The notes: generated by a model from the sequence alone, not told the origin. A stretch of 64,000 nucleotides of DNA from Antedon mediterranea (GCF_964355755.1 NC_092673.1:4159001-4223000), one strand, 5' to 3'; shown: positions 1-64,000, numbered from the stretch's first letter. Program-made: numbers and translations.

Positions 1-2265
1 ATATTGAGTTTTAATGGAATATTGATTTAGATCAGAGTGAAATTTTAATCTCGTTTTTGTCATACTTTTTTAGATAATATAAAATAATTTTGGTACGCAC
101 AAAAATCGGACAAAAAGACCGATTCAAACAGAGTATTGTAAGGTCAATCCCCATCTATCGCTATTACAATTATTTATTTATTTATTTTATTTCAGAAATA
201 TTTATTTCTCTTTTCTGTTCTATGTACAGAGTCTGTGATAAATAAATTATAAATAAGGGCGGCGAAACCAACGATCCTGAACAACTTCCTATCAATTTAG
301 GATCCGGTATTTTTGGTTCTTTAACATTAATGTCACCATCAGGATGATCAGAACGTAGGCTAAATTGTGTGAATAAAATCTAGATTTCTTTAATCCCTGG
401 TTGTTTCAAATATTAATAATTTAAGCACCAAAAATAATCCAGGGATACATGTATGTCGTCACAAACGGACTTAATGATTAAAATTGATTATTACGAGTAT
501 TGTTGATTTAAAATTGCGAGAGTGCTGACGATATTATTAATGCGAACTAATAATACTGTAAAGTAATTAAATAATTATTTCCTTTGGTTCCTTTTAAATT
601 GTTAAGCATCAATTAAAAAATTCCATACCTATGGAAACCACAAAATCATTCAAGCTATGCCTTTAAAATCCCTATAGCTAGCTATGAATAGTTAGGCACG
701 TCACTGATGGAACAAATGCGTTATTTCTTCAACAAATGGCGCCGTGATCCGTTAATAAACTTTTTAAGTAATCGTTATTTATTTAGGATAACGGTGATCA
801 TTAATTCGACCAATATTTCGTGACTAATTCCTCTGTGACCCGATGCAGACGCTCATTGTATGCCTCAGCTGCCATGATTGAACCATTACGTCCTTATATT
901 CAATTGGATGTAACTTTGAACTATACATGTGTCCAACAGTAATAGGATACTTGTATAATTATGTACTGTTTTATCCTCGATTGTTTAATTTGCAAAGTTT
1001 ATATGTGTAATTCCAGAAGAATTAGAGGTCATAATTGTATACGAATGGTCCAGGTGCGGGAGATATCCGATAATATATTGCAAACTATTTCTTATCAAAA
1101 TATTGAATCTAGGATACCTTGCCTATTTAGATCTAGTCATGCAAAATGAAAGAAAGTCGCAATATAATATTTGACTTTTTAAACTTTCGTTTTATTGCTA
1201 TGTCAACCGTAAATCGTCTCTTTAAAAAACTTTGTAAGTCTAAAGAGGGCGCTCTACCATTTAAAGTTGAGTCACCAACTTCTAATCGTACAATTGAACC
1301 TCATATTTCCAACTAAATATTTTGTTTAATATATTATAAAGAAGACTGGCATCATTAAATGTTTGCATGTAAGATGTTTTATTTATAATTTATACATATG
1401 TTAATGACTAAGCGCTGAAATATGTGTGTTTACCGGCTATTTGGTAGGTTAAGTAAGTGGACCTGTCCTTAAGTGTGGTAGGCCTGGTTTAGTACAGGTA
1501 AGAGAGTATTCTGACAGGTTGGCATAGGAGGAAATCGTTGAACTCAGTACCACTTGACACTGGCTCATACTGGCCTAGGAACCAACAGTAAATCAAGTAG
1601 GCTAGCACTAATTCTGAGAATTCTAACACTACTGTACTTTCGCAGCTCAATCTCTCTAGAGCTTTTTAACCAAATAAAAATAACATTCTCTGATACGTTG
1701 CGTAGATGATGGTTGGTGACCGTGCAAGTCTTCAATGCCCAGCATTTTTTTTAAAGTTAGTTCAAAAGCATTTGTAATGTTGCTGATCTAAGACAAGTCT
1801 TTCATCGATGAACCAAATGGCAACCCAAAAAAACTGAAACTATTAAAAAATTGTATCGTTTGAACACTTAGTTCACACGCTCATACCTCACTTTCACCAT
1901 CTGCTCTCACAGTTCTTATACTGTACAGTAGCACTCGTCATTGCAGTACTTATGATGATAAAACTATATAAGTCTCAGATTATTACAAGAATATATTGAT
2001 TTAGCTTGTGATCCAGTAGTGATGCTAAAAATACATACAACGCATAATTCATGCATTAATATTAGCTCCCCAATTGTCAAAAGGTTGAATTTACTTTCAA
2101 TTGTTGAAGTATAGGCTTTTCAAAATATTACGTATTCTAATCCCATTAGTTAAATTCAGGAAACTCCATGCAAGTCACTACAGGAAACAATAGGGAATAT
2201 ATTAATATCAAAAGTTTACTGTGCAATATGTATTTACAAAAAAACATGTGTCATTGATTATTGTG
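1..2265. other. Upstream intergenic region, no gene seen
   Basis: No open frame here has splice sites, codon pattern or motifs that I can support. About 165-290 resembles the inner part of the foldback element at 54.2-55.4 kb (the block with CTATGTACA and ATTATAAATAAG), so an old fragment of that family probably lies here. The last few hundred bases are presumably the upstream regulatory region of the SH3PXD2-like gene. Confidence 0.5.
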
Positions 2266-2273
2266 TATATAAA
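2266..2273 (+). promoter_or_regulatory. TATA box of the SH3PXD2-like gene
   Basis: TATATAAA lies about 68 bases upstream of the first in-frame ATG (2334). A start site about 30 bases downstream would give a very short leader ending in the ATG and a GTGAGT splice donor. The position fits a core promoter; the start site itself is inferred. Confidence 0.5.
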
Positions 2274-2333
2274 GGTACAATTCGAATATAATTGTTAATT
2301 TCATATCATTTTTCTTATTGAGACCTGTTATAA

Positions 2334-5300
2334 ATGGTGAGTAGCCTACGGTATTTAAAATATTTTGTTTTTGTTATGGAAATCAAACTCATTCTCTAAC
2401 TATAAAAGCTAAGCTAAGTTTGTAGAGTATTATTGTAGATTGTATGAACTATTAACACGCAATTAACATAATTTTTTTTTAAACATAGACTTTGAATAAC
2501 AATCAGCAGAAAAGCACTGACAACAGAAGACGAAGCATGCCACGAAGAACAGTCATAGAAGCTAAGGTGGTGGGTGCGGAGAAACGAGCAGTTCCACGCA
2601 AACATTATGTGAGTATTTTAAAGTATTTTAAGAACAGTCATAGAAGCTAAGGTGGTGGGTGCGGAGAAACGCACAGTTCCAAATGCAGAACTAATAATTA
2701 ATGTGTTTAGGTGTTTTGTTTGTAATGAGATATTGTTGTACAGTTTTCTTCAGGAAGCAGCTATGTATTCATGTTGCATCTGAGTTTTGTGATATGTGAC
2801 CCACGCTAAACTTTTGAACCTTTCAATATCATAATTCAAATCTGAAGTATTTAATGCGATATTCTTTTGTAAAAAAAAATGGTTGTCATCGCATATACTC
2901 TGTTTCTTTATCAGGAACCCGTGACACCACATATTACCTCAATAAAGAGAAATATTTTACTGTATTCAAGGTAGCAATCTTGTTTATCCAGAAGACATTT
3001 GATGTAGTCAGGATTTTGTTTAAATTGAGCTGTTATATTCATATCCACCAAAGTGCTCAAGCCGCTTAAACAATATTACAAGTTTAGAACCCAAATGTCC
3101 ATATATTTTTATAAATTTTTATTTATTCAACTTCTCACTAACTCTGTTAGTTAGTGGATCTGGACCAATAGGTGGTAAACACCTCTATATAACGGTCCAG
3201 TCCCAATTGCGCAGTGACTGCTTGTGACAGTGGCTGTGTTTGTGTGGACTAGTACACCGGGGTAAACCCCTAATCGTACCTTATAATATGAGGCTTAGTA
3301 GGGGTTGTCTATAGTGGTAAAACATATATTTCGTCTGAATACGTTTGTACGAAAGCCGCTAGTCATTTATTGTTCCAACCATTTCCCAAAGTTTGCCTAT
3401 TTATAGTACAGGATACAAGTTAATAAAATATATTGAATACAATACTCCCACCTCCATTATATAATAACATTCCATAGAGGTTTAACTTTGAAACGGTTGA
3501 TTAATTAGTTATTGTATAATAAAAAGTTCCGATTTGTATAAACTTGTTTTTGACATTCTATTGAAAATAAACTAAATAATCAAGATAGGGTTATTAAAAA
3601 GGTAAACTGGGAGCTTTTTAACCTATACAATACCATTGGTTATTTATATACTCCACTGTTGTCACAATCAGATAAAATTATAACATGTTTCAAAATATAG
3701 TAAAACATCTGTATTAAGAGGACACATTTGGGACCCAGCAAGGTTTTCTCTCAAATAGGAAGTCCCCTAAAGTTCTGCCTACGCTATCAAACTAGTTTGA
3801 CAAAAAAATATGTGATGTGCACAAATATGTCAGTGATATGCTCAAATATGGTAGTGATAATATGACATCATTATGTCCATATATGGGCATATCACATTTT
3901 TTTTATCACATAACATTTGATAGTGTATACAGATACTCTAGTAGCTAGATCAACTTTCGTATGCACTTTGAGGTCCAGAGAATTTGACTTCAGAAATTGG
4001 TTTAGGGTGGTCAAACAATCATTTTTGGCTTGGTTACACATTTTGAAAATGTGGCGAAAGGTCAAAAGGTCAGGGTGAAAGGTCATAAGACCAAACACCA
4101 ATATGTCCTTAAATCTCAACAACCACTGGTCACAGCGAAGTAATTTTGGTCTCAAATTGATCAAAAGGTATACATTTATATTCAGTCTAATGGGACATTT
4201 TAGTTTAAAATGACCGGAAATGCCATTTCTGACCTTTGACCCACAACCCAGGGCATGTATTTATCTCCGTAACTACTGATCATATATGGGCATATCACAT
4301 TCTTTTTATCACATAACATTTGATAGTGTATACAGAGCTTTAGGTGTTGGTAAAACATGTCATTTCTCATGTTTGTTTCACACAAAAGTTTCTCCTAAAT
4401 AGTGGTCTCCCAAATTAGGGTTATAATGTATTATTTTGGTATAGTTAGTTTGAAAGTGTCCGGTCCCCTAAATAGGAGTTTTAAAAGATGAGTTTTTACT
4501 GTACGATTGATTGGAACCAGTTCACTAATTATGTTATTCTTTGAAATTTTATTTCAATTATCACAATTACAGAGATGTTTACCTAACGTGCAGTTAGTAT
4601 TGGCCTTACCTTGACAGTGATTGTTGACAAATCTAGTGGGTTTTTAAATCCATGCTTATTATTTGATAGAAAGATTAAGAGATCCTTAATGCAATGCTAA
4701 ATTATAAATAGTTTTCCATGAATTAATTGACGCCTGCCCACATAATAAGTTATGGAAGGTTAAAACTCTGTCTACACTACCAAACTTTATGTGACAAAAA
4801 AGTGATGTGCCCATGGACATGATGTTGTCATATCACTACCATATTTGGACATATCACTACCATATTTAAGCATATCACTACCATATTTAAGCATATCACT
4901 ACCATATTTAAGCATATCACCACCATATTTGGGCACATCACACTTTTTTGTCAAACTAGTTTGATAGTAATAGTATAGACAGAGCTTAAGAAAGCTAGGA
5001 TATTGACAAATATTTTGATGGTTTTTCACCCTAATACTTAATTAAACACAATACCCATGAAAAATGTGTATATTTCATTCAATGAATTGGTAACTTACAA
5101 GCTACAGTTACAATGATTACATTCAAATAAAAAAAAAAATTATAATAATACTTTGAATCAATTTTAATATATGGCAATTTAACATTAATTTACATGGACT
5201 GACTCATCCACCTGCTAATTTGCATACAATATTACCATAAACTTGATTCACATCAAATCAATCGTTATTTTAAAAATCTTCTGTATCACTGTCAGTTCAT

Positions 5301-8300
5301 AATCAAGATCCCACTTCAAATAAATCTCAATATACTTAAAGGGTTAACACAATTGCATTAAATAAGGAAATCTGTTACTATACAGTTAGTTAAAATGAAA
5401 CTGTACAATTCATGACTTCATCTGTCTATGGACCTGTTTGTGTTGCGAACGAATAACTGAGTAATAACCATGAGAATAATTTACTCCCGTTTTCTTAACA
5501 TCAGAAACACGACCAATTTACAAAAACTGGTTAAAATGATGGTGTTCTTATAAATAATAGTTAAAATTATCTGCAACGCAAAATAACAATTATTTGACTG
5601 ACTACCGTCATCATTTAGGTTAATGTTAACATTTTTCATTGAATGATTTGTTGGTAGCACAAACGTAGAGATGTTAATATAAGAAAATAGTTTTTCTATT
5701 TTCTTATATACTGTGAATTTTTTTTTATATAGTAGTCTAATAACCTAACAATAATTATGACTACTATACAACCTTTCCACAGTGTGACCTAGATTGTTTT
5801 ATGTTATGCCTAATTGAGATTCCTTACCTAGGGCTGAGGTACACTGTACAAGAAATAGTTGAAATCTATATAGGAAATATTTTTAAAAATAAAAGTTTCC
5901 CTGCACATACATATTGTCAGACGTTAACTTTTTATATGATTATTTATGGTTATACCGTGTTTGGTTATTTAGCATTGTCTGTTAAATTGATCAAACTGCA
6001 TGTGTTTGACATTGAACTACCGAACGTGAGTTTGAATCCAAAGCTTGTCGCATTGCTTTTATCTTTAGGCAAGACACTTACGTTTGCCTCTCTCCACCCA
6101 GGTGTACAAATGGGTACCTGGTAAGGTAAAAACTCAACTGCTCTGATTACTAGCTGCATTGTGGGAGTATGTTTCCATACATGTTTAATCCAACATTACC
6201 AGGGTTATAATGTGAAGCGCTACGCTTAGAGGCGTTGTGCATTTAAAATGGCTATTATAAGAAAGATGTTTTTCTTTTCTTTTCTTTCAGGTTTATGTTA
6301 TCCATGTGACTTGGTCAGATGGCTCTGTTAATGTCATCTATAGGCGCTACAGTGCTTTCTTTGATTTTCAGGTAATTAGATTTTTTTTTTAAATTATGTA
6401 TATTTTAAGGCTTATATATTGCACAGTTCAGTTTTAGTGTGTATTCAATTTGTCATGCTTAACCACATAGCCATACTGCTGTCTATTTATATTTTGTGCA
6501 GTCTGTTTTAGTAGTATGCAATAACCACATACTATTGTCTCATGTTTCTATTATATTTTCTAGGTAAAACTTTTAATGAAATATCCTGAAGAAGCTGGAT
6601 CGAAAAACCCACAACAAAGGAGTATTCCATTCATTCCTGGTGAGTAAAGCTCTGTCTACACTATCAAACTTTATGTGACAGAAACATGTGATGTTGCCAT
6701 ATATGGACATGATGTCATATCACTACCATATTTAAGCATATCATTACCATATTTAAGCATATCACTATCATATTTGGGCTTTTTTTTTTTGTCACATAAA
6801 GTTTGATAGTGTAGACATAGCTTAAGGCATTCAGACCATTTGACACATAATGAGTATTAACAAACATATTCATGCGTGTTAATTAATTTATTACTAGGCC
6901 TACTTTTTCTTTCTAATGTGCATTCTATTTTTGTGAGATCTTGTACTCTGAGGCACAGTATGCATAACAGTGGCGGATGGAGGGTCCCGCCCAGGGCCTA
7001 AAAATGGTGAAATGAAGGGCTGAGCTTAATTTGATGTTCTATCTTTTGCATTACAATTTCTGGAATTTAGGAGGCGGGGCCTCCTTGAATCCGCCTCTGC
7101 ATTACTTTATATTACACATTTGATATATGCCCTGCATAATTGATTATTGTAAAATTAAAGTACTGTATTTTGCCTGATGGAAGTGATGTCATGATGTATA
7201 ATAATAATTTGTTTTTTACAAATTTTGTGGTGGGGTTTTTTGGGGAATATTTTGATTCTGTTTGTGACTGAGAAGTATTAGAAATTATGCAGTATCATTA
7301 AAAGGAAATAATGCGGATGTAGTTAACAATGAATTTTTAACAATCAAGCATTTAAATGTGCAGGTTTTCTGTTGATGAGGTATGAAAACCAAAAAAAAAA
7401 TTTATGATCTTTGTGGGGGAGGCTTTACTAATAATTCAGTAACCGTATATTACAATATAACATTGTACTAACATTTATTTCAGACTTAAACAGTCCATAG
7501 TATACATAAAAACAAACACGTAATAAATATAAATTAGTACAATAGCTAATATTCCATTTCCTGAATAATGAAGAATACATGCATGGTTGTGTATAATATA
7601 AGTCCTAAGCTCTGTCTACAATCAAACTTTATGTGACAAAATGTGCCCATATATGGACGTGATGATGTCAATACCATATTTGGGCATATCACTACCGTAT
7701 TTGAGCATATCACTACCATATTTAAGCATATCACTATCATATTTGTGCACATCACACTTTTTTGTCAAACTAGTTTGATAGTGTAGTCACAACTTTACAA
7801 TGCTGTTGCCTGAATTTGATATACAGTAAAATACATTATTAAATAGATATATAACAATATTTCAAATAGTACGAATTATTTAATATTGTACTACGATACT
7901 CCACTGTATTATTTGACACTTCATTCTTCAATTCAAGGCAGAATTTTACCATCTACACTCTTACAAATTAAATATATGTTTAGTATGAATAATGAATTTG
8001 TTTTGAATTGTTATATTTCACCAGTACAGCGTAATAACATGTTATTTTTCTATGCACCATTGATAGAAATAAATGTTAATAAATGAAATATTGTACAACA
8101 AAGTTCATTGCTATAAAAGTCAACTGACCCTGTTACCCCTAAAATTAAATTGTTTTTTTAAACAAAATTTGTAATACCTGTACATAATTTATAAATGATT
8201 TCCATAGGTTTCTACCTAAGATGTCAAGTTCATTACCAACCATTAGTAATCTTTAATTGTGGTTTTATTACAATCCAAGTAATAACCTTGTTATTAATAG

Positions 8301-11300
8301 GAAATGCTCTATGACTAAATGGGTACTGTATATTGTATGTAAATTTATAGTTTAATTGCTTATTGTACAACAATGCTTACATTGTTACAATTCTATTTTT
8401 GTTTGTCTGTTATTGTTTCTCTGCATACACTACATAACATTTACAATGAAGTTACACAAGTACAATAAAAAAAAAGTCTGCAGAAGGAGGCCAAAATAAG
8501 TTTGGGAGACAAACTGTAAATCATGTCTACCACAATAAAATAAAATAAATAAATAAATAAAATATTGAAGTATAGTAGCCCAGTTTCAATTAGAGATTTT
8601 ATCATCAATAAAAACATTTATGGCTACCAGAACAGACCTGTTAATCAGAGAGATTTTAACCAAAAAATTAGCTAATATTTTACACCTATTTTAACTGTCG
8701 CTGTCCATGGGAAAGCTTGTAACTCGAGAGAAAAGAAAGCTGTTTGATCTAAACATTTCCAGGTATAAGGTAGTTTATTTATTGACATGTGGAAGAGACG
8801 GGAATGTCCCCAAAAAGTGAAAAGGAAGTACAATAATAGATGTCTTGAAGACATCCAGATGCAAATTTAGGTACCAAGGCTTTGTTTAGAAGTGTGGGAA
8901 TCCAAGAAAGACAATTGCAAAAAGAAATTAGCTTAAATTTAAAACACATTCAATGTCCCTTGAGTACTACCAATAAGTGCGAATGTCTTCAAAAGGAAAT
9001 GAATAAATAAAATTTATATAAGAGATAAAAAAAATGTCTTACAACTTAAATTTCTTATTTTTGTCACAGGAAAAAAGTTATTAGGAAGAAGTCAAACTCG
9101 AGATGTTGCAGCTAAAAGACAAAAACCATTAAATGACTATTGCTCGGTAAGTTGTATTTATTTTAAAATTGATTGAAATCCATGCCCTTTTTTGGTGTAT
9201 TAGTCAGTCCAATGTTTAGGTGTAACCTCTCCTATCCTAACCTGGTACCAATGCCTAGATGTGATGTGACCTCTTCCATCCTAAAGGTCAATTTACACAG
9301 ACGACAAGTAATGGTAAGCGGAAAACTGCGTAGCTTTTCCCACAGAGAATCTGTATCTATCCTAAGCTAAAACCGCCCATCCACTCCGTGTTGTGTGTAA
9401 ATGGTCATAAGGAATAACATAGATTATATTTTTACTAACATTACCGCTTGTCTGTGTAAATAGGCCTTAACACGGTACCAATGCTTTGAAGTGACCTTTC
9501 CCTATTGGCACACCTGAGTGCAATTGTAAAGAGGGATAGAACAGGGCAGCCCTTGTTCTTGCTTTCTGGGTTTTGCCGCTCTTATGATTATTTTTATTCA
9601 CAAACTTAAAAAAAAAAGAGAAATATGTTTTGAAATGACTGGATGTTCAGATTTCATTCACATTTTAATATTGATGACCAATATAACATAATAACGAAAG
9701 AATTATTATTAATATTAATTATTAATTGTAAAGGAAGTAACATTGATGTAATCATGACAAAGATTTTTTTTCTCAATTCCCTTTAGAGCCTTGTAAGACT
9801 GCCAACCAAGATATCAGAGAGTAAGGAAGTAATTGAGTTTTTTACACCCACACTGGAGGATATCAATCCACCCAAAGAAAAAGAGTACGTGTTATAATCT
9901 ATTACCTATATTGTAAACCAAAACAACAATCGTATAATAATTGAATAACTACTTTGAAGTAGCTTTGCGTCACCTTTGGTCCTTGATGCAAAGCTACTCC
10001 AAAGTAGTTAATCAGTTACCATCCTGAAGTACCCTCTCAAATCCACTACACCTAGCCATCTGCGCAATCTCGAAGGTCTAGATGTATAAATGTATAGGTA
10101 TAAATGTGAGGATAGTGGAAGTCTCACCCAAGAATCTTTTCACAAGTAATCTCATATGTACTTAGCAAATTGGCAAAGCTACTCCGAAGTAGTTAATCAG
10201 TTGTCATCCTGAAGTACCCTCTGCTTCCTTAAGCTCAAATTTATTACACCTAGCCATCGGCACAATCTCGATGGTCTAGAGGTATAAACGTGAGGATAGT
10301 GAAAGTCACACCCAAGAATCTTTTCACAAGTAATCTCATATGTACTTGGTATAAAGCACAATTACATGTAGAGTAATAGTGTTTTATAACTTAACGTTAG
10401 CTATTATTGCTATTATTCACTTATCAAATTAGTTTAAGATATATAAGATTGGTTCTATTAATAATAAATTTGTAATATTTTTTTTATTCTATTTCAGTTC
10501 GGGTTCAGGAGACAAAAGTGGTAAGAAAAATAACATTTCTAATTTCAATTTTAAACACTGATTTTGTATATACTATTACTTACAACATACACATATAAAA
10601 ATATAGTAATTTATTTAACAAGACACTGCTCAGAGAGAGCATACTTTAGCTCTGTCCACACTTAACATTAGTCAATTATTAACACTGGCCTGTTTTTTTT
10701 CTTATTGTTATCTTTATTTTAAACATAACAATAGGTTTATTATTCTTATTCCAGGTAATAAAAGCCTACAAATACACAGTTATTTTCATAATAAAAATAT
10801 TTAATTGTAGTATTTTTTTAACTTAACATTTTTTTTTTTCATGAAGTACTATTTCTTTTATAGTATATTTAATATAATTCTTAATGTTTTTCTTTGCAAA
10901 TTATTTTAGGTCGGACGTGTAAGTATTCATCGTTATCACTAACTGCATAAATTTTCCAGTCGTAAAATTCACATTGTCCCCTTGCTTCCTGGCCAATTGC
11001 TTCCTTGGCCCCTTGCTTCCTTGCCCCTAACCCACATTGCAACCCTGAAAAAATGTCACCAACGCATGAGCAATACAATGGGAATAGTAGATTGTTTAAA
11101 ATATGACACACCTTTTTAATTTCTGTAAAACCAAGACTTGATATTTACTTCTCTACCCACTTCATGAATGAAAAAGTTTAGTATAATTAATAGAGAGGGC
11201 TCACTACATATTATTTTAGTTTTCATCATAAGACTTTAAATTTTAAAAATAGGCCTTTATTACACATCATTTTTATGTTATCACCCATATTTTGTTTGTA

Positions 11301-14300
11301 AAACCACCTTATTTGATATGCACAATTATTGGTTTTATCATAATTTTGTTACTATTTATAGTTAAATTAAATCCTTTATGTACTTTTTTTTGTGTGTTCA
11401 TTGGCATTGGAGTTATGTTTACATATTTTGTGAATAAAATTATAAATAAGATTTTCATTCTACAGTTATAGGATAATCATTTATGCTGTCTTTGATAAAA
11501 ATAAAATAGTTGTATTGTCACGATATTACTGCTCTTACTAATCATGACGTCCTTTGATTGGACGTGGGAAAATATTTTTTCATAAAAGGAAGCATAGATG
11601 ATAATCCTATAGTTCTATGATAAAACTTTTTAGTTATAAAAAAACTTCGTTTTATGTATGAAAAATGTGTGTTTATCTATGTATTGTTGATCATTATCGT
11701 CCTAGTGTAAACGGGTCTTAAGCCCTAAGTGAAGTTAGTTAGTTAGTTAGCATATATCTGCATGAATCATTTGCATAAAATTAGCAGGTTACTTACACCT
11801 GATGTTCAAACCCCCAATTAAAAAAGCATGAAATGCAAGCAGGATTTTTTTTTAAACGCATGATTTTGTGTTAATATTTTTAAGATACATTATACATTTT
11901 CTGCATATTCTGCATCTGTATGCATACATAGTGTATTCATTGTTTGTATATTATATATTGCAGTTACATGTTTTGATACTACTATAGTTTTATGTTTAAG
12001 TTATTAAGTTTTGACTTGTTAATGTCATTCTTCATATATTCAAATTCCACCAATCAACTCATTTTAAACTTTGATAATCTGTGTATTCATTTGTAATTTG
12101 TATTTGCATTTATTTTATTATACTATGCAACAAAAAAGACCAATAAATTTCTTTAGAATTTGTTCCAGGTATCAGGATATTGATGTGTTTGTAAGTGCAT
12201 TACAGTAATTTGTAATGCAAAAGATAGGACAACAAATTCAGCACTTCCTTTCACTACTTTTAGGCACTGTATTTCAAAATCTTCGATCCGTCACTCTTCA
12301 TGTTACATCATATTTCTTTGTCGCTTTCTTACAAAAAGTTATAGATGCAATTGTCATTACATACTTTCCTACTGTTTTTTCAGATATTGAAGAAATTACT
12401 GGTCCCATTCAGTCCGAGACCTACATTGTCCTAGCAGACTACAAAAAAGGAGCAAAGAACGAGGTCAGTTTGAAGGAAGGAGAGCAAGTAGAAGTCCTGG
12501 AGAAAGGAGATAATGGTATGAATAATATATTAAGGCATTTCAATGTAATTTATTACTACATTTGACCTACTGTAAAGCTCTGTCTACACTATCAAACTTT
12601 ATGTGACAACAAAATGTGATGTGCCCATATATGGACATGATGATGTCAAATCACTTCCATATATTTGGGCACATCACACTTTTCTTGTCAAACTAGTTTG
12701 ATAGTGTAGAAAGTTCCTAGCAGCCTGGATAGAAAATTTGGAAAAAATTAGTAGGTGGATTACACTTAAACAACAAAGTCTTTCTGTCTGAATTAAGCAT
12801 AAGTTTGGGATTGTATTCGATCATATACTGTAATATTAGGCCTACTACTATTATTATAAAGGTAGAGTCTTGTATTTAATCTGAACATTGAGAAATTAAT
12901 TTCGACCAATTATTTATAATGTCGCTGTTTTCAGTCTAATTTAGTTTTGTTTTTGGATTTGAAATATTATGTTAAGTCACTGTATTTCTTTTCTAGGCTG
13001 GTGGTTTATATCAGTCCATGATGCACAGGGCTGGGCTCCTGGTACTTTTATGCAGAGAGATGATGGAAAAGATGAAGAAGATTTGATTATTGGAAATTGT
13101 AAGCTATTTGAATTTTTGTTATTCATTGTTTTTACAAATTTAAAAAAGTAATGAAAGAATTGCATATTGATGAGTAGTAGTTCCCTGAATATGTTTCGAA
13201 GTAGATTCGAAGGCTATTTAAAGAGGGAGTCTATTATGATTTTTTTTTTAAATCGTAACATTGTCCAATGTTTCAATTGGTATTTGTGACAAACTAAATC
13301 CTCATGTAGGATTAGGTTTACACTATTAAAGGATCCGTTTGACCTTCGTGTTTGGACAGACGATGTTTTCTCATACATGACTTCTCTACCCATATTATTA
13401 TATTATATGGGTACAGCGTTTGGGAAGTTTATATATATAAATATTATATAGGTTTAAATAAGCACCTTGGAGTAACATGGATAAAATCAACATCAATATT
13501 TAAATGTTTTTTTGTTTGCGAATTTCACTATAATTTTAGATCTAATTCGTAAAATGAGTCGCTTTGGTCGAGGTAAGAATGGTAGTTAATTGGTTGCACA
13601 CTGGGTCCTCACCATCCACCAATGCAATTTGAATTATAACACTACTTCACCAAAACGGCAATCGTGAAGAAGATTTAAAACTGTATGAAGAAATTGATAA
13701 TAATTATTTGTTAAAAATTACAAAATATGTTATGTTTACACATTAATATTATTTGTTTCACCAATTTCTCTCTTTCCTTGAAAAATTATATAGATACAGT
13801 ATTATTTTCAATCAAATCCAATTTAATGTCGGGTCAGTTGGGCAAGCAGTAAGGCAGGGGCTCCGCAAACTACAGCTATAAAATCGGTGCAGGTTCAAGG
13901 TTCTCGGCTGTAGAACAAGAAAAAAATAAATTGCTTGAATGTCATAGAAAGAATGGAAACGCGAAAAGAAAACTACAGCTCCCTTCAAACTCAATTTAAT
14001 GTCGGGTCAGTTGGGCAAGCAGTAAGGCAGGTGCAAACTACAGTCATAAAATCAGTGCAGATTCAAGGTTCTCAACAATTTTTCTCAGACACTCTTTCGG
14101 AAGAGTTGTAGTTTACCTTGATTTACCAGTTTCATCTGGGTCCCTGTCGATATGAACCGATGAATGAACAACATTGGTGGGCTGCTTGATACAGAGAACC
14201 CTTAGGGAGATGACAGTATTTGTATGCGTTATCCACACTTGTGTGTATTTCAGCATAATTAAACTGCAAGGCACATGTTATACATTACATTTATTCAATA

Positions 14301-17300
14301 AGTTGTTATACCTTCACATGCACTTCATGAAAATCATTATTTTTTATTTTTTTTTTATTTTATGTCTTTAGGCAATGTGGCCAAGGATTACCAATAGTGA
14401 ATTAATCACTGTCCTATCAGATAGGTGGTAATCCCCCTGATACAGGGGCTATTGTGTGAACCAGTTCACCGGGGTAACCCCTACTCTTTTTCGAATAATG
14501 AACTGGGTTTCTTTAAAGTACACACAGGTTATAACTGTGTACACTGGACCTACGGTTTATAGTCCTTATCCGAGAAGACTTGTTCCACCACCAGAACTAG
14601 GAGCGAGTCGGCCTCGAACCCTTGCCGATGTTGCTGTTGGCTCTTTAGGTACGGTAAACGGCGCCCCTGCCTTAACCGCTCAGCCATATGACTCACTTCA
14701 TGAAAATCATTACACATCTTGTGCACATTCATTTCATTATCAATGTTTGCAAATTTTAATGCAAATGATAGGACATCAAAGTTTAGGCCCTGACACCCCC
14801 ACCTCCTATTTCAAAATCCTGGATCCAACACTGATTGTTTTTTTGGAAAAAAAGGGTTTTTTTCAGTATTGGGATCTGATTTAAACTTTTAAAATCCATG
14901 CAGTTTATAATGTTATTCTAAATATTTTAAAGTAATTGCTGATTATTTGCGTCGTTCAAAATCTGAACAAAACAAGAAAATTAAATTGTTACTGCGAATG
15001 CTACGAAGCGTGACTGAAATTACGATAGGAAAGATCTTTACAATATATTCTGTGTAAGTTTCATTAAGGTATGAGCTTATGCCATGGTGAGGGTGATTTT
15101 CTACTGGACTATTATTTATCTGGAAAGCAGCTAGTCTTAAACTCAGTTTGTTTTTTTTTTAGCTGAGAAGTACATCAGCAACTGTGCTTATGAAGCCCAA
15201 CAAGAAGATGAACTAAGCTTTGACATTGGAGCTGTCGTTGAAGTTGCCAAGAAGAGTTTGGATGGCTGGTGGCTTGTCAAGTAAGTCCTTATATTAAGCT
15301 GCTTTCACATTGCTCCCAGATTTGGTCGAAAAATATCATGGAAAATGACTACAATATTAAAATGCACAGTTATTAGAGCTTGACCCTCGCCTCTAATTTC
15401 TAGTAGTAGGCCTACTGGTCAGTCATGCATTAGGTCTACACGATTCACAAACACACACACGCATACCGTATTGTGCATTCCGTATGGTGCGAAGTAAAGA
15501 CTAGAATTGGATATACAGTAGTTACAAATACTCTCTTATGTTTTGTAGGTATCTGAATGAACAAGGTTGGGTACCGGCAGCTTACCTACAGGCCTACAAA
15601 GGGCCAGACCGCAGTGCTGTGAAGCCATCGTCAGCTACACAACTTATTGGTTCTATCATGGATATTGGCAAAATCAGTACATCTGAAACACAAGCTCAGC
15701 ATCTATTTGTGAAGGGACCACAAAGTTCTGGTGGTGAGTTGAGTTCTTGTAATTTTGTTTTATTTACGGCCCTCATTCAGAAACTGGCAACACAGTGTAA
15801 CGTCCATCATTGATTTTAATGTACAGTATATTCAATGTTTTAACGTGTACAAAACTATGTTTGATAAATATACCGTATATCCTTGGGTATAATCCCACCC
15901 CCACTTTATGTCTGATTTCACAAACAGACATATCCCCGGGTATAGTCCCAGTATTGACTTTTAGTCTGGATGTAGGCCTCTCTCTAGTCAGTTCAGATGA
16001 GTTTTTTCAAGAAATGCTTACCAATCATTTTTTTTCCTGAAGCAGGGTTTCCTCGGGTATAGTTCCACCCTCCAAAGTGGGCCCAATTTTATGTTCTAGG
16101 TGGGTGGGATTATACCAGAAGATACATGTTATTATACTTGCAACACTTTGTAAAGCTTATAGTGGAGTTCACATTGTGCATGGTAATGTATGTACATATA
16201 GGCCCAACAGCTTTACATACCATCTGAGAATAAAGTATCTTGCCTAAAGGATATAAAATCTTCTAAAAGCAAACACAACTAAACAATTATAATTATATTA
16301 AAAGAGTTTGAAAAAGTCTTTGGGGTATATTCAGTTTTTGCCAAGAGTTTTATTTACGTCACAAACTCTTAGCAAATAATCATTTATAGCATTTTAAAAA
16401 CTACAATGAACAAACCTCTTTGTGCAATTGTTTAGAATTACTTAAATCATTACATCTTTTTTGGAATAGGATTTCCAATGATGTATTAATGATTTTAGGG
16501 AAATTAGTTTAACTATTGTTATCTTTGTCTTGCCATGATTATAAACTTCAATTATATATCAGACAGTTTTTGAGAATATTTCCCAATTCTTTGAAATTTG
16601 TTGGTTGTACTTTCATTATTAAGGAAATCAACTCGTAAATGATTTATTGGCCTGTCAGTAATATTTATTACATATCAAAAGTCATTTACAATGCTCTTTG
16701 TTAAAAGATATGATTTATCTTATTGATATGAATCGGCCAATAGAAACACAGATATTCTAAACAAAACTTTAGTATTAATTTGAAGTAAACAAATGTATTT
16801 AATCTAGGTTTTATCTGAAGCATATTAGTCATGTTTAAAGTATGGTTTTTAGCTTACTTATATATTAATCATACAATTCAATTGAGTCTATTTTATTTCA
16901 TATTACAAATCTTTTAACATTATTAGTAGTTAAAATAATACATTGATATGATGATAAATTATTATTATTATTATTTGGTCAAATGTTATTCCCTACTATG
17001 ATGTAATTGTATTGTAATTTAGTGTGTTGTATAATTTTACATTGAGATTGCTATATGAAAGAATATATCATCATTTATTTCAACAATATTTTATGAGGGG
17101 GGTCCATCCAGCATCAGCCGATCATTAGGGACCCTCAAACAATACAAACAGTAAATACAAAATGAACTATAAAAACACAAAATTAACAAAGATATAAAAA
17201 ATTAATATATATAAATGTATATAAATATACAGTATGCCAACAATGAAAGAAGGATAAAAAGAAATAAAATTAGAGAGAGAGAAACAGGTATTCTTTCAAA

Positions 17301-20300
17301 AGAGATTTAAAGGAGGAGAAATTGTAAGAGTAACGAATGCTTAAAGGTAGAGAATTAAAGAAAGAAGGAGCATGCTTCATTAGAATATAACCAAAGCCAA
17401 GCCCGCCAATATGTAATACATTTATTTATAGTACTTGTACCTATAGTAGGTAGACCCAGTCCTTCGACAAATCAATCGTGTACACAGTAAAAAGATTCTC
17501 GTTTACCATATTTTAGGTTTTGACTTGTCATGATTTTCTAAAATAAGTAGTTTTTTGAAGAAGTTTATTTTAAATGTTATCGTTAAATTTTCTCTTAAAC
17601 CATATAGCAGAACTTGACCTTTATTGATATTTAAACCGAAATTTATTTTTACAATTACAATTGGGATAAGTAACAATAAATTCCGTAACAATAAAGCCTA
17701 CTGTAATCTCTTTTCAAATCAAAAGATTCTTATTAACATTCCTTGATAAACAAAAGCTGATTTATTTCCAATGACAATCAATCCCTTAAACCCAAAATGG
17801 GCAAAACCACTTAGTCACTAAAAAATCAAGCAAAAAAGTATTTTGTAAACACTATAATTTATGGACGCTTGGCCTAATATTCTGTTTATATTACGTTCTG
17901 ACATGTTGACCAATCATATTTGATTTACGTGGCTGCGGTGTACCTCAACAGGAACATTTAAGGAAATTCTGAAATGTAGATTTTGGAGACTGATTAGTAA
18001 TATTCATTTTTGTGTGATCTTTGCTGCTGCATGAATGTCATTGGTGAATTCAAACAGAGGTAAAAGTAAAATTTATTTCTTTAGCACTCTACTCTTAAAG
18101 TTATTAAAACGTACTTAAAAAATCATACTTAAATTATTGCATTTATGGACTATTCCATTTTGAATTGAGCATGTGATAACTATAATAGAAGGATGATTAA
18201 TATGATCAGTATTTTTTATGTTTTTTGAATAAGAAGATTTTTTTGTTCAATAATAAATTAGTAATGTAAACAAACTAATATGATTTAGGTCAATATTTAA
18301 GAAGCCATCCTACTTAAGTGCTCTTAAAAATGTCCCGTACTTAGATTGCATCAAGTTGTTAGAAGAAGGAAATACTTAGTATCCTATATTTCATAACAAA
18401 CACGGATATTGGGTCAAATCCTGCTTAGATTCACCATTTCATAAAGGTACAACTTAGTATTTAGTTAGTATTATTCCATCAGCAACGAATCAAGATCACT
18501 AATAAAAGAACGTATATAAAGAAGATTCACCTACAAAATGCCAGGGAAACAATATCTAGAGGTCAAAGAATGTTCTAAACAAAAGAAGAACCACACTGCT
18601 GAAAAGAAGCTTATCAGCATTAATAGACGTGAGACGGCATTGGAAAGGATGGAGTATGATAGAAGAAACAGCTTGACCAATCACAAAAGTATTGAGAACA
18701 AACTGACTAGCAGAAGTGAGGACAAACTGACTAGCAGAAGTGATTCCTTAATCAACATTGATTCTAATTTGATTGCTAGTGTGTTGAAAACAAAGTTTGG
18801 ATTTGTATTTGATGGACAAACTAAAGTATTAGAAAAACTTGCTGATGAAGTTGCGGTATTGGTTCAAAATCAGGTAGTGAAAGAGGCATCTGCCGCCAGA
18901 GATGACGAGATAACTGGACGTCTTGATGAAATTCAACAAAGTGTTGATAAGATTTCTCATTCGTTGATTCAGACAAAGAATTTCGCGATAAAAAATGGTT
19001 TAAGAATAGATGAAATAGAAGATAGTTTAGGTAAGACAATTTTTGGAAACCTATCAATCAGCATTAGAAAAAGCGAAAGAGAATTTATCAAAAGGCTGAT
19101 GTCCGGAATTTTTCAACAAAAGGTGGTTTGTTGATATAAAGTTTGCGGTACACCACGTGTAGTTTTGAAAAGAACTGTTGAGTTTCTCGACATTTCGATC
19201 AATATGCTTTGATCGAAAGTTGGTTTGTCATCTCTCTTTTTATCAAAGCTAAATTTCAACTTGTTTGTTCTTTCAGGAGTACAACTTGATAATAAGAATA
19301 AGCCAACACCACCAAGAAGATCCACTGTAAAGGTACTGTAGTTTTCAATGTACTTATTCCACTATCATTGTCCTCGCCATCTTGTTACTGTATTCTTCTT
19401 CAATGTCAGTATCTTCATCATCAAAATGAATTTATCTATTGTCACCACCTTTTTCATTCTCAACACCATTATCCTCTCCACAATGTCATCTTTGCCTTTA
19501 ACACAAAGAAAAACTTTACATTCTTCATCCCTCTGTATTCATCTGTCAAGTCCATAGCCAGTACAGTTGGTAAGGGGTCAACCTGACCGCTTTTTCACAG
19601 AGGCTTGAACAGAGATTGTTCCCTTATCTTGCGAAAACCAGACCGCTTTATTTCTTGTGGCTATATCACTATTATTTAGTAAACATTCTGTGAGTAATAA
19701 TCTTTTCTATTATTTATAACTATGCTGTTTTGTTCACTTTAAAGAGATCACTTAAAGGCCGCAAATCTGGTGCAATAAGGAAAGGTGGTCGCTCTCCAAT
19801 GGACTACTACACAATAGCAGACTATGACAATCATGTAGGAGATGGAATCAGCTTCAAGAAAGGCCAACATGTTGAGGTACGTATTTCACTACAGGTAGTG
19901 AATTATAATTAGTAGTTTGAAACTCCTAAATTCAAATGATTTATACACACTCTACACACAAAAATGAGTAATTATTAGGGTGTGTGGCACAGTGTGTTGG
20001 ACGTTGGACTATTGTGAGGTTGTGTGTTTAAATTCAACGCATGTCGCATTGCTTGTGTCCTTGGGGAAGGCACTTTACTTATATTTGCCTCTCTCCGCCC
20101 AGGTGTACAAATGGGTACGTTTACTTTGCACTGGTTAGTATCTGCATTATGTGATTACGTTTCCATTTGCGTTTGATCCAAAAATGACCAGGGTAATATG
20201 TAAAGCGTTAGAAGTTTCATAACATTAGGCCCTTTAATCAAGGATTTTATTATTATAATAATTATATGGTATTTATAATTACTGTATTCCATTTGCTGAC

Positions 20301-21618
20301 ATTATTTAACAGGATATGGTTTTTAGTGTCACAAAACGAGTAGGTTATAGTTCATTGGGATATTCATTTGTGGCTTGATATCCTGTTTAAAAGGAACTCA
20401 AAAGTTGTATGGTCTGCTCAGATAAACCAGACAACAATATTTCAAGTGTTAAAAATTAAATTAGCTAATCTTTTTGTGTTTATATATTTTTACTGGATGT
20501 GTAGCGTGTTGTTTTGTGGGGTCTATCAAAGCCGTATACATTATTATTATTTGAATTAGATTTTTCATGTATTGCATTTATTTATATTTTGTATCAACCT
20601 GGTTTTATAAAATAAATTCTAAGGTAAAGTGCCAATATGTTTCATTGTACTAGTATTTAATTATTCAAGTAAATTGGAAATTTTTTAATGAATAATGTAT
20701 TGCTTTTGGGTTCTTTAACTTTGTTGGTCTTTTGTAAAACTTTGTTATTGTTACGAAAGAATTTACCTTACTTAGCTTACCTATCCTCTTTGGGCCAGGT
20801 GTCCCATAAGGCTACAAGATGCTCTCTCCAGTCAGTTCTGTTTCTAGCTTTAACTCTAGCCTAATCTAACTCTTTCCTTCTCCACTGTGCGCCTTCAAGT
20901 TGTTTTGGGTCGACCCACACGACGCTTTCCTTCTGGCGATGAGAACACTCCAGTGGAAATCAGTGGTATTACTGATCTGGGCTTTCCTCTGTAAAGAAGA
21001 CTAATTTTTAAACAAAATATTTTCTTTTAGATTGTTGATAAATCACCCACTGGCTGGTGGCTTGTCAAAATCAACGGTGAGGAAGGATGGGTTCCGGCTA
21101 ACTTTATCGAAAAGAGACCTGCCAAAAACACTTCTACCGTTGGAGATTCGCCGTTGCTTAACAATAACACGGTGAGCTCGGAAAGCAAACCGAAAATGGG
21201 AGGACACGCATTTCAACCTTACAGTAAAGAAGTCATTCAACCAAAACCTGTGAAACCCACAGTTCCAGTGAGGCCTGTCCAACTTGGTGGGAAGAGTATA
21301 TCTGTCAACGAAACAACAAACCAGTTAGCAGAAGCTAGGTCAAAGTTGAAATCTATGGGGAAATCACCAGTGAAACAAAGTAACTTTGATTCCGCTGATG
21401 AATTAAACGAAGAAGTAAAAGAAGTATTCACGAAAAGACCGTCAGCCTCTAACGCGTATATAACTGTAAGCAAATTTGAGAAGGAGGATGTAGAAGGGAT
21501 AGGCTTTGAAGAAGGTGTGGAAGTGGAGGTGCTAGAAGAGCACGATAGTGGCTGGTGGTTGGTTCGTATTGGCCAAATAGAAGGCTGGGCCCCGTCAAGC
21601 TTTCTACAAAAGTTATAA
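2334..21618 (+). CDS. SH3PXD2: SH3 and PX domain-containing protein 2-like (Tks4/Tks5-type scaffold)
   Basis: Adaptor family that binds phosphoinositides through PX and organises podosomes and NADPH oxidase through SH3 domains. Exons: 2334-2336, 2489-2608, 6291-6371, 6564-6639, 9070-9146, 9787-9884, 10498-10520, 12384-12515, 12997-13098, 13540-13572, 15163-15280, 15549-15733, 19277-19332, 19745-19876, 21031-21618; all phases agree. From ATG 2537 (A at -3; MPRR start as in Tks4) the protein is 590 aa; the in-frame ATG 2334 adds 17. PX is about residues 5-130, with the YRRYSAF lipid-binding motif and a PPKEK end. SH3 domains are at about 154-208, 234-290, 370-426 and 535-590; each has the ALYDY-like strand, GWW and a G-W-x-P end. 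A KPTPPRR motif lies near 340. Four SH3s match Tks4, but the protein is far shorter than vertebrate Tks4/Tks5 because the SH3-3/SH3-4 linker is brief. p47phox/NOXO1 is unlikely given four SH3s. Confidence 0.92.
2631..2681 (+). repeat. Partial duplicate of SH3PXD2 coding exon
   Basis: A 51-base copy of 2546-2596 (coding for the start of the PX domain) lies 85 bases downstream, just inside the intron, with two mismatches. It lacks a usable splice donor, so it is probably not an exon. Confidence 0.85.
3165..3310. mobile_element. SINE-like repeat fragment
   Basis: Shares AGGTGGTAA and the ACCGGGGTAA-ACCCCTA block with the repeat at 14.4-14.7 kb, which has tRNA-like promoter boxes. Probably a truncated copy of the same family, in SH3PXD2 intron 2. 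Confidence 0.4.
3770..3934. mobile_element. MITE family A, copy 1
   Basis: Terminal inverted repeats of the CTATCAAACT / TTTGATAGTGTA type enclose the family core: GTGATGTGC, repeats of CAAATATGGTAGTGATATG, and CATATATGGGCATATCACA. No coding capacity. A right-end fragment of the same family lies at about 4270-4343. Confidence 0.7.
4762..4989. mobile_element. MITE family A, copy 2 (with internal tandem repeat)
   Basis: Ends ACTCTGTCTACACTA and TATAGACAGAGCTTAAG. The core contains four to five tandem units of about 21 bases (ATCACTACCATATTTAAGC), which makes this the longest copy. Confidence 0.75.
5960..6262 (+). mobile_element. tRNA-derived SINE, copy 1
   Basis: Shares with 19975-20270 the blocks CTTGTCGCATTGCTT, GGCAAGACACTTACGTTTGC, CCCAGGTGTACAAATGGGTA and the tail block CCAGGGTTATAATGTGAAGC. 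Ends about 30 bases before SH3PXD2 exon 6291-6371. The family is common in marine invertebrate genomes; that assignment is from memory. Confidence 0.6.
6646..6826. mobile_element. MITE family A, copy 3
   Basis: Ends TAAAGCTCTGTCTACACTA and TGTAGACATAGCTTAAG. It begins only about 5 bases inside the intron after the SH3PXD2 donor at 6640, so part of the donor context comes from the element. Confidence 0.8.
7605..7793. mobile_element. MITE family A, copy 4
   Basis: Left end CTAAGCTCTGTCTAC, the family core with repeated CATATCACTACC units, right end CTAGTTTGATAGTGTAG. Intronic in SH3PXD2. Confidence 0.7.
9989..10349. repeat. Tandem duplication, about 180-base unit
   Basis: Two direct copies (about 9989-10166 and 10173-10349) share AAGCTACTCC-AAGTAGTTAATCAG, CATCCTGAAGTACCCTCT and CCCAAGAATCTTTTCACAAG. 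The element is unknown; it lies in SH3PXD2 intron 6 after exon 9787-9884. Confidence 0.7.
10910..10918 (+). other. Candidate 9-nt phase-1 microexon of SH3PXD2
   Basis: A pyrimidine-rich tract and TTATTTTAG precede GTCGGACGT, which is followed by a perfect GTAAGT donor. Inclusion keeps frame and changes one Asp to Gly-Arg-Thr-Tyr in the PX/SH3-1 linker. The linker is a variable region in vertebrate Tks proteins. Splice signals alone support it. Confidence 0.35.
12572..12712. mobile_element. MITE family A, copy 5
   Basis: Left end TGTAAAGCTCTGTCTACAC, right end CTAGTTTGATAGTGTAGA. It begins about 57 bases after the SH3PXD2 donor at 12516. Confidence 0.75.
13820..14077. repeat. Tandem pair of a SINE-like sequence
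   Basis: Copies at about 13823-13910 and 13994-14077 share TTTAATGTCGGGTCAGTTGG, GCAAGCAGTAAGGCAG and GGTTCAAGGTTCTC. The GGTTCAAGG block resembles a Pol III B box, which suggests a degenerate tRNA-derived SINE. Confidence 0.45.
14400..14700 (-). mobile_element. tRNA-derived SINE on the minus strand
   Basis: Read on the minus strand, about 14690-14600 has a type-II-tRNA-like head: ATGGCTGAGCGGTTAAGGCA (A box), a variable arm, then GGTTCGAGGCC (B box). The body shares the CCGGGGTAACCCC block with 3.2 kb. The long open frame across it is not a gene. Confidence 0.55.
15870..16130. mobile_element. Short inverted-repeat element (MITE-like)
   Basis: Left GGGTATAATCCCACCC and right GGGTGGGATTATACC form terminal inverted repeats. 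Internal copies of CCCGGGTATAGTCCCA / CTCGGGTATAGTTCCACC repeat the motif. No coding capacity. Confidence 0.55.
18538..19030 (+). CDS. Alternative first coding exon of the SH3PXD2-like gene (PX-less isoform)
   Basis: ATG 18538 opens a 164-codon frame, preceded in frame by a stop 21 bases upstream. It ends at TTAG|GTAAGA (19030/19031) in phase 1. That is exactly the phase needed to join the exon at 19277 (G|GA GTA CAA), reading on through SH3-3 and SH3-4. The predicted isoform is about 422 aa and lacks PX, SH3-1 and SH3-2. The new N-terminus is basic (KQKK, RRNS), has a duplicated KLTSRS unit coded by a 24-base direct repeat, then a hydrophilic heptad-like stretch (about residues 75-160) likely to form a coiled coil. 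I recognise no family. Vertebrate Tks5 also makes PX-less short forms from internal promoters. If unspliced, the frame continues to a stop at 19137 inside a dispersed repeat, giving a 198-aa orphan, which I think less likely. Confidence 0.6.
19132..19215 (+). repeat. Dispersed repeat family D, copy 1
   Basis: GATATAAAGTTTGCGGTA, AACTGTTGAGTTTCTCGA and CGATCAATATGCT recur at 27308-27400 and, inverted, at 42471-42546. Unclassified. Confidence 0.6.
19975..20270 (+). mobile_element. tRNA-derived SINE, copy 2
   Basis: tRNA-like head (GTGGCACAGTGTGTTGGACG, then GTTTAAATTCAACG), the shared body (GGGGAAGGCACTTTACTTA, CCCAGGTGTACAAATGGGTA), and a TTATTATTATAATAAT tail. Intronic in SH3PXD2 between the two exons of SH3-3. 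Confidence 0.65.
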
Positions 21619-21697
21619 CCCTTCTCAACCCCATACTGGATATGCCAACATACAAACTTCACATACGCTATACAGTACTTCACCTTAATAATGTATA

Positions 21698-21703
21698 AAT
21701 AAA
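21698..21703 (+). terminator. Polyadenylation signal of the SH3PXD2-like gene
   Basis: AATAAA 80 bases after the TAA stop. It is the first canonical signal downstream. Confidence 0.55.
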
Positions 21704-24604
21704 AAGAATAGAAAAAAAAAACCTTAGTGATGACCAAGTATGACCAAAACGGACCAACTGTATACTGTAATGAGACAAATGATATCTCTATAAGATAATA
21801 CTATAATAGATTATTATAATTCCTGGCATAAAGTTTAGAAGAAAATAGCCAATGTAAAATTAGTATTCAAATTTAAACACAACATAATTATCAATATAGA
21901 TAGTACACCCAAGGCAACCTGACAACAGGACACTGAACTCGCCTTTGCCAAGATATGAATTAATAACAGTCCTTTGATCTTATGTCTGGCTGCAACAAAT
22001 ACCAACAGTACTGTACTATGTACATAATCCCTGCAGCGTCCGATGCCTGTTAAGGGGTGAGAGACTGATCGTGTCTCAGCCACAGATAAATCCTTTGATC
22101 TCCGGAGCTCATCATTCTGTTGTTTGGTTTCCTTGGTACTGTATACCTATATACTGTAGATTATAACTGATGCAAACATTTTTATTTGTACATGAAGAGA
22201 TAACCAAACATGGGCATTTTTTTACCAAGTTATATATTGCACTTAATGGGAACATACAATATCACAATCACTGAACTAGCCTGATTCATAGTACAGTATA
22301 TTGATATAAAGATCATTGTACAGTATCATGCAAGTCAAAAACATAGATGACCAATTATGGACATGTTGCTATTGTATATATATTGCAAGAACCTTTTTTT
22401 GATTTATGAGTTTAGGTAAAAAGATGTATATAAACATTTTTTGTTATTGATAATATTCTCATTATTGCCAAAATGTTATTTTTTATTTTTGTGCCTTTTA
22501 ACAGTCTATGCAAGTAATAAGCCTACTTTGTGGTTTAACAACAACATTCAGTCATGCGTAACATGACGGTGTAGACGCAATGGAAGTGAGTTGACCAATC
22601 ACAAGCAACAGCTTGGATGATCTGTTGCATCATGATTGGTCAAGTTAGAGACTTGAGTCCTTGTGTTGTATCCAAGTGGAAACCAAACTTAAGTAACCCG
22701 CATGAGTTCTAAGGAACTAAGAAATCTAGGAATATTTTTAGTTATTGTTTTATGATATACTAAACTACAGACATATTGAGGACCATGTAAAACTGTTTAA
22801 TACTTTTACATTTATTTATATATAGATTAACAATAATATTTTGCAAAGCCATATTTATAAATTTAATTTACTTAGATATTGTTATACAATTATTATTGCA
22901 CAAATGGGTAGTTGTTTTAAAAATCTTTATTTACATTCCTTTATAAATGCTGTATTTATTTAGTTTTTTTTAAAAATGTATTATTGCGTTGTTTACAATA
23001 AGTGGTACATTTATGTTATAGCCATATTCATATTTTGACAAATTGATTGATATTAACAAAATTGATAATAACAATAACAACATAAGAAAATATTATTTTA
23101 GTTATTTAGATAATGTCCAGGGATATGTTGATGTTCCAATGTTTATGGAATGCGGTGAGGGAATTTGTGTTTAATATAACAAACTTTGCAATTGTAGATT
23201 TATGTACAGTATTATTGAGAACCGAAATTTAAATTGTTTCCAGGAAAGAGTTTTCTGCGGTATTTAGCAATAAATTATATTTTTCATACCGACGTCAACA
23301 TGTATGAGTAAAGTTGTTGTAATCTTTGGTTTTGTTACGATTCTATCGACAGTAAATGTAGCTGGTATAGTGCCAGGGCCGTAGCCACCAGTAGCCTACC
23401 TGACCACTTTTTATGAACAGAAAGAGATTGTTTCATTTTCTTGCGAAAACCGAACCACTTTATTTCTTGTGGCTACTGATACCTAATTGTTACATAAATT
23501 TACCACAATGCTAAATAGCTCTATTGGTCTTGGAATGTGATGGGTGCCTTCGTTGAATTATTTTATAGACCGGAAGCAATACAGGTAATGTTTTTACATA
23601 AGTTTGTGATTCCCTATTTGTATAATAATAACCAACATGACAAAACTAATTAAATTCCCTGATAGCATGGAGTAACATTACATTTTTTTCCAATAAATGT
23701 GCTGCGTTTCCAAAGTTCAAATTTTAATATAAAATACTACTCTAATAATATTTTACCAGGGCTATTTATTAAAGATGTTTGTCTCCCAAAAACATGAAAA
23801 ATGAAGATTAATAAAATCTAGGCCATCTTGCAGTTTTAAAGTTATTCAATCCTGTTTAAAAAAAACCCAAAATAATAATTATTTTACTTATAAAAGAAAC
23901 GTTTAATTTTAAACAAAAACCATTGTCTGACAGAAAAGTTAGGTATTTTTTGTGTTAAATTACATTTTTTCTGGTTTTGGTCCAGTTTTTGGTTATTATT
24001 ACTATTATGTGATATTAAAAGGGAATATTAAAAAAAAATGTGTAGGGGGACCATATTATAATTATCTTTAATAATTATAATATTGCAGGTGGCCATCAGA
24101 GTATACATTAATTATTTATTGTTGCCATGGGGAAATCCAACGCTATTGACATGCGTAGTGCGATCCACACAAAAAGTAGACCTCTCAATTCCGTCGCCGT
24201 CGTGTACGTGTGTCGAATCAGCCAGGTGGTTAGATATAGGCCTAGGGCTAGCTAGCCTTCCTTGCCTACAATTATGAATAATTAGTTCAGCGAACAATTT
24301 TTTGCAAATATTGGCTGTTTAGCTATAATTACAAATGTTTTAGGGAGACGCCAAGCAAGTGTTTTAATCTATTTATGATAATAGTGTGAGTATTTATTGC
24401 CATTCATTTTTTAGGCTGGCCTTCAAGCCTTTTTTTAGCAGTAGCTAGGCCAGCAAGCTGAGCCCGGGCGGGGCTACACCCGCCTGACTCCCCCCCCCCC
24501 CCCTAGACTAGAGAGCCTAGCTAGGTAGGAGGATAGGCTTCCTTCTCCTTTACTAGCCTAGATGATATACTACTGAACTGTACTATGTCCTAGGACCTAG
24601 GCCT
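21704..24604. other. Intergenic region with MITE remnants
   Basis: No gene is supportable. About 22565-22693 is a family B MITE (ends in AAGTGGAAACCAAACTTAAG; core GTTGACCAATCACAAGC). About 23770-24055 is a family C element (TTAAAGATG-TTTGTCTCCC ... AGGGGGACCAT). 24492-24505 is a C homopolymer. Some of the distal part may belong to a long SH3PXD2 3' UTR. Confidence 0.5.
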
Positions 24605-26640
24605 AGCTGTCATGGGATGCTAGTCAAGTCGCCCCATCGCAAAGTCGCCCCATACAAAGTCGCCCCTTACACAGTCGCCCCATCGCAAAGTCGCCCCAAA
24701 ACAAAGTCGCCCCGACACAGTCGCCCCATCGCAAAGTCGCCCCATCGCAAAGTCGCCCCAACGCAAAGTCGCCCCATCGCAAAGTCGCCCTAACACAAAG
24801 TCGCCCCAAAACGTTAAAAAAATAGTTTAAAAGTGCGTAAAATGTCGCAATGATACACAAAATAACACGGAACGTGTAGGCATAAAAGGGGAAGTCCCGC
24901 CATGTAGTCTCACAGGTCACATGATCATCCCCCATCATCATGAGAGGAAGCCCCCAACTAATCACTCCGCGCGCGGTCGCACTAACGTGCTAGCTCACCA
25001 CCGGAGGGAAACCCCCGTAATTACTCCGCCGTTGTCGCACTACCATACAACGCACCATCTGAAGATGGGGAAACCCCGCCGGAGTTTTACGATATCAGTC
25101 GCGTTCGAAATCGGTCGCGTTTAATTTTGGTCGCGATAAAATGATGTTATACGATCTAGATTATTTTTACTTTGGTCGATAAATATTTATTATTATCAGG
25201 TATATGATGAGAAAGATGTGTGCCTTCAAAAATGACAATTTGTAAACATAGTTTAAGATTATAGTATTATTCAGCATAATGTCATTTAACAGTACATAAT
25301 TATTTAAATGTGAAATATTTTATAGGGAACGTAGGCTACGTCTGTAACTTTTATTTTATATGCAACAAATTACGTAAAACAATTTATTTATAAACATTCA
25401 GTTTACTAATAGTATTACAATGAACATTGATTATAAGCCTGGAAAGGCAATCCCATCATTATATCCATTATAAAATTGCATCATATCACCACTATATGTC
25501 GTAAATGATGACGTGTGTGTATGTATTCGTCGTACGTCCGTGTACGTATTATTCCGTGCATCTTCACTGTCTTGTTTAATTTAAAATTAAATAAACACCC
25601 GATATGAGGATATTTATTAGGCATGAGATAATTAGAATGTTCTATAACCAAAAGGGTTGAAAAGAATTTCTTCAGTAAAATGATCATTCTGCTGTTGAAT
25701 ATAAAGCGACTCGCAATCTGAAACATTCTCTGAAACCAATCGGAGCTGCGCCTTCTGGTATCTGTTTCCTCACAGCTGCTACGACGTCTTTCTGCTGGCC
25801 GTCGGGGATTCCCCTTTTTAAAAAACACGCACACGATACGATGGTTTTCCATGGTCAAAATGTAGCGTACGATCATATCGGCGATGAAATCCTTTTTTTT
25901 TATTTCTTCATTTTGAAAAGTCATAATAAAATTAAATAACAACAGACACTTAACTTGTCAATAAATGCAAAGTGATCAATAAGTAGCCTATAACACTATT
26001 GTCTTACAACTACTATAAATCTATACGAAGGCCTACTACACATTTATATACTTATTATATTATCATAAAAAATGAGCTGGTAGGTTGAAGAAAGATTCGT
26101 AATTGTGGCTCTGGTAACTAATTTTAAAATCATATTAAATTAACATTTTCGAAACTATAAATCAGGGATAATCTTTTTAGAACTTTCAAACAAGGGACTG
26201 TTTTTTTAATGATTTCTAAAAAGCACATCACTCCATTAAAACCTGTAAAATAAAAATACAAATTATGTATATAATAGGATAAACATTATAATGTAGGCCT
26301 AGGCCTATACGACATTTAGCGCGACCAAAGTAACAACGCAATCGATATCAAACGCAACCGATATGATTAAAACAGCGTACTACTAGTAATAGCGGCGGCG
26401 CTTCATAGTCATACCGAAATAAAACCGTGGGCAACTTTGCGATAGGGCGACTTTGCGTTGGGGCGACTTTGCGATGGGGCGACTTTGCGATGGGGCGACT
26501 TTGTAATGGGGCGACTTTGCGATGGGGCGACTGTGCCGGGGCGACTTTGCGATGGGGCGACTTTGTATTGGGCGACTTTGTATGGGGCGACTTTGCGATG
26601 GGGCGACTTGACTGGATCCCCTGTCATGATAGTACCAGCA
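24605..26640. mobile_element. Non-autonomous DNA transposon with GGGGCGAC-array ends
   Basis: The left end (CATGGGATGCTAGTCAAGTC then GCCCC) and right end (GGGGCGACTTGACTGGATCC ... GTCATGAT) are imperfect inverted repeats. Inside each lies a tandem array of a 14-16-base unit, GGGGCGACTTTGCGAT: about 12 units inverted at 24635-24810 and about 12 direct at 26435-26610. Just inside are direct repeats rich in ACTCCG and GTCGCACTA (24950-25090) and paired GGTCGCG / TAGCGCGACC motifs. No transposase is visible. A 153-codon minus-strand frame (25481-25942) has no recognisable domain. Confidence 0.7.
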
Positions 26641-26907
26641 GTGGTGGTGGTGTGCAAGAGAATTGCAAATGCCAATGAATTGTTGCCTCCAGTCCAGTCC
26701 TAGCGGCCTGCCCTTTTTTCTAACTGTTTAGTTTATTTTGTTTTAATAGGCCTATAAATATGCTAGGCCTATCTGAAAAACTGTAATGTAATACCGAAAT
26801 TGGATACAGTAATGATACAGGATAAAGCCTAAAGGCTAGGCCGACTGTATATAACTTTTGTAACATGAATTTATATCTCCAAATAGATATCTTTGATGTT
26901 CTGAAGT

Positions 26908-29900
26908 ATGGAAATTGAACATAGACTGAGAGATTCTATTTCGGCAGAACCGCTTCCTCCGACAGAATCTGCTGAGATACTAATTCTCCGTGCCAGGTCA
27001 GAAAATGGAAGTATTGACAGTTTAGCGAGTGATCAAAGGAGCTTACACATCATAGATGATTTCCCAGAAAAGAAACGAGCCGAAGGCGAACTAAATGAAC
27101 AAGTAGAAAGCCTTCTGTTGGACAAAGTTGATAATGGCGACAAACTTGCTACATTTCAACTCGCACAGTTCTATTTTGAACAGGTATTATATTGTATTGT
27201 GTATATATTTTTTCAGTTGGAAATATATTTATGTAACATACTACAGTATGAGTCACAAATGTATCAAAAGTTTTCCTCCCATTTTACAATGTGTTGTTGA
27301 CTTTAGCTTGATATAAAGTTTGCGGTAAACCGCATATATTAGTTCTGAAATCAATTGTTGAATTTCTCGATGTTTCGATCAATATGCTCGTCCTCAGTGT
27401 ACTGAAAACTTGATCAACATTTGATTTCGCCATGCAAACCTTCAATAAATATAAGAGTTTAGCTTGTTATTACAGCTATCCACACTCTCATTATTTCTCT
27501 AATTGCAACTTTCTTTTAAAGGAAAGGAACACCCTGGGCTAAATGTGCCACTGTGCTTATAGATAAATGTAATAAAAACATGATTACAATGGTTCAAGGT
27601 ACAATAGTAAGCAATTTAGTTAAAAAATAGACTTTTAAACGACAAAATATCGGAAATTGAACAGCGCCATTTTGACAGGTTAAGAGCAATTATGTGACGT
27701 CAGATTAGGTGGACGCATTCAAGCAAATCCAAGCGCCCATCGTCTTAGTACAGTATTTCAATATGGAAGTGCGGGATATAACCATAAATAAAATCAATTA
27801 AATAGCCTAACATACCTAATATTTTCGGAATATGGCTTGGAGTTTTTATAATTCAAAAAATTTGGAACCAGAATATACAGAAAGAGAGTTAGTTTTGCGT
27901 CGTGCTGATGAGGAAAAAAGAAGAGAAGAAGAACATTCTCGAGCATAACAAGCCGTCGAAGAATGGTGTACTTTCGGCCAGTGTATCTGTACTGTATGCC
28001 TTACTAGGCCTAGAACTCGTGTTGAACGAAAATAAAGTAGACACTGCATCGTCAACCAACAGCCTCCGTTTGGAAGGTTGGCCAGTTAATTCCCCTACCA
28101 AATCCCGTTTGAAACAGCTAGGCAATAAAAGTAACAATAGATTAACAATAGCTGAAAGATTTACGAATTGGCTTGCAGAAGAAAAGATCGATCGAAGGTT
28201 TGTTTACCAAGCCAGCGCATGCTCATACCGTGTCATCGCCGTCCTGCATGACCGCATGTCGCGTTATTAGCCAATCATATTAGCGGATTCGCTTAGCCAA
28301 TAGAAGCGCTGAATGCAACCGCGAATCTTAAAATTTTCGTCGGCCGTATCTGACGTCACAAACAGGCTGCCATGAGCACAAGATGGCGATTTTCAAATGT
28401 CTTGAAAACAGCTTTAAAATCCTGTTTACTAGAAAACTACAAATCCGATTTAAACATAAATTGTGCTGAATATTAAGTTGGTAGGGTTACTTTTATAATA
28501 GTTAGGTAAGATATTAGGGTGTTCCTTTCCTTTAACATCTTTTCTGCACATGAGTTGACCATTAACAAGCCACAGTTCAGATGATCCATCTCGTCGTAGG
28601 TTTAGTGTTCAAATTATATTGCGGTGCGTTTACATCCTTGCGTTGCGTCCAAGTGGAAACCAAGCTTTATTCTTTAATACAGAAATATGTTGTCCCATTG
28701 ATAACATATTTGGAATTGTTAATGGATCCAGAGCTATAACTCAAAGTAACTCGGAATCACCATCAATATGATGATATTTTAATTGTTTATATTTTTAGGA
28801 TGACTACAAACGTTCGTTGATCTACTATGAGAAAATAAAGGACACAGATCCGCAAGCACAGTTTCAACTGGGTGTTATGTATCATGATGGACTAGGAACA
28901 ACTGCAGATCATGTGAGTATGAAGAAGCTACTGGTGAGGGTGTAAACAGCACATCATCTGACATAATCTTGATATGTTGTCCAATCATAAAAGTTGTTTG
29001 AGTATGGCTGATGTATCATTATTGACTTTTTTGACTTGACAAAATGATAACAAATTGGTTGAAAAATGTAAAAAAAAAACAAGAATTGGGTTAACCACAC
29101 AATTCTTTCTTGAGAATGAAGAGGGCGTGTTTCGACCTCTTTAACCAAGCATCCTCACTGTTACCCTTGCATCAAGTTTAACCTTGGTTCCCACTCGCAA
29201 CGCAACGCAAGGACCTAACCCAACGTAAGCACAAGCAATGAAATATTCGAATAGTGGCTTGTCATTGTTCAACATGCATAAATCCTTGCATTTCTTTTTT
29301 TTTTTATCACAAATTGGTTTGTTCAAGTCATGCATAATTTTTACTGTATATGTAATAATCTCAAGTTTTATTTTGATTAATTGATGCAAACAGAAAAAAG
29401 GGCATGAGTTCATGCTTAAAGTAGCAAACAACTTACATTCAAGCAACCAACACTTAATACATGTTGCGCAGTACAACGTTGGCAGGTCGCATTTTGAGGG
29501 GTGCGGTGTGAAGCAGTCTGACACAGAAGCTGAGAGGTGGTGGTTACTGGCAGCAAATGATGGACATCCTAAGGCTAGCATTAAAGCACAGACAGCTCTT
29601 GGCATGTACTACTGCCGTGAGGAGTCTCTAGATTATAAAAAGGTAACATGCAGTAGCAGTAAAGCTTGGTTCCCACTAGGATACAATGCAAGGACGTAAC
29701 GCAACAAAAGCTTGTTGACCAATGACAAGCGACAGTTTGAATAATCAATCGCTTGTGATTGGTAAACTTACTTACGTTGCGTTACATCCTTGTGTTGCAT
29801 CTCTAGTGGGAACCAAGCATTAAGGGATGAGAAAACAAGAATTACTACAAATAAAATATTTCGATTTGATATCATAGAGCAAGCAGTACAGACAAAAACA

Positions 29901-32032
29901 AAGATTTAATACCAGAGATTTACAAACTTGTTTTTGTTTTTTTCGTAGGCTTTTTTCTGGCATTCCGAAGCAACTGGAAATGGTAGTCTGGAATCTCAAG
30001 GTAAATATCCTTAATTGATTATCCGCACTTGGCTGATAACCCCTTGTTATTGTCAGGATCGTTGAAGTGACGAGTTCAAATCGAGTTTAGTTAGTATTAT
30101 ATTCTGGATTTGAGGAAAGTTTACTTTGATTTTAATTTAAAATAATACACATATTTTGTTTTTTATTTTTGAATTTTGAATTTGTTTTTTATATTGTTTG
30201 GAAGATTATACTATGCTTCAGTTTTCAATTTTGTTCCATTAAATTGTTATTTCTTGTGCACTGAGAACGACAATTATTAAACATTGTTATGTTGCTGGTG
30301 ATGTTTTAAATCTATCACTGAGCCATCATTTGAACTCATTGTTCTGCCACTGTGTGGGTATACGGTTGTAGCATAGAGATATTATCTCTATGGTTGTAGC
30401 AATGTAAATTTTGATATGTCTATATTCATGTAGGAGCCCTAGGTGTGATGTATGAGTTAGGCCTAGGATGTCACAAGAACCATGATTCTGCATTTGAATG
30501 TTTGAAGGAAGCATCTGAACGAGGCAACGTGTATGCCATGGCAAACCTAACAGCGCATTATTATGCTAAGAAGCTATACACAAAGGCAGCCGAGACCGCT
30601 GCTAGGTAAGTACTTCTACAGCACACACTCCCTTAGTGATGCTTAAAGGTGAAATAAGGAGGCAAAGGGTATTTACTCGTATAGGCTACCTCCTCTCATA
30701 GATGTGCAAGTCATATTTGTTTAACACTGCCTGCTATGATTAGCACCGTGGATTGAGTCAATAAACAGAAAAGAGCACCCAACATGGTTAATATTGATAC
30801 ACCATCTTTGTCTCTTACTGTTTCTAAACTGTTGCCACCACCCTTATTACAGAGTTGCTCAACTTAAAGACATTGAAGACATTTCAAGAAAGACGGATTG
30901 CTTACCAGTATTCATAGGTAAAGGCATTGCTATGGGCAGTTTCTACTATGCTAGGTGTCTTCATCTTGGACATGGTGTGCAAAAGGACAAAGACCTAGCA
31001 CAGACTTACTACAGCCAGGTATGTACTGTCATTTTAAATAAATGGAGAATTGTGTCCGGGAGGTATAACATAACAGCTCACTAATTTAATTATAATTCAC
31101 TAAAATAATTAACAAATTAGTTTTACTATGTTTTCCATTATGTTTTGGAATTGCAATCCTTCAGATTTTAACTCGGTGTTCCTTTAAAATTTATGAAGGG
31201 AGCCCTCTATTATTCTACTTTTACAAATCTTTAAATATGTAACCAGCATTTAAAGATGTATTGTCCCCCAAAAACATGAAAAATGAAGATTAATTAAATC
31301 AGACTTTGAATATGTTATTTTGTAGTTTTAATAAAGTTAATCACTTCCGTTAAAAAAAAATGAAAAAAAATAATGTTTTCACCTTTAAATTGACAAAATA
31401 AATGGTTAAATTCAACCAAAAACCCACTAGCTGGCAGCCAATTTGGCCATTTTTTGCTTTAAATTACAGTTTTTTCAGGTAAATACATTTTTTTTTTCAA
31501 ACCAATTTTTGGTCAAAGTGGGTAATTATTATGTTACATTAAAATGGAATATTCAACAACAATTTAGTTAAGAAATATTTTTTTCAGGGGGACAATACAT
31601 CTTTAAGCTGTATTTTAGTTTTATTCCAAAATAATAAATAGCTATCTTCTTTGTTTTCTACTCAATACTATCTCCACCTCTATTTACCAGCCTTATGCCT
31701 CTTATGTTTCTTTTCTTTTATTCCTGTCAACTCAGGCAGCGCTTGCCTGATATATCTATCTATCTTTGTCCAAGTACCTTCACTTGCACTGATGAAGGGC
31801 TAGTATTGCCCGAAAGATCTGCCAACTTTTCTGGCTGTTTTACTTTATCGTTTTGATTTTGCTTTTCGCTTTTTTTTTCATTGAGTATTTTTCCTTTGAA
31901 TTTATTTAAATTTTAATATATAGTGAGAACATTGTATAGTATTGTGTTTTATTTTATCCTATCCAGGCATTCAAATTCGATGGGAATACCACACAGATGC
32001 TACAGAACATGGTGACCCATGGAAAAATATAG
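26908..32032 (+). CDS. LRP2BP: LRP2-binding protein-like Sel1-repeat protein
   Basis: Soluble Sel1/TPR-like solenoid protein; vertebrate LRP2BP binds the cytoplasmic tail of megalin. Coding exons: 26908-27183, 28799-28912, 29394-29642, 29949-30000, 30434-30605, 30853-31018, 31967-32032; phases agree, giving 364 aa (vertebrate protein about 350). Acidic N-terminal leader (1-75), then repeats: QLAQFYFEQDDYKRSLIYYE (about 84-103), QLGVMYHDGLGTT (about 114-126), YNVGRSHFEGCGVKQSDTEA (about 156), ALGMYY/FFWHSEATGNG (about 200-225), ALGVMYELGLGC (about 233), MANLTAHYYAKKLYTKAAET (about 268) and YYARCLHLGHGV (about 315). The first two repeats and the DCLPVFIG stretch match LRP2BP order closely. ATG 26908 is the first in frame. 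Introns hold a 1-kb TIR element, several MITEs and a hammerhead-like motif. I see no clear AATAAA nearby. Confidence 0.94.
27308..27400 (+). repeat. Dispersed repeat family D, copy 2
   Basis: GATATAAAGTTTGCGGTAAA, TTGTTGAATTTCTCGATG and TTCGATCAATATGCT match 19132-19215. Intronic in LRP2BP. Confidence 0.55.
27526..28535. mobile_element. 1-kb DNA transposon with 18-20-base TIRs
   Basis: Left TTAAAGGAAAGGAACACCCT-like end and right AGGGTGTTCCTTTCCTTTAA end are inverted copies. It lies wholly inside LRP2BP intron 1. Two short overlapping frames are present: one from 27831 (MAWSFYNSKN..., lysine/glutamate-rich, ends 27947) and one at 27902-28270. Neither has a transposase motif I recognise. A non-autonomous or decayed element is the likely reading. 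Confidence 0.65.
28551..28673. mobile_element. MITE family B, degenerate copy
   Basis: Contains GTTGACCATTAACAAGCCAC and the right end CCTTGCGTTGCGTCC, AAGTGGAAACCAAGCTTT. Sits immediately beside the 1-kb TIR element. Confidence 0.55.
29171..29245. mobile_element. MITE family B, left-end fragment
   Basis: CCTTGGTTCCCACTCGCAAC and GCAACGCAAGGACCTAAC match the terminal part of family B; the right end is missing. Confidence 0.5.
29661..29824. mobile_element. MITE family B, full copy in LRP2BP intron 3
   Basis: Ends AAAGCTTGGTTCCCACTAGG and TAGTGGGAACCAAGCATTAA. The core has GTTGACCAATGACAAGCGAC and ATCGCTTGTGATTGGTAAAC. It starts 18 bases after the exon donor at 29643. Confidence 0.75.
31247..31607. 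mobile_element. MITE family C, full copy
   Basis: Ends TTAAAGATGTATTGTCCCCC and GGGGGACAATACATCTTTAA are perfect inverted repeats; the core includes AACATGAAAAATGAAGATTA. Other copies are at 23.77-24.05, 36.89-37.14 and 44.76-45.08 kb. Confidence 0.75.
31762..31818 (+). ncRNA. Candidate hammerhead ribozyme (Penelope-like element relic)
   Basis: Core CTGATGA (31789-31795), stem II GGGC/GCCC (31797-31800 with 31808-31811) closing loop TAGTATT, then GAAA (31812-31815). Stem I can form from CAAGT (31771-31775) and ACTTG (31782-31786), extended by TG/CA (31767-31768 with 31787-31788) around a 2-base bulge. A weak 3-bp stem III (ATC 31762-31764 with GAT 31816-31818) places a possible cleavage site after CTT (31764-31766). 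Such motifs are known in Penelope-like retroelements and retrozymes. No reverse transcriptase remains here. The weak part is stem III. Confidence 0.45.
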
Positions 32033-35000
32033 CTTAAATAATTGTATGCTGTGCCTTATAAAACAAATTCGGAAATATATAATTATATTTTATATAATAT
32101 AGTGCCTTGCTATGAAATTGACACAAATATAATGTTCGTAAACTTATTTATGTATAATATGTATATTTAATTTGATTATTTTGGTATTTTAAAGTGTTTT
32201 TATTTGTTGTTTTGAATTATAGATTGTAAATACAAATGTATGACTTTAAAAAGTGTAGAATGGTTTTTTTTTAAAGTTAAAAGTTTTTGTATTCACATCA
32301 TATTCATTAATAGATTTGTCATTTATGCCATCAACAATCAAGGCAAATTAACAAAAGGATGCTGAGCTCCGGCGATCAAAGGGTTTATCTGTGGCTGCAA
32401 CACAATCAGTTCCACGACCCTTAACAGCACCGCGCGACACAGAGAATGGGTACACGGTACAGTACTGTTAGTATTTGTTGCAGCCAGACATAAGATCAAA
32501 GGACTGTTACGAGTTCCTATCTTTGCCCAGTGTTCTGTTGTTAGATTGCCTTGCAACAATCATATTATCATGTTGTTAGTATCTTCATAATAATGATGTC
32601 ATCATCATCATCGTCATTATCATGTGTAAATCAGCCTAAATTTGTCATGGTACACTCTCATCACTTGCCCCAAGTCTGTATTTATTTTGAGGTTTTTCGA
32701 TGTTTGCACGTAGTATACGTATGAAACGCCGTATGTCCCAAAATATTTATCTTTTTACTAATAGTCAAAACTCCGTCTGGAACCCAGACTATCTCATCAC
32801 CTTTGAAGGTGCCTAAATTTTAGAATCATATCCGAGTAACTATCTTATCTCTGTGTTGGATACATGGATTTCCTAGGTAAAATATAAACCTGAAATATGG
32901 AGAGCCAAGGGTGAATAAACTCAAACCTACATAACTCAACTTTAAGGTCGTTGGCGTTAAAATAGACAATTAACAAAGTACTAACCCAATCATCATCCAA
33001 TCAAAATGCAGTATTAATGCAATTGTATGTAAATATACAGCTATACTAATCATTTTATGATAAACAGTTACATTTTATGAATGTGAGTGTACAATTTCTA
33101 ACTTTAACTATACTATACTATATCTGGGAAGAGTAAACTCTTTTCTGGTTTTAATGCTTTGGATCAATTCCTATCTCTCTCCATCTATCTATCTATCTTC
33201 AATCAATCAATCATTTGATTTATATAGCGCCATTCCAACATTCATTGCTCATGGCGCTGCCAAAAATATCAGAAAATGTGAGTTTGTCCAGTAGCACCTG
33301 ATGATCTTAAGTAATCGTTTGGCCCGCCCTCACAACCCACACATCAAATATAAGTTTAAAATCTTCCTAAAAACCCTTTTACAAAATACACAAAAACGTA
33401 TCGATAAATCCAACAAACAACTGTTATTCGAAATTCTCAATGGAATATCCAAATTATATTTTTGCAGAAAACGTACATCCTTACTTTCGATATTGTGCTA
33501 GATCGAATGGGTAGAAGTACCGGACTGAATAGAATGTATGAGATATATCTTTGCGTGTTTCGGTTTTCTTCATCATTATTATTAATCTCTTTACCCATCT
33601 TTAATTTGCATTGTTGAAATAACCTTTTATTAATAATACTTTTATAATAATAACCTTTTATTAATAATACTTTTATAATAATAACCATTTATTAATAATA
33701 CTATTAATACATTTTGTAAAAAGGTATAAAGAAGAGAAAATCTATTAAAATGAAATTGGCATGTTGAGCGCTTCTTATCGTCGGATTATACACAGACGGT
33801 TTAGGCTACCATTATGCTCTATCTACACTATCAAACTTGTTGTGACAACAAAATGTGATGTGCCCACATAATGGACATGATGATGTAATCACTACCATAT
33901 TTTGGTACATCACAACATTTTTCAAAATAGTTCCATATACAGAGCTGTGGATAAATTAGGCTTTCCAACATTAAGCGACTTACCAATGTATACGGGTTTA
34001 AAATGACACCCGCCTCTTCTCTTTCGTTTCATTTTCCACCCTTCCAACCACAAATGTAGATCGTAGAATTAATTTATCGATTTACGTCATGGATTCTTCC
34101 ATCAATAAATATTTATTTTCCGTCCTTTCCTTTGGTAGGTTAATTTTCGGTTCGGTATTTTTTTTTATTATTTAATTAATTTCTTTAATTATCTTTATTG
34201 TCCGTTTTTGGGCCCTGGGAAGAAGTTAAGCAACGTTGCGTTGGCGGAGCACGTGCTCTCATCAACTTAGTTGTTCTCATCATTTCGGAAATCCGTTGTT
34301 TTAGGGATGTGCTCTAGACATCGTTCAGTACGCTTTTATTTGAATACCTTGATGCTAAAGTTAATGGTTATATAACTTATCAGGAAACAATTGTCATTAT
34401 TACGTTTTAAAATTAGACCGTATTAAACGGTAATAAATGGTATGATAGATTCAATAATCATTTTAAGGTTATAGGTTTTTAAAACAAGGGTTACTTACAA
34501 TTGTAACTCGTCAAACAAGCTCTGGGGACCTTATTATCTTGCATCCCTAGTCAGGCTTAAGCGGGCTTAATGGTCCAGTAACAAGCCTAATTTGGAACGC
34601 TAAATTATTCTGTTTTGCGTCATGCACATATTTATTAATATATTAATGCGTTTTAAAGTCATTATGCAATTAAGACGAAACAAAGATAGTAGTAATCGAA
34701 AAATGTACCAAAATATAACAATAAATACCTCATAAATGGTTAATTTAATCTTCATAAAATAATTACTTCATTGGGCGTTGTATAATTAGTTCTTGGAAGC
34801 TGAAATAATTTAGTATAGTTTCAATGATAATTATCGACGCGTTATTATCGCAATGAAACAACTAAACGTAGATCGAAACATTACTATATTGTTTCTCACA
34901 CCACCCCATTTAATGACTTGTATGCCGTGGAAAGACAATACATGATAATGGTGGTATATTTTATGACCGATTCGCTAAAAATTACGGAAATGAAACCGTT

Positions 35001-35840
35001 TCAACCTGCCTTTTTGAAACATTTAAATCGAATTGATTTATACATGAACATGCGGCGAAAAATGTTTGAAATTGATTGCAAAAAATTTGGATATTGTAAA
35101 ATTGCAGAATTTATCAAACATTTTAAAAACACAATTATTATTGTTTTTATTTGTAAACTTTTATTGGATTTTTATGAAAGAAGATGCAGCAATAATCTGT
35201 GGATGAAATTGTGGTCTAAATGTATGAACAAATACAATTAATATTGTGCGCCATGTGACGATACGATGAATGATATTCCACCACCACCTCAGAACTATAT
35301 TAATTTACTATCGATTGCGCAAAATTGAGAAATATGTTATAATGGATTTTAGACGGGGAAATTGTCAAGTCATTAAGAACCATCTGTAGTATTCAGAAAA
35401 GAAACTTCAATTACTTTTAATGTCGCGAAAATACTTTTCATTGTATCGGAAGTTTAAGTTTCCTATTTCTTGAGAAAAAGGTGCTTAATATGAAATAAAT
35501 TACACTAATAATTGGCTTGTACTAATGCATTAATTATTATAAAAAAAGGTTATCTTTGATTTGAGAATCACAGATAAGCTCAATTAACATGATATATATG
35601 TACAGTTAATATCTCATCTATAGAAACTAAAACAGAATAAAATAGTAAAATCAAATTAAGTCAAAATGATGGACGGACGAACATCAACTATGCCGACAAT
35701 CGAAACCATATTTAATTTAAATTATTTACAATTATCATAGATCCTGTTAACGCTCGTAAACTAATGCTTACTTCTATTATTAACTGTATATTGCCAATAA
35801 TTGATTATACTGTTGATACGTAATTATTCTAATCAATGTC
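32033..35840. other. Intergenic region between LRP2BP and the first cytokine-like gene
   Basis: No supportable gene. About 33180-33265 holds a CTAT microsatellite followed by AATCAATCAATCATTTGATT and TATAGCGCCAT, a SINE-tail-like block. 33605-33710 is a TTATTAATAATACTTTTATA tandem repeat. 33812-33950 is a diverged family A MITE (left GCTCTATCTACACTATCAAA). The 107-codon frame at 34918 starts on TTG, is AT-driven and has no splice or homology support. Confidence 0.5.
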
Positions 35841-35917
35841 ATGTAATCATTTCGAGAGAGAGGGATTTTCCGTTATTGCTTTTAAGGTAAACATTATCGG
35901 TTGATTTTAGTATAAAA
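35841..35917 (+). promoter_or_regulatory. Promoter of the first cytokine-like gene (kappaB site and TATA box)
   Basis: ATGTAATCAT at 35841-35850 (C/EBP-ATF-like; the same 10-mer precedes the second gene), GGGATTTTCC at 35862-35871 (a perfect GGGRNNYYCC NF-kappaB site), and TATAAAA at 35911-35917. A transcription start near 35940 would give a leader exon without any ATG, ending at a GT donor at 36065. Confidence 0.5.
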
Positions 35918-36543
35918 ATGAGCGTGGTTTTACAAACTTCATTCATAACTTCATCGACGAGCATTGACTTACTTATTGTACTTCGAAGAGCAGAAGATAC
36001 CAGCGAACATCATACGTACAAGAAATTATTTACATTTACAAGAAATAACTATACTCAATATAAGGTAACTATCGCAATATCTTGTCTATGCATTGTATCA
36101 TTTCTTTACGGTATTTAAACAAATAATAAAATGAAAACTTCACTGTTATTTGAAATACTGTATTTTCTAAATAAAATTCAATTTAAAAATTATGCCAATT
36201 GACTATTTATATGCATAGATTTTTTTTAAATACACTGTAGACCGATATGGGTTGGATTATTATTTTACTTATAATTCAATTGAAAATAATACCAATTGTT
36301 AAAATATATGTATGGATCTATATAGTTATTTTCAGGTGTAAAATTTTTTTTTTAATTCTGTAGTAACAAAGTCGTTTATTTAGGCCTAATAATTGTACAA
36401 TTATTTGTGTTTTAGTGATGATATTAAACTTGTATAAATCGGACATACTATGTGCATTATGTATGCAATAATACTAAATACATAATTCGAAATAAAAATA
36501 ATATATTAATATGATATATATTTTTTTACAATTTTCAGATACG

Positions 36544-38317
36544 ATGGCTCTTTTCAATATGACACACTGCATCATCAGTCTGCTGGGTGCATGCTTGTTA
36601 GTGGGTTCAATGCCTGTGTCCCCGACCACTGATGCTCCAATCCAGCTAAACAACGTCGATGACGCTAAAACGGCTGCCGAGAGATGGGAAAGAAATATTT
36701 ACGATTTCTATACAAGTTATGTAAGTCAATAATTTAATGTTTACTAACTAAATCTTAAATCGTAACTAGCCTATGTGCAAGATTGTATAATACAAAAGAC
36801 AAATGTAAAATTTAAACCATAGAAAAAAGAGTGAACTTTAATTTTAAAGATGGATGTACTCCTACAAAAGATTTTAAAAAAAACATTAAAGATATTTTGT
36901 CCCCTAAAAAATTTATATTTTGTCACCCTAAAAAATATATATTTTTAAAAATGCCAATTTTTAATGTCACATAATAGTTATTCACTTTGACCAAAAACTG
37001 GATCGAACAAAAAATGATTTAATGTAATTTAAAGCAAATAAATATTTAAATTGTCTGACGGACAGTGGTTTTTTGGTTAAAATTAACCGTTTTTTTTGTC
37101 TTTTTATAAGTGAAATCATTATTTTGTTTAATTTAACATTGTGATTTGCCAACAGATAAACAATCATACCGCCCTCTCTGCAACCTCTATCCAAAGTAAT
37201 AACATCTCCAAGCGTGTCGATGACTGTATCCTTCAATACAGGACAACCGCTCAGGTAAGATATACAATGTTTTTACATCTTTGCTCACCTTAGAATTATA
37301 CCGCTTTCACAATAAAGGCAAAACTCGGAAACACGCTCAGGTGTTTTGGTGTGAAAGGGGCCCAAGGAGTTTTGCACACTAAACTGCAAGGAACCCACGT
37401 TCATTGTAATTGTGTCTCATAATCGAATACGTTCTCGTTTGGCCCGGTTGCTCTCACTACATTTTAGAAAATAGCATATATATTGATTGTTTCCAATTCA
37501 TTGAGAATAATTTGCTTGTGTTTGTTTTTTAACAGAGTAATTTGGAAACACGTCTGGTAACATTGGTCAAATACTCGGTTAACATCACAACCCTGATCTA
37601 CATTGATGCTTACACAAGAACCACACTGTCCAATCTTGACAAAACAATGGAAAAGTTTGTAAGTTTTTATCACTAATTCTTCTTACCCTCATCTAATATT
37701 CTCATATAATTCCGTAACTTTCCTAATGAATATATACGATTACGAGTTTGTAAGGCTCCATAAGTAACGTTTCTTAGTAATATAATAACTATGTAACTAA
37801 CATTTTATTATTTATTTTAATTTTCCCAGCTTAAAGAAGACAACGTTAGTGTCTGTAACGTCATTGATGATGAACTTGCACCGCCGCTGTGTTTCGAGTC
37901 CTTTGAGGTACGTATTCTTATAAATAACTAAATATGAATAACTCCAGTGCCGTATAACGGCTATGTTACGGCTATGAGCGCTCACTGGCTAAACCCAGGG
38001 GCCCCTGAGTTTATGGTGCCTCAGACCTTATGGGTCACCTGAGAAGTGCCCAGAGGGCCGGGAAAACAGACATTAAAATATGTCGAAAAGGCTAAAAATG
38101 ACCGAGGCCTCAGGTATCTGCGTTACGCCACTTCTCGGACTCCTATCCATCTATAGCCCACAATGACAATTAAGGCCTATGTTTAATTTTATTGCAGACT
38201 GCCGTAGCTGAAGTAAAACAAAAATCGGAGCCCCTTGCTGTTGCATACTCTCTGCATATGCTACGAAGTGCCGCCGATGCCGTGTACAAACTAACCAGCT
38301 CATCTCAACTTTGTTAA
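36544..38317 (+). CDS. Secreted helical cytokine-like protein 1 (unrecognised family)
   Basis: Coding exons: 36544-36720, 37156-37254, 37536-37658, 37830-37907, 38198-38317 (59, 33, 41, 26 and 39 codons plus stop). All four introns are phase 0 with strong GT-AG sites; 198 aa. Exon 1 starts with acceptor TTTTCAG at 36538, and a leader exon (about 35940-36064) probably precedes it. Residues 1-23 form a signal peptide (ISLLGACLLVGS core). The rest is predicted mainly helical: AERWERNIYDFYTSY (about 45-59), TRLVTLVKYSVNITTLIYID (about 97-116) and AVAYSLHMLRSAADAVYKL (C-terminal). N-glycosylation sequons NHT, NIS, NIT and NVS; four cysteines in the mature part, the last being the final residue. 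No lipid, enzyme or protease motif. Size, helices, sequons and exon phases are those of a helical cytokine; sequence identity with any known one is not apparent. AT-rich 3' UTR. Confidence 0.8.
36886..37140. mobile_element. MITE family C, right-truncated copy
   Basis: Begins ATTAAAGATATTTTGTCCCC and carries the inverted core (TTTTTATAAGTGAAATCATT). It lies in intron 1 of cytokine-like gene 1 and ends about 15 bases before the next exon acceptor. Confidence 0.6.
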
Positions 38318-38385
38318 AACGTATGGCATACTATATTGTAGACATAATATTCTATTTAAGATTATAAATTATTATATTTGTGGTA

Positions 38386-38391
38386 ATTAAA
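38386..38391 (+). terminator. Polyadenylation signal of cytokine-like gene 1
   Basis: ATTAAA variant 69 bases after the TAA stop. One ATTTA pentamer lies between, which means little in such AT-rich DNA. Confidence 0.35.
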
Positions 38392-38399
38392 GCATATTA

Positions 38400-39567
38400 T
38401 ATATGTATATATATATTTTTTAAATTCAGTGATACCATGGATACAACCATAATTTACGTGCGCGTGCAAACGATGTTAGGTGTTATCAGATTTTGAACAC
38501 GCACGTCAAATTTCGGTCTATTCGATGCATCACTGACATACGCTTGCATCAAGCGCACAACTAATTACAAACTATTTCTAGCTGCTCCCAACACAAACAC
38601 GTTTATTTGGACGTATTACGAAACATTTGCTCTGGTGCACCAATATACAAAAGGAACTAACCATTATTAGATGATTTTATCACGTATTGATAATTTGAAT
38701 GAATAACATAACATATAATAGCTACGTAATATGTACTTTTAAAACGATAATTGAAATAGTAGGCCTATAAAATATAAAATTATATAAGTTCCAATATTTA
38801 TACCATTTATTTGTTAATAATATTAACTATATATATCTGTATGTGTATATCCGTTAATGGATAATATACAGCGTTGAAGAAACTAGTACTCTATATTAGA
38901 CATGCGCAGTAGATCATACTGATCACGTATTTGTCGTATTTTCACGGCACGAGGTAATGTTTGCTGCCCAACGTTATGTTATATTGTTGTTGATATATAT
39001 TTGTCAGTTAGCGTTCTTTTTCTCAAAATCATGTTTTCATAGAGGTTCATAGCGGCAGTACTTTTGAGCTTCAAGTATTGTTTGTTATTTAGGACAAAAA
39101 TTCTTTTTCACATCGTCTAGCAAAACTCGGAGTCGAAAAAAAACCTACACACACCACCGGGCGTTTTGCAAGTTGTATGGAAAGTTTCCAGAGTTTTGCT
39201 AAACAATGTAAAAAAGATGTGCGTTGTTTTGTGTATCTGATTATGATCGGATTGATTGCTTTTTTGTTCTGTAATTATTATACTATTAAACAAACAAACA
39301 CTAGTATCATAATTGTTAGCTTAAAATTAGTTAAAATATATAAAGAAAGCTGAATATTATAGAGCTGCTGTGTTAATATTATTTAAATATTTTGCGATGT
39401 TGTCAGTCGCCTTGCATTTGATATTCATTGTTTAACTTGGCCTCGGTTAAATAAAATCATGTAAAATATATGTTGCCTTTTAAAAATCTTTTATTTTGTT
39501 TTGCTACAGATATTTTTTTCACCCAGAGTAGGAGTTTTTTAGGAATTAAATTATTAAAAACATATAA
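38400..39567. other. Intergenic spacer, no gene seen
   Basis: AT-rich sequence with no supportable frame or recognised element, between cytokine-like gene 1 and the palindrome array. Confidence 0.4.
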
Positions 39568-42476
39568 CCATAACATGCGCAGACCACATTATGTGATTCT
39601 GCGTATGTTACATTATTATATAGTAACCAGTTATGTTAAACACAAGTTTTTTTAAATGCAATTATTATGCGATAAAATTGCTCTATATGATCATATATTG
39701 CTTTATCATCATCTTATAGTACCATAGACACTTGTTATCACGACAAATAAAAGTGTCGAAAATTGGCCATTTTTGAAAAAATTCCTGTACTATAGTAAAG
39801 GGATTTTTTCGAAAAATGGCCAAAATATCAAGTTTTTTAAATTAAATTATTATGCGATAAAATTGCTCTATATGATCATATATTGGTTTATTATCATCTT
39901 ATAGTACCATTAGACATCTGTTATGTAACCACTTTTGACATAAATGGTTACTATAGCATAATAAACATGCGCAGAGTCGAATAATGGATTCTGCGCATGT
40001 CGATTGTGCTATAGTAACCATTTATGTCAAATATGGTTATGATAGCACAATTGATGCGCAGAACCCATTATTCGTCTCTGCGCATGTTTATTATGCAATA
40101 GTAACCATTTATGTCAAAAAATAAGGGGGTCGGAAATCGGCCATTTTTCAAAAGTTTCCCTGTACTATAGTACAGGGATTTGTTCAAAAAAATGGCAAAT
40201 TTTCGACCTATTTATTTTTCGATAAAACTGGTTACTATAGCACAATTAACATGCGCAGAACCCATTAGTCGACACTGCGCATGTTTATTATGCTATAGTA
40301 ACCATTTATGTCAAAAGTAAATGGTTATGATAGCACAATTGACATGCGCAGAACCCATTATTCGACTCTGCGCATGTTTATTATGCAATAGTAACCATTT
40401 ATGTCAAAAAATAAAAGGGTCGAAAATCGGCCATTTTTCAAAAATTTTCCTGTACTGTAGTACAGGGATTTTTCCAAAAAAATGGCCAATTTTCGACCTT
40501 TTTATTTTTCGATAAAACTGGTTACTATAGCACAATTAACATGCGCAGAACCCATTAGTCGACTCTGCGCATGTTTATTATGCTATAGTAACCATTTATG
40601 TCAAAAGTAACCACTTTAGACATAAATGGTTACTATAGCATAATAAACATGCGCAGAGTCGAATAATGGGTTCTGCGCATGTTAATTGTGCTATAGTAAC
40701 CATTTATGTCAAATATGGTTATGATAGCACAATTGACATGCGCAGAACCCATTAGTCGACTCTGCGCATGTTTATTATGCTATAGTAACCATTTATGTCA
40801 AAAGTAAATGGTTATGATAGCACAATTGACATGCGCAGAACCCATTATTCGACTCTGCGCATGTTTATTATGCAATAGTAACCATTTATGTCAAAAAATA
40901 AAAGGGTCGAAAATCGGCCATTTTTCAAAAATTTTCCTGTACTATAGTACAGGGATTTTTCCAAAAAAATGGCCAATTTTCGACCTTTTTATTTTTCGAT
41001 AAAACTGGTTACTATAGCACAATTAACATGCGCAGAACCCATTAGTCGACTCTGCGCATGTTTATTATGCTATAGTAACCATTTATGTCAAAAGTAACCA
41101 CTTTAGACATAAATGGTTACTATAGCATAATAAACATGCGCAGAGTCGAATAATAGGTTCTGCGCATGTTAATTGTGCTATAGTAACCATTTATATCAAA
41201 TATGGTTATGATAGCACAATTGACATGCGCAGAACCCATTATTGGACTCTGCGCATGTTTATTATGCAATAGTAACCGTTTATGTCAAAAAATAAGAGGG
41301 TCGGAAATCGGCCATTTTATGAAAATTTTCCTGTACTATAGTACAGGGATTTTTCAAAAAAATGGCCAATTTTCGACCTTTTTATTTTTCGATAAAACTG
41401 GTTACTATAGCACAATTGACATGCGCAGAACCCATTATTCGACTCTGCGCATGTTTATTATGCTATAGTAACCATTTATGTCAAAAGTGGTTCAAATATG
41501 GTTATGATAGCACAATTAACATGCGCAGAACCCATTATTCGACTCTGCGCATGTTTATTATGCTATAGTAACCATTTATGTCAAAAGTGGTTCAAATATG
41601 GTTATGATAGCACAATTAACATGCGCAGAACCCATTATTCGTCTCTGCGGATGTTTATTATGCAATAGTAACCATTTATGTCAAAAGTGGTTCAAATATG
41701 GTTATGATAGCACAATTGACATGCGCAGAACCCATTATTGGACTCTGCGCATGTTTATTATGCAATAGTAACCGTTTATGTCAAAAAATAAGAGGGTCGG
41801 AAATCGGCCATTTTTCGAAAATTTTTCTGTACTATAGTACAGGGATTTGTTAAAAAAAATGGCAAATTTTCGACCTTTTTATTTTTCGATAAAACTGGTT
41901 ACTATAGCTCAATTAACATGCGCAGAACCCATTAGTCGACTCTGCGCATGTTTATTATGGTATAGTAACCATTTATGTCAAAAGTAAATGGTTATGATAG
42001 CACAATTGACATGCGCAGAACCCATTATTCGACTCTGCGCATGTTTATTATGCAATAGTAACCATTTATGTCAAAAAATAAAAGGGTCGAAAATCGGCCA
42101 TTTTTCAAAAATTTTCCTGTACTATAGTACAGGGATTTTTTCAAAAAAATGGCCAATTTTCGACCTTTTTATTTTTCGATAAAACTGGTTACTATAGCAC
42201 AATTAACATGCCAGAACCCATTAGTCGACTCTGCGCATGTTTATTATGCTATAGTAACCATTTATGTCAAAAGTAACCACTTTAGACATAAATGGTTACT
42301 ATAGCATAATAAACATGCGCAGAGTTGAATAATGGGTTCTGCGCATGTCAATTGTGCTATAGTAACCATTTATGTCAAATATGGTTATGATAGCACAATT
42401 GACATGCTCTGAACCCATTATTCGTCTCTGCGCATGTTTATTATGCAATAGTAACCATTTATGTCAAAAAATAAGC
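39568..42476. repeat. Nested palindromic satellite array, about 2.9 kb
   Basis: Built from three hairpin-forming modules: (i) CATGCGCAGAACCCATTAGT facing TCTGCGCATG, present roughly twenty times in both orientations; (ii) GGTTACTATAGCA / ATGCTATAGTAACC with ACCATTTATGTCAAA; (iii) a long hairpin, GGTCGAAAATCGGCCATTTT to AAAATGGCCAATTTTCGACC, around CCTGTACTATAGTACAGGG. A higher-order unit of 487 bases is visible (40321 and 40808), with shortened units from 41202 and 41988. Short repeated frames beginning MVMIAQLTCAEP are artefacts of the repeat. Confidence 0.9.
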
Positions 42477-42546
42477 ATATTGATCTAAACGTCGAGAAAC
42501 TCAACAGTTCTTTTCAGAATATGTGGTGTACTGCAAACTTTATAAC
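42471..42546 (-). repeat. Dispersed repeat family D, copy 3 (inverted)
   Basis: AAGCATATTGATCTAAACGT, CGAGAAACTCAACAGTTC and GCAAACTTTATA are the reverse complement of 19132-19215. It abuts the right edge of the palindrome array. Confidence 0.6.
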
Positions 42547-42904
42547 AACAATATCATACTTGTTTGAAGTAATACTTACAATTAAATAGATTAATTTTGT
42601 TACTACAAATTATTTCTCATAAACGTCAGTAATAATGAGTGACGTATTTCCTTTTTACTTTTAATATAAAAATAATGCATATTTCTCTGCAAGGATGTTT
42701 ACTATAAGGTGGGTGTTAATATTAAAATATGATTCAATGACATAATTTTATACATCGTAAAATATATTCGTGTAATTTAAATTTTATTGAAGATAAATAT
42801 TGTGAAATACCATACTAGATTTCACTCTCAGCATTGTCAACCCTCTACCCACTCCCCAGTCACAATTGAATTGAGGGGTTGTTGGAAGTTCGCAAAATGA
42901 TGAG

Positions 42905-43215
42905 ATACTGGTACTTATTTGAATGGGTTTCGTATTCGACTACAATGCTTATTCAACTTTGATACTTATTCGACTGTAATGCTTATTCAACTCCGGTACT
43001 TATTTAACTACATTTCTTATTCGGCTGCAATACCTATTCAACCCCGGTACTTATTCGACTGCAACGCTTTTTTTGACTTCGGTACTTTTTTGGCTGCATT
43101 TCTAATTCGGCTGAAATGCCTATTCAACCCCGGTACTTATTCGGCTACAATGCTTATTCAACCCCGGTACTTATTTGACTGCATTTCTTATTCGATTGCA
43201 ACGCTCATTCGGCTC
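42905..43215. repeat. Degenerate minisatellite
   Basis: About eleven degenerate units of the pattern TACTTATTCGACTGCAATGC alternating with TTATTCAACCCCGG. The 109-codon frame across it is repeat-driven. Confidence 0.75.
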
Positions 43216-44756
43216 AGTATTTCAATAATTTACCGTAAAGGCAAATAAAAAAATACACCTAAACAATTGTTAACTTAAATTTTTAAATACATACATTGAA
43301 GGGAAAAGGGAGAGACAATAACGAATGGAACAAACAGAAAGTAAAATGTTCTATGTAAGTCACGGGTCGACGTAGCAATCGATATTTTAATTACCGTAAT
43401 CAATTAATACCGAAATTATTTTCTTTTAAAATGTAATTTTTTTACAACTTAAATCCAATACATAGCGCAAATTGAGTAATTGTATTTTTTTCTCATCTTT
43501 TTTTTGTCTTGTGTGAGTTCGTCCCACTTTATTAACACACTCTGTATAGCATAGCATAGCATAGTATAGCATAGCATAGCATAGCATAGCATAGCATAGC
43601 ATAGCATAGCATATTTTTTCCTCTCATTTATATGTTACAACGTTAAAAGTAGTTGTAATAAAAACATCTGCTGTATATACATAAAATGATTGATATTGAT
43701 GTTTTTAAAACCATATTTGCATTCGTTTTTTTACATTTTTAAAAAATGTATTCAAATATACCAAATAATTAACAAAATGGCAAAAAAAGACGATAAATAT
43801 TGATTAAAAACGTACTTTTCTCATCTTAAAAAAATGTTCATAGTGAAATAAATTAAAAAAAATAATAATATCTTTAGAAAAGGTACCGTACAATAATAAT
43901 AATACTAATAATATTAATAATAATAATAGTAATAATAATAATAATAATAATCACATCTGTTTAAATGAAGTATTAAAGTATTGAAAGATGTCAACAACAA
44001 TACACTCTTTATTGAATAAACCGAATCAGCGACGGTAAATGAAATATTTAAAAAAACATTAAAATATAACATACATACAAACGTGCATTTACTGACAATG
44101 TCGTCATGTGTAAATAAATTAATTTAAAACAAAAAATATGCTTTATTACCGAAAAATCCAATTGTAAAACGAATCTAAAAATACATTTAAACTTCGGTGT
44201 CTTTAGGAAAAATATATAGTCATAAAAAATCAAATTGTCAAAATAAATCGATATAGGCCCATTGCTACTAAATAATTATATAGTATAAGTATAATCTATA
44301 GTTATTGCACTATTACTTTCGACTACGGGTTATAATCAGGTAAATAATAAACCACCCACACTTCAATATGAAATAAAGAGAACGTTTAAATTAAACAAAA
44401 AAGAAAGTTGTTCTCAGGACATAAAATGATAATTGCTTAAGTCCAAATTGCAAAAACAAATCAATTAATAAAACCATCATCATAGAACTGTTACATAATA
44501 TAAATGTATTTTGTTTGTTACCATTTCCCATTGTAATTATTTTTAAAGAAATTAGGCCTATATATTATTTCAAAATATTTGGTGTATATAAACACAAACT
44601 GAACAGAGCAAACAACAAACATTGTTTACGAGTGAATGCGACTCATCATCAATCATTTGAATAATTATTTATTAATTAATTTATAACAGGTAGGTAACTG
44701 TTTACTATTTTCTGCATAATAAATAGTATACTGTATAAAATAGTCTTAATTTAAAT
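43216..44756. other. Intergenic spacer with microsatellites
   Basis: 43545-43613 is a near-perfect ATAGC pentanucleotide repeat and 43890-43951 is an AAT repeat. No gene is supportable in the remaining AT-rich sequence. Confidence 0.6.
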
Positions 44757-45076
44757 TTAAAGATATATTGTCCCCCTAAAAAAATATTTTGTTACAAATT
44801 TGTTGTAGAATATGTAATTTGAATTTCACATAATAGTTATTCACTTTGATAAAAAATCGGATCAAAAATGATTTCCCAGAAAAAAATAAAATAAATAGTC
44901 AAATTGGTTGAATTTAACTGTTTATTTTGTCATTTTATAAGTGAAAACATTATTTTTTTCATTTTTTTTTCCTATGGAATGTGATCAACTTTGTTAAAAC
45001 TACAAAAATTGCCTATTCAAGTCTGATTTTATTAATCTTCATTTTTCATGTTTTTCGGAGAAAATACATCTTTAAG
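44757..45076. mobile_element. MITE family C, copy upstream of cytokine-like gene 2
   Basis: Left TTAAAGATATATTGTCCCCC, right GAGAAAATACATCTTTAA, with the family core (TTTATAAGTGAAAACATTAT). It directly abuts a family B copy on its right. Confidence 0.7.
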
Positions 45077-45235
45077 TTTGGTTTCCTTGGACGCGACGCA
45101 AGTACTTTAAAGCACCGCAATTTGACCAATCACAAGCGATGAAGCATCCGAACTGTCGATTATGATAGGTCAACTCACTTGCGTTGCGCGTCTACCCTCG
45201 TTGCGTCGCTTCCAAGTGGGAACCCCGCTTTAAGA
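45073..45235. mobile_element. MITE family B, copy upstream of cytokine-like gene 2
   Basis: Ends TTTGGTTTCCTTGGACGCG and CAAGTGGGAACCCCGCTTTA; core TTGACCAATCACAAGCGATG and TAGGTCAACTCACTTGCG. Confidence 0.7.
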
Positions 45236-45393
45236 AAAGCAATGCAATATCTATTATGGTCACTATGGAGGCAAATCGACTGACGATGTGTCTATGAAAC
45301 ACTGGAAAAAAGAATGGATGTTTTTTTTTTGAATTAGTGGCTTAGATGGCTTAGTAAACATATTATTATTGAGAGGGTTACACCCTACTGAAA

Positions 45394-45494
45394 GAAAACG
45401 AAATAAATATAAAATAAACAAAGTGATGTAATCATAATTTTAAACGATTTTCATTGGCTGTGCGTTCATTGACCCTGCCAGTTTATTATAAATA
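45394..45494 (+). promoter_or_regulatory. Promoter of the second cytokine-like gene (ISRE-like, ATGTAATCAT, CCAAT, TATA)
   Basis: GAAAACGAAA at 45394-45403 fits the GAAANNGAAA IRF/ISRE core. ATGTAATCAT at 45426-45435 is shared with the first gene, ATTGG at 45453-45457 is an inverted CCAAT box, and TATAAATA is at 45487-45494. A start near 45517 would give a leader of about 90 bases before ATG 45607. Confidence 0.45.
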
Positions 45495-45606
45495 CAACAC
45501 ACCAATAGACATACAAATTTACACATTGTCTTCTATTAATCAAAAATTGCAAAATTAAACATTGTTTCGTCTCTACTTCAGATATTTTAGTTTTTCCGAG
45601 AAAAAA

Positions 45607-48001
45607 ATGTTTTTACAGCTGGTATGTGTGCTAGTATTTGCATTGTCTGCATCTTCAAAGCCAATAAGTTCGTGTAGTCTCAGTGAAGGAGACTATTGGT
45701 TGACAAAACTCGATCAACTACACCAGTCATTAAGCAGTGAAGTAAGTAACTAATTAGGCCTGTGTGTGTAAGTTTAGTTACTGACATTATATATAAATAA
45801 TAATACTGTCAAATTATTGATACAATGCTCATATTCGGAACATGATCTCATAATCGCGTCGAGCATAGCTCATCGGCGAAAGTTCCGTATGTTTCAGTTG
45901 TATTAAAAATGTCTGGCGGGATTCGAACATGCGACCTCTCGCTTTACAGGGCGAGTATCATACCGTTAGACCACAGGAGAGCCATATACGGCATTATTAC
46001 AGATCTTCAACCACCATATACATTCTCTTATACAACAAACGACAGGTTTAATTTGTCTCTGTTGTGGTAGATAATGGCGGACACGTGAAATTCCTGCACT
46101 TTTAGGATTTAGACTAAGAATAGATAAGTCAAATAGCGATTTTAATTCGGGTTAAAACAAAATGTCTCGACATGAAACAATACAATTATATATTATATAT
46201 CTTTATATGTGCGATCTCGAATTTATGTCGTCGTGACGGGTAGGCACGCGCGCTCGCCTGCAACAAGCATCGTTGTCGATAAAAAAAACATTGTTTCTTA
46301 AATATTTTTGATTTCATTACAGAGGAACTGTGCTCCTCCTCCATGTGAGTTTGACTTGGATTCTTTTAATCAAACACCACAGGTAAGCATTTTGGCTGAT
46401 AATTTTAATTTACCAACATATAATAAATAAAAAACACTATTCTCCGAATATGTGGTGCATTCTATTTTAAGTTTTAAAAAAATGATCTCTACTATAAAAT
46501 AAAACTGTTAAGCATACGACTGTATATAATATTTTAAAATAATTGGGGTTTTTTCATCAACAGGAATCGGCGTACAGACAAACGGTTAACTTCGTTAAAA
46601 ACACAAACGACGTATTTAGCAGTTGGTTCAATCAATCGCAAACTTCTCGAAGTATAGGCAACTCATTGCAATCACTGGAAAGTCAAGTAAGAATTATGTC
46701 ATTCAGTTTCTTGTTAATATAATAGCATTAAGCCAAAATGTTTTCCTCTATCTCCTCCTAAGCTGCAAGTCCGATACTAGCGCCGTTCGAGTTGGGGCAC
46801 CTTTTAATTCCCTTTGTCCATTAAGCCGTAAAACGGAAAATGTGTACCAAAAATGTGTTATTTAGACCAATTACTTTGAAACTGCCGAATACTGCGGTAA
46901 TTCTCGGCTATTTTCATACGTCACAATTAAGTCACTCATGTCATTAGCAATATCGAGACAGCAGCACATGTGACATGTGTACTATATTACTGTATACTAT
47001 CTGTTTGATTTCCGAACATTAACATCATTATAAGATGGTGCCCGTCCATTGGTACGGCTTAGTTGAAATTTAAATGTTTTTTTTTCTTTCTGAAGCTACG
47101 GAATGCGCCTTCAAATTGTATTCAAACGGGAACGACGGCCACAGATATACAAGATAGTTTTACGGTATGTTTCACACATCTGAAAACTTTTTTTTATAGC
47201 ATTAAAGCTTGGTTCCCACTAGGACGTAACGCAAGGACGTAAACGCAACGCAAGCGTTTTAACCAATGACAAGCGAAGTTATAGACAGTTAGCAATCACA
47301 AGCGAATAAGTCATCGCTTGTGATTGGTCAATTCACTTGCGTTGCGTTACGTCCTTGTGTTGCGTCGCTAGTGGGAACCACGTTTTAAGCTTGGTTCCCA
47401 CTAGAACGTAACGCAAGGACGTAAACGCAACGCATGCGTTTTAACCAATGACAAGCGAAGTTATAGACAGTTGGCAATCACAAGCGAATAAGTCATCGCT
47501 TGTGATTGGTCAATTCACTTGCGTTGCGTTACGTCCTTGTGTTGCGTCGCTAGTGGGAACTAGAACGTAACGCAAGGACGTAAACGCAACGCATGCGTTT
47601 TAACCAATGACAAACGAAGTTATAGACAGTTAGCAATCACAAGAGAATAAGCCATCGCTTGTGATTGGTCAATTCACTTGCGTTGCGTTACGTCCTTGTG
47701 TTGCATCGCTAGTGGGAACCACGCTCTTGAAGTACCATCTCACGTACACAGAGATAAGCATTGTGCAAATTTCTGCAACAATTTGCGAAGTTATCATGGT
47801 CATTTTGTAGGCATTATGCGTGTAAACTGTAAAGTCAAGTTATCATTGATTGAAATTCATGTATTTATCAAAAATAATAATCCTTTTAATAAATGTTGTT
47901 TGTTACAGTGTATACAAAACATGACGGTAACTGAACTAGGCTGCATCATGAGAACACAACTTCGAGTGATAAAACGATTGGTTTTCAATGTTATACCGTA
48001 A
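45607..48001 (+). CDS. Secreted helical cytokine-like protein 2 (unrecognised family)
   Basis: Coding exons: 45607-45741, 46323-46382, 46564-46686, 47096-47164, 47909-48001 (45, 20, 41, 23 and 30 codons plus stop). All introns are phase 0; 159 aa. Signal peptide residues 1-18 (LVCVLVFALSASS). Mature part: a helix in exon 1 (YWLTKLDQLHQSLSSE), a cysteine-rich loop in exon 2 (NCAPPPC), helices in exon 3 (VNFVKNTNDVFSSWF and SIGNSLQSLES) and exon 5 (CIMRTQLRVIKRLVFNVI). Sequons NQT, NQS and NMT; six cysteines after the signal peptide. Exon 3 has exactly the length of exon 3 in the gene at 36.5 kb, and both exon 4s start L-K/R and end SF-E/T, so the two are probably tandem paralogues. The 20-, 23- and 30-codon exons resemble the layout I remember for IL-10-family genes. 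The family assignment is inference. Confidence 0.8.
45914..45988 (-). pseudogene. tRNA-like pseudogene
   Basis: On the minus strand: GTGGTCTAACGG (A-box-like), anticodon stem CTCGC/GCGAG around an 8-base loop CCTGTAAA, and GTTCGAATCCC (B box). The loop has one extra base, two T-stem pairs are mismatched and no good acceptor stem forms, so it is a degenerate tRNA or SINE head in intron 1 of cytokine-like gene 2. Confidence 0.5.
47203..47728. mobile_element. Three tandem copies of MITE family B
   Basis: Units at about 47203-47388, 47389-47560 and 47561-47728. Each has AACGTAACGCAAGGACGTAA, ACCAATGACAAGCGAAGTTA, CATCGCTTGTGATTGGTCAA and GCTAGTGGGAAC. The units are nearly identical, so the amplification is recent. 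Located in the last intron of cytokine-like gene 2, starting 38 bases after its donor. Confidence 0.85.
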
Positions 48002-48072
48002 GAATACGTCATACCGTAAGCATACGTCATACCGTACAAATACGTCATAGCGTACGTCATATCGTAAGAATA
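47992..48072 (+). repeat. Minisatellite overlapping the stop codon of cytokine-like gene 2
   Basis: Four to five units of about 17 bases, ATACCGTAAGAATACGTC with variants, beginning in the last codons (VIP-stop) and running into the 3' UTR. Confidence 0.8.
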
Positions 48073-50820
48073 CGTCACAATGTTTAAATGATACGCTCAG
48101 GGAAATATATTTATATTTTACTGAAAACGATATTGAATTTTTTAACTACAACCCGGTCGCCTACGAGTACACTCTATATTTTATCAAATTTAATAAGTAA
48201 TTAAGTATGAAAATAGAATTTAACAAACGTCAATATATCGAAATATTTTAAATAATTTATTGATCTAAAAATAGAAAATATTTAGTTTCTGTGAAACTAA
48301 AACAGTAGTAAACACAATGTGTACCATTATTGACGATGCTGGTTGAGAAATTTGTATTTATATTATTGTAAAATGTCAGAATATTTCTGAATACATGTAG
48401 CATATGTTGCAACTGATATGTATATTCTTTTATTCATATTGTATATTGTCAGTATATCTAAACGTGCAATGGTAAATTAAATATATAAGTAATTTTACTT
48501 TTTAATATTGTGGTCGTTTATAATGATCTACTTATTATTTGGATTGAACACATACAGTACATATATGGACATGATGATGTCTTATCACTACCATATTTGG
48601 GCATATCACACTGTTTTTGTCAAACTAGTTTGATAGTGTAGACAGGGCTAAAGCCTGTTTTGCTGTCGACGTTATTCGACGCTATATCGTCGTTGATCGT
48701 TAACAGTTCAACCATAGAGATATTAGTTCACTATAATATCTCTATGGTTCAACGACGATCGTTTGAAAACGATCAAGTTGAAATAATAACGATAGCGAGT
48801 ACCTTTCCTGTAAATCGTTAACATTTCAATGTTTACGTAGAAGATTACCGATTATTGTTAACGATAGCGTCGAATAACGTCGACAGGAAAACAGACTTTA
48901 GAAGAGATGTTAAACAGAGCCATATTTATGGCTCCGATGTTAAAATTGTTAGTGCGCCCTCTATATCGTCACACAGTCAATGTTCCTTTTTTATGCGATG
49001 AATTTGTCGAGGTTCAACTTGCATTCACAACAAATGACGATACATGCACTACACACAATAAGTTTTTTCAAATTTTATTACCTCTCAAATTGACAACTTC
49101 AGAAAGATAATTTAAATAGTAGTTCTTAACAGTAACATTAATAAAAAGATCAACAATCAAAGAAAGACAGGAATAATGGTAATGGCATATATATTACATA
49201 TACACACAGAAATAAAATACACAAATAAATACAAGAGTATTATACACCAAGAAAAAACGCAACATGTCTAATAAGACAAAAAAACATAGGTAAATAAAGA
49301 AGTGGATAAAAAAATAAGTAAGTACATTTAAGTACAACCAGGGAAGAGTAAAATTACAATTAAAAAATTATAATTTCACTCTTCCCTATTATAATGGAGA
49401 AATAAGTACAATTTTAGTACCAAATTAATGTTTTGTGGCAGTACAAACTCTATTCAACTAATATATCTATTCTAATACAAACACACCCAACAAATTCCAA
49501 ATTAATACCCCTTCCAGATGTTACCCATTCCTAACAATTCCCCTTCAAAATAATCCTCCATCTAGACTCCCTATTATTTTTCTCCGCTATCGAATAAAAA
49601 TTAAATGATTCTACAGTAAAAGATGACCTATCACATTAATTATCTTATATATTGCAATAAATTCAAACATGATTACATGATATATACTATATTTATTATT
49701 AAATATTACGTTAGAAATCTAAACATTTTTCTTTTACTGATTTATTGGTCAAGCATTTATAAAAATATTTCTAATAAATTAAATAATTGCATTCAATTTA
49801 CAATTTGAGAAGGGTTATGAATAATGATAAACTAGGGGTTTATACAGATTCAAGCATTTATTGATGAAGGGTAATTTTGTCTACTGTATAAAATAATGTA
49901 GAAAAAACCTAGGTAGAAATAATATATATTTAGACAGGACTATCACTTAGTATATTCACAATACAGACGTTGGTGACACGCCATACAAAACGGCTTTTTA
50001 ATCCGGCGGCCTAGATTGTAGGTGGCCAAGATGGATCTAACCCCTAATACACACAGTGCACAAACACAGAGAATAAAAACTCTTACAAATTTATCGCTTT
50101 TGGACAAACATAAAATAGCCTCATGACGGACTCATATTGGTATTAAAATAATCATAAGATTATATCTTAGATTCTAACTGGCATAGAAGCTATTCAATCT
50201 ATACCATGCTAAGTGTAATAAATACATACATAATTATTAATATATAATACAGTCAATTCATAATATACATATTTTTAACAGCATCGTATAGCACTGGTTT
50301 GTGGTCTTAGGTGATTTGGTCACTAGTTATTTACATGACGTTAAATGATACAAATAATATAACATGAGTTTAAAAAGAAATAAAATAAAATGGCCACTTT
50401 TTAAAGCAAGATCCAGCCATTGATCAATAATATGGAGTAATTAAAATTAAGAGTAATTTGTGTGCGTTTGCGAAGTTAACGGGATATTATTAGGAAACAA
50501 GCACAGATGCCTTTAGTTTACAAGGATATAATGCACAAACTATGATATATTAAAATTTAAAATGTTGGGCTGGACCTGGCATATTAAGTTTAAAAAAAAT
50601 TAAGTTTATTAAATTAAAAAACCCTAAATTGAAGATTACTTTCTAAGAAAACATGCAATTTAACTGCTTTGACATAAAATATAATTATTTCAACTTCATA
50701 AATTTAAATATAACCATTAAGAAAATTGATCATTCATATATTGTTCAGTTCCAAATTTACCAAATAGTGCATGTTTGAAAATTCATAAATAAGTTATCAA
50801 GTAGGTACAGAGTTCAAAGA
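48002..50820. other. Intergenic region and probable 3' UTRs
   Basis: Holds a left-truncated family A MITE (about 48556-48656; CTAGTTTGATAGTGTAGACA) and a TIR element (48648-48902, listed separately). A hairpin at 49341-49386 pairs GGGAAGAGT with ACTCTTCCC. The right part is presumably the ENTPD 3' UTR on the minus strand. No supportable gene. Confidence 0.5.
48648..48902. mobile_element. MITE with a nested palindrome
   Basis: Ends CTGTTTTGCTGTCGACGTTA and ACGTCGACAGGAAAACAGAC are inverted repeats, extended by TCGACGCTAT / ATAGCGTCGA. The palindrome ACCATAGAGATATTA ... TAATATCTCTATGGT at about 48711-48749 interrupts an inner inverted repeat. Confidence 0.65.
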
Positions 50821-53800
50821 TCAAAAGTCAAGGTTCACCGAGGTACTTTCACGTAAACCATCATATTGCTGTCCCTCTTCCGTCATGTAGTATGCCATTG
50901 TCGGCACTCTTTTAAGCGTTACACGTCCTCCGCCCATACCGCGTAATCGTCGGATAAAAAGGAGTATCGCAGTGAACACGATGATAAAGCAAAGTATAAG
51001 TAGATATTCGTATGAAATTACTGAAACAGGGATCCAAGGCGGTTGGTAATTTTTTTGGAATGAACCTTGTTGGATTTCTCTGAAATTTAAAAAAAAAAAA
51101 AATCCTGAAAATATTTATTTATTAACTCCCTGGTAATGGCAAAGTGCATTAACAGTACTATAGCCCTATCCTACAATAGCCTACACAATGCAATCTGGGT
51201 TTTCTAGACATGCACAGATGATTGTAAAGTTCCTGTTTTTCAGTCTCTAAATATGTTCTTTGTAAAAAATCTTATGTGTTAGACATACATGTTGACTATA
51301 TTTAAAGGTTTAACAAACAGGTGATAATAATATTAATAATAACTTTAAAATGAAAAACTTTTTTTTATAAAGCATGAATTTCAATTATCTCATTAAGGCA
51401 TACAGTATATATAATTAATAACAATATGGTTTCTTGAAGGCAGATTGCACATCAAGAAACCAAACCAAGGATCCCTAACAAGTGCAACTAAAACGACACA
51501 AGATAGGAGGATCTGGCAAGAGGTCGTGAAACAGAAGCCATCACAAGTCTCCCAGACGGTGTGGACAGCTTAGGTCAAGGTCAGGGGCCAAGTCTCCGAG
51601 TGTTATATCTATCTACCTGATGTGATAGTGCCAGCAACATACCTTTCCAAATCATCCGGATAAACCCTTGCTAAACTTCCACCAGTACTCCTTCCATTCC
51701 CCCCCCCCCCCCATTGGTTTATTTTTTAAATGTTAATGTATCTCATTGGCTATTGCTAAATTTCATTCATGCATTGTTTAAAAAACGTTGTAATAGTAGT
51801 TTGATGTCCATGTACATTAGATATGTATTCGTCATTCGCTACAGTACATAATAAAGAGCTTTTTGCGACGAAATAGGACATACGTAATTTTTCCAAGTTT
51901 CAGCGCTGTAAAACTGATTTTGATTTTTACACGATGACCATAAAACCAAAAATGGTTAAATTGTGCATGTCTGTGATAACAGAATCCGAGGTAATCACCT
52001 GGAACAAGACTCAAGCAAATACAAGCATGGTACGGTGACAACATCTTCTAAACTAAGCATACGCGAATAGTGATGTTGCAAAATTGAAATCTTATCGTAT
52101 ACTGTATACAACAGGGATTGCTTATGACCGCAAAGATAAACATCTTTTACATGTTGATAATGATTCTTTCTCATTTCTTGAATCATATATCAAGTAATTT
52201 AATATTTTTAGTGACATAGAACCTTCATAAAATCTAGTGTGAAATAGATAATAAATTTATAAATAAAATAATTTACATAATGTATTTACGCTGGTAAAAC
52301 GAAGCACTACTAACCTGAGAGGTAAAAACCTTGTTCTATATAAAATTGCACCTAACGTCCACTGCACTTCTTTATCGTGAATAAGACTTGCTGTACGCAA
52401 ATATTTATATTCTTTAGGAAACTTAAAACCACTATGCAATACTGCCATCATCCATGCCGATTTAAAACATTGATCACTAAAAAATACAATTAAAATATAT
52501 ACATAAATTCTGAATCCCAAGTAAGAAAAATAGTGTTTTAAAAAGATTCAATAAATAATGTTTATTAATACACTGAATACAGTACGTTAAATTGTTGAAG
52601 TGGGGAAAATGTTGGAAATGAATTAAAAATGAACGTGTTATTTACAATTATTCATCATACTATCACACTACATGAGGGAAATATACATTGTCTATTCTAC
52701 AATTCATTCATAACTATCTATAATATCATCAATTAAACTAAACATAATTTAATTGCAGATACGGATGTGTTTTATGATGCCATGAAACTAGTTTCAAAAG
52801 CAGTCATTAAAATCAAAATAATTTGTAATATTAGACACATATAGAGTAAGTCTTGTTTGTTGTTGAATAACTTATTAATAGCATTAACAAGTAAATATAC
52901 AATAGACAAACGATAGCAGTATTATTATTATACGACTGCGAATTGATACGAAACAAATTTTATTGTTCAGGAGGGTTTTTAGAGGGATGTTTATTTGAGG
53001 GAGGCGTTTATTTTTTTGGGTGTAATATGGTAACACGTATATATATATATATGAAAAATGCAACACAATTAATATATAAATGTTATCAAAATTTTATCAA
53101 AATGCTTTGTAAATTGTAGATTAAATTCTACTACAAATAGAAATGTATTGTAATATAATATTGTGTATATTATGCGTGTGGCGGGGCATTTATTCGAGGA
53201 AATAAATAAACGCCCTGGGTGTTTATTCCAGGGGGCGCGTTTATTCCAAATTATGTTCTATGGGAGGCGTTTATACAAGGGAGGCGTTTATACAAGGGAG
53301 GCGTTTATTCAAAGCGGGGTGTTTATTTAAATAAATATGGTATCTATCTATAATTACAGTTCCAATCAATTTTAAAAACCTACCGTAACCTAAATTCATC
53401 TGCTTTAGTATAAAGGCCTTTTCTTCTATGCTCTTCTATTAAAGACCATTTTGTTGCACAATATTCCTACAAGAGAAAACATAACATTACTGTATTACGA
53501 TACATAAAAACACAGAATTAAAACGAACGTCACGATAAAGACTACACATAGGCGGCTCAAGAAATATCCTGGCCCTGATAAATATAAATCAATAAAAAAA
53601 ATTTAGAACAACCAGAAAAATGTTTCAACGTTTGCACATGCTAAAAATTTTGAAACACTGATGACGCCAACGCAACACAAATAGATGTGCAAGCAGGTGC
53701 AGATTTGGTTTCATAAGTCTGTAAAATGAACAAAAACAAACATTAAACAAACTTACAGATGCTGCTTTACGATAAACGTTGTAAGAATAAGGTCCTCCAA

Positions 53801-56800
53801 TTCGCAAAACATCCTCCATACAATACCAGTACTCGGAAAAGCCATAGAACTCACTATTTGCAAAGTTAATATTTGGCTGGAATACTCCATTTACAGAGCA
53901 GGGTTGTTTTTGACAAGGGACAGTCTTATTCAGAAGTGGTTGAATAACTTGGTGACATGTACTGAAGTCACCCGTTCCTTCTAGGTGGTATTTTGTGTTT
54001 TTAAAATTAATACTGGTCTGCATTTCAACAGGCAGGCATGGGTCGAGTATTGGTGACACAGGACTTAGGCCTAGAGAGGTCAAAGAACTGCAAATAAAAA
54101 AAAACAAATTTATAAATCTATTGTACTTGATTAATTTTAACATGGCTGAACATTTATTTGCAACGACCGACGACCAAACCACGTAATGTCAGATCGTTGT
54201 TCGCATGCAGAAAAATATTTGGATGCGTGTCCTCGCTCCTCAACTTGGCACAGTTTTGATGGGTTCTAGGTCCAGGGCGCGATATTTTTTTACGCTCAAC
54301 GAAACTGCCAGCTAGCCAGAATACCGTTTTCTGATTGGATGTTGATGTCACGTGAGATGTTTAAATCACTCACTCATGCAGTTCGCCTCAGTAGGTAATT
54401 CCTCCTCGCACTCTCCGACCGGTTGCGACTCGCACTGCTCTTTAGGCTAGCAATTACGTGTTGTAGGAATGGTACATTTCAACTACTAGCTCCTTGCACA
54501 ACAGACAGAGGCTTACAATTTCCCGCATTTTTATCGTGTCGCCATCGTTGAAATGTTTTTTCGTAATATTTATTGCTCTTTTCTATGTACAATGTTTGAG
54601 ATAAAATAATTATAAATAAGAGCAATTATCGTTGTGGATAATACCGAAACGTGGATAATAAAGAAATCACGCATTGGCGATAAAACGTTGGTCTGGATGG
54701 TGTAAATTTGTTTTTGTTTATGGTCCAACATCATTTGTTGAAAATTTTAAAAAAATGATAATAAATAATCACAAACACTATTTCCCTGTGACTTATAAAT
54801 ATATATTTAGATGAGTTGTTGCTTGTAATTCTGCCACAAAGGAATTGAGCCTTTTTTGTCAGTATATAAAAGGATGACAAAAGTGTATTTTGACCGTGCC
54901 AGCCCGATGTTCCAAGAAACTCTTCACAAGTTTCCGCTTTTTGGGTTTAGCCGCTCTTATTTATAATTATTTTATCTCAAACATTGTAGGCCTACATAGA
55001 AAAGAGCAATAAATGTTACGAAAAAATTTCAACGATGGCGACACGATAAAAATGCGGGAAATTGTAAGCCTCTGGTTGTCTCCTCTGGCTGTCTGTTGTG
55101 CAAAGAGCTAGTAGTTGTTTCAGGCAGCGTGCTCTCAGGCAGCGAGCCATTGAAATGTACGATTCCTACAACACGTAAATTGCTAGCCTAGAGCAGTGCG
55201 AGTCGCAACCGGTCGAAGATTGCGAGAGGGGGAATTACCTACTCTGAGGCGAACTGCATGCGTGAGTGATTTGAACATCTCACGTGACATCAACATCCAA
55301 TCAGAAAACAGTATTCTGGCTAGCTGGCAGTTTCGTTGAGCGTAAAAAAATATCGCGTCCAGGGCGACGACTGACGACACATTGATTGACTAGGTTGGTT
55401 GTCGGTCGTCACAAATTGATAGCTCTCAAATACCATGTGAAAACGTCAGATCACCAAATTGCTAGACTATATTGTGTTGGTGCTTCCAACATACATACCT
55501 TCTATTACTAGACAGCATGGATTTAATTAGCATATTTTCATAACGTGATCTTGCAGCATTACTTCCAAAGCCAAGGAAAGTAGTGACGTACACTCTGTAG
55601 TTATGCTCAGCTTCATGAGTATCACAACCTAAACTAAACTCTGCTAGTAGAGATTTGGCATCCTCCTCCTACAATGCAAATATAACAACATAGATGTAAT
55701 GTATGTATGTATGTATTTTAAATTATTATTTTTTTTCCACTAATGCAGTTTTGCATAGCATACACAAATGTGCTTTGTTAAGGCACGTGCTGTTTGAATA
55801 AATTATATTTAAAACTAGATTTAATTCGTCACTATGACGAATTATAGGTTATATGCATTGATTTAAATAAAGATAATTGATTTTTAAAAGATATATTGAT
55901 TGATTGATTTTCTCAGAATCTTTAATTATTTATAATATATGATAGGACCTTGCTAACGCGAACACCATAGCCGGTATCACAATCCGATCAAAGATCCATA
56001 TGCGTATAATGTCATAAACCACATTTGTTGTTACATAATAATAAAGACATAAGTTACTTTTTATCTAGATTTCATTATAAATCATGTGTATAATCTATAC
56101 ACAAAGAAATAAATTTGAACAAACAATACGGATAATAAAAAAAAAATCTTATTTCGTTTCCCAAGGTGAGACTCGATCTCGGTACCTTGAATGCCATAGA
56201 CACGAGCACAGACCATCGAGCCATACACAACTGACTAAAAGTTGTAGAAAAATTCCTCCGTGTATTTACTATGCAGTAACCACTTTGGTGCAAATAGATT
56301 ATTACATACCGCAATGAATTATAATTTTTTACTATGATGACATCTTTAAAAATGTAAAAAAATGATGCACTGTCAAACTATATACTTTTAACTTTAATAT
56401 ATGAACTTCTTAAGAAAGAAAGTTAATGTTAAGTTTGTTATTTCGGCCTAAGAAAATGTCATAATTTGTCTGATTGTCAAAATTATTTTTTTTAAATTTA
56501 ATATGCAATTAATGAAGACTTAATCAACTTTTGTTCTCTTAATTTGATAATAAATCATACATATGATACATACACTTCAAGAAAATGAAATAAAAAATAG
56601 GTGTTCCCCAGCATTCTGACGATATCTATTAATTAAAAAAATTAGCATATTTTCACCATTTTGTTAACTTATACGTGCGTAGCCTGTCACTTTTGACGTG
56701 CTCGTATAACGCAATTTCGAGTTGAAAAGTGAATCACATATGATGATATTATTAAAGAAAGACTGTAAAACAGAAATCAGGCAAAAAGAGTGCGCATTAA

Positions 56801-59800
56801 CGTTTAACGCGCAGTGCGCGTGCAAAAATCAGCGCACTCATGGCAATTTTTTAAACGCCTAAAATTGCCTGAAACGTACTCTAATTTCATCGAAAATAAA
56901 TTTTAACAATTTTGAACATTTTAAGCGCGCGTACCCAAGCGTTATATGCGCTACGCACGTAATTGTATTGCCATATGATGAAATATGACCTGAAATTTAT
57001 GAGTACCAAATTTTGTTTAATTGTGATTCATGCTTGTGAAGATATGAATACAAACGTGATTTCGTTAAATCGCGCGTAGATTGATTGATTGATTGCGCAC
57101 CGTGAAAACATAACCACATCGATTCCTGGTCATAAGGAATATACTCTGAAAAATTGACTTAGCTAGATGAAACTGATGCCAAGATTCACGGACAAAATAG
57201 TGCTAAGGAAAGAATAAATAAATAAATAAATAAATAAATAAAGATCCTGACAGAATCAAGAGGTTATATGCATTAATGCATATAACCTAATTACAAATTT
57301 TAACAGAAAAATATGAAATCATATTACAGCCAAAAACTTAATACTGAAATAAGGATCTACTGATAAAAATGGCAGTAGAGACAAAAATTGACGGATGTTG
57401 TTTATAACTAGCTAGTCTGTTAGGCCTACATTTCTTTATAAATAGTAGCCTAACTATTACAACAACTAAAGCCAAAGTCTAGTCATGTCCTGGGACCACA
57501 CTCTATTAGTCACCACGGATTGACTTTTTTCATCTTCGACTTTTGGGACCAGGAATGCTAGTAGACCAAACCCAGTACCGTTTTGATTCCGATAATTCAG
57601 GAAATTTCCTCATGACATAATGATTCCTCAAGTTATTATTGTGTCCATTTACATTGCATGCTAGTATACTTTAAGAGGTGCCACTAGCTGGCGTTTTGAT
57701 TTTTATTTGTAAAAATGATACCCCATGTCCACCAATTTATTTTACAAATATTTAGCCAAATCATCACGATCTACAACCTAGACCAATTTCTAAATGTGCA
57801 AACATTATTGCATTGTTAGTAATATACTACCATAGCTTTCTGAACATGCAAATTGTGAATAATCACCCACATATTAGTATACATTGTATCAGAAAGCACT
57901 ATTCAAAATAGAGGTAATTTCCAGAGTACATAATAATGTTAGTGTCCAAGAAATATATAAAAATACCTAGAGTTAATATTTTAAAAAGATGAGTATATTG
58001 TTTGTAATTACAAAGTGAACAGAAGTTTTAATAGCTAAGATAAATTTCTCAATTGCCATCCTTCTGAATTGGGAGAAATATGTTAAGCTCTGTCTACACT
58101 ATCAAACTAGTTTGACAAAAACAGTGTGATGTGCCCAAATATGGTAGTGATATGCTTGATTATGGTAGTGATATGACATCATCATGTCCATATATGGGCA
58201 TATTACATTTTTTTGTCACATAAAGTTTGATAGTGTAGGCAGAGCTTAAGTAATGAATTGCAAGCAAATGATTAGAAAGTTAGAATTACTAAAATACTCA
58301 CTCATTCTAGCATACTAATGCATAGAGATATAGATAGTAGTGCAAAATATTAAAATAATTCATCTGTTTAGAAATCTGGGGCAATGGGGAATCTTTAATG
58401 TAGGTAGGTGGTGTAACAGTGAAATGGGTGATATATTAAGCTAGTTAGCATATCCCTTCTACCTAGCAAAATGCAATAATTCTGTGTTGGGAGAAGAAAT
58501 GATAGCATATAACCGGATGGTTTTGTAATTACAATGATATTGTATTCTACAGTGATAACCATCTCTAAGCACAATAAACTAGTTATCCCTCGCAAAGGTC
58601 CTTCATGTATAGCCGACATCATACATATTTCTGATTTAAAAACAGATAATTTATTTTGAAAAAATACCAGTACTTGATAAACACCTTGACATTAGATGGG
58701 TCAAATCTTACAATGTACGGGACTTCAAAAGCAATTTGAGCCGACCCGCCTCCCATGTCTAGGATTCCCACGGTACGCTTTCGTTGCATGTGGTCGGTGT
58801 CACCATTAATTGCTGGCATCTCAACATCAACAATAGCGTCATCTATAAAGAATCCAGAAAGTTAATTTTTATTTATTATAAATAAATAAATTTTGGTTGT
58901 ACTGTACAATCATTTAAGACTTATTTAAGATTCACAGATAAAATTTTATGAAAAATAAAAAAATGTAGAATTCCAGTTAATTGTAAACTTACCGTCATCA
59001 GCATGGTCAAACCTTCCAAGTACGTAATTTATTCCAATCCAAGCATACACGCCCTCTTGCTTTCCCGAGATCACCTCAAAATGGGTGTCCGAGAACAAGA
59101 AATCAAAATCTTTAGGAACGTCATGAATTAAATCTTCTAGAATTGCTTTCTGTTGACTAAAATTATAAAACAAAGGATTCAAATAGGATAAAACTTACTC
59201 CAAATAGAATCTTTCATTCTTTATTGGATCACTGTCATTAATGAAAATAATTCCACGGGCAGATAATAATAACTATCAGAAGTATGCTAATGAGGTTCAT
59301 GATAAAAAAAAAATAGCTATATATATGAAGTGAGGAATTATTGTCATAAATTGGTAACATTTCTGATAAAAATCTTTCATTATTTGGTCTGGATCTGGTA
59401 GCTACTGTATAAACGACATCATATATGCTATCAGTATCACATACAGGTGTAATCATCCTATAGTTTTTTAAACATAATCAGTATTTTGTTTTATTACTGT
59501 AGTATCTTACAATACTATCAGTCTGTATATTCTGACAGGGAAGAATTTCATTTTAAAATTTTGTTTAGCAATATTGCTATAAACTGAAACATAGTTTTGC
59601 ATTGTATTTTTTGCTACACAATTTTAGAAATGTGTGGGAATAAGGTCGTTTTGTATAGCTTTTTGCTATGGTACACTGGTGAAATTATTCCCTGACTGAT
59701 GTGTTGAATGTGAAATGAATTTTAAATTTTACAAGGTTGAGACACTATTTCTTCTCGATTGATCGGAGTTAAATTGCAATCTATTGGAGTTACTGTACAT

Positions 59801-61550
59801 TGCAGTTCAGTTCGATCGGTGTTCAGATTTGATTTTAATCAATTAATTTTGTTCTATACTCTAGTACATGTGAACACGGTTTTAAGCCATGTTTACACTT
59901 TCAAACCAAAATGTGATGTGTGCATATATGGACATGATGATGTCATATCACTACCATATTTGAGCTTACCGCTACCATATTTGGGCACACTTTTTTTGTC
60001 AAACTAGTTTGATCGTGTAGAGAGTTTTAGACTTGCCTTTCAGGGAGCATCCTCATTCCCGCCGTAGCCAGTATGTATAGTGGCGTTTCTGCATGTTTAT
60101 TCTTTGGAATGTGAGATCCAGCAAACTTTAGCAATGGTTTTATATATTCACTAGCATCCTCTGGGTTTTCACTAAAAGTCGATAAACCTGGGGGAAAATA
60201 GAATAGCAGAAATGCATGAATACAGCACAAATTAATAACACAAAACAAATATTGATATAAAGTTTGCAGTGTGAAAGCCGAGTTAAGTACTTGGCAAAAT
60301 ATATCAGCAAAAACATTATTCAGAGAGAGAGAGGGCTTACTACTTGATATTTTGTAAATGGGTAAATAATCTGTTACCTGCAGCCTACTTGGCTGAATTG
60401 CAGTATCTTTTAATAAATTAAAAGGCTTCATTACGACCCTGACTTCTTGATTAATGCTGGTAGCCCAAAAGCAGTAATTAATAATGAATTATCATCTATA
60501 GTTTGTCTTGTGCTTATCTGTAAATAATTAATTACACCATTTTCTTACCAGGCTTAATCTTTTTAACAACTGGATTCCTATATTTATCTCTCATCTGTTG
60601 AATTTGTAATAATTTATTATGTTTGCCGTCGTGACGCGGCCAGAAATATACAAAAACTCTCGTCCCGCTGCTTCCGGCATCTAGCACAATACCAAAGTAC
60701 AAATTTGGATTGTTTATATCAGTAGCACCATATTGTTCGTATTTCTTTACATATTTTGCATAGGAAGCGTCTTGCTCTACCTTTCGAGTCTCATGATAGA
60801 TGATGATGGTTGACGATAAAAGTAAAACAACGATAATAAACTTGACAATTGTAGGATAACAGTACTTTGTGTATCGCAAACTTAGATGCCATATTGCTGG
60901 GATTTTGCAACAGCTTAAAATCCTATAAGAAAATAAACAATTGATTAATAATGCAATAATAATTTATTAACTTAAACAGAATAAAATGTTATAAATATAT
61001 ACAATAAAACGATTTAGGCCCACTTAGGCCTATGGTTTTATATTAAGAAGACAGACGATAAAATAAACAGCAAAAACTTGAAGCTGCATTGATTGGTATT
61101 GAGTTGAGCTAACGTTGCCGAGGAGTGAAAACCTTTTTATGCTTAGTCGCGCCTACTTAAGTTTCGTTTTATTAATATTATTTTATGTTCAATTTGATAT
61201 TGCGCAAGGAAATGTTTGCACGATTATTTTGTGCCCGGGCCAAGATTTCCTTGCTAAAATGGTTCATATTGCGCATAACACATGCATGATAGTAATGTCC
61301 CTGGCACACCAGTATGCACATTCAGTTTCTGCTGTTACTTTCTAGTATATTCTACTAGCTAGGCTTAGTATATTCGTAATACAAAAATTGAGTAGTGTAG
61401 GCAAACCATCATACCGCCCCCTACATTGAACCTGCCCAGTGACGTGTGATTGTGTATTCTTTCTTTCTTTCCTAGCCTAGCTAGGAGGCCTAGAAAAAAG
61501 GTTCAATATAACATGCGTAAATTCTCTAAAATCATTACTTACCAAGCCAT
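50821..61550 (-). CDS. ENTPD4: Ectonucleoside triphosphate diphosphohydrolase 4/7-like (Golgi/lysosomal apyrase)
   Basis: GDA1/CD39 enzyme that hydrolyses nucleoside di-/triphosphates (UDP in the Golgi lumen for ENTPD4). Minus-strand exons: 61543-61550, 60549-60922, 60037-60187, 58993-59156, 58685-58842, 55499-55668, 53757-54087, 53384-53466, 52315-52476, 50821-51079; phases agree, giving 619 aa (human ENTPD4 616, ENTPD7 604). N-terminal transmembrane segment about 28-45 and C-terminal about 557-576 give the two-anchor topology. ACR1 LDAGSSGTR (83-91), ACR2 ATAGMR (168-173), ACR3 SGKQEGVYAWIGIN (208-221; E212 the expected catalytic base) and ACR4 ILDMGGGSAQIAF (259-271); later TFLGFGSNAA, LDPCLP, EGTGDFS and SEFYGFSE are conserved. 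ENTPD4 and ENTPD7 cannot be separated confidently. Intron 3 is GC-AG; the donor after 58685 (GTGTTT) is weak but fixed by homology. Confidence 0.95.
51080..53383. other. ENTPD introns 8-9 with repeats
   Basis: Around exon 52315-52476. 51440-51650 is a higher-GC unclassified repeat-like block, 51703-51712 a C homopolymer, and about 52975-53340 contains degenerate repeats of GGGAGGCGTTTAT in both spaced and tandem form. Confidence 0.45.
54160..55410. mobile_element. Foldback element with about 450-base inverted arms
   Basis: The left arm (54160-54625) and right arm (54950-55410) are long inverted copies. Outer ends are CGACCGACGACCAAACC and GGTTGGTTGTCGGTCGTC. Shared internal blocks include CACGTGAGATGTTTAAATCA, AGTGCGAGTCGCAACCGGTC and ATGGCGACACGATAAAAATG, appearing in opposite sense. 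The spacer is about 325 bases. The right arm holds a small extra segment near 55120-55145. It lies in the ENTPD intron between exons 55499-55668 and 53757-54087. Confidence 0.85.
55845..57289. mobile_element. Possible 1.4-kb inverted-end element
   Basis: TAGGTTATATGCATT at the left is inverted at the right (AATGCATATAACCTA), where it forms a perfect 28-base palindrome (57261-57288). An AAAT microsatellite (57211-57243) precedes the right end. A degenerate tRNA-like sequence lies on the minus strand at about 56163-56232 (B-box-like GATCGAGTC). No coding capacity seen. Confidence 0.35.
58083..58250. mobile_element. MITE family A, best-preserved copy
   Basis: Perfectly inverted TTAAGCTCTG and CAGAGCTTAA ends; 168 bases. 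TTAA at both borders could be the target duplication (piggyBac-like), but other copies do not all agree. Intronic in ENTPD. Confidence 0.85.
59883..60030. mobile_element. MITE family A, copy abutting the ENTPD GC donor
   Basis: Left TAAGCCATGTTTACACTTTC, right CTAGTTTGATCGTGTAGAGA. It ends directly next to the GCAAGT donor of ENTPD exon 60037-60187 (minus strand). Confidence 0.75.
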
Positions 61551-62001
61551 TAATGACTATTATATAATTCATTCATTAAAATCTAAACTAAAGTTAAAAT
61601 ACACAGTTTATTATTTGACAAAAATCATAATTATTTCGCCTTGTCCAGACGACAAAACTGCCGGTTTCGTTTGCCGTGTCATCAATGAAGTGTTTACCAA
61701 TTTCATTGTGCGTTACTTAATTAATAAACGCGTTCTACTAAACATGTTTACATTAAACATTTAAATTAATAATTCTTATTTTTCCGTCCTTGTCTTGATT
61801 CGTAGGTTATTATTTATGTTATGCCTATAAGTATATTAAAGAATTCTGTCATAAAAATTAGAGCGCCATTAACATTTGTAAGAAACGCGTCAAACATACT
61901 TGTTCACGCACTCTCTACACAAGAGATTTTTATAATTTCCATAAAACAATAACACGTCGTCAAAAATAAAGTGAAGAAGAGTACTGTTTTTACCTAATAA
62001 A
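61551..62001. promoter_or_regulatory. Shared head-to-head promoter region of ENTPD and BNIP1
   Basis: Only 451 bases separate the two divergent start codons. No TATA box is convincing in either direction. Further upstream non-coding exons cannot be excluded. Confidence 0.5.
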
Positions 62002-63734
62002 ATGACAAACAATAGCGTAGAAGAACGTGTTCTCATTCAAGAAATAGCTAAACATGATTTGCAAATATCTGCACTTATACAGGTTATATTTTAGATCGTA
62101 CAGTTTTGATTTATTTTGCTAGGCCTGGATTTCTGAGCAGCAGTAGCCTAGGCCTAGTATCCTACAATAAGGAGGTCGTCTGTGCACTGAAAGCGAGCAT
62201 GACAAATCGAACTTACCTAGGCCTAGCCTCATTAAATAGGGTAGAATGTCTTTAATAACATTGATATTTTTTCCAAACAGGATATTCGACAAAATGTTAA
62301 CACTATCGATGCGCTTGAGGATGTTCATTTGAAAATAAAGGAAGAATTAAAGATTATTAAAACAAGAGTTGAAGTGAGTCATTTATTTGATCATACAGTA
62401 GGGCAGGGAGTTGTACAACTCCCTGCTGAGTAGGGTAGGCCTAAATGTATTTTTTTTTCTGTATAATGTACCACCGACGCACGGATGAATGTCACCTTTC
62501 ATTTTTCTATCTTTAAATCAGTTTTATTTTTATTCCAAGGATCTTGATGTATTGGCAAAAGAACAAGATGACGAAAACCAGAAACATCAATACCAGAATA
62601 CTGTAGATAAATATAAGAAACAAATTATCAGGCAAGTATTTCATTATTCATTTTAATATTTATTCGTTTTAATTTGAACCCTTCGTATCACCTTCCTATT
62701 TTATAAATTCCTCTGCATCAGACTTCACTCTCCTCATACAACAGTTAAAAAACATACAGTAAAGGGTTTATTAGGGTGTTGATATCACACACATTGTTAA
62801 ATAACATTTGATTTCCTCTTTTTTAGCACTCACACAGAAATTAAAAAAGCAAGACTGGCGTGTAAAATGAAGATTGACCAAAATGACAAAGATGAACTTC
62901 TTTCTGGAAGTTTAGACCCGGAACTAAAACAAAGGTGACGTTTATTATAATGAACTATGAATAAATTTGCAAGTAGTATACTAGAGTTAGAAAGCTGTTT
63001 AGACCCGGAACTAAAACAAAGGTGACGTTTATTATAATGAACTATGAATAAATTGGCAAGTAGTATCCTAGAGTTAGAAAGCTGTTTAGACCCGGAACTA
63101 AAACAAAGGTGATGTTTATTATAATGAACTATGAATAAATTGGCAAGTAGTATCCTAGAGTTAGAAAGCTGTTTAGACCCGGAACTAAAACAAAGGTGAC
63201 GTTTATTATAATGAACTATGAATAAATTGGCAAGTAGTATACTAGAGTTAGAAAGCTGTTTATGTGGTGTATTTAGAATTTATTTTCTATTTTTAAGGAA
63301 AAAGAAGGAAAGTCGTGCAAAGACAGCGTCAACTATAACAGAAAACCTGATGGCTTTAAATAAAATGATGGTACAAAGTGTTGAACAGAGTGAAAACACC
63401 AATAAGGTTTTAGGTAAACATATCATTGATATTTTTGTTTCCCTTTTCTTTTTTATCTGTCTGTTTAAATTTAATCTGTCTTTAGGCATGTCTCCCACAA
63501 GCATTATGCTTTTTTTAACATACCTTCTTCAATTATTTCATTTCAGATAAATCATCCAAAGGCATATCAAAAGCACATGACGAATTTGAAAAAATGAATC
63601 GAGGAATTCGTACAAGCGGAAACTTTTTAACGAAATATAACAGAAGAGAACTCACGGACAAACTTTTCATGTTTCTTGCGGTGGCGCTTTTCTTTGGAAC
63701 AGTTGTTTACATTATACAAAAACGATTTCTCTGA
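62002..63734 (+). CDS. BNIP1: Vesicle transport protein SEC20 / BNIP1
   Basis: ER-resident Qb-SNARE of the syntaxin-18 complex, for Golgi-to-ER retrograde fusion; vertebrate BNIP1 also binds BCL2-family proteins. Coding exons: 62002-62082, 62281-62373, 62540-62631, 62827-62934, 63298-63413, 63547-63734; phases agree, giving 225 aa (human 228). N-terminal coiled coil with DLDVLAKEQDDENQ (about 59-72), a central KARLACKMKID stretch (about 96-106), SNARE motif about 130-190 (STITENLMALNKMMVQSVEQ near its start), the hallmark KYNRRELTDKL (193-203), and a C-terminal anchor (203-220) followed by QKRFL. Intron 3 has a GC donor (AG|GCAAGT at 62632). Four 87-base tandem copies of the exon 4 end and donor occupy the next intron. 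Confidence 0.95.
62911..63258 (+). repeat. Four tandem 87-base copies of the BNIP1 exon 4/intron 4 junction
   Basis: Units begin TTTAGACCCGGAACTAAAAC at 62911, 62998, 63085 and 63172. Each contains the last 24 bases of exon 4 and a GTGACG (once GTGATG) splice donor. Use of a later donor would put TGA in frame right after CAA AGG. Confidence 0.95.
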
Positions 63735-63817
63735 AAAAAATATTTAATATTAGAATCATGCATTAATTTTTGTTAAATATTGTATTTAAATCGATAATAT
63801 ATTTATGGAATTCAAAT

Positions 63818-63823
63818 AATAAA
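63818..63823 (+). terminator. Polyadenylation signal of BNIP1
   Basis: AATAAA 84 bases after the TGA stop. Confidence 0.65.
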
Positions 63824-64000
63824 GATTCCAAGTACATTCTCCCAGTTTTCCAGTAATTTTTTAGGATATCAGACATGAAATATACATGTACTACAGTAAA
63901 AAACTATATTCACATAGCCTACAATAAATACATTGTAGTGATTAATTTAGGAACAGTTAACTGGCAGAACAATTGAGCTATTCTAAGTTAATAAGTTGTG
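63824..64000. other. Downstream flank, nothing identified
   Basis: Short AT-rich sequence after the BNIP1 polyadenylation signal; no feature is supportable. Confidence 0.4.

Follow-up and report, generated by a model that had tools for sequence, protein, structure and literature searches.

Two adjacent genes of the analyzed stretch of DNA (64,000 nucleotides, referred to as the window) probably encode class II helical cytokines (i.e., of the IL-10/interferon class) of a crinoid, which would be secreted and glycosylated and carry disulphides, as judged mainly from their gene architecture, and the same genome contains genes predicted to encode two class II cytokine receptors as well as genes for a JAK and a STAT. 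The genome assembly consists of 11 chromosome-size contigs and small ones. A search with a degenerate crinotocin pattern found one match in the genome, whose context MQECCRILLVLFALVSLSTA-CFWRTCPVG-GKR reads as a signal peptide followed by the crinotocin sequence without mismatch and then by a site for amidation and cleavage. Crinotocin (CFWRTCPVG-NH2) is the vasopressin/oxytocin-type peptide of the feather star Antedon mediterranea (PMC9793003). Given that this peptide is encoded without mismatch, the genome was taken as that of a crinoid, and the host that an earlier note on this DNA had called an invertebrate is thus narrowed to a crinoid echinoderm. A tunicate origin was tested with the GH6 family, which had no match, although the control for this search gave no signal either. 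Mitochondrial COX1 had no match in the assembly, and the small contig C17 was not mitochondrial.

Two five-exon genes in the window

The models of genes 1 and 2 were re-derived from the DNA and hold at that level. Gene 1 encodes a protein of 198 aa in exons of 59, 33, 41, 26, and 39 codons, while gene 2 encodes one of 159 aa in exons of 45, 20, 41, 23, and 30 codons. Each gene has five coding exons, with exon 5 of gene 2 the less certain, and four phase-0 introns, just as the earlier note had described, and all eight introns (8/8) are of the GT-AG type. The exons and an upstream motif are as follows, with helices numbered by residue in the low-confidence models described below and splice sites ranked among all candidates of the region.

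36544..36720, + strand: gene 1 exon 1, signal peptide and predicted helix A (38-63); open reading frame, donor rank 3
37156..37254, + strand: gene 1 exon 2, A-B loop and predicted helix B (73-90); donor rank 1, acceptor rank 15
37536..37658, + strand: gene 1 exon 3, predicted helices C (95-118) and D (126-135); acceptor rank 1, donor rank 10
37830..37907, + strand: gene 1 exon 4, D-E loop with cysteines and short predicted helix E (158-161); donor rank 2, acceptor rank 4
38198..38317, + strand: gene 1 exon 5, predicted helix F (172-193) and stop; recovered by the phase-blind gene finder
45487..45492, + strand: TATA-box-like TATAAA upstream of gene 2, a motif-scan match with a putative function
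45607..45741, + strand: gene 2 exon 1, signal peptide and predicted helix A (25-44)
46323..46382, + strand: gene 2 exon 2, 20 codons like its IL10 counterpart; A-B loop containing two cysteines, no helix predicted; donor rank 1
46564..46686, + strand: gene 2 exon 3, predicted helices C (64-86) and D (91-108); acceptor rank 3
47096..47164, + strand: gene 2 exon 4, D-E loop cysteine and predicted helix E (121-132); acceptor rank 4
47909..48001, + strand: gene 2 exon 5, predicted helix F (136-155) and stop; least certain exon, acceptor rank 14

The splice sites of both models mostly ranked near the top among all candidates of their regions. Codon scoring, for which 1,341 training codons were taken from neighboring genes and the crinoid receptors, identified the proposed coding frame as the best-scoring forward frame in 9 of the 10 exons. 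A gene finder that used dynamic programming and had no preference for intron phase returned all five exons of gene 1, starting from a later ATG and with phases 0,0,0,0, and exons 1-4 of gene 2, all in phase 0. The scores were 72 for gene 1 and 68 for gene 2, compared to at most 41 in any of the 22 control windows, each 2.5 kb long. The least certain exon of the two models is exon 5 of gene 2, because of the rank of its acceptor, its weak codon score (-0.10) and a rival exon at 47405-47491. In gene 2, the gene finder either favored this rival, which lies within a repeated element, as the last exon or added two micro-exons.

The weakness of this exon, together with the further doubtful exons that were added to both genes when the gene-finder windows were widened, could be taken to mean that the models are wrong wholly or partly and that the architecture is an artifact of exon choice. 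Given that a phase-blind finder recovered nine exons with scores well above those of the controls and that the coding frames were those favored by the codon score in nearly every exon, we consider such an error very improbable.

Encoded proteins and the IL10-like gene architecture

The products of genes 1 and 2 have hydrophobic N-termini that were read by inspection as signal peptides, and their lengths fall within the range of small secreted proteins of about 150-200 aa. The mature proteins contain 4 (gene 1) and 6 (gene 2) cysteines and 4 and 3 N-glycosylation sequons, respectively, in agreement with the even number of cysteines and the 3-4 sequons reported earlier. One additional sequon of gene 1 is inside the signal peptide.

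Searches of both proteins by sequence against Pfam and PDB returned nothing useful. Each gene is single-copy in the genome, where a search for paralogues recovered only the two genes themselves and matches attributed to chance (E 0.5-1.2). Alignment of the gene 1 and gene 2 proteins was not above shuffles (p = 0.24), leaving homology between them unsupported. Exon-wise alignment to human IL-10, whose query sequence was checked against PDB entry 1inr, was likewise not above shuffles for gene 2 (p = 0.08) or gene 1 (p = 0.64). The IL10 Pfam model had a single match in the genome, which was coiled-coil-like and was dismissed as chance. Given the lack of similarity between genes 1 and 2, the pair proposed in the earlier note is a pair by virtue of shared architecture and adjacency, not of protein sequence. 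The neighbors of the two genes are SH3PXD2-, LRP2BP-, and ENTPD-like, and they are not the known neighbors of vertebrate IL10 or IFNG.

The exons of human IL10 comprise 55, 20, 51, 22, and 30 codons, and its introns are all in phase 0. Exons 2, 4, and 5 of gene 2 are near-equal to their human counterparts in length, and a cysteine is found early in exon 4, as in human IL10. All six IL10-family genes, as well as IFNL1, IL3, and IL21, are divided into five exons, and their introns fall between codons, at positions that correspond with respect to the helices (PMC2654155). Like the IL-10 family, genes 1 and 2 have five coding exons, phase-0 introns and a first exon for the signal peptide and predicted helix A, while their exon 3 is predicted to encode two helices and exons 4 and 5 one each. 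The five-exon structure is also shared with IFNL1. Unlike the IL-10 family, genes 1 and 2 belong to a host that is not a vertebrate and have no detectable sequence similarity to that family, and the likeness is seen in gene architecture, with the fold a prediction. Gene 2 also has more cysteines and gene 1 a longer exon 2.

The positions of introns relative to helices were compared with those of IL10 by means of four offsets (i.e., from the end of helix A, the start of helix C, the end of helix D, and the end of helix E), which are -4, -3, 0, and -1 in IL10. In this post hoc comparison, which used weak secondary-structure calls and general background values for the IL10 helix limits and exon lengths, the offsets were -4, -3, -2, and -2 in gene 1 (p about 2e-5 vs. 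randomly placed introns) and +1, +1, -2, and -3 in gene 2 (p about 1.3e-3 vs. randomly placed introns). Introns are thus found at analogous ends of the helices predicted by very-low-confidence models in both genes, in IL-10 register, and the analysis confirms that the architecture of genes 1 and 2 is of the class II type. Because of the weak helix calls, the background values used for IL10 and the post hoc choice, this agreement is regarded as support and not as proof.

Structure prediction followed by a Foldseek search had been suggested in the earlier note as a check. The AlphaFold single-sequence models of the gene 1 and gene 2 products both had a pLDDT of 39 (i.e., very low confidence), and for this reason structure searches with them are not evidence for or against any fold. 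The Foldseek list for the gene 2 model included the helical cytokines leptin, IL-10, IL-6, IFN-lambda, growth hormone, IL-2, and IFN-beta, all with E >= 1.5 and none significant, while that for the low-confidence gene 1 model was mixed and also had no significant match. With VIA-align, the low-confidence model of gene 2 matched rods and long helices and that of gene 1 mixed helical bundles (top Z 9.4), with no cytokine at the top of either list. Predicted helices B and C of gene 1 are not clearly amphipathic. The earlier description of the two genes as helical cytokines closest to IL-10/IFN-lambda is, then, supported by architecture and by the predicted helix-intron register, and not by sequence similarity to any cytokine or by structure matches.

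Such an architecture is not exclusive to class II. The five-exon structure with no split codons is also that of IL3 and IL21 (PMC2654155), and an IL6R-like class I receptor has been reported in sea urchin (PMC13203501). Genes 1 and 2 could be short-chain cytokines of class I (i.e., IL-2/IL-21/IL-3-like) that act via a gp130-like class I receptor, and leptin, IL-6, growth hormone, and IL-2, which are among the non-significant Foldseek matches to the gene 2 model, would fit with this. The map of exons to predicted helices, in which exon 3 holds two and exons 4 and 5 hold one apiece, is the IL-10 pattern and argues against class I. Long-chain class I genes, moreover, have a tiny first exon that ends in phase 1. 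On balance, membership in class I appears quite improbable, and class II remains the preferred assignment.

Recognizable sequence similarity is not obligatory for a class II cytokine: IFN-upsilon shares 4.8% with IL-10 in zebrafish (PMC8863823). In the same study, intergenic DNA was screened for genes whose five coding exons are separated by phase-0 introns and whose product has a signal peptide and helices, and the IFN-upsilon found in this way was then validated. Genes 1 and 2 share these features, the helices as predictions, with IFN-upsilon and other intron-containing interferons (i.e., type IV, fish type I, and IFN-lambda), from which they differ in lacking sequence similarity and in being known here as gene models.

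Class II receptor and JAK/STAT genes of the crinoid

The earlier note had also suggested a search of the same genome for class I/II cytokine receptors and JAK/STAT, and this check turned up two class II receptor genes, a JAK and a STAT. A Tissue_fac profile search of the genome matched two loci, at 20.58 Mb of C7 (receptor A) and 0.87 Mb of C9 (receptor B), with exons that could be read as domains of class II receptors. The spliced exons of receptor A are 67, 133, 179, 197, 139, and 164 nt, followed by a cytoplasmic exon, and the intron phases are 1-2-1-0-1-0 (complete). Those of receptor B are 67, 133, 179, and 194 nt, with 1-2-1-0 as the first four intron phases. The phases of vertebrate IFN-upsilon receptor genes, which have been compared with those of other interferon receptors, are also 1-2-1-0-1-0 (PMC8863823). 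Thus, receptor A displays the phase signature of vertebrate receptor genes in full and receptor B its first four positions, and in both the first domain (D1) is of the Tissue_fac type (Pfam, 2.9e-13 for receptor A and 7.9e-12 for receptor B). The best PDB match was IL-20RA for receptor A (5.8e-7) as well as receptor B (1.8e-7), with interferon and IL-22 receptors next. The two receptors are 34% identical over D1 and part of D2.

The second domain (D2) of receptor A matched fn3 (2.6e-4), while its match to Interfer-bind (0.036) was below the cut-off. The second D2 exon of receptor B was not found at the C9 locus. A putative transmembrane segment was recognized by eye in receptor A, and the putative transmembrane exon of receptor B ends in a putative Box1-like HLPHW, both also recognized by eye. 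The crinoid receptors resemble the vertebrate class II receptors IL-20RA, IFNAR1, IFNLR1, IL-22RA1, and IFNGR1 in D1. They differ from them in D2, where receptor A matches weakly and receptor B is incomplete, and in their echinoderm host. A JAK is present, with its FERM domain on C8 and JAK2 as the best PDB match (1.2e-5), and a STAT is present on C2.

Several other matches were rejected. The Interfer-bind match in the genome was low-complexity sequence with stops, the remaining Tissue_fac matches were either plain fn3 exons or parts of a cluster that encodes large GTPase/fn3 proteins, and additional matches to the receptor A query were titin-like or generic fn3 repeats. Domain matches and intron phases give good support for the presence, in an echinoderm, of the receptors of a class II (IL-10/interferon) system. 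Our literature search, which was thin on subscription journals, found no earlier paper on class II cytokine-system genes in echinoderms. An interferon-like ligand and a receptor have been claimed earlier for another invertebrate, the oyster, a mollusc (CgIFNLP and CgIFNR-3; PMC8218723), and are set beside the crinoid genes here by description.

A candidate class II cytokine system

A genome with class II receptors should also encode their ligands. Genes 1 and 2 are favored as these ligands given that they have the right gene structure and size, are predicted to be secreted and helical, and are found in the right genome. With moderate confidence, we regard them as the best ligand candidates for the crinoid class II receptors.

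Genes 1 and 2 might instead encode unrelated secreted helical proteins of the crinoid, such as an effector, an antimicrobial, a pheromone or a matrix protein, whose phase-0 likeness to cytokine genes arose by chance. They have no relative by sequence or fold and are unalike, phase 0 is the commonest intron phase, and the window was chosen for its resemblance, while the architecture, compared here for two genes, may be less rare across the genome. Both adjacent genes agree, on the other hand, in exon count, in phases and in helix-intron register, and ligands are expected in a genome with class II receptors. We consider a chance likeness fairly unlikely and a ligand role for genes 1 and 2 probable.

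As class II ligands, genes 1 and 2 would be expected to have a bundle fold, glycosylation, disulphides, a choice of receptor and an immune or antiviral role, all of which we infer. By analogy with the class, a secreted ligand would bridge two class II receptor chains, one of high and one of low affinity, for which the genome offers the C7 and C9 loci. The bridged chains would bring two JAK molecules together, and the receptor-bound JAK would become activated. The receptor tail would then be phosphorylated and recruit STAT, which would carry the signal to the nucleus. The receptor genes, JAK and STAT of this proposed pathway are observed in the genome, while every interaction among them is predicted from the analogy.

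The chances appear evenly balanced that the crinoid possesses a complete class II system with two ligands, two receptors, JAK and STAT, and that class II signaling predates the split between echinoderms and chordates instead of having originated in early jawed vertebrates. Class II receptors in an echinoderm would push their ancestor back before that split, and with two named candidate ligands the crinoid class II system is open to binding tests.

Repeated elements around gene 2

Genes 1 and 2, the two candidate class II cytokine genes, are separated by an array of palindromic units, and a second repeated element is found both upstream of gene 2 and within it:

39945-42469, palindromic-unit array of about 2.5 kb between genes 1 and 2, with repeat units TGGTTACTATAGCA...ATGCGCAGA...
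about 45080-45240, copy related to the GGTTCCCACTAGGACGTAACGCAAGGACG... element, upstream of gene 2
47205-47719, tandem copies of the GGTTCCCACTAGGACGTAACGCAAGGACG... element, within intron 4 of gene 2

The array, with periods of about 90-490 bases, looks like a short inverted-repeat element whose copies are nested in one another. The element of intron 4 contributes the competing last exon of gene 2, which a phase-blind gene finder had preferred.

Motifs upstream of gene 2

Unweighted motif matching of positions 45006-45606 identified an ISRE-like motif (GAAAACGAAA, 45394), STAT-like sites (TTCNNNGAA, 45054 and 45594) and a TATAAA (45487), all of which, as matches to sequence, may be chance occurrences.

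Neighbouring genes and other loci

The neighbouring genes were as follows, with the Pfam check covering only the SH3, Sel1 and GDA1/CD39 assignments:

4103-21618, +, multi-SH3 protein, SH3PXD2-like
26905-31084, +, Sel1-repeat protein, LRP2BP-like
53121-60963, -, GDA1/CD39 nucleoside phosphatase, ENTPD4/7-like
63215-63856, +, perhaps a SEC20/BNIP1-like protein

Elsewhere in this crinoid assembly (G000), C3:26544674-26710456 (L014-L018) holds a cluster of genes that closely resemble one another; their open frames span 1,000-1,300 codons and read as fn3 domains with a GTPase-like domain after them. The cluster is possibly an expanded defence family. Three further loci were located:

C4:25447225 (L040), exon of the precursor of crinotocin, a vasopressin/oxytocin-type peptide, on the chromosome shared with the window; this exon served to recognise the source of the genome as a crinoid
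C7:20576501-20586500 (L027), class II cytokine receptor gene (receptor A), outside the window
C9:864001-874000 (L028), class II cytokine receptor gene (receptor B), outside the window

The two crinoid class II cytokine receptor genes are arguably a firmer finding than the candidate ligands.
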